Positions 1-64,000 of a stretch of 64,000 bases of DNA are shown here, in pieces. A model generated the notes under the pieces. That model searched no databases. It worked only from the letters and a program-made list of their open reading frames with translations, and was not told the origin of the DNA. The translations under genes and the position numbers were made by a program. The stretch covers positions 44,243,003 through 44,307,002 of the forward strand of contig CM055106.1 of NCBI GenBank assembly GCA_029204225.1, written 5' to 3'. The number at the start of each line of letters is the position of its first letter. Position 1 is the stretch's first letter. The DNA comes from Diphasiastrum complanatum (Eukaryota; Streptophyta; Lycopodiopsida; Lycopodiales; Lycopodiaceae).

Positions 1-21
1 AAAGTCACACAAATCTTCTTA

Positions 22-720
22 TTGGATCTCATACATTCTGATGTACATAGTTTTTCACATGCAAGTAATGGAGGTGCCTTGATGTATGTAACTTTTATAG
101 ATGATTGTACTAGATTCACATGGATTGAGTTATTGTCAAAGAAAAGTCTTGTTTATGAAGCTTTTATTAAGTTCAAGTCTCTAGTAGAGAAAAAACTTAG
201 TAATTCTATCAAATCACTAAGATGTGATAATGGAGGAGAGTACACCTCCAATAAAATGAAAGACTTTTGTGAGATCAATGGCATTAAGTTACAATACACT
301 TGTTCCTACACCCCTCAACAAAATGGGGTGGTCAAGAGGAAAAATAGGAGTCTATGTGAGTGTGCAAAGTCTTTGAGACTTGATGCATCACTTCCCATCT
401 CATTTTGGGGAGAAGCTATAACATGTGCTAATTATTTGTGTAATAGACTTCCTAGTAGTGCTATAGATGGGATCTCACCTTATCAAGCCTTTTTTGATAA
501 GAAACCCAATTTAAAAGATTTTAAGATCTTTGGATGTATTTGTTATGTACACATTCCTTTGGAGACTAGAAGGAAAGAAGATGCTACCTCCTTCAAAGGA
601 ATCTTTGTTGGCTATGGAGAAAATAGCAAGGGATGTAGGATATATGATCCTACATCCAAGAAAGTAAAGGTAAGCAAGGATGTACTTTCTGATGAGTCAC
701 AATTTGCTAAGAGCTTGTCA
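22..720 (+). pseudogene. Copia integrase domain of element A
   Basis: Integrase joins the cDNA copy to host DNA. The rve core is visible: LIHSDVHS near the start, TFIDDCTR, the second acidic residue in LRCDNGGEY, and the TPQQNGV block before the glutamate region. The C-terminal part carries the copia FGCICYVHIP and KGIFVGYG motifs around 525-615. The integrase zinc-binding part would lie before the window. A lysine/glutamate-rich linker with repeated DLDKPEE-like units follows at about 745-815, ahead of the RT. Confidence 0.9.
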
Positions 721-997
721 AATGGATCCAACCCATTGTGCATTGAAGATCTTGACAAATCCGAGGAGGATCTTGACAAACCCGAGAAGGATCATGACAA
801 ACCCGAGGATGGAGATTTGGATCTGAGTCAAAAAGGGCCGAGAAGATCATCAAGGAGCAAGGCCGAGCCCTCAAGGCTCACCTATGTGGAAAAGGGAAAG
901 CAAAAGGAAGACTCTATGCCTTCTACCTCTTATTCCTTTTTAGCTACATTGCTTGAAGGACCATCATCTTTTGAAGAAACATATAAATCTAAAGTTT

Positions 998-2507
998 GGA
1001 GAGATGCAATGCAAGTAGAGTATGATGCATTAGAAGAGAATCATACTTGGAATCTTGTAAATCTTCCAAGAGGAAAGAAATCACTTGCATGTAAGTGGAT
1101 TTATAGAATTAAGTACAATCAAGATGGATCTATTAGTAAGTACAAAGCTAGGACTGTTGCTAAGGGATTCTTTCAAATAAAAGGATTGGATTACGAAGAA
1201 ACATTTGCACTATACCTAAACTTGTAACTATTAGATTAATCATTTGCATTGCTACTTTGTTCAAATGGGATCTCTACCAAATGGATGTGACAAATGCCTT
1301 CTTGAATGGCTTCTTAGAAGAGGAAATCTACATGATGCAACCCGAGGGCTTCATCAAGGTTGGTGAGGAGCAAAAGGTGTGCTACTTAAGGAAGAGCCTA
1401 TATGGCTTGAAGCAAGCACCTAGAGCTTGGTACTCTAGGTTGCATGATTTTCTCTATTCCCTTGGCTTTGTACTAAGTGCTTATGAACCTTCTTTATATT
1501 TCAAATGTAATGAAAGAAATATCATCATTTTGGTTCTTTATGTTGATGACATCATTATGACAGGAAATGATGATGATGGCATAGGCAAAGTAAAAGTTGA
1601 TTTATCTAGTGAGTTCAAGATGGTAGATTTAGGCTTCCTAAAGTTTATAGTTGGGATAGAAGTGTCTAGAAGTAGCAATTGTACTTTCATAAGTCAATCT
1701 AAGTATGCTACTTCCATTCCTGAAAGATTTGGTATGAAAGATTGTAAGGGAATTGACAGCCCTATGGAGCATGTTGTGAAAGCAACTAATGAAGGTGATG
1801 AAGCATCCTTTGAGGACATCACCCTGTTTAGGAAGCTTATAGGCTCTCTAATCTATTTGACCGTCACTAGACCTGACTTAAGTTTTTGTGTAAGCAAGTT
1901 GAGTCAAAGTATGCAAGCTCCTTTAGTTCATCATTGGAAAAGTGCCAAGAGAGTACTTAAATATGTTTCTAGTACTAGATTTTTTCGCATACTTTATGAA
2001 GGATTTAACTTGCACTTGAGAGCCTACTCGGATTCAGATTTTGTAGGTGACAAGATCGGTAGGAAGTCCATTAGTGCATTTGCAACATTTCTTTGTGGAG
2101 GAGTAATATCTTGGCTTTCCAAAAATCAAGATACAATCTCACTATCTTCTTGTGAAGCCGAGTACAAGGCATTGACTTCAACAACCAAAGACCTCCTATG
2201 GCTAAGAAGACTCTTGATGGAACTACATGTGCTAGAGGCCGAGGAGATCCCTTACATATTTTGGGACAATCAAGCTTCTCAACAAATTGCTTTAAATCCT
2301 ATCTTCCATGCTAGAACAAAGCATATTGAGATAGCTCACCACTTTGTGAGGGAGAAAGTACAATCCAAGGAAGTGCAACTACATCATGTACCATCATCCG
2401 AATCCATAGCTGATATCTTAACCAAACCATTGTCCAAAGATCCATTTTTTAAGTTAAGATATGCTCTTGGAATTGTAGATAGATGTACACTAGATTTGCC
2501 AAGTTAG
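998..2507 (+). pseudogene. Copia reverse transcriptase and RNase H of element A
   Basis: The RT begins near WRDAMQVEYDALEENHTW. It shows the copia signatures QMDVTNAFLNG, SLYGLKQAPRAWY and the catalytic YVDD at about 1539-1550. RNase H follows, with AYSDSDFVGD, SSCEAEYKAL and a C-terminal HHFVREKV...ADILTKPL block ending at 2507, just before the polypurine tract. The protein would copy element RNA into DNA inside virus-like particles. The block is recognisable throughout and only lightly damaged. Confidence 0.92.
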
Positions 2508-2520
2508 AAGTGAGGAGGAG

Positions 2521-3346
2521 TGTTGAAAATTGTCACTTCTCACTTGACATTGGTTCATGTAAATATTGATCAAACATTAGAAGATTTTGATGATCTGATT
2601 TCACACGTGAGCCTGTTCCCACATGTGAAAGGATGTACTTTTCATGTTTGTATATATCTAAATTGATTTTGTAACATTCTAGTTAGTGTGAACATGATAT
2701 GACTACTTTTTAGTCAAGTTGACTAGTCATCTACAAATTAGCTTTTCCTTGCATGTGCATGAGTAAATGCTCCCACATGGCAAGTGGATGTTCACATGTG
2801 TGTATAGAGTACTAGAAGATAAGAGTTGACCATTTTCCTTAGAATCTTTTTTGTAGGGAATATTCCTATATTCTAGGAGACTAGCTTTTTTGGATTTTAG
2901 CCATATTCTAGAAGGTCAACGATTGGATAAGGATCAAGGATGGATCAAATGAATAGATCTGAGTGATGTGGAACTCTTCACATGTGTTAAGACCTGCTAG
3001 ACTGTACCAGACTCATGGATGTACTTGATCCATAAAAGGATCATCATTTTGCTAAGAAGATTGATGAGACTTTTGCACTCTATACTTTTGTGAGGTTTCT
3101 AGTCATTTGTCTTGTGATTTTTATGTATGATTGTTATCTAGTATCATTGTACTTGTTGTTTTAGGTGCAGGCCGTACTGTGGACAGTACTCCACACGTGT
3201 GAGGCGGCTCTCACTAATTAATGATGTGTTGATCCATTGCTCTTGCTTAAATCCAAGTGTAGTGAATCTAGATCAAGATCTAATGTGTAGAACTTGATAG
3301 ATCCATTGATTAAGCAACCAATAACTCTCTATGATTGTAAAGTACA
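2521..3346 (+). repeat. 3' LTR of element A
   Basis: The LTR starts TGTTGAAAAT right after the purine tract. I place its end at the TACA near 3346. The length of about 826 bp is close to the 820-bp LTR of element E. It holds a CACACGTGTG palindrome at 3192-3201 next to a GCAGGCCGTACT motif shared with other LTRs here. The end is uncertain by tens of bases. Confidence 0.75.
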
Positions 3347-3764
3347 ATCATTATTGTCCTAAAAACTATAAAATTTACCATTTCCTACATGAGAGAGACT
3401 CGAATTCCTACAGTGGAGTTGCATGGAAAGTCCACTTAACTGAACTGATTCACCTACCAGAGATCCACATGTATAACTGCATGCATGTATGTTGCATGTA
3501 CTGCATGTCAACTCATAAAATTGCCTAGACATGTTTAGATCACATAAACTACTTTGCATGTTGCATGCATACAGTAAGACTTTGCATGTTATCTAAACAT
3601 CTGCATGTCATCATAATTGAACCTATCTAACTCAAATCCGAGCTACACTAGAAGGATATGTGCTCAATTCACACTCCTGATATGTACAACATGAAATCTA
3701 GTGGAAATCATCATGGACATGACCCCAAACTTGAGATAGGAAGATAATATTTTAATAATCTTCA
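3347..3764 (-). repeat. LTR fragment of copia scrap M
   Basis: Read on the minus strand, this piece begins TGAAGATTATT directly after a purine-rich tract (3765-3772) that follows the RNase H scrap at 3774-4136. That is the position of a 3' LTR. It is unusually rich in GCATG, with about nine copies between roughly 3420 and 3605, several in CATGCATG form. The outer end against element A is not resolved. Confidence 0.5.
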
Positions 3765-3773
3765 CGCTCCTCC

Positions 3774-4136
3774 TTAGAATTTATGTCCTATCAACATAGA
3801 TTTCGAAATTAGGCCAAGGTTTGACCTCATCTTCATAAAGACATTCTTGAGTAGAGGCTTGCTGAGAAGATCTGCAACACAATCTGAAGATGAAACATGC
3901 TCTAATGAGATCTCTCTTCCAATGACTTTTTCTCTTACAAAATGATGAGCCTGGAATGGATTATTTGCAAAAGCCTGAGCAGAAATGTTATCATTCTTGA
4001 TAATTGGTAGATATTCATCTGCATAATACTTAAGCTCCAAAAGTAGCCTTTGATCCATAAAACTTCCTTTGTTGTGGTTGTAAGAGATTTGTATTCAGCT
4101 TCACAGGATGATAAGAAAATAGTTGCCTACTTCTTT
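3774..4136 (-). pseudogene. Copia RNase H C-terminal fragment (M)
   Basis: The minus-strand translation shows SSCEAEYKSLTTTTKEVLW, IKNDNISAQAFANNPF, HHFVREKV and VADLLSKPL, the conserved C-terminal half of copia RNase H. It closely parallels RNase H of F (26928-27440) and C2 (42062-42430). The fragment stops where the gypsy LTR of K begins. It is a short relic. Confidence 0.8.
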
Positions 4137-4138
4137 GA

Positions 4139-4457
4139 TTCTTGAGTATGCTATAGTTTATTGTGGTATGCTTGTGATTTGTTTATGGTTAGCAAGGGGG
4201 TGCTAGATAAGGCTTGCTTGGAGCTTGGATCTAGTTATTGTTGGGTGGTGAATACTTGAGGCCAGCTTGTTATCTATCTTTGTGCTTGAGTAAGGACATA
4301 GGTGGAGGAGAGATCTTTGGAGGCTTGTAGATCCTTACTTGCAGGTGGAGGCATCCTAGCTTGGAGTTGGGGACCATCTTGGAGCTTGCAAGTTGCTTGG
4401 AGGACATTGGAGGCTCTACCTTGGATTTGGAGGAATTCTCACCTCTACTTATAAAAG
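4139..4457 (+). repeat. 5' LTR piece of K
   Basis: This matches 6651-6968 along its whole length with scattered differences. It is rich in GGAGGCTTG/CTTGGAGCTTG-like motifs and ends just before the primer-site-like sequence at 4458-4469. The upstream part of the LTR is not present; copia scrap M lies there instead. Confidence 0.7.
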
Positions 4458-5500
4458 TGGTATTAGAGCTAGACAAAGGATGGTAATCTTTCTAACCTTC
4501 TTCAAGTTCTATTAAGATCACCAACTAAATTTTTTTTTTTCTGGGAAAGATTATTGGCTTTTCTAGTTGTAGGAAGCTTGTATTTGAAGTAGCCAATGAA
4601 TCTAGTTCTCTTTAGAAGAGAGTAGTAATGCTTATAGAATTGTTTAGGGGCTGATTGTTTATCATGTTAGAGAAGTAGGCTTTGGGTTTTTAAAAGTTTT
4701 GAAAAAAAAATTGTGGGATGGTTAGAGGAAGTCTTCCTCTACATACACAAACTTTTTTTTGCAAAAAGATTGATTCTAGCTATGTGTTTTGATCAAAACT
4801 AGTGTTTTGTTGCATAAATGAAGTGTTTGAAGTTCTGATTTTCATTTTGAAGTTCTGTTTTTCAGACCTGTAAAACTGAAAATCAGATTTGAAAAGTGAA
4901 TTTTTTTTTTAAACTTCATTAGTTACACCTTTCTATCTCCTAGTTTCATGAAAATGGCAATGTAGGATGGGAATGATAGTGTAACTTTGTGCATAAAAAA
5001 AGTTTTGAAATTCTATATTTTGTCATTTTGAAGTTCTGATTTTCAGATCTGTAAATCTGAAAATCAGATCTGAAAATTGAAATTTTCATAGAGCTTCATT
5101 AGTTTTCCATTTCTAGACACTAGTTTCATGGATTTGGAGATCTAGAATAGTGAGAAATGTGAAAATTTTGGTTTCTTTTGAAATGACAAATGGAAATGAA
5201 ATTGGAATGAGAACTTTATGTAAACATTAGCTTGGACTAATTAATTGAAGTTTACATAAAGATTTGGTTTTGATTTTTGCTTTGGTTTAAGGCAAATGTA
5301 GCTTGTTGTTGTTTTTCTCTTAAGCTTGAATTGAGCTTACAAATAGTAGGCTTGGATTGAGCTTACAAATAATAAGATTGAATGAGTAGAAGTAAATGTT
5401 TTTTATTTGCATTGCATATAAGAATTGAAGCATTTCTATCATTCTAATTTGAGCACTTGTTGTTGTATTTGCATAATAGGAAAACACACAAGCAACCCCA
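4458..5500 (+). other. Untranslated leader of K
   Basis: This is about 1 kb of AT-rich DNA between primer site and gag with no coding signal. Inside is an imperfect tandem duplication with a period of about 180 bp (roughly 4770-4960 and 4985-5130), marked by CTTCATTAGTT and by paired CTGATTTTCAG/CTGAAAATCAG inverted repeats. Long repeat-rich leaders are common in gypsy elements, where packaging and priming signals lie. Confidence 0.55.
5036..5067. repeat. Perfect 13-bp inverted repeat in K leader
   Basis: Arms 5036-5048 (CTGATTTTCAGAT) and 5055-5067 are exact reverse complements around a 6-nt loop CTGTAA. A less perfect relative lies at about 4853-4888. In RNA this would form a stable stem-loop. 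Confidence 0.8.
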
Positions 5501-6079
5501 ATGGATCAAACCAATGAAAACCCAACATTTGACCTATCAAACCCATCCAATGTGGCACAAGCTCTTGAACTTTTATACCAACAAATTGAAGCCACTAATA
5601 ATCAGCTTCTTGAAAGTAATCAAAGAAACCAAGACTTAGAGTCTAGGGTAGCCAAATAGAAGAAGCATGTATTTCCACCTCCCGTAAAAGTGTTGAAGGG
5701 AGAGAAAAAAGATAGGAACTTATAAGTGGTGAGTTATTGGCTAAATGTTTGGAACAAATACTTTGCCATGAACCAATTTCCTGAATCTGAAAAGTTATCC
5801 ATTGTCACCATATTCCTTGAAGGAAGAGCCTTAGTTTGGTGGAATGACTTATTTGCAAAGAGTAATCAACCTTTTACATGGGACGATTTTTGCAAGCTTT
5901 TTAGGGATTATTTTCTACCACTTTTAGATGACTATGAACACTTCCAAAAATTGAGTCATCTGACCATGAATAAAGGTTTGAAACAATTTATTCAAGACTT
6001 TCATGAGTACCTGAATCCACTTTATAGTGACATTCTGCCTAAGGTACAAATGTTAATGTTCATTGATGGGTTTATTTGA
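5501..6079 (+). pseudogene. Gypsy-type Gag of K
   Basis: The first part (from 5501, MDQTNENPTFDLSNPSNV) is followed by a heptad-like glutamine-rich stretch. The second part has the classic plant gypsy Gag pattern: W.KYFAMNQFPESEKL, FLEGRALVWWNDL, TWDDFCKLFRDYFLP and LKQFIQDFHEYL. This matches the retrotransposon gag family (PF03732 type), the capsid precursor that forms particles. The fossil is lightly broken. No zinc knuckle is seen downstream. Confidence 0.78.
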
Positions 6080-6099
6080 AACGATGGAAACAACTTTAA

Positions 6100-6290
6100 G
6101 TATGAGTTCTATAGATGATCCGAAATTAGACGGTTAAACGGAAGGGACCAATCAGATGATGGAGGATATGCTTCAAGCATATGTGGGCCATTAGTAGTCT
6201 GATTGGGAACATTACTTTCCACTATTGGAATTTGCATATAACAGTGCAAAACATTCAGCGACTAGATTCAGCACTTCTAATGGGTCCAAT
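6100..6290 (+). pseudogene. Gypsy integrase scrap of K
   Basis: The + strand encodes a degraded MMEDMLQAYVG...DWEHYFPLLEFAYNSAKHSAT block. It matches the end of the integrase core in plant Ty3/gypsy elements (LE.MLRAYV...W..LPL.EFAYN). It lies between Gag and the 3' LTR, which is the right relative order. Confidence 0.7.
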
Positions 6291-6299
6291 GAGTTTCCA

Positions 6300-6968
6300 A
6301 CTCCCACAAGAAAGACATTCAAAGAGTCATAGGTTATGGAAGGAGTCTCTTGACTTTCCATTAGCCTATGGATGTTCTTTAACTCCCCTAGGCTTCTCTC
6401 TCTCTCATTGGATGGGCATGGAACTCCATAGTGCACTAGAGGGGTCCATGGGCCATCTATATGAGGATAGTAGGGCGTCCATTGAGAGAGGGAAAGATTT
6501 CTCTTGCTTGCTTTGCTTATCTAGTGTTGCTTGCTTGCTTTGTTTATGCTCTAGTGTTGCTACTAGTGTGTAGAGTACTTTCTTGTGTGTAGTATGCTTA
6601 GGGTTTGGATCTTGCTTTATGGTATAGGACATAAGTAGGGTTTGGATCTTGAGTATGCTATAGTCTGTTGTGGTATGCTTGTGATTTGTTTATGGTTAGC
6701 AAGGGGGTGCTAGATAAGTCTTGCTTGGAGCTTGGATCTAGCTATGGTTGGGTGCTGAATACTTGAGGCCAGCTTGTTATCTATCTTTGTGCTTAAGAGT
6801 AGGGACACAGGTGGAGGAGAGATCCTTGGAGGCTTGCAGATCCTTACTTGCAGGTGGAGGCATCCTAGCTTGGAGTTGGGGAGCATCTTGGAGCTTGTAG
6901 GTTGCTTGGAGGACATTTGGAGGCTCTACCTTGGATTTGGAGGACTTCCTCACCTCTACTTGTAAAAA
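6300..6968 (+). repeat. 3' LTR of K
   Basis: The last 318 bp repeat the 5' LTR piece. The preceding 350 bp have no counterpart left at the 5' side and are taken as the LTR's upstream part. The start is approximate. ORFs of 60-130 codons within it carry no motif and are ignored. Confidence 0.6.
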
Positions 6969-7560
6969 CAACAATACCAATCTGGTGGAGGATGCTGAAC
7001 AGATGCTATTTTTTGAATTCAACATGACCAATCTGGATGAAGATCCTTTCTATCTAGGTATTCAAATCCACAGAGGCAGAGCGAGACGACTGATATTTAT
7101 TACTCAACAAAGGTATCTTCGCAACATTTTTATCAGATATAATCTGATTAATTGTAAACTAGCTCACTCACCGATGGATCCAGGCCTACGATTTTCAAAG
7201 GACCAATGTCCTTGGACCAAGCAGGAAGAGGAGTAGATGAGAGAGTATCCTTATCGATCGATACTTGGATCTCTCATGTATGCAATGGTCTATACAAGAC
7301 CTGATATTGCCTTTGCAGTTAGCTCACTCGGCCAATTCATGGCCAATCTTGGCATGACTCATTGGAAGGCTCTTATAAGAGTCATGAGATACATTTGAGC
7401 TACAATGGACCAGTGCATCTACTTTGGAGAAGTCAACAACAACAATCTTCATCGGCTCAATGGATATTCTGATGCAAGCTGGGGAGGAGATGTAGATATT
7501 CCTACATCCACATCTGGATTTACATTCTTCCTCAATGGCGGTCCTATATCTAATTCATTA
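6969..7560 (+). pseudogene. Copia RT to RNase H fragment (L)
   Basis: Translation gives the RT tail (FNMTNLDEDPFYLGIQIHRGR, QQRYLRNIF, SPMDPGLRF), then YRSILGSLMYA, YTRPDIAFAV and the RNase H start NGYSDASWGGD with STSGFTFFL. The ILGSLMY and SDASWGGD motifs are typical of copia. The piece starts exactly where LTR K ends, so one element was truncated or inserted here. It resembles D and J more than C2. Confidence 0.82.
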
Positions 7561-8210
7561 TTGTGTTTGCCTACTGTTAACCGATAGTGCACGCACTGAA
7601 GAAATTTCCTAGCATTCCCCATCATGCTATCAGAGCTTAATTGCTCGGTGGTTGTGGAAGCGAGAGCAGACAATTATAGAAAGCAATCAGAAAGTCAGAC
7701 AGAAAAAGAAAAGCATGCACTATTGACACATCAATCTAAATGTAGAACCAAAAAATAGTTTATTCAGATTAAGTATAATGAAATACAAGTTAGATAATGC
7801 AGATGAGCACAAGACTATAGCGGGTGAAACCGCGTGCTCACAAAGCTAACTACAATTTGTAACAACTATGAGCTTATCTGACAATCCGTCTGAAAGAAAG
7901 AATCAATGCACAAAGGCATCTACAATGTCTATCTCTGATAAATTGGCGTCTCAACATCAATGCGCACTTGAGAATATCAGTAAAAATTAGCTTATTGCAT
8001 CTGGTATGCTACAATTCATCAACTACTAAATAGATTACAATGGTTATCTATATACAATTTACATTTGTGCAGATGAGTGTACAAAAGATGGCATGGAGCT
8101 GTTGTGCCATCAAGAAGAAGATCGTGATTGCTGTCATTGTCAAGTTAGTTGCACAATACAGAAGGTGAGCGTGAGGAGAGGCTTCGACTATTCAGTCGTC
8201 GGGCAAGTTA
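7561..8210. other. Unassigned stretch between L and J
   Basis: I see no gene, LTR pair or tandem repeat. It is the expected place for the rest of element L (RNase H end and LTR), but nothing is recognisable. A GCTATCAGAGCTT string near 7625 only superficially resembles a primer site. Confidence 0.4.
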
Positions 8211-9508
8211 TGAAGAAACCAAGTGTTTCTATCTTTCAAAGCCTTGGCATTTTTCTTTAGTTTTTTCTTTACTATTTTTTTTTTGGCGACTGTGCATTTT
8301 GAACTATGTTTCGCACAATCTGCATTTTTGGGTCATGAGGAAAATTTATCCCAAGGTCTAAAACACTTAGAAAATAATTCTGAGAACTTTTTTTGAACAT
8401 TGTCGCATTTTTTGCATTTTTGCAAAAAAAGGAAACATTGTCCCTTAAATGCCTCATAAAGGTTTAGACCCTTAGAAAAAGGGACATTCACCCTTAGGAA
8501 AATGACGTTTGTCTTTGAACTGGTTTTTGTCGTAAAGTCGGATTTTTCACCCTTCGACTTTTTCTCCTTTCGAAAAAATTGACACCTACCCTTAGAAAAG
8601 AAACATTGTCCTATTGTCGCATTTTTTGCCTTTCGAAAAAAGCGACACTGTGTTTAAAATGCCTTTAAATCATTTTCAGACCTACTTCACGTTTTTCTCA
8701 TTTTTCTCCTTTTTCGAAAAGAAACGAAGGTGCCCTTGAAAAGAAAAGGTGTCCTAAAAACAAAAGGTGACATTTTCCTTAAAAACTTAAAAGGGTCTTG
8801 AAGCAAAAGCGAAGCCCTACAGCGTGAAGGCACAAGTGCAACGGACAAAAAGATGGATGATTTACAGAGGACAACAATAAAAAACTAGAATCAGCTTTGG
8901 TTAAGGCTAATGCATTTCTTTTGGTTAGATCTTCTAACTTAATCAATCCCCTAGATTGATCACATAAAGAAATCAACAAAGGATGCAAAATATGTAGATG
9001 AAGACACACACAGTCATGGATAGAATACAGGCCGGCAATCTGAGATAGATCCAGAACGAGTTTACAGATTAGCAGTAGTTAGTCATACTATTCGCGAGAA
9101 GAGAACATCTCTCTCCCGCCAACGCGCTGATCTGGAAAACAAACAGCGCTCAAGAAATGTATTGTAAATTCAGTTCTGATATAGAAGCAATTTTTCTCAA
9201 TGTTCTGTTCGTTGATGTGTATGATCTGTAGAACTTGAATGCATGCTATCAGTAGATAAATTTTCACTGTTGTCTTATTCAACATTATCTATTGTTTACA
9301 AGTTTAATTTTTACAACAGATCGTTAGAATTGATCTGGGGCTTGGAAGAGAATTAGACCGCAATGAGAAGCAGTAGCTACTCCTGCCAAGTCGGCTCTAT
9401 CCAACCTTTCATTCCGCATCAGTGATCTCTAAACAAGATTGCCATTACCAGGCAGTTGGGTCGGAGCCCTGTCGCAGATTTGGGTTGCAATCAATCAATT
9501 CCCATCTG
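8211..9508 (+). repeat. 5' LTR of J
   Basis: It starts at TGAAGAAACC and runs to the primer-binding site TGGTATCAGAGC at 9509. About 1.3 kb is long for copia. The first 400-600 bp are full of T-runs and A-runs arranged as short foldbacks. The first 148 bp recur at 13463-13612. Confidence 0.72.
8390..8800. repeat. Poly-T/poly-A foldback array in LTR J
   Basis: Recurring units combine a T-run with GCC or CTCC, a short CG-containing centre (TTTCGAAAAA) and an A-run ending in GCGACAC or GAAACATTG. Each could fold into a short hairpin. The same vocabulary appears at 20640-21030. Confidence 0.6.
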
Positions 9509-9542
9509 TGGTATCAGAGCAACATCTTTGATATCAGAGCAC

Positions 9543-10350
9543 ATGGCATCCATTAGCAGCATTCAATCAAAGATCTGCACAATCCTTGATTTCTCAAGAT
9601 CAAACTTCTTAGCATGGAAGGCGAAGACTTCTCTCATACTAAAAGGAGAAGGTCTATGGCCTTGGGTTGATGGCACAGAAGAGATGCCCACAACCACTGG
9701 CAAAGAGCTATGGGAATGGAGAGAGAAGAACAACAAGGCAGTAGACGTGTTGTCTTCCTCCATCGAAGATAGCTTAACACTTGATCTAGGCACACTCTCC
9801 AAAGCAAGAGAAATGTGGGATGCTTTGCTGACCAGATTTCAAACAAAATCACGAAGCCAAATTATGCTTCTTGAAGATCAGCTGACCAATCTCAGATGGG
9901 ATGGTAAAGATCTCACCTCCTTCATCAGAAAAATGAAGGATCTGTTCCTCTCGCTACACAATTCTAGAACAGAGAATGTTGTCTCAATATAGAAGCGGCT
10001 CGCGTACCTGCTACGATCCCTACCAAGATCATTTCAAATGACCCGAACACTACTTGCTAAAGATCCAGTGATGACTCTTGAGAAGGCTGTAATCGAGATC
10101 AGAGAGGTGGAATCCCGCGAACACCTTGATGACAGGGATAACTGATCAAGCTCTCTACAGCAACAAAGAGAAGTAGAGGAAGAGCTCCATGCCTAAGAGG
10201 GAGTCAGACCAAAGACAAGATCGCAAGTAGCAATCAGAGAGAGAAAAGAAAACAAGTGAAAGAGCATAAATAAATCGAGACAGCAGAACGGTGAGAAGAA
10301 GACCTGCATGAGATGCACACGAGAAGGCCACACTGTTGATAAGTACTGGC
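9543..10350 (+). pseudogene. Copia Gag of J
   Basis: The start is chosen at 9543 (MASISSIQSKICTILDF), just downstream of the primer site. The copia UBN2-type Gag core is visible: SNFLAWKAKTSLILKGEGLWPWVDG, a central KAREMWDALLTRFQTKS and LTSFIRKMKDLF. A weak zinc knuckle (CMRCTREGHTVDKYW) lies near 10300-10350. Gag would form the particle shell. The fossil is broken. Confidence 0.8.
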
Positions 10351-10366
10351 TCAATCTAAAGATAGA

Positions 10367-11964
10367 GTGGCAACGAGGCACGTGATCACTGATTATCAAG
10401 AATCAGAATCCTCCAGATACATAATCTTAGGAGATGGTTCTAGACACAAAGTCAGTGGAACCGGAGCGTTGTGGTTAAGCACCAAGGGAAGAGACAGAAG
10501 GCTCGACGACACTCTGTACGTGCCCACTCTTCAGAAGGGCCTACTATTTGTTGCTAAGATGGTAGATGCAGGACTGAGAGTCACCTTTGAAGGCGATACC
10601 TACAAAGTGGTTGAAGCTGCAACCACTCAGCTTGTCACGACAGGGAAGCGAAAGAGGAACCTATATCACCTCAAGATCCGAGTATCTTCTGAACAAGCTC
10701 ACCAAATCGACGAATTGATGGATATTACATGGCACAGGAGGCTATATCACATGAATACATTCGCTCTATACAACACTAGTCGGAACGGAGCTTTCACTAG
10801 CGTTGACATCAAAGATGAAGCATGCTTGAAGTCCTGCGATGCCTGTAACAAAGTCAGGATGTCACGTATACCAATAACCAAGGACTCTTTCAGAACAAAA
10901 GAACTCCTAGAGCTGGTATACTACATCACTTTCATCGACGATTTCAGCAAGTTTGTAGCCGTGTATTTTATCCACAATAAATCAGAGGCCCTAGACAAAT
11001 TCACAGAGTTCGTGAATTGGGCTGAGAAATGGACTGACAAGAAGGTAAAGCAATTGAGAACAGACAGAGGAAGAGAATATGTCTCCAAACGCTTTGCTGA
11101 GTTTTGCACCAGCAGAGGCATACTTCACTTGCAGACTGCAGCCTACACACCACAGCACAATGGTGTGGCAGAGAGGAGAAATCGGACTCTCATGGAAGCT
11201 GCAAGATCTATGATGGCCTATTCAAAGGCATCAAAATTCTTATGGGCTAAAGCAGTAGCTACAACCAACTATTTGCAAAACAGGACAAGTAGATTCAGCA
11301 TTGCACATACCACACCACACAAGCTTTGGTGGGGCAGTAAACCAAGTCTAGCACATGTACGCAATTTTGGATGCATCGCATACACCCACATTCCAGATCA
11401 GAAAAGAAAGAAGCTGGATGAAAAGGCAAAACAGGGATTCCTTGTAGGATATGATGTTCATTCATCAAACTACAGGATCTAATGCCTGACAACAGACAAA
11501 TCAAGACTATTAGAGACGTCAGATTTGATGAGTCAAAGACAATGATTGACAGAGATCTAGTTGGCTACGAAATCTTGACCAGAGGCTATTATGACCTGCC
11601 AACATCTACGGAGGGAGTGGACCCTGAACACCTGGAACAAGATGCTCAAATCCCAGATGGAAAGAATGACTATTCAGATGACGAGCAGCCAGACGCAGAT
11701 CCTGTACCCAGGACACCTGCTACTCATCAAAATTCAGTAGTCAACAAAGGCAAGAAGCTAGACAAAGACAAGGCCATTGAACTGACTGCGGATCTCCAAG
11801 AAGATCTACACGAGAAAGAAGAGCACCTGTCAGATTTGTACCTGATAGCTCAGCCTCTATATCAGAGAAATTCTGTGGATTTGGAGGAGAACCTCAATCA
11901 TATGAGAAAGCTATCAACTGTCCAGATAAAAATAAGTAGATTGAAGCAATGGAAGATGAGATGA
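10367..11964 (+). pseudogene. Copia protease tail and integrase of J
   Basis: The block opens with the region after the aspartic protease site (GDGSRHKVSGTG, LDDTLYVPTLQKGLLFV). It continues into the GAG-pre-integrase part (TWHRRLYHMNT, CDACNKVRMSR) and the rve core (ITFIDDFSKF, LRTDRGREYV, TPQHNGVAERRNRTL). The FGCIAYTHIP and KQGFLVGYD motifs close the integrase. An acidic linker follows toward RT. It is fossil. Confidence 0.85.
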
Positions 11965-11999
11965 AATCCATGGAGTAGAACAACGTCTAGAATCTGGAG

Positions 12000-13460
12000 C
12001 CATTACCAGCAGACAAGAAGACTGTAAAATGCAAATGGGTTTACAAGTACAAGTATGGACCTGATGGCAACATATCCACATACAAGGCCAGAATGATGGT
12101 GAAAGGTTTTTCTCATAAGTATGATGTTGACTATACTGAAACCTTTTTCCCAGTCGTAAAGCATTCATCCTTACGCTTGTTATTTGCATACACAGCAGCA
12201 TACAGTCTCAAGATCCACATCATGGATGAGAAGACCGCCTTCTTACATGGAGAGTTGAATGAAGAGGTCTATATGGACCAGCCACCGCATTTATCTGCTC
12301 ACGCTTTGCCAACTACGCCTGCCGAATGCAAAGAAGCATATACGGACTGAAGCAATCTGCCAAGCAGTGGTATAAAAAGAAGGATCTAGCCCTCAGATCC
12401 TTAGATTTCAACCATTGATGGCCAACTACAATGTCTATACAAAGGTCATAAATGGAAAAATCATAATCATAGCAGTCTATGTGGATGACACCTTGATCCT
12501 GTCCAGAAACAACGAGCTGATTGCTCAGGTAAAGCATAGTATTTCACAACATTTTGAGATATCAGACCTAGGGGAAGCAAGATGTTACCTAGAATTGCAG
12601 ATTGACAGAGATCTCGACGGAGGGAGGCTATATCTTCACCAGTCAAGATACATCCAGAAAATCATTGATGATTTTCAAATGACGGACTGCAAGGGAGCTA
12701 ACACATCGATGGTAGCTAAAACAGGTCTGACCAAGCAAGACTACCTGCAGAATGCAGAAGAGCAAAAAGCCATGCAGAACATGCCCTACAGAAAATTAAT
12801 CGGATCACTCATGTACTTAGTAGATAATACATGTCCTGACATGGCTTATGTAGTTTTCAAAATGAGCCAGTTTTATTTCAATCCAGGCCCTACGCACTAG
12901 AAGATAGCCAAAAGAATTCTGCAATATCTTCAACAGACGAAGGATTATGGGCTGTGTTTCTCTTAGCATGAAGGATTCTAGATTAAATCCTATAGCAATG
13001 CAAGCTGGACATCCTTGAAAGATGACTGCAAAAGAGTCTCAGGAGGATGCACGATAGCAACCGGAGCAGCTGTCATACTGATCAACAGGAAGCAGATTGT
13101 GACCACGCAATCATCCTGCAAAGCAGAGTATGTTGTAGCAGCCAAGATGGCAAACAAGCTTACATGGCTCAAGCAGTTCCTTGACGGACTGGGAGAGAAT
13201 CCAACAAGCTGCTGCTACTATTCATGGATAATACATCCACCATTCATCTAACGAAGAATCCAGTGTTTCATTCTAGAACGAAACACATTGCTATCAGATA
13301 TCATCTGATAGAGATCTGGTTGAGAAAGACAGGCTGAAGATCGAGTTCATTCCAACAAAGCATATGGTGTCCAATATCTTCACGAAGCCTCTTGACAAGG
13401 CGATTTTTGAGAAGCAGCGCGCAAGCTTAGGCATCAGAAAAATACCAGTTTTGAGAGGAA
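12000..13460 (+). pseudogene. Copia RT and RNase H of J
   Basis: The order is CKWVYKYKYGPDGN, DYTETFFPVVKHSSLR, IMDEKTAFLHGEL, the catalytic YVDD at 12478-12489, and RKLIGSLMYLV. RNase H follows with CKAEYVVAAKMANKLTWLKQFL and [12 protein letters not shown], and the C-terminal IFTKPLDKAIFE ends shortly before the purine tract and LTR. Damage is heavy compared with C2 or E, in line with the older LTR pair. Confidence 0.85.
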
Positions 13461-13462
13461 GC

Positions 13463-13612
13463 TGAAGAAACCAATTGTTTCTATCTTTCAAAGCCTTAGC
13501 ATTTTTCCTTAGTTTTTCCTTTGCTATTTTTTTTTTTTGGCCATTGTGCATTTTGAACTATATTTCGCACAGTCTGCATTTTTGGGTCATGAGAAAAATT
13601 TAGCCATAATCA
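13463..13612 (+). repeat. 3' LTR start of J
   Basis: About 150 bp match the beginning of the 5' LTR of J, directly after the purine-rich GAGAGGAAGC. The similarity stops near 13612 and a different LTR-like sequence follows. Confidence 0.8.
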
Positions 13613-13910
13613 ATGTGAGACACCAATCTTGGTTTTGGAAGCAATTTTGAGTGATTCTCTCCATTTGTCTACATTTGTTTTGATTGTTTTGAGGTTCTAT
13701 CAATGTGTACTTGATTTTCAGGTTGGAGTCCGTATTCAGACAGTGTTTCACACGTGTGAAACCATAAAGTACACCTACATTCAATTAATGATTGTTCTTG
13801 TTAGGATTTTGTGTCTAGAATTGATCTAGATTGATCTTAATCTCAAGTGGATTGATAGATCAAGAAATCTGACAACCAATCCCTCTTGAGGATCAGATTA
13901 GGATCCACTC
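13613..13910 (+). repeat. LTR-like fragment, family not named
   Basis: It contains CACACGTGTG at 13749-13758 preceded by GGAGTCCGTATTCAGACAG, the same motif order as in LTRs A and C1. It continues with GATTGATCTAGATTGATC-like repeats as LTR H does. I read it as the R/U5 end of a related copia LTR in + orientation. No coding sequence is attached. Confidence 0.5.
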
Positions 13911-14200
13911 TTGGTCCTTTTTGTACTTTTTGCACAAAGAATACATCTACTTCATCTTCCACCTCCTCCTCATGTGCAAGGTTTCCTTGTTTGTCCTCCC
14001 TCTCTTGTACTCTTAGCCTCTTGTAGCATTCGGATGCATAATGCCTCTTCTTTCCACAAAAGAAGCATTTTTGCTTTGACTTGTCCTTTGAGCTTGATGC
14101 GTCACCTTTTTCTTTGGCCTCCTTTGGATGATTCTTCTTTCCATTGGTCTTCTTTTTGCCCTTGAATGAGAAATTGGCTTTCTCATCTCCATCTCAATTC
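13911..14200 (-). pseudogene. Copia Gag zinc-knuckle fragment of H1
   Basis: The minus-strand translation contains KCFFCGKKRHYASECYKRL, a CX2CX4HX4C-type nucleocapsid knuckle, flanked by Lys-rich and acidic (HEEEVEDEVDVFF) stretches, as in the Gags of C2 and F. It binds element RNA in the particle. It lies on the inner side of LTR H1 in the correct orientation. Confidence 0.7.
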
Positions 14201-14363
14201 TAGCACTCCCTCACAAAGTTGGCATGATCATAAGATGAAGTGAAATCTAGTAACAATCAAATCTTGCCAATTTTTCACTCTATTTACCACTCTTGAGAAA
14301 ATCAAGGAAAAATGGATTTGATAGATCAATGATCAAAAGCTCTTGTACTTGGCTCTGATACCA

Positions 14364-14880
14364 TGTGAAAGTACTGTACTTTAGGACCATAAATGGATCT
14401 GCAAAAGATCCACAAGAGTGATTGAATGCTTGCTTAACAATCTATCAAAAAACTAGAGACAAAAAAGTTGATCTAGATTGGCAATTTGACAAACAACAAG
14501 CAAGAACAATCAATCGCATTGATCAATCACCAAATCCGACTTCACACATGTGTACTACAGGATTTAGTACGGCCTGCAAGCTGAAAAACAAGTAAAAATT
14601 GATTTGGTTGCATTTGGATCACAAAAACTCAATGTACATAGTGGAGTAGCTTGAGATTGCCAATGAGCTCCAAAAAAATTCTTTCTCATTATGGGAGCTT
14701 GGAATACATAGCAAATTCGACTTCCTTTGTGAAGTTAGGTGGATTTCCAACATGTAATAAGGAAGCAAACTCAGCCTTTTTGTCCTAAAATAAAACCCTA
14801 GTCTATTTCCTAGAGTCATGCTTGGTAGATAGCTAGTTGGTCAATTTTCACCTTAAATCTAAGATTTAGGTCCTATCAAC
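14364..14880 (-). repeat. 5' LTR of copia fragment H1
   Basis: The reverse complement of the iMet primer site (GGCTCTGATACCA) ends at 14363 and the LTR begins TGTGAAAGTAC. It shares long stretches with 21173-21540, which lies in the opposite orientation. It carries CACACATGTG, a one-base variant of the recurring palindrome. The outer end near 14880 is approximate. Between the LTR and the Gag fragment (14200-14363) lies leader DNA. Confidence 0.75.
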
Positions 14881-15294
14881 TAGGAATCACTACCAAAATG
14901 ACATGATTCACTTGCTCAATAAATCATAAAAAAAGTTCATAATAAAGATGTTACATCCATGAGTTCTATTGTCACTATAAATTTTGATTAACTCATTAAA
15001 TTTATTTATCACAGTCATGCTATGTAAAAAAAATTTGCAACACATCTTATGCTTAGTTTGGTCAAGAGTTACAATAGACCTTAAGGATTGGTTCAAATTA
15101 TTGTTAAAAACATATATTGTTACTTCTCAAACCACTTCTTGTCCAGATTGTTTTTAATGACCTTTAGGATTGGTTCAAACTTCAAGTTATTGTGAAAAAC
15201 ATATGTTGTTACTCCTGGAACCACTCTTGTTTAGATCTTTTTAAAAAAATACATGTTGTAATTTCTCAAATGATTCTTAGTAAGAGTATAGTCA
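14881..15294. repeat. Degenerate ~82-bp tandem repeat
   Basis: Units starting GACCTTAAGGATTGGTTCAA at 15077 and GACCTTTAGGATTGGTTCAA at 15159 are about 82 bp apart. Each holds AAAACATAT(A/G)TTGTTACT and a CCA(C)TCTTG end, and a third, partial unit lies at about 15240-15285. The upstream 190 bp are AT-rich with nothing recognised. Confidence 0.65.
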
Positions 15295-15870
15295 CTAAAA
15301 GACCATTCCTCTATACATCATAGTCAGCCTTGAGAGTCTAGAAACACGAGCGTCTCTAGAAGGTCGAAATATAAGAGATAAAGATTTTGATGGAAGGATC
15401 TTTGCTCCATAAGTTTTATGAGTGTTAAGGAGCGCTGGCCACAACGGTGTTGTAACTTGTAAGACACTCTCGAGTCTCAAAAACGCTGATGCTGATATTG
15501 GTGTTGAAAGGAGCAGCCATGAATTGATGGTGTTGTTGAAAGGAGAAGCGATGAAGTGATAGTGGTGTAACGCGTTGAAAGGAGAAGCCATGAATTGATT
15601 GGTGTCGTCATGGAACGCCAGCTATTACTGCCGTCAGCAGTCTTTGCTGCTAAGAAGGATCGTCCATCCTGCTTGTAAGTGGTGATACTGAACAGTGAAT
15701 ACTGATTCCTGTTTCCTTGATAGGAACGCGTTCGATAATGTCAGCTGCCGACAACGGTGTTACACTTTGCTGGATCTGCTGAGGTATAGCTGAGAGCTCC
15801 CATGTGATTATCATGGCTACAATAATTCGCACGGTGTGGTGCCGACTCCATAATTTTTTAAGTGCACCTT
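15295..15870. other. GC-richer island, unassigned
   Basis: This 575-bp stretch has more CpG than its surroundings. It has a run of three near-copies of GTTGAAAGGAG(A/C)AGC at 15503, 15535 and 15574. Minus-strand ORFs of 98 and 60 codons show no motif I know. It could be a decayed host exon, a promoter region or the end of a mobile element; I cannot choose. Confidence 0.3.
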
Positions 15871-17387
<1,517 letters not shown>

Positions 17388-17511
17388 AAATACAGCAAGA
17401 CATTGAACCACCACAACTCGTAGCAAAGCGATATCAACATCATATTCAAACATATTCTCTACAAAGATAGGACATACATGGTAAAATATATGAATAACAT
17501 ACAATGTTAGG

Positions 17512-17991
17512 TGTTATGGCCATATTCGGTTAAGGACCTGGAATAGTCCTAATATGGTAGACCAGTTCTCCAGTGTTCAAGATTATTGGTCACACAGAGA
17601 TTTAATTTTGAGTCAAGGCCTGTTTGTGACTAATTACCTTGAGAGGACCCAGACACTCTAATTGAGACATATGGAGTATGGCATGTACGTGTTATGGATA
17701 TAGGCAGGAGGACTGCATGAAGAGATGTAACCTATTTATAGTTGACCTGCATGGGGATTGCATGGTTTCATGCACAGGACTCTACTCTTTTTATAATGAG
17801 GTAGGGATTCTCTCGTCGACATATTGGGGTTTAGGTTACCAAGTTCTCTCTTCTCCTGTAGCTTTCACATGGCATGGCTTGGGAGCTAGATCCAGATTTG
17901 ATCTAGGATTGGTTGGGCGGTTTGACTCCATAGTCTCTTTTATTGTGTTCTCCTATGCTCATCTTAAGGATGATCCATTAGGGTTACTACA
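17512..17991 (+). repeat. 5' LTR of element N1
   Basis: The LTR runs from TGTTATGGCCATATT to TTACTACA, 480 bp, followed at once by the primer site TGGTATCAGAGC (17993-18004). The same LTR in opposite orientation, split by element D, lies at 30957-31000 and 47847-48250. It includes a TATTTATAG-like box near 17730. A 161-codon ORF inside the LTR is not considered real. Confidence 0.85.
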
Positions 17992-18190
17992 TTGGTATCA
18001 GAGCTTGGCTAAGATGCGGTCTTGGATAAGAGTGGAGGCAAGCTCTACAACGAATTTGGAAGATCGAGGCACTTGGATTTGCATCCCGATTGGAAGTGTC
18101 GATTTCTCGAGAGAAGTTGGAAATGGGTTTGCTAATTCATTGAGCTTTTCAAAGTTGTGGTAGATTGTGGAATTTGGATTTCCTTTCTCT
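17992..18190 (+). other. Primer site and leader of N1
   Basis: After the iMet primer site the sequence matches the inverted leader of N2 at 30704-30956 (shared blocks include GCACTTGGATTT and GAGCTTTTCAAAGTTG). This shows both are copies of one retrotransposon. No Gag is recognised downstream. Confidence 0.75.
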
Positions 18191-19903
18191 AGGGACAATA
18201 TGCATGTTTTTGGGCTTTATCACTTTGACATTTTGCTAAGCCAACTTGAGTATTGTTGGATCCTAAGTCAAGCTGTATTAACTGGTTTTTGAACAGAAAG
18301 AGAGAAATGGTATGGTTCTCAGGCATATACCCGATATAGGAATTCGATTTCTTGGTACTATGCTATTTAAACCATTTAACTCTGGAGTATTAGCACTCCC
18401 AATAAATGGAGTTAAATTGTGTTTTTGGTTTTCTCCTTTATCAATGGAACACCAATGGGTTTGTTATTGTGTTCTTAATGATTTAGATTATTAGGATTGA
18501 ATAAGCCAAAGCTTTTGAAAAACTTGTGAAAGTGATTAATTGGAATAAAGTGGATAATATTTGGAGGTAGTTCTTTATTCGACAAAAAAAAATATAGGAA
18601 AAGAAGTACCTGAATCCAAGGTTTAAGGTTTTTCCATTAATTACATACAACTTTAACCAAGATGTAATGCTTAAGCTAGTTTAATGAAAAGAAAAAACAA
18701 TCCAATTATGTTGCAAAATTGTAATTAATAGGAACTGTGATCAAAGTAAAGGATTGATTTCATTTTCGGTTAAATACTATGGTGAACCGTATGCAAAACA
18801 TCAGACTAGTACTATTTTGCATACTAGTGGGTGATTTTTGTATATCGGTGATTCAATCCAGGAATAGGATAGAAATGAAATTTTTTCTGACTTTTTTTCC
18901 TACAATAATTCATTTTTTTACATTTACTAATGTTTTTATATCTTTGTTGTACCTTAACTGGAAAAACATTTAGGGGACTGAAAATTCTGAGGGAAGAATA
19001 ATGGATATTAGAGGTTGTAAGTGTAATCGGGAAATGTATTTCGCAGTTAGGATTTTGTTAGTCACTGTAAATAATTGCTTAATACTGGATATTAACTTCT
19101 TGGATAGAATTCATTCATAACTAATATCTTTGAAACCATTGAGTTATCCATAGTCTTGGATGTCAATTGTGATGTTAGAAGTAGAATTTGATACATGGAT
19201 TACATTGGATCTGTTAGTTGACAAAAGCTTGTCCCTAAAGTTGATGCATCAATAGGGTTTCGCAGATTATCATTAACTAGAAAATATCTTAATGTAATAT
19301 TGAACCATGTTAACTCTTCTGTTTAGATCATTGGATCAGGTGTGGATTTGTGGTATCCATCTGATAGGCCTGCCAGTCATCCAAGTAATTGGATTCTCCA
19401 ATTTTTTGAAAACAAGAGATAATATCCTATATGGATTATAGTCAGATGAGGCGATTAAGGATTTTCTGAAAGGAAGAGCTGGTGGTATGGGACATTAGTA
19501 ATTTTGGAAAGAAAATTCTAGTACTGTAAAGATATGATGATCAAGGGCATATTTTAGTACCTAGTCACAATAAACTCATTGATCAAATGTGGGATGTTTT
19601 GGAAAATTTTGAGGTTTAATCTAGATCCCAATGTGGTATCTCACTATCTACAACATCAGAGGCCCTCAAATCAATTTCTCGCGTTCTTAATTAATCCTTT
19701 ACTTCTTAATAATTTCTCAAATATAAGACATCAGACTAGTTTATATGATTCTTTCCAGCATGAAGTTATTCTTCTAAAAAACTGTTATGTCATATAAATT
19801 ACTACTTGTGTGAATAGCGTTGAGTCAAATAAATTCTAACATTATAGTGTTTCAATTTCTTAAACCTAAAACATCTCTTTGTGCATAAAGGGATTTCAGT
19901 GGA
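18191..19903. other. AT-rich stretch, no gene recognised
   Basis: About 1.7 kb without a convincing ORF, LTR pair or tandem repeat. It may be the interior of N1, since it follows the N1 leader without an obvious break, but no retroelement protein is visible. Confidence 0.4.
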
Positions 19904-20668
19904 ATGATTGTACTGTCACTCAAGATGAAAATACTTGAAGGAAAAGTCCTATTTGTATTTGAGAGTTTGAGCTTGGCAAAAGAGGAGATCACTCAAGAGG
20001 AGATCTTGGCAAAGTGTGATCTTGCTTGCATTGAGGAGGAGCATCAAAAGGAGGAAGATCTTGAGGATCAACCTCAAAGCATGAGAGTTCCAAAGGAGTC
20101 ATCAACGACAATGGCCGAGTCATCAAATTGCATGCAAATTGCCCATTCAAGTGTGCATCTTGCAAGGATGGTGAGCATTGGAGAGTCTACTATCTTTGAG
20201 TACTTTTTGGATAGTATTAGTAGACATGGAGTGACTTGTTGCTTATCTTTAAGATCTATGATGTTTAGTACTTTGTATGACAAGACAATGAAAATGGATG
20301 CTTTCAAATCTCCATTTGTTGTTGATAAAGCAATTTCATTGGATAACTATTTTTGTAATAGTTTAAATAGTGTCATAAAAGATGAAACATCATTTGTATT
20401 GGAAATCTTTGGGTCCACATGCCTTGAGCATGTTCATTCCAATGTAAGGACCAAAGATTATCCTATTTCAATGATAGGAATAATGGTAGTGTTCTACTCT
20501 TCAAGTAGAGATTGTAGAATCTACTTGTTTTCCATCAAAGAAGTTGTCAATGGTGGAAAGGTTATTAGATTTCTTATGCTCAGTCTTAAACAAATCGTTC
20601 AAGTAATGAGCATCCTGAAAAATCGAAGGCCGTCTACATGTTTTCGGACCTTCACATTTTTCTTTTGA
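19904..20668 (+). CDS. Unrecognised 254-codon ORF
   Basis: This is the longest open frame in the window that I cannot assign to a known retroelement domain. The N-terminal third is acidic and Glu/Lys-rich (EEITQEEILAKCDLACIEEEHQ). The rest alternates hydrophobic and Ser/Asp-rich parts with several cysteines (CLEHV, SSSRDCRIYLF). I see no signal peptide, zinc knuckle or catalytic motif. Its C-terminus runs into the T-rich foldback array at about 20650, so the true end is doubtful. It lies upstream of LTR H2, the place where some plant copia elements hold an extra ORF. It could also be a decayed host gene or chance. Confidence 0.3.
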   Translation: MIVLSLKMKILEGKVLFVFESLSLAKEEITQEEILAKCDLACIEEEHQKEEDLEDQPQSMRVPKESSTTMAESSNCMQIAHSSVHLARMVSIGESTIFEYFLDSISRHGVTCCLSLRSMMFSTLYDKTMKMDAFKSPFVVDKAISLDNYFCNSLNSVIKDETSFVLEIFGSTCLEHVHSNVRTKDYPISMIGIMVVFYSSSRDCRIYLFSIKEVVNGGKVIRFLMLSLKQIVQVMSILKNRRPSTCFRTFTFFF

Positions 20669-21030
20669 GATTTTTTTTTTGCCTTAACCATTTTTAAGCA
20701 CCTTCGCCTTTTTCAGCCCTTCGCAAAAAAGGAGACACGGTAGCCAGAATTTCTTAGAAACCATTTTTAAGACACCTTCGCCTTTTTTGCCCCTTCGCAA
20801 AAAAGGAGACACATAGGCCAAAATGACTTAGAATCAATTTTAAAGGCACCTTCGTCTTTTTTGCCTTTTTCTCCTTTTCCCTACCTTCGACTTTTTGCCT
20901 TTTTTCTTGCCTTTGCTCTAAGGACACCTTCAAAATTTTCAAACCTTCAGTATAAGGGCACCTTCGAGTTTTTCGGCTTTTTCGCGTTTTGCTACATTGG
21001 CTGACCGACATCGCCAACTTATCAGCAACC
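20640..21030. repeat. T/A-run foldback array with 73-bp tandem units
   Basis: Three near-copies begin at 20688, 20761 and about 20835 (period 73-74 bp). Each reads CCATTTTTAAG..CACCTTCG, a T-run, CCCTTCGC, an A-run and GGAGACAC. The T-run/A-run pairs could form short stems. The composition matches the array in LTR J (8390-8800), so this is probably the body of a related LTR. Confidence 0.7.
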
Positions 21031-21172
21031 CTAAAAACAGCTGGACAACCAAATATCCCAAAGGCGGTTGGCGGTTACCAACTTTGTACATATGCAAAGA
21101 CTGGCGTAAATAGCATTAAAGGCTTGCAAGATATTTTTCCTCAACACTTGTAAATCTATATGTAAGTTGATA

Positions 21173-21540
21173 CATGCTGGAAACCCACCTAACTTCACAA
21201 AGGAAGTTGAATTTGCTATGTGTTCCAAGCTCCCATAGTGAGAAGATAGATCATTTTACTCCACTATGTACATTGATTTTTTGTGATCCAAATGCAACCA
21301 AATCAATTTCTACTTGTTTCTCAGCTGCAGGGCGTACTAAATCTTGTAGTACACATGTGTGAAGTTGGATTTGGTGATTGATCAATGCGATTGATTGTTC
21401 TTGCTTGTTGTTTGTCAAATTGCCAATCTAGATCAACTTTTTTGTCTCTAGTTTTTTGATGGATTGTTAAGCAAGCATCCAATCACTCTTGTGGATCTTT
21501 TGCAAAGCCATTTATGGTCCTAAAGTACAGTACTTTCACA
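21173..21540 (+). repeat. LTR end fragment H2
   Basis: It matches LTR H1 (14364-14880) in inverted orientation, from GAAACCCACCTAACTTC to the terminal GTACTTTCACA. No primer site follows, so this is a 3' LTR or solo remnant on the + strand. It contains the CACATGTGTG variant near 21352. Confidence 0.75.
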
Positions 21541-22755
21541 GTAGCCAGTATAGCCTCTCAATATTCAAACAATGATTTAACTATTTTCTTATAGAACTTC
21601 GATATTGTTTCTCTCCCCGTGCATTTACTATGCATGACCAATGTTGGATTGAGTGATTAGAATAATCAACTACACATACAGCCTGACTAATTTACAAAAT
21701 TCTCATAATGTAATCTGAAATCATGACTCGACAGTTAAGGATACCTTGCAAATGACTCGGAGAATCAGACATCCCCTCTCATTTTGTCTCTCATAATATA
21801 ACAAATTTCACAATGATAGTAGTGTCAATTAACCATCTGAATGCTTCAACATGGTTCAGACTTGAACTGTGTTAAAATACTACCAATCTGTCTTTGCAAA
21901 ACATTCATCATTAATTTGGAACAGAGGTTACAAAACCTTGCAGACTCTAGAAAAATAGTATGCAGCTCATACATTCCCAATCATTTATAGAGTAAACATC
22001 CACAACATACTCATAAACAAAGGCACCAAGTATCGCCTCAACAAAACTATTCCTATTAAAATTGTATTTACAACGGCTCTTTATAGTCTCGCGAATGTCC
22101 ATAATCGTTTAGCTATTATAGCTGTTGTAACTGCTATTCTTGGATTCGGATAATTTTCTGACCCTGGATTGGATCGGATCAAGTCTAATAATTTTTTGAT
22201 CTAGCCGAAATCCGACACTTAACGAAATCTGACCCAATCAAAATTCGACTTGGATTGATTTTATACTAAAAACTTCTAAAGTCTAAAATTTTATAAAGCT
22301 TAAAAATAATGAAATACATAAAACTAAGTATGTACAAGAATAACAAGTAAAAATTCATCATGTGACTAGTTTGAGTCATCACATGTCCTCGCCCTCAGAT
22401 TCAGTAGAACCCTCTGATGAAGATTCCAAAGAATAAGTCTATCCTGCCAGCATCATCAGGTAATTTTCTTCATTACAAACAAGATTACGCCAGTGCTTGC
22501 AGGCCCGTTTATGCATCTTGTAAAAAAATTCACACTCAATATCACAAAAAGGACTCCAATATCTTTTGTCACATTTATTTTCAATAGTCAGTTCTGAATA
22601 CTTTTCTGCACACTTTCAATTTATGGGTGAACAATGTTCCATGTTGAAGATTTATCATGTAATCTTCAAATTGACTGCCTCTTTTTTCTGAGTAAATGCA
22701 AGGATATAATTTCCTTAGTGATGGGTAAATAATCCAGTCTGGCATATACTAATTG
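21541..22755. other. Unassigned stretch before C1
   Basis: No gene, LTR or tandem array is recognised. Part of it (22150-22260) is a low-complexity run of GGATTGGATCGGATC-like and GACCCAATC-like words. A short coding-like piece is listed separately. Confidence 0.4.
22380..22580 (-). other. Short Cys-rich coding-like relic
   Basis: On the minus strand about 44 codons read CDKRYWSPFCDIECEFFYKM and then HKRACKHWRNLVCNEENY, followed by an acidic serine-rich stretch (SLESSSEGSTESEGEDM). The Cys/His density and acidic tail look protein-like, but I do not recognise a family. It may be a transposase or host-gene fragment, or chance. Confidence 0.2.
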
Positions 22756-23415
22756 TGTTAAAAATTCACAATTCTAGCTTGACTAGTTTTGGTCATATGA
22801 CTTGTAAATAGCTAGATGGTCATGATGTGGCTTGTCACACGTGCCAAATAGCATAGGATTCCATTCATAAGGATGTTCTCAAGTAGACCTAAGTGTTAGA
22901 ACCTTTGGAATGAGTCCAAATTATGCTTAGATACAAGAGAGAAAAAATAGTAGCTATTTTTGGTAATTTTTGCATTGTTGAGGGATGTCCAAGATTCCAA
23001 TCCTAACTTGGTAGGGATGAAAGATCCACCAAAATTAGCATTAGGGATAGGTTTAGGGCTACTCATAACTGCCCAAAACCGTGATGGATCATGTATATAT
23101 AGGTGCAAGCAATTTCATGATTTTTCTCTCATAATGGTGCAATTGCTCTCTATGTTCATAATTGTTTGAGTACTTGTGATTACTAATGATTATAGGATTG
23201 AATGTAGGTCTGGTGTACAGTACTCAAATTGTGGGAGGCCGTACTTTCACACGTGTGAAGCCTTCTTCAAGAATTTGGGCCATTTAGTGAGGTTCAAGCA
23301 TAGATTTTTGATGGATTTTGATGGTTCAACTTGTGCTAATCTTATGAAATCATAATCTACTGTTTCTATCATCATTTCAAGTGTTTTAGCATCCCCATTT
23401 GATGTAATTTTTACA
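22756..23415 (+). repeat. 5' LTR of C1
   Basis: 660 bp from TGTTAAAAATTCAC to TTTTTACA, directly followed by TGGTATCAGAGCCT. It aligns with the 682-bp LTRs of C2. CACACGTGTG lies at 23248-23257. Confidence 0.9.
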
Positions 23416-24226
23416 TGGTATCAGAGCCTAAAGGCTGAAATGAGCTAAATCCTTGGTTTTCATTCAATTTGATCACAATTTTTTATCTAAATCTTGTGTA
23501 GATTGGATCTTAGCATCTAGTATTGATTCTAAAACTCAAAGTGAGTCAAATACATTGGAGATTGGTGTTGTGTGACTTCATTTGCAGGTGTTTAGGTGTC
23601 TAAAACCAGAGGCAAAGTTGAATTCAATTCACATTACCAAGATAGCAAGTTTTGCTTACTCCAAGCATTGATTTCTAAGCGAGTTTTGGAGGTGATTTCA
23701 TAGAGGAGGCTTTCTAGCATTCAAGGAGAGGGAATATCAGACTTTTGGGGACTCTTCAAGGCTGTTCTAAGGTGTAGTGGACACCTCCTAAAGTGATATA
23801 GCTTCAGTCCAACCATTGCTTGACTTATGCACCAAATTAGATCAATTTTTCATCAATTTTGATCATTTTTTGCTTGTGATTGGATAGTAGATTGTGTTGC
23901 ATCCTCATTAAGTTCCATTTAGATCTTTTACAAGTGATTTTGGAAGTATATTAGGTTGCTGAAATTCACTCTTGATCAGATCATTTGGAAGCTTTAATGT
24001 TCTTTATAGAAAGAGGGGCAATTCTACTAGTATTGTCTACTTCAATCAAGCAAGTGCATTGTTTCTAGTATTCTATGATTTGATTTTGTTAGAGATCATT
24101 CTTAGATCCCTATAGGAAGTCTATTACTGATCTTTTCAGGTCCCTAAGAAGTGGGATAAGGTAGATCTTCAATCAAATCAATAGAAGTAACCTTCATTTG
24201 TGTCAAGTCCTTGATTAGGAGACTAG

Positions 24227-26190
24227 ATGGCATCTATAAATGCATATCTTTTGGATACTAATGAAAGGCTCAACAAAACTAACTATGCCATACGGAGAGT
24301 TAGAATGGAATCCATCATGATCATGCAAGATGTGATGGAAATTGTAAATGGTAAGGAGGGTGAACCTATTCATCCTCAAGAAAAAGCCAAATACATCAAG
24401 AGGTGCAATGTTGCACTACACTGCATAAAAATGAATGTTGCAAATGAACTCTTAAGAGAGATAGGAGATTGCACTTCGGCTCAAGATGCTTGGGAGACTT
24501 TGCAAAAGGTCTATGAATCCAAGAACCAAATTAGAATGTTAGCTTTGAAGAATTAAATCTATAGAAGCTATCAAAAGAAAGGAGAGAGTGCACATACTTT
24601 TGTCCTAAGAGTAAAGGAATTGAACAAAGAGCTAGCCTTCATAGGTGATCCTATAAAGGATGAAGAGCTTGTTCAACTCGTATTGAATGGACTAAGCTTT
24701 GAATTTGACAATTTGGTTCAAGGATATGCAATTATGGGTAAGCTACCCATACTTGAAGAACTCCAAGGCACACTCATGGCCGAGGAATCAAGAAGGAGCC
24801 AAATGCAAGAGAGGATGGATAGGCTTTCCATCCAAGGTGGAGATGACCAAGCTCTCTTCACCAAAGGCAAAGGCAAGTCCAAAGGCAAAGGATCAACATT
24901 CAAGAAGTCTACAAAGCTTGAGGATCAAAAAGGACCCTCAAAGGCATCTCCATCAACCACCAAAGTCAAGAAGGACAAATCAAAGGTGAAGTGCTATTGT
25001 AGCAAGATGGGGAATTATGCCTCGGAATGCTTCAAGAGGAAGCAAGATCAAAGCCAAGCCAACATGAGCAAAGAGGAGGAGGAGGAGAGTTCACATGAGG
25101 ACTCTCTCATGATGTCCATATTTTCTTCAACAAGCTTCAAAGGAGAAGATCCTTGGTGGATTGACTCGGGTGCTACTTCACACATGACTAGTAAAAGGGA
25201 GTTTTTCTCTTTTCTCTTATCTTATGATGGACCTATAAAGTCTATCTATACAGCAAATGATGAAGCTTGTAAGATTGAAGGAGTTGGTAGCATTCCCCTT
25301 TGCTTAGGATCTTCCAAAAAGATCAACATAGAAGGTGTTTTGTACATTCCTACAATAACAAAGAATCTACTAAGTGTTGGCCAAATGGTAGACAATGGTT
25401 TCAATGTTGACTTTGCTTCAAATGAATGTTTCATCAAGAAGAAGGGTAAGATAGTGGCTAAGGGCACTAGACTTGGCAAACTTTATAAGTTGGATGCATT
25501 TGTGGATACTAATGTTGTCATGTTGGCCGAGAAGAGCAAGATATCTACCTTTACATTATGGCACAAAAGACTTGGACATGTCAACTCGGGTTCCATGGAG
25601 GCTACGATCAAGGAGGAGTATGCTTTAGGCCTACCAAGGTCTATTGGGAAGGAAGACAAGGTTTGTGAAGCTTGTGCCTTATCCAAGACACATAAGAAGG
25701 TGTTTCCTAACTCCATCACAAAGTCATCTCATCCTCTTGAACTCATACACTCGGATGTGCAAATTGCTAGCACCAAATCTAATGGAGGTTCATCCATGTT
25801 TTTAACCTTCATTGATGACTACTCAAGATATTGTTGGGTGTTCTTACTTTCCTTCAAGTCTCAAGTATTTGATACTTTGTAAAGTTCAAGTTGTTTGTGG
25901 AAAAGCATCATAATCATAGCATCAAGATTCTTAGAAGCGACAATGGTGGAGAATTCATCTCCAATGAGTTCAAGACCTTTTGTAAAGAGGAAGGGATCAA
26001 GAAAGAGACTTCTTGTCCTTACACTCCTCAACAAAATGGAGTTGCTGAAAGAAGGAATAGAACATTATGTGAATGTTCTAAGGCTTTAAGATTAGATGCT
26101 TGTTTGCCCAAATCCTTTTGGGGTGAGTCTCTTGTATGTGCAAACTACTTGATGAATAGGGTGTCTTGCAAAGCAATTGAAGGCAAAACT
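24227..26190 (+). pseudogene. Gag, protease and integrase region of C1
   Basis: Gag starts MASINAYLLDTNERLNKTNY at 24227, the same start as in C2. Next come the nucleocapsid region (KCYCSKMGNYASEC), the aspartic protease site WWIDSGATSHM at about 25157-25190, the pre-integrase part (LWHKRLGHVNSG, CEACALSKTH) and the integrase core (FIDDYSRY, LRSDNGGEF, TPQQNGVAERRNRTL). These proteins build the particle, mature it and insert cDNA. The region is broken but very well preserved. Confidence 0.9.
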
Positions 26191-26537
26191 CACCTATTTT
26201 ACAAAAACTAACATCCTCAGCATGCAATAATTAGTTTCATGAAGCAGCACCACTACTAGTTTGGTTCAACTGGACAAATTCATCCCAATCATTCAGTCAA
26301 TAAACAGCTTTAGTCATGTATGAAACCAATCACCAAAGAACATTATGGTCCATTGCAACTATCTAATCCCTCATAGCATGAAATACAAGCAACAAGCTAC
26401 ATGATTCACACATGCTAATCATTCTACATGAATTATAAACCACCTCAATGAAAAAAAATTACAACAAAATGAATCCCAATCAATCCTAAAAGTGATGGAG
26501 AATGCACAAATCAAAGATCTAGATCCAAACTATGAAT
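26191..26537. other. Unassigned stretch between C1 and F
   Basis: AT-rich DNA with no coding signal. It may be the outer part of the left LTR of F, but the right LTR copy lacks a matching segment, so this cannot be confirmed. Confidence 0.35.
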
Positions 26538-26844
26538 ATTAGGGCACCTACAAACTTATCATACCCTAACCCTAACATCTAACCTAATAGGTCATTGGAT
26601 CCACCCTAACTTCGTGTTAAGATCTCAAGATCCAATAACAATGTAAAACATAGAATTTCTCTAGCCTATCTAAACACATTTTGGCCTCATTTCAAACATG
26701 CTATCACAATGTAATATGAGGAATGAAATCTTTGGAAAGCATCATATGTGATTTGTCATGTGGGGCATCTATTTACATGGCCTTCTTGCCAATTACAATG
26801 CATGTGACCAAAAATGATCAAGCGAGAATTGTGAACTTTCAATA
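26538..26844 (-). repeat. 3' LTR piece of F
   Basis: It shares about 300 bp with 30381-30703, starting ATTAGGGCACCTA and ending CTTTCAATA. On the inner side lies CTCCTCAT, the reverse of the polypurine tract. The outer extent to the left is uncertain. Confidence 0.8.
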
Positions 26845-26927
26845 CTGCTCCTCATAATTTAGCTAGATGATAACATAGCTTTAATAATTAAGCCAAGGGA
26901 TGATCTAAGCTTCAAAAAATCATTATT

Positions 26928-28060
26928 TTAAAGAGGCTTTGTCAATACATCAGCAATGCATTCTCCACTTGAAACATGCTCCAATGAGACCTCCTTAGCT
27001 TGGACCTTTTCTCTTACAAAGTGGTGAGCAATCTCTATGTGTTTGCTCCTTGCATGGTAGATTGGATTGGATGCTAGGTGTTGGGCTGAGATGTTGTCAT
27101 TGTAGATGAGTGGAATGACACCTGATCTGATCACTTTGAGCTCCTCAAGCAACCTCTTGATCCATAGTACGTCCTTGGTTGTGGTTGTTAGAGCCTTGTA
27201 CTCGGCCTCGGTTGATAAAAGAGATATTGTTTCTTGCTTCTTTGATAGCCAAGAAACCACACCTTCTCCAATGAAAGTTGCAAAGGCACTTGTTGACTTT
27301 CTATCCTTCTTGTCCCCTGCAAAATTTGAATCACTAAAAGCATGCAAGTTAATGGATTCACCTCTATAGAGGATCCCAAAATCTAGTGTGCCCGAGGTGT
27401 ATCTCAATATTCTTTTGGCACATTTCCGATGGATAACTAATGGATCTTGCATATTTTGACTAAGCTTGCAAACACTATAGGAAAGATTAGGTCTTGTTAT
27501 GGTTATCCACATTAAGGAGCCAATAAGTTTCCTATAAAGAGTGATGTCCTTGAAGAATCTTTCATCCTCTGAAAGGTTACTTTTACATCATGCTCCATAG
27601 GAGTCTCTACATGCTTGCATCCATGCATGTTAAATCTATTGAGTAATGAAATAGCATACTTAGATTGACAAATGAAGACATAATCTAAAGATCTAAGTAC
27701 TTCCATACCCAAAATGAAGTGTAAATGTTCAAGATCTACCATTTTAAACTCTTTGAATAGATCTAGCTTAGTTTTTTCAACACCTTCTAAATCATCTCCA
27801 CTAAGTATGATATCATCAACATAAAGTAATAAAAGTACAATGCCTTTTGCACTAAATCTCATGTACATAGATATAAGAAAAGTATTGAGCCTTGTGTTCC
27901 AAGTTCTAGAAGCTTGTTTCAAACCATACAAGCTCCTCTTGAGATGGCACACCTTGTCTTCCATACCTTGCTTGATGAAGCCCTCAAGCTGCTCCATGAA
28001 TATGTCATCTTCCGAATAACCATTTAAAAATGCATTTGACATATCCATTTGAAAAAACAA
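26928..28060 (-). pseudogene. RT and RNase H of F
   Basis: The RT shows QMDMSNAFLNGYSEDDIFMEQ, SLYGLKQASRTW and the catalytic YVDD at 27812-27823. RNase H shows HAFSDSNFAGDKKDRKS, LSTEAEYKALTTTTKDVLW, YNDNISAQHLASNPIYHARSK and ECIADVLTKPL. This is the typical copia arrangement. It is fossil, with light damage in RNase H. Confidence 0.88.
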
Positions 28061-29741
28061 CCAATCAAAGTGAGAAGCTTGACAAAACTCTCAAAAACAT
28101 GTGCTTTAGAGGAAAGTAGATATATCCATCCATATCTTGAGTAGTCGTCTGTAAAGGTGACAAATATTGTAGCTCCACCATTGCTCTTTGTGCTAGCAAA
28201 ATGCACATCTAGGTGGATCAACTCAAGAGGATGACTTGTCTTTGTGATTGAGCTTGGGAAAGGTAACTTGTGTGCCTTAGCCAAGGCACAAGCTTCACAT
28301 ACTCTTTCCTCCTTTGCCAAAGATCTTGAAAGGCCGAGAGCAAGCTCCTCCTTGCACATGGCTTTCATGGACTTGGTGTTGATGTGACCAAGCCTCTTGT
28401 GCCACAAATCAAATGTGGTCATGTTGCTCTCTTCGGTTACCATCACAAATCGGTTAGGATCTACAAAAGCATCAAGCTTAAATAACCTCCCAAACCTTGT
28501 TCCCCTTGCTATGATCATCCCACTTTTCTTGATGTTGAATACATTAGTAGAGATCTCCACAATGAAACCATGATCTAAAAGTTGACCAACACTAAGCAAA
28601 TTCTTAGTGATGCTAGGAATGAAGAGAACACCATCTATCTTAGTCTTCTTGGAAGATCCTAAGCATAAGAGAATGGATCCCACACCTTCAACTTTACATT
28701 CATGATCATTTGCTGTAAAAATGGACTTTATAGGTCCTACATAAGGTGTGAGTTGAGAAAAATACTCCCTTCTACCCGACATGTGAGAGCTAGCCCCACT
28801 ATCTATCCACCAAGGATCTTCACCTTTGATATCTGATGATGAAAATTTTTACATCATGAGTGAGTCCTCATGAGAACTCTCTTCCTCCTCTTGTCCCATA
28901 TTGGCTTGACCTTGAGCTTGCTTCCTCTTGAAGCATTCCGAGGCATAGTGCCCCATCTTGCTACAATAGTAGCACTTGATCTTAGATTTGTCCTTCTTGG
29001 ACTTGACTTGTGATGATGATGATGTAGATCCTCCTTGATCTCCATCCTTTGCTTGCTCCTTTTTGAATGCTCTTTGCTTTGCCTTTGCTCTTGAGAAATA
29101 AGGCTTTGTCATCACCATCATTGATGGAGATCCTCTCCATCCTTGATTTGATATAAGCCTTCCTACTCTCCTCGGCCATCAACACACTTTGAAGGTCTTC
29201 AAGTGTAGGCAAGTTTTCCATTATGGAAAAGCTTTGGACAAGATTAGTAAAATCACTACATAAGCCATTCAAAACTACTTGCACAAGCTCACTCTCTTTT
29301 ATAGGTTCACCAACATAAGCAAGCTCTTTGTTCAAATCTTTTACTCTCAAAACAAATTGATGTCCACTCTCACTCTTCTCTTGGAAGCATTGAAGAACTT
29401 GGTTCTTGAGGGAAAGTAATCTTGAGGTATATTTGGACTCCTGAGATACATGCTCCTACTTCTTTGAGCGAATCATTTGCAACATTCATTTTAATACAAT
29501 GGAGTGCAATCTTGCACATTCTCTCGTATTTAGTTGCTTCTTGTGGATGGATTGGCTCATCTTCCTCTCCATTCACAATATCCATCAAATCTTGCATGAT
29601 AAGGATGGATTTTATTCTTAACTTCCAAATTGAATAATTTGAAAAGTTCAATATATCACTAGAATCCAAAAGATAGGAACTTATGGATGTCATATTCAAT
29701 GATAGGGAGATAGATTCAATATAACAAGATAGATTGTACAA
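28061..29741 (-). pseudogene. Gag, protease and partial integrase of F
   Basis: Gag opens near 29700 (MTSISSYLLDSSDILNFSNY) with LRIKSILIMQDLMDIVNGEE. The knuckle CYYCSKMGHYASEC lies at about 28935-28980 and the protease site (WWIDSGASSHMSG) at about 28760-28815. The pre-integrase block LWHKRLGHINTKSM and the start of the integrase core (FTDDYSRYGW) follow. Several breaks are present. Confidence 0.85.
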
Positions 29742-30380
29742 GATATGATCACTTACTAGCTATCCCACTCTCTTTGCAAACATAGCTCAATTTACTATAG
29801 ATTTGATCAAACTAGTCTCCTCCTTGATCTCAACTTCACAAGAAGGGTGAATTCACCTATACTGAACCAAAAGCACTTTATAGCACACAAATGTGTCACA
29901 AATAAATCCTTCTAAATTCAAGTTGAATCACATTGACATATTCAATCACAAAACTATCCAAAAACGGGCCAAAATGAGACACAACCTTCACTAGTGTTTC
30001 ATTTCTTGATGAAGAAAACATCAAAACACTTGATCTAAACCTAAAGGTATATTTAAAGACCTTAAGAAGCCTAAGAACGACCTAATTAAGCTCTCAAATG
30101 GCTGATTCAAAAACCTAAAGAGTGGTGGCATTCAAATCCTTATGAAAATCTCTACCAGGAGACATGTACTCCAAGATTCAACGTAGCAAGCTTCTCAAAC
30201 CTGTAATCAACTTCAGTACATTCCAAAGCATGTAATTAATACATAAAATCACTCACATTTAATAGTTATAACTCGCCACCCAAAGACAATGTTGATGGAA
30301 GTGAAAAAACTCGATTTTTTTTCATATTTTGATGGAGATCCCATCATACATTTATACATTCCAAGCTCGAATTTGAACAT
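29742..30380 (-). other. Leader region of F
   Basis: AT-rich, non-coding DNA between gag and the right LTR piece. No iMet primer site is visible. It probably mixes the element's leader with the inner part of its decayed 5' LTR. Confidence 0.45.
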
Positions 30381-30703
30381 ATTAGGGCACCTATGAACTT
30401 ATCATACCCTAACCCTAACATCTAACATAATAGGTCATTGGATCCACCCTAACTTAGAATCAAGTTCTCAAGATCCAAAAACAATGTAAAACATACTATT
30501 TTTAGATCCTAGAATTTCTCTAGCCTATCTAAACACATTTTGGCCTTATTTCAAACATGCTATCAAAATGTAATATGAGGAATGAAGTCTTTGGAAAGCA
30601 TCCTATGTGATTTGGCACATGTGGCATCTATTTACATGGCCTTCTTGCCAATTACAATGCATGTGACCAAAAATGGTCAAGCTAGAATTGTAAAATTTCA
30701 ATA
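30381..30703 (-). repeat. 5' LTR piece of F
   Basis: It repeats 26538-26844 with about 10% visible differences and small indels, so F is considerably older than C2 or E. Its outer end (TTTCAATA) abuts the leader of N2 at 30704. Confidence 0.78.
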
Positions 30704-31000
30704 CTCAAGAAAACCAAAAATTAAGAATGCATTTCAAGACTTATTCCTAGTATCTTTGTCAAAAAAATGTAGAAGGACACTCTACCACCAACTTTGAAAA
30801 GCTCCAAGAATTATCAAATCCAATTCCAAACTTCCCTGGAGAAATAAGCACTCCAAACCGGGATGAAAATCCAAGTGCTTCAAACTTCCAATTCGATGTA
30901 GAGCTTGTCTCCATTCCATCCAAGACCACATCTTACTCAGCGAGCTCCGATACCAATGTAAAGAGCACTAGGGAAAACCCCTAAGATGAAGATAAGAGAA
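30704..31000 (-). mobile_element. Element N2: leader, primer site, inner LTR end
   Basis: Read on the minus strand, 30956-30704 matches the leader of N1 (17992-18190). A slightly altered primer site (reverse of TGGTATCGGAGC) lies at 30944-30955. The LTR end starts at 30957 and runs to 31000, where element D begins. The remainder of this LTR lies at 47847-48250 beyond D. Confidence 0.8.
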
Positions 31001-31237
31001 TTAGAATTAAAGTAGAATCATTGTGCTACTGTACTGTGGGACCTATCAGTTGATAAGGATCAGTTGGCCTCGCCACGAGGCAGGTCGACGGGACACGCAT
31101 CCCGCCAACGGCAACCTGGGTCATGCATGGATTGTTTGAGTGAAAAACTATATGTACATTGTAGAAATACAATTGCTATGTGAGCTGGTGTTAGTATGTA
31201 GCATGATCTGTGTTCCTGTGCAAAGCAAATTCTAAGT
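31001..31237 (+). repeat. 5' LTR of D
   Basis: It begins TTAGAATTAAAG and ends TTCTAAGT just before TGGTATCAGAGCC. The termini form the inverted pair TTAGAATT/AATTCTAA rather than a clean TG..CA. GGCCTCGCCACGAGGC at about 31071 is a perfect GCCTCG/CGAGGC palindrome, also present in the 3' LTR. Confidence 0.82.
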
Positions 31238-32509
31238 TGGTATCAGAGCCGTACAGGGAGTGTACACAGTACAGTGTCGTCGTTGAAGAGAGCTTCAGGA
31301 GAAGAAAAGTCTTCTGAGAGTTCGGGGTTTACAGCGGGCTGGAGACGGAAAGTGAAGCACTAGTGTATGATTTCTAGCATACAGAGGTTTGCTAGGTGTG
31401 AAACCGTGTGAGGATTCACAGACAAGGCCTATCAGTTGGAGAAACGGAATTCTAAAAATTCCGTAAAGTAGTTGCTTGTTGTTTGCAATCGGTGTGCATC
31501 CGAATGGACACCGTTTGACGAACGATCTGAAGTATCAGATTCCTTGCTGTAGGGCGACCTCAGAGCAAGAGGATTTGTTTGTTGAAGAGCTGTACAAAGG
31601 CTACTAAGTGCCAAGAATGGTGCAAAAACTCTAGTTTAGGATTTACAGATGATAAATCATGGATTTCTCTCTGTATTCAACAGATTTTGGAGCTGTAAAG
31701 AGCTAGTGGAGGGCGCCCCATCAGCGCGTAGCAGATGTGAGAGAGCCATAACTGGCCGCGGATCAAAGAGCCTGTCAAATCATTAAGTGTTTGGTGAAGA
31801 AAGGAAATAAGAGGCCGAAAGAGGGATGCGGACAGCTCGCGCGCGGTGAGGAGGAGAAGCACGTAGTGCTTCAAAGGTGGTTGCGACTAGAGGAATCTGG
31901 ATTGGTGCACAAGAATGTCATCAGATCTCATGGAATCTGGATGGACGATGGAGATTAAATCTACGTGGACCATTGGATCCAGATAAGCCATTGGATTGCC
32001 ATAAAATCCACATGAACTTCAATTGAAGGGGCATGAAGAGCATAAGGCACTTCAACTTTATTAAAAATTTTCATACTAAAATTGGAGTTGGGTCCCTTCA
32101 CAAGTGAAAGGTGAAGTTTCTTCACTCTGAAGAAACAGTTCAAAAACTAGAAAAATCCCTATTTTTGGATCCTTTGTCCATTTTGACCCAAACGAAAGGC
32201 TGCAACCTCCAAACGAAGGGCACCCGGACTGTACCTACAAGTACGGTATAGCAAAACAGAGTGATTGTAGTGGAGAAAGTGTTCAGAGTGCGCCAAAAGT
32301 AATTTCACCATTCCACTGGGCACGTAGTTGGGAGTTGACGACTGAGTGCATTTCAGAAGGCGATGCTATTTTGGCTTTCAAATTAGTGGAAAAGCGGCGA
32401 GTGGCCTGGTAAGGGAAAAAGTGCAAGTCATTATTTTCAACTTCTGACATCACTGTTGGCCTCGGCATACTGTTTTTACCCTACGGCAGAAGATTCAAGC
32501 AGTTTTGTG
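31238..32509 (+). other. Primer site and leader of D
   Basis: The iMet primer site opens the leader. The following 1.25 kb is moderately GC-rich, purine-rich and without recognisable protein. Small minus-strand ORFs here are not supported. Confidence 0.65.
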
Positions 32510-33440
32510 ATGGCAAACATGGGAGAATCCATTTTGAGTGAAAGTAGCAAATTGGACAATATTTCCAACTATGCAGTGTGGAAATTCAAAATGAAAAACA
32601 TACTGATGGAGAAAGATGTGTGGGAAGTCGTCACAGGTGATGAGAGAAGGCCGCCAAATGAAGCGGATATCAAAGTGTTCGATAAAAAGATGAGGAAAGC
32701 TTTGACCTTCATTAACTTGTCAGTGAACGATCACATCATTACCCACATTTGTGATGTTGTTACACCCAGACAGACATGGGATGTTCTAAAGGAGCAGTTC
32801 GAGATGTCAAATCCATCAAGAATCATGTTTCTGAAGTCAAAGATTAATAGTGCCCGCATGGAACAAGGAGAGCACATTCAGACGTACATGACCAGAATCA
32901 AGACAATGAGGGATGAACTGCATTCTATTGGTGAGCGCGTACGTGATGTGGAGCTGGTGCACAATGCATTGTGTGGCATTGTAGAACCCTATCAAATGTT
33001 TGTGAGCGGAATAGCATCAAGAGAAAGATTGCGAACCTTTGACGAGCTCACAGGAATCTTGATGCAGGAAGAGCAACGGCGAGAAATGGTGAAAGCTAGA
33101 CGTCAGAATACTGACGATCAAGCACTTGCGACATGCCAAAAACAAGACAAGGGCAAGGGCAAGAAGAAGTCTGAGTAACAATTTGCCAAGACTCAGGAGG
33201 ATGAGGGATCTTCCAGTAAGACCAAGAAGAAAGTCAAGTGCTTCCATTATGGTAAAAAGGGCCATTGGAAGAGTGAATGTCGCAAATTCCTGGTGGAACA
33301 AGACAAGGGGAAACCAAAACAAGCAGGTAACCTTGTCGATGAGGGTGAGATTGAAGACTCTAGCATCTTCATATCTGCATTGTCATCTAATCAAAATGAT
33401 CAAGCGTGGTATATTGACTTGGGAGCCACAAGACACATAA
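32510..33440 (+). pseudogene. Gag and protease start of D
   Basis: I choose the start at 32510 (MANMGESILSESSKLDNISN) because it matches other copia Gags; an upstream in-frame ATG at 32456 adds no family-like residues. The UBN2-type core is clear (QTWDVLKEQFEMSNPSRIMFL, HIQTYMTRIKTMRDEL). A degenerate knuckle (CFHYGKKGHWKSEC) is at about 33240-33285, and the protease site region (WYIDLGATRHITG) at 33408-33446. It is a fossil. Confidence 0.85.
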
Positions 33441-33445
33441 CAGGT

Positions 33446-34990
33446 ATCAAGAATTGGTTCAGTAGCTTGAAAGTGTTGGATAATGGAACGTTCGTTTCAC
33501 AAGCAAATGGTGAGGTGTGCAAGATCAAGGAGATAGGCATCGTTTCAATCCAACTACCTGATGGCAAATCAGGGAGGTACTTTACGTACCAGGTTTGAAG
33601 AAAAATCTACTTTCTATTGGAGTCATTACTGATCAAAAGTTGAAGGTAGAATCCGCCCATGATCGTTGCTTTGTAAAGGATGTAAACCAAAAGTTCAAAG
33701 TTATTGCGGATGGAGTAAGGGAGCCCAATACAAAGTTGTACAGTTGAATGCAACAATCAAGGGGCAACTTGGACTCGTATCGTCCATTCCATCACAAACT
33801 GAGTTGTGGCATAAGAGGCTTGGTCACTTGAGCTTGGGAAGCCTCATTCTGATGAGAAAATTGGAGATGGTAACAAGATTGCCTACCATAGGAAACCACT
33901 TGAAATCGATGTGCGAATCATCTGTATATGGGAAGCAGCATCGAGAGAAGTTCAATAAATGTGGTGTTGCAAGAGCAAAGAACATCCTGAATTTAATCCA
34001 CACATATTTATGCGGGCCTATGAGGACCATGTCCTTAAGTAAAGCCTTCTATTTCATGACCTTTATTGATGATATGTCACGTAAGACGTGGATCTACTTC
34101 TTGAAGAAAAAATCAGATGCATTTGACAACTTCAAGAGCTTCAAAGCATTGGTCGAAAATCAGACAAGTAGGAAGATCAAAGTCCTAAGATCAGATAGTG
34201 GAGGTGAGTACAAGTCTAATGACTTCAATGATATTTGTGATCAATGTGGGATTAAAAGACAATTTACACAAGCTCATACTCCTGCTCTCAATGGTGTAGC
34301 TGAGCGCAAGAATTGTACGATTGTGGAAAGTGCCAGATCTATGCTAGCTGAGATGAAACTACCAAAAGATTTTTAGTCAGAAGCATGCAGTACGGCAATC
34401 TATCTTCAAAATAGAAGTCCTACCATTGACATACCAAAGATAACACCTAAGGAAGCATTCATGAAGAAGAAGCCAAAGGTGAACCATTTTCGAATCTTTG
34501 GATGTAAGGCCTTTGTACACATTCCTAAGGAAGAGAGATGTAAACTTGATGTAAAAGCTATCAAGTGTATATTCCTAGGATATGATGATCGTGTGAAAGG
34601 CTATAGATGTTTTGATCCAGTGGAAAACAAAATCCATATAAGCCGTGATGTTATCTTTGATGAATCCAAGATGTATGAAGACGAGGATACTGAGAAGATA
34701 GATACATCCAGTGGGAAAGATGGTATAGTGAGGATACCACCTGATGATGATCCATTCATTGACTTCCAAGTGATGAAAATGAGGATATATCTCAAGATAC
34801 TACTACTCAACCTCAAGAGACAAGTTGGAGAGGTAGAGATAAACCTTTTGGTGCAAGAAGGATTGAGATTGCAGGTGACAAACGCAAGGAGAAGGATGTA
34901 CCGTGGGATACATTTTCACCAGGAAGCCGATCACTTGACAGGAAGCTCCCTAAGTGGTTTAAGAAATTGTTGGAGAGCCGCGACATAGAT
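33446..34990 (+). pseudogene. Integrase region of D
   Basis: The pre-integrase part (LWHKRLGHLSLGSL, CESSVYGKQHREKF) is followed by the rve core (MTFIDDMSRKTWIYF, LRSDSGGEYKS, TPALNGVAERKNCTIVESARSM) and the C-terminal motifs FGCKAFVHIPKEER and KCIFLGYDDRVKGYR. An acidic linker (EDEDTEKIDTSSG) leads to RT. It is a fossil with several breaks. Confidence 0.85.
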
Positions 34991-34999
34991 GACTTTCCA

Positions 35000-35822
35000 A
35001 GATCATCTAGCCAGGGAGAGCTACGAAGATCAACAAGAGAAAAGACACAACATGAAAGGTATGAAACAAATTATGCTCTCTTATCTAGCATTATTCAAAG
35101 CAAAGAACCTTCGACTTACGGTGAAGCGAAGGATGATGACATTTGGGTCAAGGCCATGGGAGAGGAGATGGAGATAATTGCTAAGCATAGCACATGGGAC
35201 TTAGTAGAACTACCAGTTGGCAAGAAACCCATTGGTTGCAAATGGGTATACAGGACTAAGTACCTTGCAGATGGAAGTATAGCAAAGCACAAGGCAAGAT
35301 TGGTGATCAAAGGGTATGCACAAAGTAAAGGCATCGACTATGAGGAGACCTTTGTGCCAGTATGTAAGTGGAATACTCGTCTACTTGTTGCTTTAGCTTC
35401 ACATTTTGGTTGGCCTTTGCATCAGATGGATGTGAAATCTGCTTTTCTAAATGGTGATTTAAAGAAGAGGTGTTCATGGATCAACCTAAAGGCTTTGTAG
35501 CGAAGGGACAGGAAAATAAAGTGTGTCGCTTGAAGAAAGCGCTTTACAGTCTTAAACAGGCACCACGTGCATGGTATAGCAGGATTGATGCCTACTTTCG
35601 TTCAAAGACAATGGTGAGAACACATTCTGATCCAAATCTATATGTCTTATGCTTTGATGGTATGGTTCTTTATGTTGATGACTTGATTATTACGAGAAAT
35701 AATCAAGAAATGATAGATATGATCAAGAAAGATCTCATGGAACAATTCGAGATGACAGATCTCAGCCTGATGCATTATTGCCTTGGAGTAGAGGTGTGGC
35801 AAAAAGGACACGAAGTGGGTTT
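35000..35822 (+). pseudogene. Reverse transcriptase of D, part before insertion E
   Basis: RT motifs run WVKAMGEEMEIIAKHSTWDL, CKWVYRTKYLADGS, QMDVKSAFLNGDL, LKQAPRAWYS and the catalytic YVDD at 35671-35682. The sequence ends at the target-site copy GGTTT (35818-35822) where E is inserted. RT continues after E at 40920. Confidence 0.9.
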
Positions 35823-36643
35823 TGTTGAATTTCACACGTGTGGATTGTCCACTACATGTACTTGTGATCTCCTAAGGTGTGTAGATGCACCAAGATCAAG
35901 ACTAGATTGAGATTCAAGAATTATCTTTGATTCTATGGCAAAAACACACTACTACATGCATTCAATCACTTCCAACTCTCACTCACACGTGTGGGAAGTG
36001 TTCCAAAAGTATTCTACGTAAAAACAAGCTGCTCTCCTTGGGTAGAGAGAGAAAAACCATCAAGAGCTCTCGGGTAGAGAGAGAAAGCTAGAAATTCAAT
36101 GACACTCAAAATCCACTCAATCTCAAAATCAATTAGATCCAAAAGGAGGAGTACAATGATACTAATAGATTCATGAGCTACCACTATGCTTAACTATGAT
36201 TGGATCACACTTTGCCACCTCTTAATCCTATTGGACCCATTGATCCATGCACCTCTAAATTCTATTGGACTATATTCAAGCACACCTCAATTTTCTATTG
36301 GACCTCACAAGGTTCCACCTCTAAATCCTATTGGACCTCTTAAGCTTCATCAAACAAAAGCATGACACTTGTCTACACTCTAATTGGCACAAGTTTGGCT
36401 CTATTTTGGCTCAATATTGGCATTACAAGTGGAAATGGATAATTTGCCATCTATGCCAAATTTGACCCTATCAACATCCTACACCTAAATGCTTGACTAT
36501 GAGATTCTATGAGACCCCTATATCAAACATTTTGATTTACTTTACAATTCTCCACACGTGGGAACATCCTCCACACATGTGAGATTCACTTACAAACTTC
36601 TATCATAAAAAATACCAACCTAGATTTTTGCCAATCTCTCACA
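35823..36643 (-). repeat. 3' LTR of E
   Basis: On + strand coordinates it begins TGTTGAATTTCACACG and ends CTCTCACA. It is followed by CTCCTCCTC, the reverse of the polypurine tract. CACACGTGTG occurs at 35833-35842 and again at 35984-35993. Confidence 0.95.
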
Positions 36644-36769
36644 CTCCTCCTCAAAAAGTAGCTTGGAAAGGTACTAGATCACTTGAGAAGTTTGTAAATC
36701 TTTTTGAGTGGATCCTTTGGTATGCATAAGAAGTGAAGATCAGCCAAGGGATCCATCATAGCAGCACCC

Positions 36770-37417
36770 TCACCATATCCATGATAAGATCTCTTTGGTA
36801 GAGATCTCTTGCCAATGCCTTTGAAGAGTGCTCCACCAATATGCCACTATTATCATGGGCTTCCTCCATGCTTGATGATGATTTTTGCTTTGAAAGTTCC
36901 ACTTGCATGATGGATGCACCATAAATAGAGAAAACTGAGGCTTCCAAGCCTCATAAGGATCATGGAGATCAAGATCATAAGATGTGAAACAATGATGATT
37001 ATCAAGATTATGCTTTCTAGCTTGACTAGTCCACATACAATGAACTATATCCATGATGGATCTAATCTTGATATCAAAGACTATCTTGATCTTTTTTAGG
37101 CTAGTTACTCTCTCAAGGATGTAAGTGTCCACTTTGGATGCTTCACTTAATCTCAAGAGGAGTTTACAATTTGCCTCAAAACATGTGAAAACATGATTTT
37201 CAAAAAAGTGAGTACCAAGCTCAATCTTGTTCTTACTAGAACCAAGAGTATACTTTTGACAATACAATATCTTGCTTTCAAAAAGTATTGGAAACACATC
37301 TAAGTCAATAATGACAAGAAACATGTCCATACCATAAGCATCATACAAAACTAGTATAGCTTTTCTTGAACTTTGAGATCCAAAAAATTCAATGAAGCAA
37401 GATAGCATTTCAAGCAA
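36770..37417 (-). other. Unrecognised 215-codon ORF within E
   Basis: It lies between the pol remnant and the 3' LTR, where autonomous copias would have RT and RNase H. The translation (MLEMLSCFIEFFGSQSSRKA, ILVLYDAYGMDMFLVIIDLD) is rich in hydrophobic segments, Cys, His and Tyr. It shows no RT, RNase H or zinc motif. It may be captured foreign sequence, an extra ORF of the family, or filler without coding role. The hydrophobic AILVLYDAYG segment only weakly recalls GIMVVFYSSS in the 19904-20668 ORF. Confidence 0.35.
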
Positions 37418-37471
37418 AGGAAGAGAAGCATATATGAATATGTTGTAGTAGATACAACATGAAAGATGCCC

Positions 37472-39340
37472 CTATTTGCCATGTAAGGTGAGCCATAAAG
37501 ACTCGGCCATGCATCTTGAAGATCTTCTTGAAATCATATGAAGAAGAAACTCCTCCTCACACATTGGCCCCATCATAACTTGATTACCTTCAAAAAGGAT
37601 AACTTGTGATGCTTCTTGAGAAGCCTTGATCTCGGCCACTTCCAAGATTGAATCTTCATGCAATATGACATCTCTATTCATGATCACATTTGAAATAGAG
37701 AGTGTAAAGACACTAAAGGCCTCCTTGATGGATGAGTATCCAATCATGATCCATGAGCTTGGATCATCCTTCCTTCTTGTTTCCAAGGGAATATGTGCAA
37801 AGCAAGCACTACCAAGTTCACTAAGGTGATCAACCTTAGGCTTCATCTTGAATAAAACTTCATATGGTGCTATTCCATCGAGAGCTCCAATACTCCTCAA
37901 AGCTTTGATCTTCAATGAGAATTTCTTCTCAGCATATGCTTTGAATAATAAGGAATAATCATACACCATAATACTTGAAGAGAGAAGATATGTGCATCTT
38001 GTGTAATCCTCCTCCTTTGAAATATTGGAAATATAAGAAACATCAAGAGAGTTTGCACTCTCACTTGGATCCAATTTGTAGATGCCTTCAAATCTTGATC
38101 CATATGCAAGAATCTCACCATCCTTCTTAATTACACAATTGTCAATATTGAAATTGACATCAAAGCCACTATCAAGAAATTGGCCAACACTTAAGATGTT
38201 CTTTGTAAGCTTTGGGACAAAAAGAACATTGTTGAGAAAGAGATCTTTAGAAGATGCAAGCTTCAAGGGAATAATTCCTACTCCTTCAATATTGCACTCA
38301 TGCTTACTTGCAAAGTATATGGTCTTCTTGACTCCATCATAAGGCATAATAGATGAAAAAAAGTGCTTGGAGCCACACATATGTGAAGATGCTCCACTAT
38401 CAATATACCATGAGTCATCCTTGTTGAAGGTGGAAGGGGAGAAGCTTGATGCCAAAAGAGATCCTTCTCCATCACTTGCAATATAGTTTTCTTTCTCATT
38501 GGTGATGTTGGCTTGATTGAGTTGATTCTTCTTCTTGAAGCAATTGGTGGCATAATGGCCTTTTTTGCCACAACAAAAGCACTTGATCATCTTCTTCTTG
38601 AGATTTGAATTAGAAGCATGAGAGGTATCCTCCTCCTCTCCATCTTGGTCTTTAGCTTTGTCATTAGAAAAGTGATGGTGTTGCTTCTTACTCCTCTCTT
38701 TGTGCTTGGAAAATAGAACTTTGCCATCATCATGATTGAGTGATAGCTTGTCCATCCTCAAGAGTTTGTACTCTTGTCTTGATTCTTCAGAAATAAGCAC
38801 ACTTTGAAGGGCCTCCAAACTTGGTAGCTCCTCCTTAATAGCATAGGATTGGACAAGGTTGTCATATTCATCTCTCAAGCCATGAATGACTTGGACTAGC
38901 TGACTTTGATTGATTGAGTCACCAATACATGCAAGCTCTCTATGAATATCCTTGACTCTCAAAACATAATTAGATGCACTCTCATCACTCTTTTTACTAC
39001 TTTGGAATATTTGATTTCTAAGAGTGAAGAGCCTAGAGGTGTTCTTAGCCTCATAGATGGACTTGAGACAATCCCAATCTTCCTTGGATGTAGAACAATC
39101 ACCAATCTCCCTCAATATCTCATTAGAGACATTCATCTTAATGTAGTGGAGAGCCATCCTAGCTCTCTTCTTGTATTTTTGTACTTCTTGAAGGACTTGA
39201 GGCTCCTCCTCAATCCCAAGTACAATGTCCATCACATCTTGGAGTATCAAGATGGACTCCATCCTCAACTTCCATATTGAATAATTGGAAGTAGACAATC
39301 TCTCACTTGGTTGCAACAAGTATGAACTCATTGAAGTCAT
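37472..39340 (-). pseudogene. Gag, protease and integrase remnant of E
   Basis: Gag begins MTSMSSYLLQPSERLSTSNY at 39340, with LRMESILILQDVMDIVLG and a long Glu/Lys-rich centre. The knuckle CFCCGKKGHYATNC lies at about 38539-38580 and the protease site WYIDSGASSHM at about 38385-38415. Only parts of the integrase follow (YLLSSSIMVYDYSLLFKAY, PYEVLFKMKPKVDHL, SACFAHIPLETRRKDDPSS). The open frame of over 600 codons suggests recent selection on Gag-protease or simple youth. Confidence 0.88.
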
Positions 39341-40094
39341 GTAAAGTGGAGATAAATAAAAGTGATGAACAAAAAATGTTGCTTCTCTCTCACTATAGGA
39401 TCCAATAATGGTGTGCTACCATCTCCTATGCAAGACCTTGCCACAAACTGTGAGATGATTCTCACTAGCTATCTCAATCTCTCCAAAACTAGATCTACTT
39501 CACATCAAATGATGGAGTATGGGCAAAGTTAGGATCAAACACTCTTAGCACGTGTGAAATACACTAAGAAACCAAATTTGACTCAAATACAATGATATTG
39601 CATGAAACAAAATGGCTAAGATCTCAAAACAGTGCCAAGATCACATATAGATGAGATTGGTAAGCATTCAACTGTGATTTTGGATCAAACAAGCAATCTT
39701 TTGACCAAACCAAATGTGTCCACCTAGGTCTAGGTGCCCTACCTAACCCTCTTCAAAAGCTTATAACTTTTGATTGGCTCAACCAAATGGAATGAAACTG
39801 ATTGCATCAGAAACTAGACAAAAATAGCTTTAAAACAAGCTATCTAGCAAGATTTTTGGATCAAACATGAAAGAGAACTCCCAAACTGAAATATGTTCCT
39901 CACACGTGTCTGAGCACCTGATTCCGTACAGTATCAGGTCAGACCCAATCAATGTCCTTTTGATCTCTTTTGATCCAAAATTGAACAAGATAGCTAGGAA
40001 AATGGGCCTTGACAATTTCTAGCTCAAGATTGATGAATAGTTTTCACTCAAATGGATCAAAATGCATGGTAACCTTAGGTAGGCTCTGATACCA
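39341..40094 (-). other. Leader and primer site of E
   Basis: About 750 bp without coding signal. The reverse complement of the iMet primer site (GGCTCTGATACCA) ends at 40094, directly beside the 5' LTR. Its sequence parallels the leader of G (60181-60928), showing family kinship. Confidence 0.85.
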
Positions 40095-40914
40095 TGTTGA
40101 ATTTCACACGTGTGGATTGTCCACTACATGTACTTGTGATCTCCTAAGGTGTGTAGATGCACCAAGATCAAGACTAGATTGAGATTCAAGATCTATCTTT
40201 GATTCTATGACAAAAATACACTACTACATGCATTCAATCACTTCCAACTCTCACTCACACATGTGGGAAGTGTTCCAAAAGTATTCTAAGTAAAAACAAG
40301 CTGCTCTCCTCGGGTAGAGAGAGAAAAACCATCAAGAGCTCTCGGGTAGAGAGAAAAAGCTAGAAATTCAATGACACTCAAAATCCACTCAATCTCAAAA
40401 TCAATTAGATCCAAAAGGAGGAGTACAATGATACTAATAGATTCATGAGCTACCACTATGCTTAACTATGATTGGATCACACTTTGCCACCTCTTAATCC
40501 TATTGGACCATTGATCCATGCACCTCTAAATTCTATTGGACTATATTCAAACACACCTCAATTTTCTATTGGACCTCACAAGGTTCCACCTCTAAATCCT
40601 ATTGGACCTCTTAAGCTTCATCAAACAAAAGCATGACACTTGTCTACGCTCTAATTGGCACAAGTTTGGCTCTATTTTGGCTCAATATTGGCATTACAAG
40701 TGGAAATGGATAATTTGCCATCTATGCCAAATTTGACCCTATCAACATCCTACACCTAAATGCTTGACTATGAAATTCTATGAGACCCCTATATCAAACA
40801 TTTTGATTTACTTTACAATTCTCCACACGTGGGAACATCCTCCACACATGTGAAATTCACTTACAAACTTCTATCATAAAAAATACCAAGCTAGATTTTT
40901 GCCAATTTCTCACA
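40095..40914 (-). repeat. 5' LTR of E
   Basis: 820 bp, nearly identical to 35823-36643. It ends TTTCTCACA against the second GGTTT copy. CACACGTGTG is at 40105-40114; the second palindrome seen in the other LTR reads CACACATGTG here. Confidence 0.95.
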
Positions 40915-40919
40915 GGTTT

Positions 40920-41365
40920 AACACAGGTGAAGTATGTCAAAGTGTTGTTGCACAAGTTTAGGTTGCAGAATTGCAAACCAGTGAATACTCCTATTGAACC
41001 AGGTAAAAAGCTTTCTAAGCTTAATGAGTCACAGTCATTTGATGCTACGCTATATAGGCAGTTAGTAGGGAGCTTGATTTACCTTACCACGACTAGACTA
41101 GATATATGCTATGTTGTTGGCATTGTAAGTCAGTTTATGGCAGCACCTACAGAAATGCATTGTAAGACAGCTAGAAGCATTTTGCATTATGTGAAAGGCA
41201 CTTCAGAGTATGGCTTGATTTACAAGAAGCATGATGGTTTACCTGAGTTGTCTGGCTATGTGGATGCAGATTGGGGAGGTAACTATGATGATCGTAGATC
41301 CACTACAGGGTATGTATTCCAATTTTGTGGTAGTTGCTTTTCCTGGTCTAGTATGAAGCAAAGTA
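40920..41365 (+). pseudogene. RT end and RNase H start of D, between E and C2
   Basis: The piece carries the RT tail and connection (TPIEPGKKLSKL, YRQLVGSLIYLTTTRLDICYV) and the RNase H start (SGYVDADWGGNYDDRRSTTGYVF). It ends at AAGTA (41361-41365), the target site of C2. The rest of RNase H lies beyond C2 at 47172. Confidence 0.9.
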
Positions 41366-42047
41366 TGTAAAAATTACAGCAAATAAGGATCCTAAAACAC
41401 TTGAAATGATGAGGGAAACAATAGATTATGATTTCATAAGATTAGCACAAGTTGAACCATCAAAATCCATCAAAAATCTATGCTTGAACCTCACTAAATG
41501 GCCCAAATCCTTGAAGAAGGCTTCACACGTGTGAAAGTACGGCCTCCCACAGTCTGAGTACTGTACACCAGACCTACATTCAATCCTATAATCATTAGTA
41601 ATCACAAGTACTCAAACAATTATGAACATAGAGAGCAATTGCACCATTATGAGAGAAAAAACATGAAATTGCTTGATTGATTTTGGTGAGATATCATCAC
41701 CTATATATACATGATCCATCACGGTTTTGGGCAGGTATGAGTAGCCCTAAACCTATCCCTAATGCTAATTTTGGTGGATCTTTCATCCCTACCAAGTTAG
41801 GGTTGGAATCTTGGAGATCCCTCAACAATGCAAAAATTACCAAAAATAGCTCCTATTTTTTCTCCCTTGTATCTAAGCATAATTTGGACTCATTCCAAAG
41901 GTTCTAACACTTAGGTCTACTTGAGAACATCCTTATGAATGGAATCCTATGCTATTTGGCACGTGTGACAAGCCACATCATGACCATCTAACTATTTACA
42001 AGTCATATGACCAAAACTAGTCAAGCTAGAATTGTGAATTTTTAACA
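41366..42047 (-). repeat. 3' LTR of C2
   Basis: 682 bp, + strand TGTAAAAATTAC to TTTTTAACA, followed by the reverse polypurine tract CTCCTCCTCAC. CACACGTGTG is at 41524-41533. A small ORF within the LTR (also in the other LTR) is not a gene. A TATATATA promoter-like box lies near 41702. Confidence 0.97.
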
Positions 42048-42061
42048 CTCCTCCTCACTAT

Positions 42062-43000
42062 CTAGCTTGGTTCAATCATTGCTTTACTAATCACTCCAAG
42101 TGATGATCTGAACTTCATAAAAGGTGTCTTTTGAAGTGGTTTAGTAAGTAGATCAGCTACACATTCATTGCTTGGAACATGCTCCAAAGCAATCTCCTTG
42201 GCTTGCACCATTTCTCTCACAAAGTGATGGCATATCTCAATGTGCTTAGATCTTGCATGGAAGATTGGGTTAGATGCAAGGTGTTGGGCTGATATATTGT
42301 CATTGTAGATGATTGGTGCCTCCTCTGAATCCATGATCTTTAGTTCCACCAATCATCTCTTGATCCAAAGTACCTCCTTTGTAGTGGTTGTCAAAGCTTT
42401 GTACTCGGCCTTGGTTGAAGATAGAGATATAGTTTCTTGCTCCATTGGTGTGTCAACACTTTTGCATACTTCCATCTTAAACTTCTTCAAAAGACTTTGA
42501 GCATAGTTTACTTGACTTATAAAGATAAAATCAGACCCTCTAAGTACTTCTATGCCTAAGATGAAGTGAAGACACCCTAGATCTACCATCTTGAACTCCA
42601 AGGATAGATCTATCTTGATTTTTTCAATACCATCAACACTATTTCCACTAATGATGATGTCATCTACATAAATGAGTAAAAGTACAATACCAACATCATC
42701 AAACTTAATGTAAAGAGTGGGATCATATTCACTTTGAACAAAAGAAAGTGAAATAAGATAGCAATGTAGTCTTGAATTCCAAGATCTCGAGGCTTGCTTC
42801 AAGCCATAGATGCTTCTTTGGAGATGGCATACTTTGTTCTCCATTCCATGCTTGATGAACCCTTGTGGCTGCTCCATATAGATATCCTCTTCCAAAAAAC
42901 CATTCAAGAAAGCATTAGAGACATCCATTTGACATAGAATCCATCCAAAATGTGATGCAAGTGCAATGATTAGTCTTATTGTGACCATCTTGGCCACGGG
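42062..43000 (-). pseudogene. RT and RNase H of C2
   Basis: RT motifs are MVTIRLIIALASHFGW, QMDVSNAFLNGFLEEDIYMEQ, SIYGLKQASRSWNS and the catalytic YVDD at 42659-42670. RNase H retains SSTKAEYKALTTTTKEVLW, IYNDNISAQHLASNPIFHARSK and ECVADLLTKPLQKTPF. Compared with A or F the RNase H is shorter. It copies element RNA to DNA in the particle. It is a fossil despite its youth. Confidence 0.9.
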
Positions 43001-45673
43001 TGCAAAAGTTTCCTCATAGTCTATCCCTCTCTCTTAAGCATAACCTTTTGCAACTAATCTTGCTTTATGTTTGTTAACACTCCCATTTGCATTCAACTTA
43101 AGCTTGAAGACCCACTTGCATCCTATTACATTCCTTTGAGGTCTCTCAACAAGCTACCAAGTTTCATTCTCAATCAAGGCATCATACTCATCCAACATAG
43201 CTTTATACCATTCTTTGGAGTTCAATGCATCTTCAACATTAGACGGTTCTTCAAAACTAGATAAAGCATAAGAAGTGGATGAGATACCCTCAACTTGCTG
43301 TCCTTTGCCTTGATATGTGAGCCTTGATGGCTCCACTTTTGCCCTTGAAGATCTCCTTGGTGTGATAGGTGGGTTTGGTGCTTGCTCCTCCATGAGCTCC
43401 TCCTCAAAACCAAGATCTTGCTCCTCGGCCATCTTCTTCTTGATTGTTGGAGCACTTGAGCCTTCTTCAAGCATATGCATATGATGTTCATCAAAGATGA
43501 CATCCCTTGAAACAACAAATTTGTTCAAGGACGGGAGATAGACTTTGTAGCCCTTGCTTGAGCTTGCATATCCAAGCATGATCCCTCTTGTGGAAGATGG
43601 ATCCTCCTTGGTTCTTGTTTCAAATGGCACATGCACATAACATATACACCCAAAAACTTTCAAGTGATTAAGATTGGGTTTCTTTCCATACAACATCTCA
43701 TAAGGAGTTTTGCCTTCAATTGCTTTGCAAGACACCCTATTCATCAAGTAGTTTGCACATACAAGAGACTCACCCCAAAAGGATTTGGGCAAACAAGCAT
43801 CTAATCTTAAAGCCTTAGAACATTCACATAATGTTCTATTCCTTCTTTCAGCAACTCCATTTTGTTGAGGAGTGTAATGACAAGAAGTCTCTTTCTTGAT
43901 CCCTTCCTCCTCACAAAAGGCCTTGAACTCATTGGAGATGAATTCTCCACCATTGTCACTTCTAAGAATCTTGATGCTATGATTATGATGCTTTTCCACA
44001 AACAACTTGAACTTTACAAAAGTATCAAATACTTGAGACTTGAAGGAAAGTAAGAACACCCAACAATATCTTGAGTAGTCATCAATGAAGGTTAAAAACA
44101 TGGATGAACCTCCATTAGATTTGGTGCTAGCAATGTGCACATCCGAGTGTATGAGTTCAAGAGGATGAGATGACTTTGTGATGGAGTTAGGAAACACCTT
44201 CTTATGTGCCTTGGATAAGGCACAAGCTTCACAAACCTTGTCTTCCTTCCCAATAGACCTTGGTAGGCCTAAAGCATACTCCTCCTTGATCATAGCCTCC
44301 ATGGAACCCGAGTTGACATGTCCAAGTCTTTTGTGCCATAAAGTAAAGGTAGATATCTTGCTCTTCTCGGCCAACATGACAACATTAGTATCCACAAATG
44401 CATCCAGCTTATAAAGTTTGCCAAGTCTAGTGCCCTTAGCCACTATCTTACCCTTCTTCTTGATGAAACATTCATTTGAAGCAAAGTCAACATTGAAACC
44501 ATTGTCTACCATTTGGCCAACACTTAGTAGATTCTTTGTTATTGTAGAAATGTACAAAACACCTTCTATGTTGATCTTTTTGGAAGATCCTAAGCAAAGG
44601 GGAATGCTACCAACTCCTTCAATCTTACAAGCTTCATCATTTGCTGTATAGATAGACTTTATAGGTCCATCATAAGATAAGAGAAAAGAGAAAAACTCCC
44701 TTTTACTAGTCATGTGTGAACTAGCACCCGAGTCAATCCACCAAGGATCTTCTCCTTTGAAGCTTGTTGAAGAAAATATGGACATCATGAGAGAGTCCTC
44801 ATGTGAACTCTCCTCCTCCTCCTCTTTGCTCATGTTGGCTTGGCTTTGATCTTGCTTCCTCTTGAAGCATTCCGAGGCATAATGCCCCATCTTGCTACAA
44901 TAGTAGCACTTCACCTTTGATTTGTCCTTCTTGACTTTGGTGGTTGATGGAGATGCCTTTGGGGGTCCTTCTTGATCCTCAAGCTTTGTAGACTTCTTGA
45001 ATGTTGATCCTTTGCCTTTGGACTTGCCTTTGCCTTTGGTGAAGAGAGCTTGGTCATCTCCACCTTGGATGGAAAGCCTATCCATCCTCTCTTGCATTTG
45101 GCTCCTTCTTGATTCCTCGGCCATGAGTGTGCCTTGGAGTTCTTCAAGTATGGGTAGCTTACCCATAATTGCATATCCCTGAACCAAATTGTCAAATTCA
45201 AAGCTTAGTCCATTCAATATGAGTTGAACAAGCTCTTCATCCTTGATAGGGTCACCTATAAAGGCTAGCTCTTTGTTCAATTCCTTTACTCTTAGGACAA
45301 AAGTATGTGCACTCTCTCCTTTCTTTTGATAGCTTCTATAGATTTGATTCTTCAAAACTAACATTCTAGTTTGGTTCTTGGATTCATAGACCTTTTGCAA
45401 AGTCTCCCAAGCATCTTGAGCTGAAGTGCAATCTCCTACCTCTCTTAAGAGTTCATTTGCAACATTCATTTTTATGCAATGTAGTGCAACATTGCACCTC
45501 TTGATGTATTTGGCTTTTTCTTGAGGATGAATAGGTTCACCCTCCTTACCATTTACAATTTCCATCAGATCTTGCATGATCATGATAGATTCCATTCTAA
45601 CTTTCCATATGGAATAGTTAGTTTTGTTGAGCCTTTCATTAGTATCCAAAAGATATGCATTTATAGATGCCAT
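43001..45673 (-). pseudogene. Gag, protease and integrase of C2
   Basis: A reading frame of more than 800 codons starts MASINAYLLDTNERLNKTNY at 45673. In order it carries the Gag core, a Lys-rich stretch, the knuckle CYYCSKMGHYASEC (about 44869-44912), the protease site WWIDSGASSHM (about 44711-44750) and the pre-integrase block LWHKRLGHVNSGSM. The integrase core follows (FIDDYSRY, LRSDNGGEF, TPQQNGVAERRNRTL; about 43840-44170), then the FGCICYVHVP end and a linker before RT. The element as a whole has a few breaks. Confidence 0.92.
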
Positions 45674-46484
45674 CTAGTCTCCTAATCAAGGACTTGACAC
45701 AAATGAAGGTTACTTCTATTGATTTGATTGAAGGTCTACCTTATCCCACTTCTTAGGGACCTGAAAAGATCAGTAATAGACTTCCTATAAAGATCTAAGA
45801 ATGATCTCTAACAAAATCAAATCATAGAATACTAGAAACAATGCACTTGCTTGATTGAAGTAGACAATACTAGTAGAATTGCCCCTCTTTCTATAAAGAA
45901 CATTAAAGCTTCCAAATGATCTGATCAAGAGTGAATTTCAGCAACCTAATATACTTCCAAAATCACTTGTAAAAGATCTAAATGGAACTTAATGAGGATG
46001 CAACACAATCTACTATCCAATCACAAGCAAAAAATGATCAAAATTAATGAAAAATTGATCTAATTTGGTGCATAAGTCAAGCAATGGTTGGACTGAACCT
46101 AAATCACTTTATGAGGTGCCTACTACACCTTAGAACAGCCTTGAAGAGTCCCCAAAACTCTGATCTTCCCTCTCCTTGAATGCTAGAAAGCCTTCTCTAT
46201 GAAATCACCTCCAAAACTCGCTTAGAAATCAATGCTTGGAGCAAGCAAAACTTGCTATCTTGGTAATGTGAATTGAATTCAACTTTGCCTCTGGTTTTAG
46301 ACACCTAAACACCTGCAAATGAAGTCACACAACACAAATCTCCAATGTATTTGACTCACTTTGAGTTCTAGAATCAATACTAGAGGCTAAGATTCAATCT
46401 ACACAAGATTTAGATAAAAAATTGTGATCAAATTGAATGAAAACCAAGGATTTAGCTCATTTCAGCCTTTAGGCTCTGATACCA
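45674..46484 (-). other. Leader and primer site of C2
   Basis: 810 bp of non-coding leader, nearly identical to that of C1 (23416-24226) in inverted orientation. The reverse primer site (GGCTCTGATACCA) ends at 46484 beside the 5' LTR. Confidence 0.93.
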
Positions 46485-47166
46485 TGTAAAAATTACAGCA
46501 AATAAGGATCCTAAAACACTTGAAATGATGAGGGAAACAATAGATTATGATTTCATAAGATTAGCACAAGTTGAACCATCAAAATCCATCAAAAATCTAT
46601 GCTTGAACCTCACTAAATGGCCCAAATCCTTGAAGAAGGCTTCACACGTGTGAAAGTACGACCTCCCACAGTCTGAGTACTGTACACCAGACCTACATTC
46701 AATCCTATAATCATTAGTAATCACAAGTACTCAAACAATTATGAACATAGAGAGCAATTGCACCATTATGAGAGAAAAAACATGAAATTGCTTGATTGAT
46801 TTTGGTGAGATATCATCACCTATATATACATGATCCATCACGGTTTTGGGCAGGTATGAGTAGCCCTAAACCTATCCCTAATGCTAATTTTGGTGGATCT
46901 TTCATCCCTACCAAGTTAGGGTTGGAATCTTGGAGATCCCTCAACAATGCAAAAATTACCAAAAATAGCTCCTATTTTTTCTCCCTTGTATCTAAGCATA
47001 ATTTGGACTCATTCCAAAGGTTCTAACACTTAGTTCTACTTGAGAACATCCTTATGAATGGAATCCTATGCTATTTGGCACGTGTGACAAGCCACATCAT
47101 GACCATCTAACTATTTACAAGTCATATGACCAAAACTAGTCAAGCTAGAATTGTGAATTTTTAACA
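46485..47166 (-). repeat. 5' LTR of C2
   Basis: 682 bp, differing from 41366-42047 at two positions. It ends TTTTTAACA before the second AAGTA copy. CACACGTGTG lies at 46643-46652. Confidence 0.97.
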
Positions 47167-47171
47167 AAGTA

Positions 47172-47518
47172 CAATTGCTCTATCCACCACAGAAGCAGAG
47201 TATAAGGCAATGTGTCGTGCAGCACAAGAAGCTATATGGTTAAGACAAATCTTGGAAAAAGTTGGCATGAAGCAGAAAAATCCCACGACATTACATAGCA
47301 ACAATCAGAGTGGCATTCAGCTAGCAAAGAATCCAGTGTTTCATGCGAGAACTAAACACATTGAGATTCGGTTTATACGTGAGAGACTGCTGAGTCGTGA
47401 AATTCATGTTGTTCATTGTAGCACAGAAGAACAACTAGCTAATATTTTCACTAAGCCACTTGTTGGAGAAAAGTTTGATAAGTTTAGATCAAAGCTTTTT
47501 GTACTTAAAGTTTGTTAA
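47172..47518 (+). pseudogene. RNase H end of D, after C2
   Basis: It carries ALSTTEAEYKAMCRAAQEAI, LHSNNQSGIQLAKNPVFHAR, TKHIEIRFIRERLL and ANIFTKPLVGEKFDKFRSKL, the conserved C-terminal half of copia RNase H. The purine tract TTTAAGGGAGAGA follows and then the 3' LTR. Confidence 0.92.
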
Positions 47519-47574
47519 CTTTAAAGCTATGTATATGACTGTATAAAAAGTAGACTCTACTTTAAGGGAGAGAG

Positions 47575-47846
47575 TTAGAATTAAAGTAGAATCACTGTGC
47601 TACTGTACTGTGGGTCCTACCAGTTGATAAGGATTAGTTGGCCTCGCCACGAGGCAAGTCGACGGGACACGCGTCCCACCAACGGCAACTTGGGTCATGC
47701 ATGGGTTGCCTGAGTGAACAACTATATGTACAGTGTAATTTCATTTTGAGAAATACAGTTGCTATGTGAGCTTGTTGTGGAGAGTGTTTTCTGTCTGTGT
47801 TACTGTGTAGCATGATCTGTGTTCCTGTGCAAAGCAAATTCTAAGT
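47575..47846 (+). repeat. 3' LTR of D
   Basis: It matches 31001-31237, with substitutions and small extra segments (272 versus 237 bp). It begins TTAGAATTAAAG and ends TTCTAAGT, abutting the split LTR of N2. Confidence 0.85.
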
Positions 47847-48250
47847 AACAGAACACAACAAGAGAGACTATGGAGCCAAACCGCCCAACCAAACCTAAAT
47901 CAATCCTGGATCTAGCCCCCAAGCCATATCATGTGAAAGCAAGAGGAGAAGAGAGCAACTGGTAAACCTAAACCTCGAGTTGCTGACAGGAGAATATATA
48001 AAGAGTAGTTTTCTGTGCATGAACCCATACAATCCCCATGCAGGTCAACTATAAATAAGTCACATCTCTTGATGCAGTCCTCGTGCCTATAACCGTCACA
48101 CGTACATGCACTACTCCATATGTCTCAATTAGAGTGTCTGGGTCCTCTCAATATCATTAGTCATAAACAGGCCTCAATGTGGAATTAAATCTAGGCGTGA
48201 CCAATAATCTCGAACACTGGAGGCCCATATTATTGAATATGGCCGTAACA
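47847..48250 (-). repeat. Outer part of LTR N2
   Basis: Read on the minus strand it starts TGTTACGGCCATATT at 48250 and matches LTR N1 (17512 to about 17945). The remainder of this LTR lies at 30957-31000, so D was inserted near the inner end of the LTR. Confidence 0.87.
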
Positions 48251-48949
48251 ATCAAAGCAAAAAGGTGGCCAAAAATAGAAAGCTTTTGAAATTAGTTTTT
48301 TGCATCAATCTAGCATGATTTTTTGCATTTTTCTACATTTGTCTTTGATCAAATCTCTTCTAACTTGTGTTGTGGTTAGATCTTTGTAATCTTGAGCCAT
48401 TTGAACGTCATTTTTAGGTCATTTATACTCCAAGGACAGAGATTTATGTTTTTTGACGTGATTCATAGAACCAAGCGTTTTATGTGTTGAAACGTTTGTA
48501 TGCATTTAAGTTTTATTATTGTTTCTAGCTTCTAAATTGACAATATCCACTAGTGAATGAGCTATGCTCCCGATGTGGATGATTTAATTTCCTTTATTGG
48601 TTGAAAGATGAGCTTTGCTCCCCTTGGAAGAAAAGTCTCCCTATATGGATGAGCACCAAGATTGTCAATTATTTTGCATATAGTTTTTTGTTGATTCAAT
48701 AGGATTGATTGTAATAAGCTCTGAAAATTGTGTGTGAGTCATCAAGTTTTAGATCTTAGTTTCAATCTATTGTAGTTAGATCATTTGTTGATCAAGGTTC
48801 ATCAAGATCTACATGTAAGTTGTCTAGTTTCAAGAGAGCTAGTCTTTCAATGTTCTAAATCATAGTGATTTCAGTATTCCTTCATTTGTTGAGAGGAGTG
48901 TGAGTGCTTAGTGCATTAAAAAAGGTTCAAAGAGGAGTAATCATCATAC
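48251..48949 (+). other. Leader-like stretch of copia scrap P
   Basis: AT-rich, with no ORF. It precedes a copia Gag start at 48950, so it is probably that element's leader. A doublet of GATGAGCTTTGCTCCC-like words lies near 48558 and 48607. Confidence 0.4.
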
Positions 48950-49048
48950 ATGATGGCTACTACAAGTGAAATCATGCTAAAAAGTAATGATAGGCTCAAC
49001 TCAACTAACTATTCAACTTGGAAAGTAAGAATGGAGTCCCTAATTGAG
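48950..49048 (+). pseudogene. Copia Gag N-terminus (P)
   Basis: The short frame MMATTSEIMLKSNDRLNSTN then YSTWKVRMESLIE equals the conserved start of copia Gags in C2, E and F. The similarity ends abruptly and gypsy RT follows within a few bases, so this is a junction of two unrelated retroelement families. Confidence 0.7.
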
Positions 49049-49052
49049 TGAT

Positions 49053-49430
49053 GTGAGTATTTACAAAAATTTCTGGAGATTTTCTTGGATGATCTGTGCG
49101 TGTATGGACCTAATTCAGAGCACTTATCCAACCTGGAGAAGGTGCTGAAAAAATGCCGCGAGTATCAGATATTCCTGAACCCAGAAAAGTGTCAGTTTTG
49201 GGTGACACATGGCCTAATCCTTTTCCACACAAGGCCACCTAGATTATTTCAATTTCGCTTGAAGACATGGGTGGTGGTCATTTTGCATCCGACATTATAG
49301 TTTGCAAGATCCTGCAATCAGGATGCTGGTGGCCAATGATTCATAAAGACATGGATGAATATCTGAAGAAATGCAATGTGTGCCAAAGAGCTAGGAGGCC
49401 AACAAGACTGAACTATGGCTCAATATAGTC
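49053..49430 (+). pseudogene. Gypsy RT and integrase zinc-finger fragments (Q)
   Basis: The first part reads EYLQKFLEIFLDDLCVYG and EKVLKKCREYQIFLNPEKCQ, the palm of a plant gypsy RT with FLDD at the catalytic site. The second part (about 49247-49430) encodes HFASDIIVCKILQSGCWWP and CNVCQRARRPTR, the H2C2 zinc-binding domain of gypsy integrase. RNase H between them is missing from view. It is a heavily reduced fossil. Confidence 0.75.
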
Positions 49431-49436
49431 TCGTAC

Positions 49437-49984
49437 GCGTTCACTTGATATTACTCAATTTGACAAAAGGACTCTCTATCAAACGAAATGGCTTACAAAT
49501 GTTTGATAAAGGACTCTTTTAAGATAGACCAGTTTAGCTTATCGTCACGATCCAGGTTAAAAAACCATTCACGTGCTTTATCAATCATGGTCATAGAAAA
49601 CAGTTGGACCATAGCGTCATTGGATGTTTCACCATAAACGTCACACGCATTTTCAAAGACTTGAAAAAATCTTTGAGTGTCCGAAACTACCGTCGTACTT
49701 GGGTCGATCTAATTTCGGGGTCTGTTTCTAAATATGAGCTTCGTGAGTAGCAAAAGCTCCATTAAGGTGGGTTCTAGCCTGTGATGATTCAACACCATGA
49801 AAATGGGCTCGGGCACATGAAGATTCGGCTCTATAGATTCCCGACTCTTGAATGGGATTGTGGACGGCTCGTGTACTTGTGATTTCATTCAGGAGAACCT
49901 ATGACGTCAGATTTCTTCAGACGTAGGTGACACCATTTTGGGTGGATAGTCGTATGTTGAATTGGGATTGTGATGGTGTTCCAT
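49437..49984 (-). pseudogene. Gypsy Gag fragment (S)
   Basis: The minus strand starts MEHHHNPNSTYDYPPKMV at 49984. Further down comes the Gag pattern RFFQVFENACDVYGETSNDA, MVQLFSMTMIDKAREWFFNL and KLNWSILKESFIK, the gypsy capsid signature (L.dkA..Wf..L....W..l...F). It faces the opposite way to Q. Several breaks are present. Confidence 0.65.
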
Positions 49985-50440
49985 TTGTAAGTGTTTTTTG
50001 AATAGGTTTTTTTTGTTGTTTTTGTTTTGTTTTGTTTTGTTTTTAAATCGGTTGTTGGTTAAGTCAAGGGTTCTGTGAATGGCATATGGAAGGAGTTTGT
50101 TAATGGGTAGGTTAGGTACTAGGTGATGAAGGTGTCAAAAGAGAGTGGAGTTAGTTGGTAGAATTTTTTTTTTTTTTGCACCTGGGTAAAGACCTAGGTA
50201 GGTATGTTGTTAATGCGGAAGGTGGGATGTTTCGGCTGATGGAGGTTATATGGTGTCTTTGGTGGATTATATGGAGGTTATATGGTGTCTTCGGTTAATG
50301 ACTGAGTGGATTAATCGATTGTTAATTAGGAAGCAAGTTTGTTCGTCAGTTGATGAGGAATTGAGTATGCTGTCTGTGGAAGGAGGAATGGAGCAGGTAG
50401 ATTCGGATGAGAAGGGCTAAGGAGGACTCGGTCAAAATGA
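49985..50440. other. T-rich stretch, possible leader of S
   Basis: No protein is recognised. A GTTTT/TTTGTTTT run lies at 50010-50045 and a duplicated TATATGGTGTCTT segment at about 50250-50295. It may be the leader of S (minus strand). Confidence 0.35.
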
Positions 50441-50830
50441 AGTGAGGACTTGGCAAAATTTTGAGTGAAAGACTCGGTGGAAAGTTGTGTTGTGCAAGGA
50501 TTTGGTCAAAATTAGAAGGCAGGGAGGTCGGCAGGCAAGGGGGTGTCGGCGAAATGGAGTTGGAGGAGGGTCTGCAGGGGTGTGGCTCGAGCAAAACGGA
50601 ATTGGAGGGCGTCGGACAAATCTTGAAGGAAGAAGCTTCAGGCAAAACGTGAAGGCAGGCCTTTGGGCAAAAATTGGCAAATTTGAAGGAGGAAGCTTCG
50701 GGCAGAACGTGAAGGAGGGCCTTCCGGCAAACATTGGAATGAGCCTCGCCTTGGGGCAAAACTGGAGTGAGGGCCTTCGGGCAAATGGGACGTTGGAGAC
50801 TCGGACTCCGCTGAAATTGGAGTTACCACT
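50441..50830. repeat. GC-rich tandem tract with 60-bp units
   Basis: GC content rises sharply. Two near-copies of a 60-bp unit begin at 50623 and 50683 (TTGAAGGA(A/G)GAAGCTTC(A/G)GGCA...GTGAAGG). Weaker relatives (GGGCCTTCGGGCAA) extend to about 50790. ORFs of 137-156 codons across it on both strands are repeat by-products. Confidence 0.6.
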
Positions 50831-50869
50831 AAAAAGTAATGTCATTTTTAATGTGAACTCAAAAAGTTA

Positions 50870-51670
50870 CGTACGGCGTCCTTCTCTCTACAACGCCCTA
50901 CCTCCCCTCCCTCCCTGCCTGCGCCTACCCTCTCCCTCTCTCCTTGCCTTGCCCTAAGGTACTCCTACCCTACCCCTCCCTCTCTCTCTCTTCCCTACCT
51001 CAGGCGCACAGGCGGCGCCCATGCCCACGGCCCCTTGGCCCAGCAAAACAAAAAAATATTTTATTTTTTATTTTCGTTTTTTCTAAGGACATAATAATTT
51101 TATATATATCACAGTTCCTTCAATTTCTTTCGAGCACCAAAACATTTCATGGAATTCAAAGGATTATGTATTTCAAATTTTTTTTGGCACCCCCCTTCTA
51201 AGTTGTATATAATCCATTTTACTAAAAAAAAATTTTAACTTCCGTAACTTCCTTGTTTGAGCTCGGATTTCACTGGAGTAAAAATGAAAAGTGATCTAAA
51301 CTTATGAGCTTGACACTAAGAAGTTATTAAAATTTTGTAATTATTACTTTCCATTTATTTGTTTTAAGAACCTCTTTCTTGAGTCAGTCTTTTTGTGTTT
51401 CCATTAGTAATTTTCAAATCTTCATATATTTTTCGTTTGAGTTCGGAATTCAACGTTGTAAAAAGCAAAATTGCTCGTAGTGACAAATTGAACACAACCG
51501 ATACTTCATTTTAATTTGTTACACTTTCCATTCACAGCCACTTTATTCTTCGAGGATTCAGAATTTTTTTAAGTGGGTGAATAAGAGCAATTTTACCAGC
51601 CTGTAAAATACCAGTCTGAATAAATTTCAGACGGTGAATTCATAGTCCACAAGTCTTCGCTAGTCATTAA
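50870..51670. other. CT-rich tract then AT-rich stretch
   Basis: 50870-51030 is a C/T-rich run (CCCTACCTCCCC, TCCCTCTCTCTC), resembling the CT-rich part of the T leader at 56480-56560 read on the minus strand. From 51030 on it is AT-rich with two TTTGAGCTCGGA/TTTGAGTTCGGA repeats (51256, 51437), typical of gypsy leaders. No gene is seen. Confidence 0.4.
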
Positions 51671-54355
51671 TGATGGATTACCGTTATAGTCAGAACATTC
51701 ATCTTCGATCTTTGATGAAATACAATCTGAAATCGTATGTTACAATTTGGCATTTGACGGACAATCAAGTTCAATCAGTTGGTTGACTAAATTGGAAGCT
51801 TATTTCTGTCATCGCCATTATTCTGAAGAGCATAAAATTTATTTTGCTTCATTGTGCTTTCAATGATAAGTTCGAGCATGGTGGGATACTCAAGCACATT
51901 TGAGCACAAAGCTTTGGAGTCAATTCAAAATTGCTTGTATTGATAGTATTACCAGACTTTATGAGAAATCATTCGAATCTCTCAAACAAACTGGTTCTGT
52001 ACAACAATTTAATCAGCAATTCTTGGCATTGGTTCAGAAGACAAAATTTGAGTATAGAAAATGTTTGAACTACTATGTGGGTTTCCTTCAAACCGCCTAT
52101 AAAGAATGTGCAACCAACTCTTTTCAAATCCATTTATGCCGCTAGTTTTATGGAGTTGCGCAATATGATGGATCGTGCACTTGCTCTGAAGCACTTATCT
52201 ACAAACCATATCAATGAATGGTGGAAAGTCACCGCTCATCGTTCACGACTTTTTTCCTGAGAATTGGTTAACTTTCAAAAGAGTTTGTAGACAGATCTTC
52301 AATCGATCTGACTTCATCCAATGGTGTTCTTTGGACCAAACAACTATAGTTGCTGAGTACAATAAATAATCCCAACAAATGGTCCCAATATTCGATTATG
52401 GAGAAGTATATCTTGTACAATGCTATATATATGGCTTACAACCTCAATATCGGAGCATTGTAGAAAACTATCTACAAACTACTTCTCTCCAGCCTAGGTT
52501 CTGATTAAGGGAAACTATGGAATATGTTTTAAAGTACGAACAACAAGAACAAAGGTTGAAGTTGGAAGCTGAAAGGAAAGAAGAACAATCCAGATGGTTT
52601 GAGGAAATGAAGATGCGGATTCAGAAAGTGAGTTTATATACTAAACCATCAGTGGATCGACAACCGCATGTGAATGAAAGGGAAGAAACTTCTGAAGATG
52701 AAGATGATCCCATCAATGAGTTTGATGAGCAAAATGAAAACGACGAAGCGAATGAGCAAAGCGAGGACAATGAGTCAGATGAGCAAAGCAATAACGAAAG
52801 TCAAGTCTCAGATCCAGATACAATTGTAGGCAACAAAAGTCCAATTCAAGATTTTGATCAAGTTACAACAACAGATGGTGAAAATCAGGATTCAGATGAA
52901 AGTCAAGATTCAGATCAAGATGTGAAGATAATTGAACATCCTTTCGAGTTTCACTTCGACCATCAAAGTCTGGAACTTGACCTACATCAATGCCTTAATT
53001 TGGTCAATGAACAAGCAACTATAGATCGTCAGATTGAGAATATTGCTATGCTTGAAGAAAGTTGATCAAGGCATTCACCAAGCTTTCAGATTGAGGACTA
53101 TATGACACCGACATTCTATGGCTTGGTATTGAGTGGCTATTTAAAGGATCCGATCTGCGAACCAATTCAATTTGATTTGGGAGCTACTGAGAATATTTTT
53201 CTTTTTGACAACAATCTAATGGAGTATGAGGTTTTCAACTAGGATATTCTCCGCAATGAAAAGATTTCATTATTCCATATAAATCCAATTTGTATCAATA
53301 CCTTGGATTATTGTTCAATGCCTCATAGATCCATTTTACAAGATCTTCAAGTGACTTCAGTTGGAGAACCCATTTCTTATGGATTCTCCAAAACTTAGAA
53401 GCCAAATTGTAATTCACGTGCATATGCAAAATGTATGGATGTGAATAATGATTGGGAACATTTTCTCAGTCAGCCAACACTCTATAGGAAGCTAATTTTA
53501 AAATATGCCATCAATCTATATCAGTTTCTATGGAGAAGTTTACATTGCTCAGTAGACTCTAATGTGATCAATCTTCAATTGAGTAATGTCAACAATGATT
53601 GTTCATCAATGGTTATTTGGAACAATCGAAACATCAAATCCCTGGTTCAACTATGAAATGTATTTTCACTACTTGGGAATGATGCTTCAACGATTTATAT
53701 GGGCAACTGCAAATTTTATATTTCGAGACGAGAGTCTATTTTTGAGGTCAATCAGGTCAAATATTTACAACCACCTATGAATGAGATATTGACCAGATTT
53801 GAAGAAATCTATTTTGGTCAACGGTATGCCCATATGCTTAATCATACGACAGAGTGTCAATATTCATGCCGAGTACTTCATATGGAGCATTCATATGGAA
53901 CAATTCATGACTACCATTATTTATGACAGAATTGTAATTTTCTTCATCAAATTGGCCAAACAACATGGATTCGCAATTACGACAGAAGAGCCGGATGCAA
54001 GACAAAACCAAGAATCCAAGGGAGTTGGATAAGCATCTAAATTGGTATGATGTCGAGGAAGCAGACAAAAGAAGATATTGCGGTGACACAATCTGTCCAT
54101 TCCATACAGATTGGTTACCGATAAGCAATATGGTGCTTCATCGAACTCTTCTTTAACCATCAGTTTTTCCTCCATGGGAACAAGGATTACAGTCTGAAGC
54201 CAACAAAATAATTTCAATTCGACAACTTTGGATCTGTAATGAGGCAATACGCTTTTGGATGACACATCCTCAATCATGGCTACTTAACTAAGGCGATCAA
54301 GTTGATCAGACAAGAGTCTTCATTTTTAAGGACAAAAATGTTTAAGTAGGGAGAG
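51671..54355 (+). mobile_element. Interior of LTR element T: gag-like, acidic, protease-like
   Basis: Remnant translation shows a Gag-like module (YFASLCFQ, LWSQFKIACIDSITRLYEKS, TGSVQQFNQQFLALVQKT; about 51800-52110). A second Gag-like piece (WLTFKRVCRQIFN, VENYLQTTSLQ; about 52260-52500) follows. A 182-codon Glu/Asp/Asn-rich segment lies at 52517-53065, with a coiled-coil-like start. Then comes a weak protease-like FDLGATENIF near 53170. No RT or integrase is recognised. A purine tract (AAGTAGGGAGAG) precedes the LTR at 54356. It is a fossil, broken many times, probably gypsy-derived. Confidence 0.55.
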
Positions 54356-54889
54356 TGTCATGTACTTTAGTACATCAGTGTTTTTCAACGCATTAGAATA
54401 TCCATTGTAAGCTTTGTAGGCCCAAAAGGAGCTATTAGCCTTAAGAACAAGGGGGTTCTCTCTTTAGGCCCTCCAAAGTAATTAATAAGGATAATAGGCC
54501 AACAAGGGCCCAATCTAGTTTAAATAATACTTAACAAGGACTGACTATCTCTCAAGATAGTTAAGTTAAGTTAAGTAAGAGCATTGTCTATAACTAGACA
54601 AGAGATATCATTTTGTGAATCTTTTGGCTCATTTGCAAGTGAGAGCTTCTTGCTTTCTCCTTGTGAATATGAGCTATGGGGATTTCCATTGCTAGGTCTC
54701 ATGTGCCTTATCTACATGAATCCATGCTCCATTTCCATTGATTGTACTCTTTCTTTCATTTCTATTGAGATTCTATGGAGATCCTTTTGTTTCTAGCTTT
54801 CTATGGATATCTTGAATGCTTTGTCACTTCTCTTGCTATTAGCTTTACTTCATTGTTATTGCTATTAGTTTTGGATTTGGCACATGACA
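54356..54889 (+). repeat. 3' LTR of T
   Basis: 534 bp from TGTCATGTACTTT to GGCACATGACA. It is followed by ATTGA (54890-54894), the target-site copy. It is matched by the inverted 534-bp LTR at 57504-58037, with about 21 substitutions and a few small indels by hand. Confidence 0.92.
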
Positions 54890-56222
54890 ATTGAAGATAA
54901 TCAAGATATGTTGGGGTTGAGATTTGAGGAGTATTCCCGGGTTTTCACACCTAGGAGGTCATCGAGAGAGATCCGAGCCTAAGAGGCTTTCTTATGTTGA
55001 CAAAGGCAAGTAAGTGGATCTTGATTTCACCAATTTTGCATATTTCATCTCACATGAAGAGCCAAAGGATGTTGAAGATGCACTCAATACCAAGGGGTGA
55101 TATGAGGCCATGAATATCACCAACAATACTTGGAAGCTTGTGGATCCTCCATCCAACAAGCACATCATTGGATCCAAGTGGGTATTTCGAATCAAGTACA
55201 ATCAAGATGACACCATCAACATGTACAAGGCACAAATCCATGGACTTGATTATGCAGAGATCTTTGCACCCGTGGCAAAGATGGTTACAATAAGGATTCT
55301 TATATCTCTTGCTACCTATTTCAAGTGGAAAGGTGCTCCAATTGGATGTTTCCAATGAATTTCTCAAAGGAAATCTATATCAAACAATCTCAAGGATTCA
55401 TCAAGGATGAATCAAAAGTGTGCTTGCTCTTCAAAAGTCTTTATGGACTCAAGCAAGCACCAAGATCTTGGATTGAATGTCTCAACTCTTTTCTTATCTC
55501 ACTAAAATTCACTCTTAGTGACTATCATCCTTCTATGTATCTAAAGTTTGTTGCTAGTGATATTGTCATATTGTGATATTAGTTGATGAAACTAAAGTTT
55601 CACTTGGAAAAGAGTTTAAGATGCATGATCTAGGAGAGATCCACTATATCTTAGGCCTAGAGATTGACTTTCATGATGACTATGTTTTTATATGTCAATC
55701 TAGATATGCTCTTTCTATGTTGAAAAATTTTCATATGGAAAATTATAAGGGCATTAATACACCAATGGAGCATATTGGAAAAGATCCCAATAAAGGTGAT
55801 GAAAGATCCTTCAAGGACATTACACTATTTAGGAGTTTTATTGGCTCCTTGATATGGCTTACCATCACCAGGCCCGACTTGAGCTATTGTGTGCACAAGT
55901 TGAGCCAATCTATGCAAGATCCAAAGATCCATCATTGGAAGATGGCCAAGAGGGTGTTAAGGTACATATCTTCATCACATGATTATGGTTTACTTTACAA
56001 GAGTGAAGATCTATTCATTATTGGCTACTTGGATTCGGACTTTGCAAGTGATAAGGTGGATCAAAAGTTCACAAGTGCACACACTATCTTTTTTGGGGGA
56101 AATATCATATCTTGGCTTTCCAAAAAGCAAGATATTATCTCTCTTTCTTCATGTGAAGCCGAGTATAAAGCACTCACTACATTAAAAAAAAGAAGTGCTT
56201 TGGATCAAGATCATCGTTTAGG
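54890..56222 (+). pseudogene. Copia RT and RNase H (U), flank of T
   Basis: It begins in the integrase-RT linker (RRSSRE, LSYVDKGK) and runs through RT (NTWKLVDPPSNKHIIGSKWV, SLYGLKQAPRSW, TITRPDLSYCVHKLSQSM). It enters RNase H (YLDSDFASDKVDQKFTSAHT, SSCEAEYKALTT). It ends near 56222 at a junction with an inverted Gag scrap. It resembles A closely. It is a fossil with several breaks. Confidence 0.87.
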
Positions 56223-56362
56223 GCTTTGACTCTGATAAAGACATGAGCACTTTCCCCTTCCTTTTAAATACATTAGAATATTTGCCTTCTTAGGGTTAGG
56301 ACCCTAGAAGTAGACTTACTTTCATATAACTTCTTCAAGGCATTCCAAGCTTCATTTGAACA
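56222..56362 (-). pseudogene. Copia Gag scrap at the junction
   Basis: The minus-strand translation includes LKKLYESKSTSRVLTLRRQIF and ESAHVFIRVK, the middle of a copia Gag as in C2 and E. It is only about 45 codons and lies exactly between U and the T leader. It marks a rearrangement junction rather than an element in place. Confidence 0.65.
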
Positions 56363-57503
56363 TTAGAGGAGTTCTAAATCCAAAAAGGACCCATTGTAAA
56401 GATTCTCTTTATATTTTTTCTCAAATTTTTTTTACACATGGACCAATCAAAATAGGGAGGAGGGCGCCACGCGTGAGAGGGATAGGTGACGGGGTACATC
56501 CAAAGAGAGAGGAGGGGGCCGCTTGAGAGCAGTAGGCAGAGGGGAAGAGAGAGAGGGGCCTTAGGTTTAGAATAGTTTTTTTTTTTTAAAAGGTCCAAAA
56601 GTTAGGTTTAGAAAATTTTGGCAGGGTGTCTTTTTAGGTTTTTGACACTTTTTTTTTATGACCTAGTCTGCGAGGATAGGGATAGGGCTCTGTGAGGGTA
56701 GGATTAGGTCAGTTCTCTTTTTTTTTTTAAAACCTGCGAAACTTCAAAATGAAGAAACTGAAAAAAAAAATTACAAAGAAACAAAACTTCACAAATGAGA
56801 AGTTGAAGTGATTTTCTCTCACTTGAAAAAATTCACAAAAAAATTTCCAAAATTCTGGCTAGCTTGACCCATCTCCACTAATTTGATCATAACTTTCTCA
56901 ATATTAATCCAAATCACACAAACTCAGTACCTCTAAAAAGCTAACAACAAGCTCTATCAGCCTATAGGATCAGATCAATGATTGAGTGTGATTTGATAGG
57001 TCGAATCAGGTCTGACAATTTTGAAGAAACAAAACTACCAAAACTAGAGCTAAGAATCAAGAATTGTCATAATTTTTGGATACTAATCCAAATGACCTGC
57101 CATATGAATCAGATCAAAGCTGAAACAATGCTCTAAAATCCTATGAAAAGAAACTTGAGGTTAAAACTCAAATCAAATCTGAAAAATGCAAACAAAGTGA
57201 AAGAAAAAATCTAGTCACCTATTTTGACAGCTTTTGGTAAAAGTGCAATAACTTTTGCATCTCTTATCCAAATGCCTTGAAAATTGGTGCAAATTAAAGC
57301 TATAACAAAGCTCTACAAACCTATTGAATCAAATTAAAATTGAAAAACAAAATTGAATGTCAAAAATTGGTCTGAACAGACCTGAACCTTTCAAACTTGA
57401 AAATTAGCAAAAAGAAAGCTACAAATGCAATAAACTCATCAAATCTAATGGAATTCTCATAGAATCATCATGAATCATGGATCTATGCTCTGATACCAAG
57501 AAA
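56363..57503 (-). other. Leader and primer site of T, inverted
   Basis: The reverse iMet primer site (GCTCTGATACCA) at 57488-57499 adjoins the LTR at 57504. The leader runs leftwards for about 1.1 kb with no ORF. Repeated ATTTGGATTAGTAT-like sentences resemble a gypsy leader, and a CT-rich part lies at 56480-56560. Confidence 0.65.
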
Positions 57504-58037
57504 TGTCATGTGCCAAATCCAAAACTAATAGCAATAACAATGAAGTAAAGCTAATAGCAAGAGAAGTACAAAGCATTCAAGATAGCATATCCATAGAAAG
57601 CTAAAAACACAAGGATCTCCATAGAATATCAATAGAAATGAAAGAAAGAGTACAATCAATGGAAATGGGGCATGGATTCATGTAGATAAGGCACATGAGA
57701 CCTAGCAATGGAAACCCCCATAGCTCATATTCACAAGGAGGAAGCAAGAAGCTCTCACTTGCAAATGAGCCAAAAGATTCACAAAATGATGTCTGTTGCC
57801 TAGTTATAGACAATGCTCTTACTTAACTTAACTATTTTGAGAGATAGTCAACCCTTGATAAGTATTATTTAAACTAGATTGGGCCCTTGTTGACCTATTA
57901 TCCTTATTAATTACTTTGGAGGGCCTAAAGAGGGAACTGCCTTGTTCTTAAGGCTAATAGCTCCTTTTGGACCTACAAAACTTACAATAAATATTCTAAT
58001 GCGTTGAAAAACACTGATGTACTAAAAGTACATGACA
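57504..58037 (-). repeat. 5' LTR of T, inverted
   Basis: 534 bp, the same length as 54356-54889 and inverted to it. Read on the minus strand it starts TGTCATGTACTTTT, preceded by ATTGA (58038-58042, plus-strand TCAAT), the same 5-bp target site found beside the other LTR. Confidence 0.92.
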
Positions 58038-60180
58038 TCAATAGGCATGATAGGTGATGGATCTTGAGGTGACTTGATCTCGGCCCCTTCAAGTGATGGA
58101 TGTTGATCTTCATGAAATATTACATCTCTACTTTGAATCACTTGTGAAGTAGAGAGTACAAAGAGTCTATAAGCCTTTTTGGTGGATGAATATCCAACCA
58201 TGATCTCTTTGCAAGAGCTTGGATCATCCTTCTTCGTTGTCTCCAAGGGAATGTGTGCAAAGCAAATAGTTCCAAATACTCTAAGGTGATCAAACTTAGG
58301 CTTCTTTTTGAATAAGACCTCATATGCTGTCCTTCCTTCAAGAGCAAAGGTGTGGGAGCCTATTGCAAAGATAACTTGCACAATATATAGCTTCTTCCCA
58401 AAAGTCTTTAGGCAAAGATGCTTCAATCCTTATGGCTTTTGCACACTCACATAAGAAACTATTCTTTCTCTCGGCCACTCCATTTTAAGATGGTGAATAA
58501 ACACAAGAGAACTCCCTTTTTATGCCTTCTCTCATAATAGTCATCGAATTTGTTGGAGATGTACTCTCCGCCACACCTCAAAGACTTGATCTTCAATGAG
58601 AATTGCTTCTCAAGATATGCTTTGAATATAAGGAAGTGATCATACACCAAGAATTTAGAAGAAAAAAGATATAACCATGTATATCTTGTGAAATCATCAA
58701 TAAATATCACAAAGCAAGTGGCTCCTCCCTTGCTTTTGGATGATGAGAAGTGCACATCCGAGTCAATCAACTCCAAAGGATGTGTGCTTTTGATGGAGGA
58801 TCTTTGATATGCTTTCTTGTGTGATTTTGCAATTGCACAAGCCTCACATGGCTTGATCTCCTTGGAAAGCTTCTTTGGCAAGCCAATAGCTTTGGCTCCT
58901 TTGATCATAGAAAGCATGGATCTCTAGTTGGGATGTCCCAACTTCCTATGCCATAACTCCTCCTTGGAAAGCTTTGTCACATAAGCAATATCACAACTTC
59001 CTCTTGGATCAAGCTTGTATATGCCTCCAAATCTTGATCCATGTGCAAGGATCTCATCATTTCTCTTGATCACAAAAACATCAATATTGAATTTCACATC
59101 AAGGCCACTATGAAGAAGTTCGCCAACACTTCTGAGGTTCTTTGTAGGATTAGGCACTTGGAAGATGAAATCTTCAAGGAAATACTCCCTATGTCCTCAA
59201 TATTGCATGCTTGGTCATTTGTTGTATAGATAAACTTCTTAGCTCCTTCATAAGGCATAAATGATGTGAAGGACTCCTTGGAGCTACACATATGTGAAGA
59301 TGCTCCACTATCAATGTACCAAGATCCATCCTTCTTGAAAGGTGTAGATGAAAAACTAGAGACCATAAGAGATCCCTCTCCATCACTTGCAATAGAGTCT
59401 TCTTTCTCCTTAGATATGTTGGCTCGCTTGAATTGGTTCTTCTTCTTGAAGCAATTTGTGGCATAGTGACCCTTCTTGCCACAAAAGAAAAATTTGATAT
59501 TCTTCTTCTTCTTTGAGGTAGAAGCATGAGAAGAATCATCCTCCTCTTCATCTTGGATCTTATCATTTACTTTGTCCTTAGAGAAGTGTTGGTGTTGTTT
59601 TTTGCTCCTCTCTTTGTGCTTGACCAGATAGAACTTTGTCATCATCATTATGATTGACAATTTGTCTATCCTTAATAGCTTGTTCTCATGCCTTGATTCT
59701 TCAACTATTAGCAGCCATTGAGTATGACTTGGACTAGCTCAATTTGTTTGATGGAATCTCCAATACAAACAAGCTCCCTTTGAATGACTTTCACTCTCAA
59801 AACATAATTAGTGGTACTCTCATCACTCTTTTGACAACTTTGGAATAATTGATTTCTAAGAGTGAGGAGCCTAGAGGTATTTTTGACCTCATAGATAGCT
59901 TTGAGAGTATCCCAAACATCCTTGGCCAAGGTACAAGCACCAATCTCTCTCAAAATCTCATTAGAGACATTCACCTTGATATAGTGGAGAGCCATCCTAG
60001 CTCTCTTCTTATACTTTTATACTTCTTGAAGGACTTGAGGCTCCTCCTCAATCCCAAGTACAATGTCCATCACATCTTGGAGTATCAAGATTGACTCCAT
60101 TCTAACCTTCCAAATAGAATAGTTGAAGGTAGGTAGTCTCTCACTAGATTCCAATCGAAAGGAACCCATAGATGTCATGT
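58038..60180 (-). pseudogene. Copia Gag, protease and integrase (G), flank of T
   Basis: On the minus strand Gag starts near 60178 (MTSMGSFRLESSERLPTFNY). It is followed by MESILILQDVMDIVLG, the knuckle CFFCGKKGHYATNC at about 59450-59490, and the protease site WYIDSGASSHM at about 59280-59320. The pre-integrase LWHRKLGHPN and the integrase core and end follow (FIDDFTRYTWLYLF, FGTICFAHIPLETTKKDDPS). Many breaks are present. It is very close to E in Gag. Confidence 0.87.
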
Positions 60181-60928
60181 AATAGTGAAGACTCCTTGTA
60201 ATGAGACAATAAATGTTGCTTCTCTCTCACTATAGGATCCTTGAAAGGTATATTACCAACTCTTATACAAGATCTTGCAACAAAATGTGAGATGGATCTC
60301 ACTAGCTCTACCAATCTCTCTCAAACTAGATCAACCTCTCATCAATTGATGGAGTATAGGCAATGTTTGGGTCAAACTATCTTTGGCACGTGTGAAACAC
60401 TCAAAGAATCCACAAATCACTCTAATACAATGAAATTGTAAGAAACAATGTGGCTATGACCTCAAAATAATGACTAGATCTCAAATAGATGAGATTGGCA
60501 AACCTCTTCTTGAATTTTTTGGTCAAACTAGTAAGATATGGATCAAACCAAAAGTGTCCACACAGGTGCCCTAACTAACTTTCTTCAAATGCTTATGACT
60601 TTTGATTGGCTCAACCAAATAGTATTGAAACAAATTGCTACAAAAACTAGACAAATCTAGCTTTCAAACAAGCTATCTAGCACCAAATTTGGATCTAACT
60701 TGGAAGAGAACCACCCAAACAAATTTGGTTGTCCTTCACACATGTCTAAACAATGAATTCCAATCTGTACCAGATCTGGTCCAATCCATATGATAATGAA
60801 TCCTCTTGATCCAAAAATCACTAAGATAGCAAAGGAGATGCAATCAACACTCTAGATCTTGATTTTCATAAAAAATTTGAAACTATGGATGATAGATGCA
60901 TCAAAGGCTTAAGTAAGCTCTAATGCCA
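60181..60928 (-). other. Leader of G
   Basis: Non-coding, similar to the leader of E (39341-40094). A degraded reverse primer site (AGCTCTAATGCCA) ends at 60928. Confidence 0.75.
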
Positions 60929-61215
60929 TGTGAAAATTCACACATGTGAAAATGCCCTAATGTGTGAAATTGATCTCCTAAGCAATGCTTTTGCACTTTA
61001 GATCAACTAATTGAAATCCAAGATCAATATCATATTCTAAGGCAAAGAGGCAAATCTACATGCATACATTCATAACCAAAGGTGTTTCACACGTGTGGAA
61101 AAGCTTCATGAAAAAACTAAGGCAAAACAAGCTCCTCTCCTCGAGTAGAGAAAGAATAGACCAATTTTGCTCTTTGGTAGAGAGAAAAAAAAATACATAG
61201 AAAATTGAGAGAAAT
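60929..61215 (-). repeat. 5' LTR fragment of G
   Basis: It begins TGTGAAAATTCACAC and follows the layout of LTR E (GATCTCCTAAG, CTCCTCTCCTCG.GTAGAGA), with CACACGTGTG at 61088-61097. It stops near 61215, where an unrelated integrase scrap begins. Confidence 0.8.
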
Positions 61216-61660
61216 TCAAGAACTTTTGTGATGCATTGGGATCCAAGAGGGAGCTATCAAGCCCAAGGACTCCACAAGAAAATGGAGTGGCCGAGAGGAA
61301 TGAATCAAACTTTGTGTGAAAGTGCAAAAGCCATGAGGTTAAGTGCCAATCTTCCTAAGTAATTTTTTTGGGGTGAAGCCTTGACATGTGCACTATCTTT
61401 GCAATAGGTGGCTGAGTGCACCATTGAATGGTACACCTTTTGAAGCTTTTTTTGGTAGGAGGCCGAGTGTCAACCAGTACTTTAAAATCTTTGGATTTAC
61501 TTGCTATGTCAACATTACACTTGATGATAGGACCAAAGAGAATCCCTCTTCAAAAAAGGGCCTTTTTTGTTGGATAGTGAGGTAGGCAAAGCATACAGAG
61601 ATTAATTCCTTCAACTAATAAAGTGGTCATAAGTAGGGATGTCATTTTTGGTGTAGTGTT
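61216..61660 (+). pseudogene. Copia integrase fragment (V)
   Basis: It contains SPRTPQENGVAERN, a degraded LCESAKAMRLSANLPK and FWGEA region, PFEAFFGRRPSVNQYFKIFG and the end VVISRDVIF. These are the C-terminal half of a copia integrase and its linker. It is heavily broken, with no LTR or neighbouring domain in place. Confidence 0.75.
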
Positions 61661-62784
61661 CTATGGATATGCAAATGTTTCTACATTTCAAAAAGCCAAA
61701 TTGCTCATCTCATATATTCAAAAGGGGGGAGAGCATATTTGTCAATAGCTTAGCAACACAAACTCATAAGAGGTGTTTAGCATCATAAGCAACTTTAAGC
61801 TCTTAATTATGAGAGAATTTTCATACTCAAAATCAACTCAAAAGGACCTTTAAAGAAGGGTTAAAAAAAGACACCCAGAGCAAGAGCTTCTTAAATACTA
61901 TTTAACATATTGATATGAATTTTCAAAAATTCAAGCATAATGTGACCAAGGCCTAAGGTCTAAGCAATTGTTAGGCTTTTGAGGGGTGATTCATGTAGGA
62001 AGGTCATTGTTAGTTCTCAACTTGCTGATGTTGGATCATTATTGGTATCATTTTTCATGTCTGAAGATTCTTTTTCATCCAAAACAAGTTTGTAGCAAGT
62101 TCATATGCAATAATAATACTTCAAATTTTGGAAGAACAAAGTGTAGGCTGTATTGGCTTAATGGCCAAGACATAAGGACTATCCTTTCTTCCATTCCAAA
62201 AGAATGGAAGAAAGGATAGTCCTTCATGAATTGTTGTTATTGACATAATCTGTAAAATATTTGTCAAAATTAAATGATTATGACCATATTCAAATGATAT
62301 ATTGTATTAATCTTTTACTCTAATTGTTGAGTGCATGTGCAAGTATCAATTCTCATAGCAAAGGATTTCAGTTTGGTGAAGATGGGCAGGTTCTACAAGT
62401 AGTACTTGCATATTTATGAAATTAGTCGTATGTTTTGACATCTAACCTTTGAGGAAGTGCTTGAGGATAGAACATGAAAAGCTTGCTAAGCTTAAGTAAT
62501 GTACCATATAGGATATATCGAAGATTGTATATTAAGTTTATAAAAAAAGCTCAGATGAGTCTATTATGAATTGGTGATGAGATTAGGGATTGATCAACCC
62601 TCTCCACCATGATTGGGAATGGGCAATAGAAAATAAGGCCTAGAAATTGATTACAATTATGCAACATAAGATAGAAATATACTCTTTCTTAGAAGGATTT
62701 CACTTGGGATGAATCATGAAGTTGTAACAAAGAAATTCCAACTTGAAAATGGCTAACATCAATGATTTAGACCAATTACTTTTG
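61661..62784. other. Unassigned AT-rich stretch with one hairpin
   Basis: No gene or LTR is recognised. The only structure is the perfect hairpin at 62174-62224, listed separately. Confidence 0.4.
62174..62224. repeat. Perfect 23-bp inverted repeat, 5-nt loop
   Basis: Arms 62174-62196 (AAGGACTATCCTTTC...) and 62202-62224 (...GAAAGGATAGTCCTT) are exact reverse complements with loop CAAAA. It could be a small foldback element, a hairpin RNA source or a recent local inverted duplication. Confidence 0.95.
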
Positions 62785-62854
62785 CCACATGTCTTAGATA
62801 GCTTACCTACCTTGCCAAATGGCTTGTGATATCCTACAACACCTAGGAAAAATG

Positions 62855-62915
<61 letters not shown>

Positions 62916-63977
62916 ATCCATCAAACATTTTCCAACGTATAACCCTCTAAAGATCAGCCCACACTCAACAAACTGCTCTCTTTAAATCATTGTAATAGTC
63001 AAAACTCCCACATCGGATCAAGAAACCCAAAGCTTGTTGGCCAAGAGCCAACTAGTCTTGCATAATAAAGATTTTCTTGTGGGGAGGGCCAATCTTGACC
63101 CCTCATCAATTCTTCATGTGAATAATACTTGCTATGATGTGTTTGGTATAACATTTTTCAATATTGATTCAGGTATTTGATGACAAGGGTCTTGCACTAT
63201 TCGTTAAGATTGAATAAAACTCAAAGATAAGTTTGCATGCAAGTCAAGCACATGTTCTGTAGGTCTAAATCTAGTAAGGTAGCTTCCTTATAAGTCCACA
63301 CTTATGAGTCCACACAAAGGGGGGTGGGGGGTACATCTTGTTGATGTCCATTTGTTTGTATCCATTTGATTGGCACCTATTTAAAAGATGAACTACGTGA
63401 TAATAATCAATTTATAAACAGGAGTTTTGGCACAATTTCTAGGCGACATTAAAGTTGACGGTTATTGAGATTGGAGCACTTTATTGAAATATATTCTAGC
63501 GCGCGCACACACACACACACATATGAAACTTCCTTGTAAGCTCTCTATGAAACCTTTAACCTGCTAATATTAATTTTACTTTCTAATAGCTTGTTTGTCT
63601 TGAAGCCAAACGGCTTAACTAGTAAGGGTCTTAGTCTCAAAATAGATCTTGGGGTTGAGAATAAAAGAGTTCGTACCACAAGGGAAAAATCAATAACACT
63701 CAAGATAATTCATGAACAATGGGTCTTTCATAAGAAAGACAGATAAAGCTATGGATTTGCATTTTGAATATCTTCCAAGTGAAGGATATGCAAAACTCAT
63801 CCAATCTGAGTAAAAAGTTTTAAAAGAATGCTTCTTCCAATCTACAACCGATTCAAGTGTGATCAGATAAATCCTTGCTAATTAATGCCAATAACATCGA
63901 GAAGGGTGCATTTTTCCTAGGTGTCATAGGATCTCCAAGCCATTTGGCAAGGTAGGTAAGCTATCTAAGACATGTGG
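62785..63977. mobile_element. 1.2-kb unit bounded by ~70-bp inverted repeats
   Basis: Arm 62785-62855 and arm 63908-63977 are inverted copies. The outer 41 bp (CCACATGTCTTAGATAGC...) match perfectly and the inner 30 bp imperfectly. TTG stands outside both arms, a possible 3-bp target duplication. The interior holds a (CT)n run, a (CA)n run at 63506-63521 and a CCCACATCGG motif typical of some plant LTRs. There is no transposase ORF. A non-autonomous terminal-inverted-repeat DNA transposon is possible; a chance inverted duplication is the alternative. Confidence 0.5.
62859..62913. repeat. (CT)n microsatellite, about 27 units
   Basis: Uninterrupted CT repeat just inside the left arm of the inverted-repeat unit. 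The Arg-Glu ORF on the minus strand is an artefact. Confidence 0.97.
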
Positions 63978-64000
63978 TTGTACCGAGTGTTTGCCAACCT

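Follow-up and report, generated by a model that had tools for sequence, protein, structure and literature searches.

A single LTR-retrotransposon insertion is expected to carry its two LTRs in direct orientation. In the window (the 64,000-nucleotide stretch of Diphasiastrum complanatum DNA analysed here), the two LTRs of an element that we call T are instead opposed: one lies at 54356–54889 on the plus strand and the other at 57504–58037 on the minus strand, and each is 534 bp long. How did one element come to face itself? Comparison of the locus with its relatives in the same genome makes it almost certain that the LTRs are opposed because of a later event, a reciprocal inversion with breaks at 50873/50874 and about 56453/56454, which took place after T had inserted into an older copia element (Table 1). 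Insertion of T between the integrase and the reverse transcriptase (RT) of one copia, followed by inversion, is the history that the original prediction put forward, and the evidence below supports it.

Table 1. Features of the T locus, with positions in the window.
Feature	Position	Strand	Remarks
Copia-Q leader and gag start, left of the block	48832–49049	+	same family as 56208–56360; 86–93% to L035, L036, L038
M left half, ending at breakpoint A	50805–50873	+	
Inversion breakpoint A, M / T interior	50873/50874		
T interior, inverted relative to the leader	50874–54355	+	L029, L030, L041 align from 50874
T 3′ LTR, within the inverted block	54356–54889	+	purine tract at left
Target-site duplication ATTGA, 3′ LTR side	54890–54894	+	
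Host copia, RT to RNase H part, within the inverted block	54890–56210	+	RVT_2; aligns with L032 until 56210
Older fusion join, host copia RNase H / copia-Q gag	56208–56210		3 bp shared
Copia-Q gag fragment, within the inverted block	56208–56360	-	87–89% to L035, L036, L038
M right half with outer end, starting at breakpoint B, within the block	56361–56452	-	94–97% in 39 other listed places
Inversion breakpoint B, M / T leader	56453/56454		the A at 56453 can be assigned to either
T leader, not inverted, T homology ending at 56454	56454–57503	-	L029, L030, L041 align to 56454; L039, L040, L042, L043 to 56452
T 5′ LTR, not inverted	57504–58037	-	93.9% to the other LTR; primer-site-like inner side
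Target-site duplication ATTGA, 5′ LTR side	58038–58042	-	
Host copia, gag to integrase part, not inverted	58038–60932	-	SH3_retrovirus and Retrotran_gag_2

The T element and its insertion site

By BLAST the two T LTRs align at 93.9% identity (540 columns, of which 21 are mismatches and 12 are gap columns), which confirms the predicted pair of like, facing 534-bp LTRs and its positions. Both bear TG...CA ends. Immediately before 54356, on the inner side of the plus-strand LTR, lies AAGTAGGGAGAG, which we take to be a purine tract; the inner side of the minus-strand LTR carries TTTCTTGGTATCAGAGC, presumably a tRNA-Met-type primer site. A purine tract inside the first and a primer site inside the second mark the two as the 3′ LTR and 5′ LTR of one element. 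On the outer sides, ATTGA follows 54889 on the plus strand and TCAAT, which is ATTGA on the minus strand, follows 58037; this match, likewise predicted, was borne out when the LTRs were aligned together with their outer flanks. Duplications of 5 bp also flank three of the four T copies with direct LTR pairs whose flanks were read (CCCGT in L013, CTTTA in L015, and TGCAA in L016). The fourth, L014, has no 5-bp duplication, and its right flank word is common to L013.

T is a many-copy family. A search of the window's own 1.74-Gb assembly, the one assembly used, returned at least 44 LTR matches, including the query copy and the window's other LTR (best 40 of 3282 candidates scored). The best LTR beyond the window's own two is 93% identical among the matches listed, and none of these matches represents a duplicate of the window locus.

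The flanks of the two LTRs derive from a copia element. Pfam identifies RVT_2 at 55101–55355 and 55561–56226 (plus strand) in the flank of the plus-strand LTR, and SH3_retrovirus, the integrase end, at 58025–58429 (minus strand) in the outer flank of the minus-strand LTR. Retrotran_gag_2 follows at 59711–60016 (minus strand), the integrase core rve at 58462–58923 scores under the cut-off, and by eye the host 5′ LTR starts at about 60933. Genome searches gave 40 matches for the integrase flank, 39 of them besides its own (best 40 of 3091 candidates scored), and 43 for the RT flank including its own (best 40 of 2761). Five loci besides the window are common to both sets of listed matches (on C14, C11, C15 at 40.59 Mb, C9, and C12), and in all five the integrase and RT matches abut with an overlap of exactly 5 bp. 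Each overlap is an empty site that holds a single ATTGA, and five such sites show that T is one insertion. The same loci bear out the predicted reading of the flanks, integrase and RT, as neighbouring segments of a single copia, and place the agreement of the flanks beyond chance.

Two of the empty sites, L031 (C14) and L032 (C11), were read and pass from integrase into RT uninterrupted. By eye, retaining a single ATTGA puts the integrase ORF, which ends in ...PIMPI, in frame with the RT side, which begins IEDNQDMLG.... Within the window, a related copia at 35823–40914 also keeps both parts joined: its segment 37885–37546 aligns uninterrupted to L031 and L032 across the site, and 37593–37568 weakly matches 54891–54916 (26 bp, E 0.006). 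This related copia is short, with LTRs of ∼820 bp that are 98.2% identical, and plus-strand segments resembling copia RT lie on either side of it (35512–35646 and 41002–41235); it is probably a nested insertion.

Repeat M, the T leader, and the two breakpoints

The T copies with direct LTR pairs (L013–L016) carry homology to both the leader and the interior, so the window's two halves of T, now in opposite orientations, belong to one element. Seven other T copies among the matches listed reach the end of the leader, and each of these seven was read; two further, weaker matches to the leader (on C1148 and C3) stop earlier. Three of the seven (L029, L030, and L041) keep the equivalent of 50874–51100, and in these 17 bp separate the equivalents of 56454 and 50874; the three are mutually 98.6–99.9% alike and are thus possibly not independent loci. 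The other four (L039, L040, L042, and L043) carry a different middle, and L040, L042, and L043 are >99% alike. Their continuations, where read (L058 for L040 and L059 for L039), rejoin homology to the window's interior only from 51245. Of the matches listed for a query spanning breakpoint B, the 39 besides its own start between 56454 and 56452 and none crosses (best 40 of 537 candidates scored). Five ORFs of the T interior, searched against Pfam, have no match above the cut-off; by eye only, those at 51.7–53.2 kb look gag/protease-like.

Could the LTRs come from independent T insertions that face each other by coincidence, each LTR having a different partner? T does have many copies, but the outer flanks share the same 5-bp word and the host parts adjoin exactly. 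Moreover, one LTR is accompanied by 5′ interior only and the other by 3′ interior only, parts that lie 17 bp apart in the three T records. We regard such a coincidence as extremely improbable.

The second element cut at both breakpoints is a repeat that we call M, which is short and has inverted ends of about 36 bp, and is thus MITE-like. M is abundant: with its right half as query, 39 places besides its own are listed at 94–97% identity (best 40 of 815 candidates scored). Of 11 M copies selected with the right half as query, 10 (all except L048) carry the left half directly ahead of it, with 21–26 bp between them. Among six copies picked by the left half, two (L055 and L057) hold both halves in order, 22 and 12 bp apart. 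The other four (L052, L053, L054, and L056) have no joined halves at the matched site. Three of these (L053, L054, and L056) are an internally repeated M variant, with no right half within the 1.1 kb read; L052 belongs to the same variant at the matched site, although its opposite strand carries a further M piece (13–159) with left and right halves in order. One copy, C8:60394218–60394370 (L057), is listed by the left-half search and the breakpoint-B search alike. Compared with copies that hold both halves, the window's left half is 73–93% identical and its right half 92–97%. The window M lacks about 12–26 bp between its halves, depending on the copy compared, and the first ∼180 bp of M are missing left of 50805.

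If the block from 50874 to about 56453 is turned back, the T leader end at 56454 meets the interior at 50874, with 17 bp lacking relative to the three T records, and M 50805–50873 meets 56452–56361, with about 12–26 bp lacking. The healing of both elements was judged by aligning each half to its relatives, the halves themselves not being rejoined. The order and orientation of the M halves at 50873 and 56452 are those that one inversion requires. The restoration of two unrelated elements by a single reversal strongly proves that a two-break inversion took place; the cutting of M by the same inversion is the strongest evidence here, and it had escaped the original prediction. The inverted block, ∼5.58 kb long, comprises the T interior and 3′ LTR, the host RT, a copia-Q fragment, and half of M. 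Two other readings of the breakpoints were discarded. M did not simply insert into T, because both of its halves would then sit between leader and interior in left-right order; in the window, either half of T abuts the wrong half of M. An equal 17-bp loss at both breaks is likewise not robust, given that the bases lacking from M range from 12 to 26 bp by copy.

Self-integration of retrotransposon cDNA can yield inverted LTR arrangements and is a known source of them, so T cDNA integrating into T might also have given facing LTRs. Here, however, the outer ends of both LTRs meet host copia with one target-site duplication, not T interior, and M and copia Q, both outside T, were rearranged in the same event. 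Self-integration is the least probable of the explanations considered, with a next to negligible chance of being correct.

Facing T LTRs recur in the genome, as two further loci indicate. One (L009:920–6806, also L010 and L011, which look like copies of one locus) is more complex and shows a different rearrangement: one of its LTRs is bordered by a purine tract at one end and by a primer site at the other, so that this LTR looks common to two T pieces. In the other (L019:4408–8172, the third such locus), the 3′ part lies on the plus strand and the 5′ part on the minus strand, and the 5′ LTR match is partial.

The copia-Q fusion and the right breakpoint

The left breakpoint had been predicted at about 51 kb, a good guess for 50873/50874. 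The right one, placed near 56222, was about 230 bp off its position at about 56453/56454; the change in sequence near 56222 is not an inversion breakpoint, and reflects a fusion of the host copia to a second copia, Q, at 56208–56210. Among the matches listed, gag matches end and RT matches begin at this join, and none of the 39 other listed matches spans it (best 40 of 4768 candidates scored). Sequence from the leader and the beginning of gag of copia Q also lies left of the block, at 48832–49049, in an orientation that fits the 56208–56360 gag fragment once the latter is turned back. Given this upstream part outside the block, in the expected orientation, the host-Q fusion must predate the inversion, which turned it along with the rest of the block. 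An alternative in which 56208–56452 is filler DNA copied into the join was rejected, because its parts are M and copia Q, the other half of M lying at 50805–50873 and the upstream part of Q at 48832–49049.

The rest of the host copia (its RNase H end and other LTR), sought left of 50.8 kb, did not turn up in the window at the expected identity. Minus-strand matches to the continuation of L032 occur at 3741–3951 (69%), 27006–27099 (78%), and 42213–42302 (72%), against a comparison level of 86% for the host RT. The host LTR otherwise matches only the related LTRs (∼70–80%) of the window copia at 35.8–40.9 kb. The host-Q fusion can account for both missing parts. Left of the M half, 48240–50804 is a patchwork of short segments: degenerate tandem repeats of 25 and 60 bp, the start of copia Q, and what look by eye like gypsy-type fragments of RT and integrase.

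Repair, age, and possible consequences of the inversion

Read letter by letter, neither join has clearly shared bases. The 300-bp flanks of the M side and the T side have at most 8–10 exact bases in common on either strand, a length reached by at least 19 of 200 shuffles in each comparison. As the break sites have no notable shared sequence, the inversion was most likely repaired by end joining rather than by recombination between repeats. Homologous recombination between inverted repeats would suit a window that holds such repeats (e.g., a 3.46-kb pair at 22756–26191 and 47166–43705, 97.3% identical), and one 14-bp inverted match near the breaks exceeds the longest in any of 200 shuffles. However, this CT-rich match is between two parts of T that share one T strand, and it lies about 90–110 bp away from the breaks; it was therefore a direct repeat inside T before the inversion, unable to pair both sites, and nothing between the M side and the T side rises above the shuffles. 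Repeat recombination is accordingly hardly credible as the source of this inversion.

The same comparisons bear on the assembly itself, in which a 5.6-kb part of a correct T insertion could have been flipped or misjoined by the assembler. The locus is a nest of repeats seen in one assembly only, and false assembly joins usually pass through long shared repeats. Yet the M-side and T-side flanks share only what shuffled sequences share, and a few bases are lacking at both joins, as end joining often leaves. We consider an assembly error very unlikely, though less so than the other alternatives.

The best account of the locus is as follows. T landed between integrase and RT in the older copia, generating the 5-bp duplication ATTGA that both outer flanks retain. 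Two double-strand breaks, one in T and one in nearby M, would then have released about 5.58 kb, and the released piece would have been rejoined in reverse by end joining, the reciprocal healing of T and M showing the reversal itself, and the breaks and the pathway being conjectural. The probable order is insertion of the host copia, then the host-Q fusion and the T insertion (either first), with M beside Q, and finally the inversion. The K2P distance between the window's T LTRs is 0.041, and the four T copies with direct LTR pairs give 0.019–0.043. At a substitution rate of 1.3 × 10−8 per site and year, 0.041 corresponds to about 1.6 million years, a rough upper bound for the inversion.

The locus shares several features with known systems. 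As in nested Ty1/copia-type elements, T has TG...CA LTRs, a 5-bp duplication, a primer site, and a purine tract, and the host element has copia domains; unlike these elements, the T interior shows no copia RT among the five ORFs searched. As in end-joining inversions of repeat-rich plant DNA, the two breaks lie in unrelated sequence, the joins lack notable homology, and few bases are missing. PMC2686159 describes end joining as accompanied by variously sized deletions and by filler DNA, and presents a maize case. That case is a deletion with copied filler DNA, whereas here no filler is seen and the block is reversed. Among the papers listed in a literature search, PMC2773423 and PMC2686159 included, none reported this locus, which carries little weight. 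The locus is an ordinary small end-joining rearrangement of a known class that involves no new principle and is unusually well resolved.

A transposon nest can thus record a chromosome rearrangement. Each cut element acts as a ruler, so that a single genome suffices to locate the two breakpoints of a small inversion to within a few bases. The locus also suggests that LTR-pair finders built for direct repeats could overlook copies of this kind or misinterpret them.

The inversion is most likely a neutral scar in a transposon nest. After it, the facing T LTRs lie 2.6 kb apart, and a transcript from either LTR into the other might form a hairpin as long as 534 bp and give rise to small RNAs that silence the T family. 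In maize, the rearranged Mu killer locus silences MuDR. From analogy, we rate such silencing by the window's T copy as a long shot.

The window contains other repeats besides those at the T locus. The 43705–47166 arm of the 3.46-kb inverted repeat lies in an element whose LTRs, 41365–42047 and 46484–47166, are 99.7% identical, which indicates a young insertion. Two simple repeat arrays, at 17268–17383 and 62855–62913, match each other, the latter being a CT repeat.
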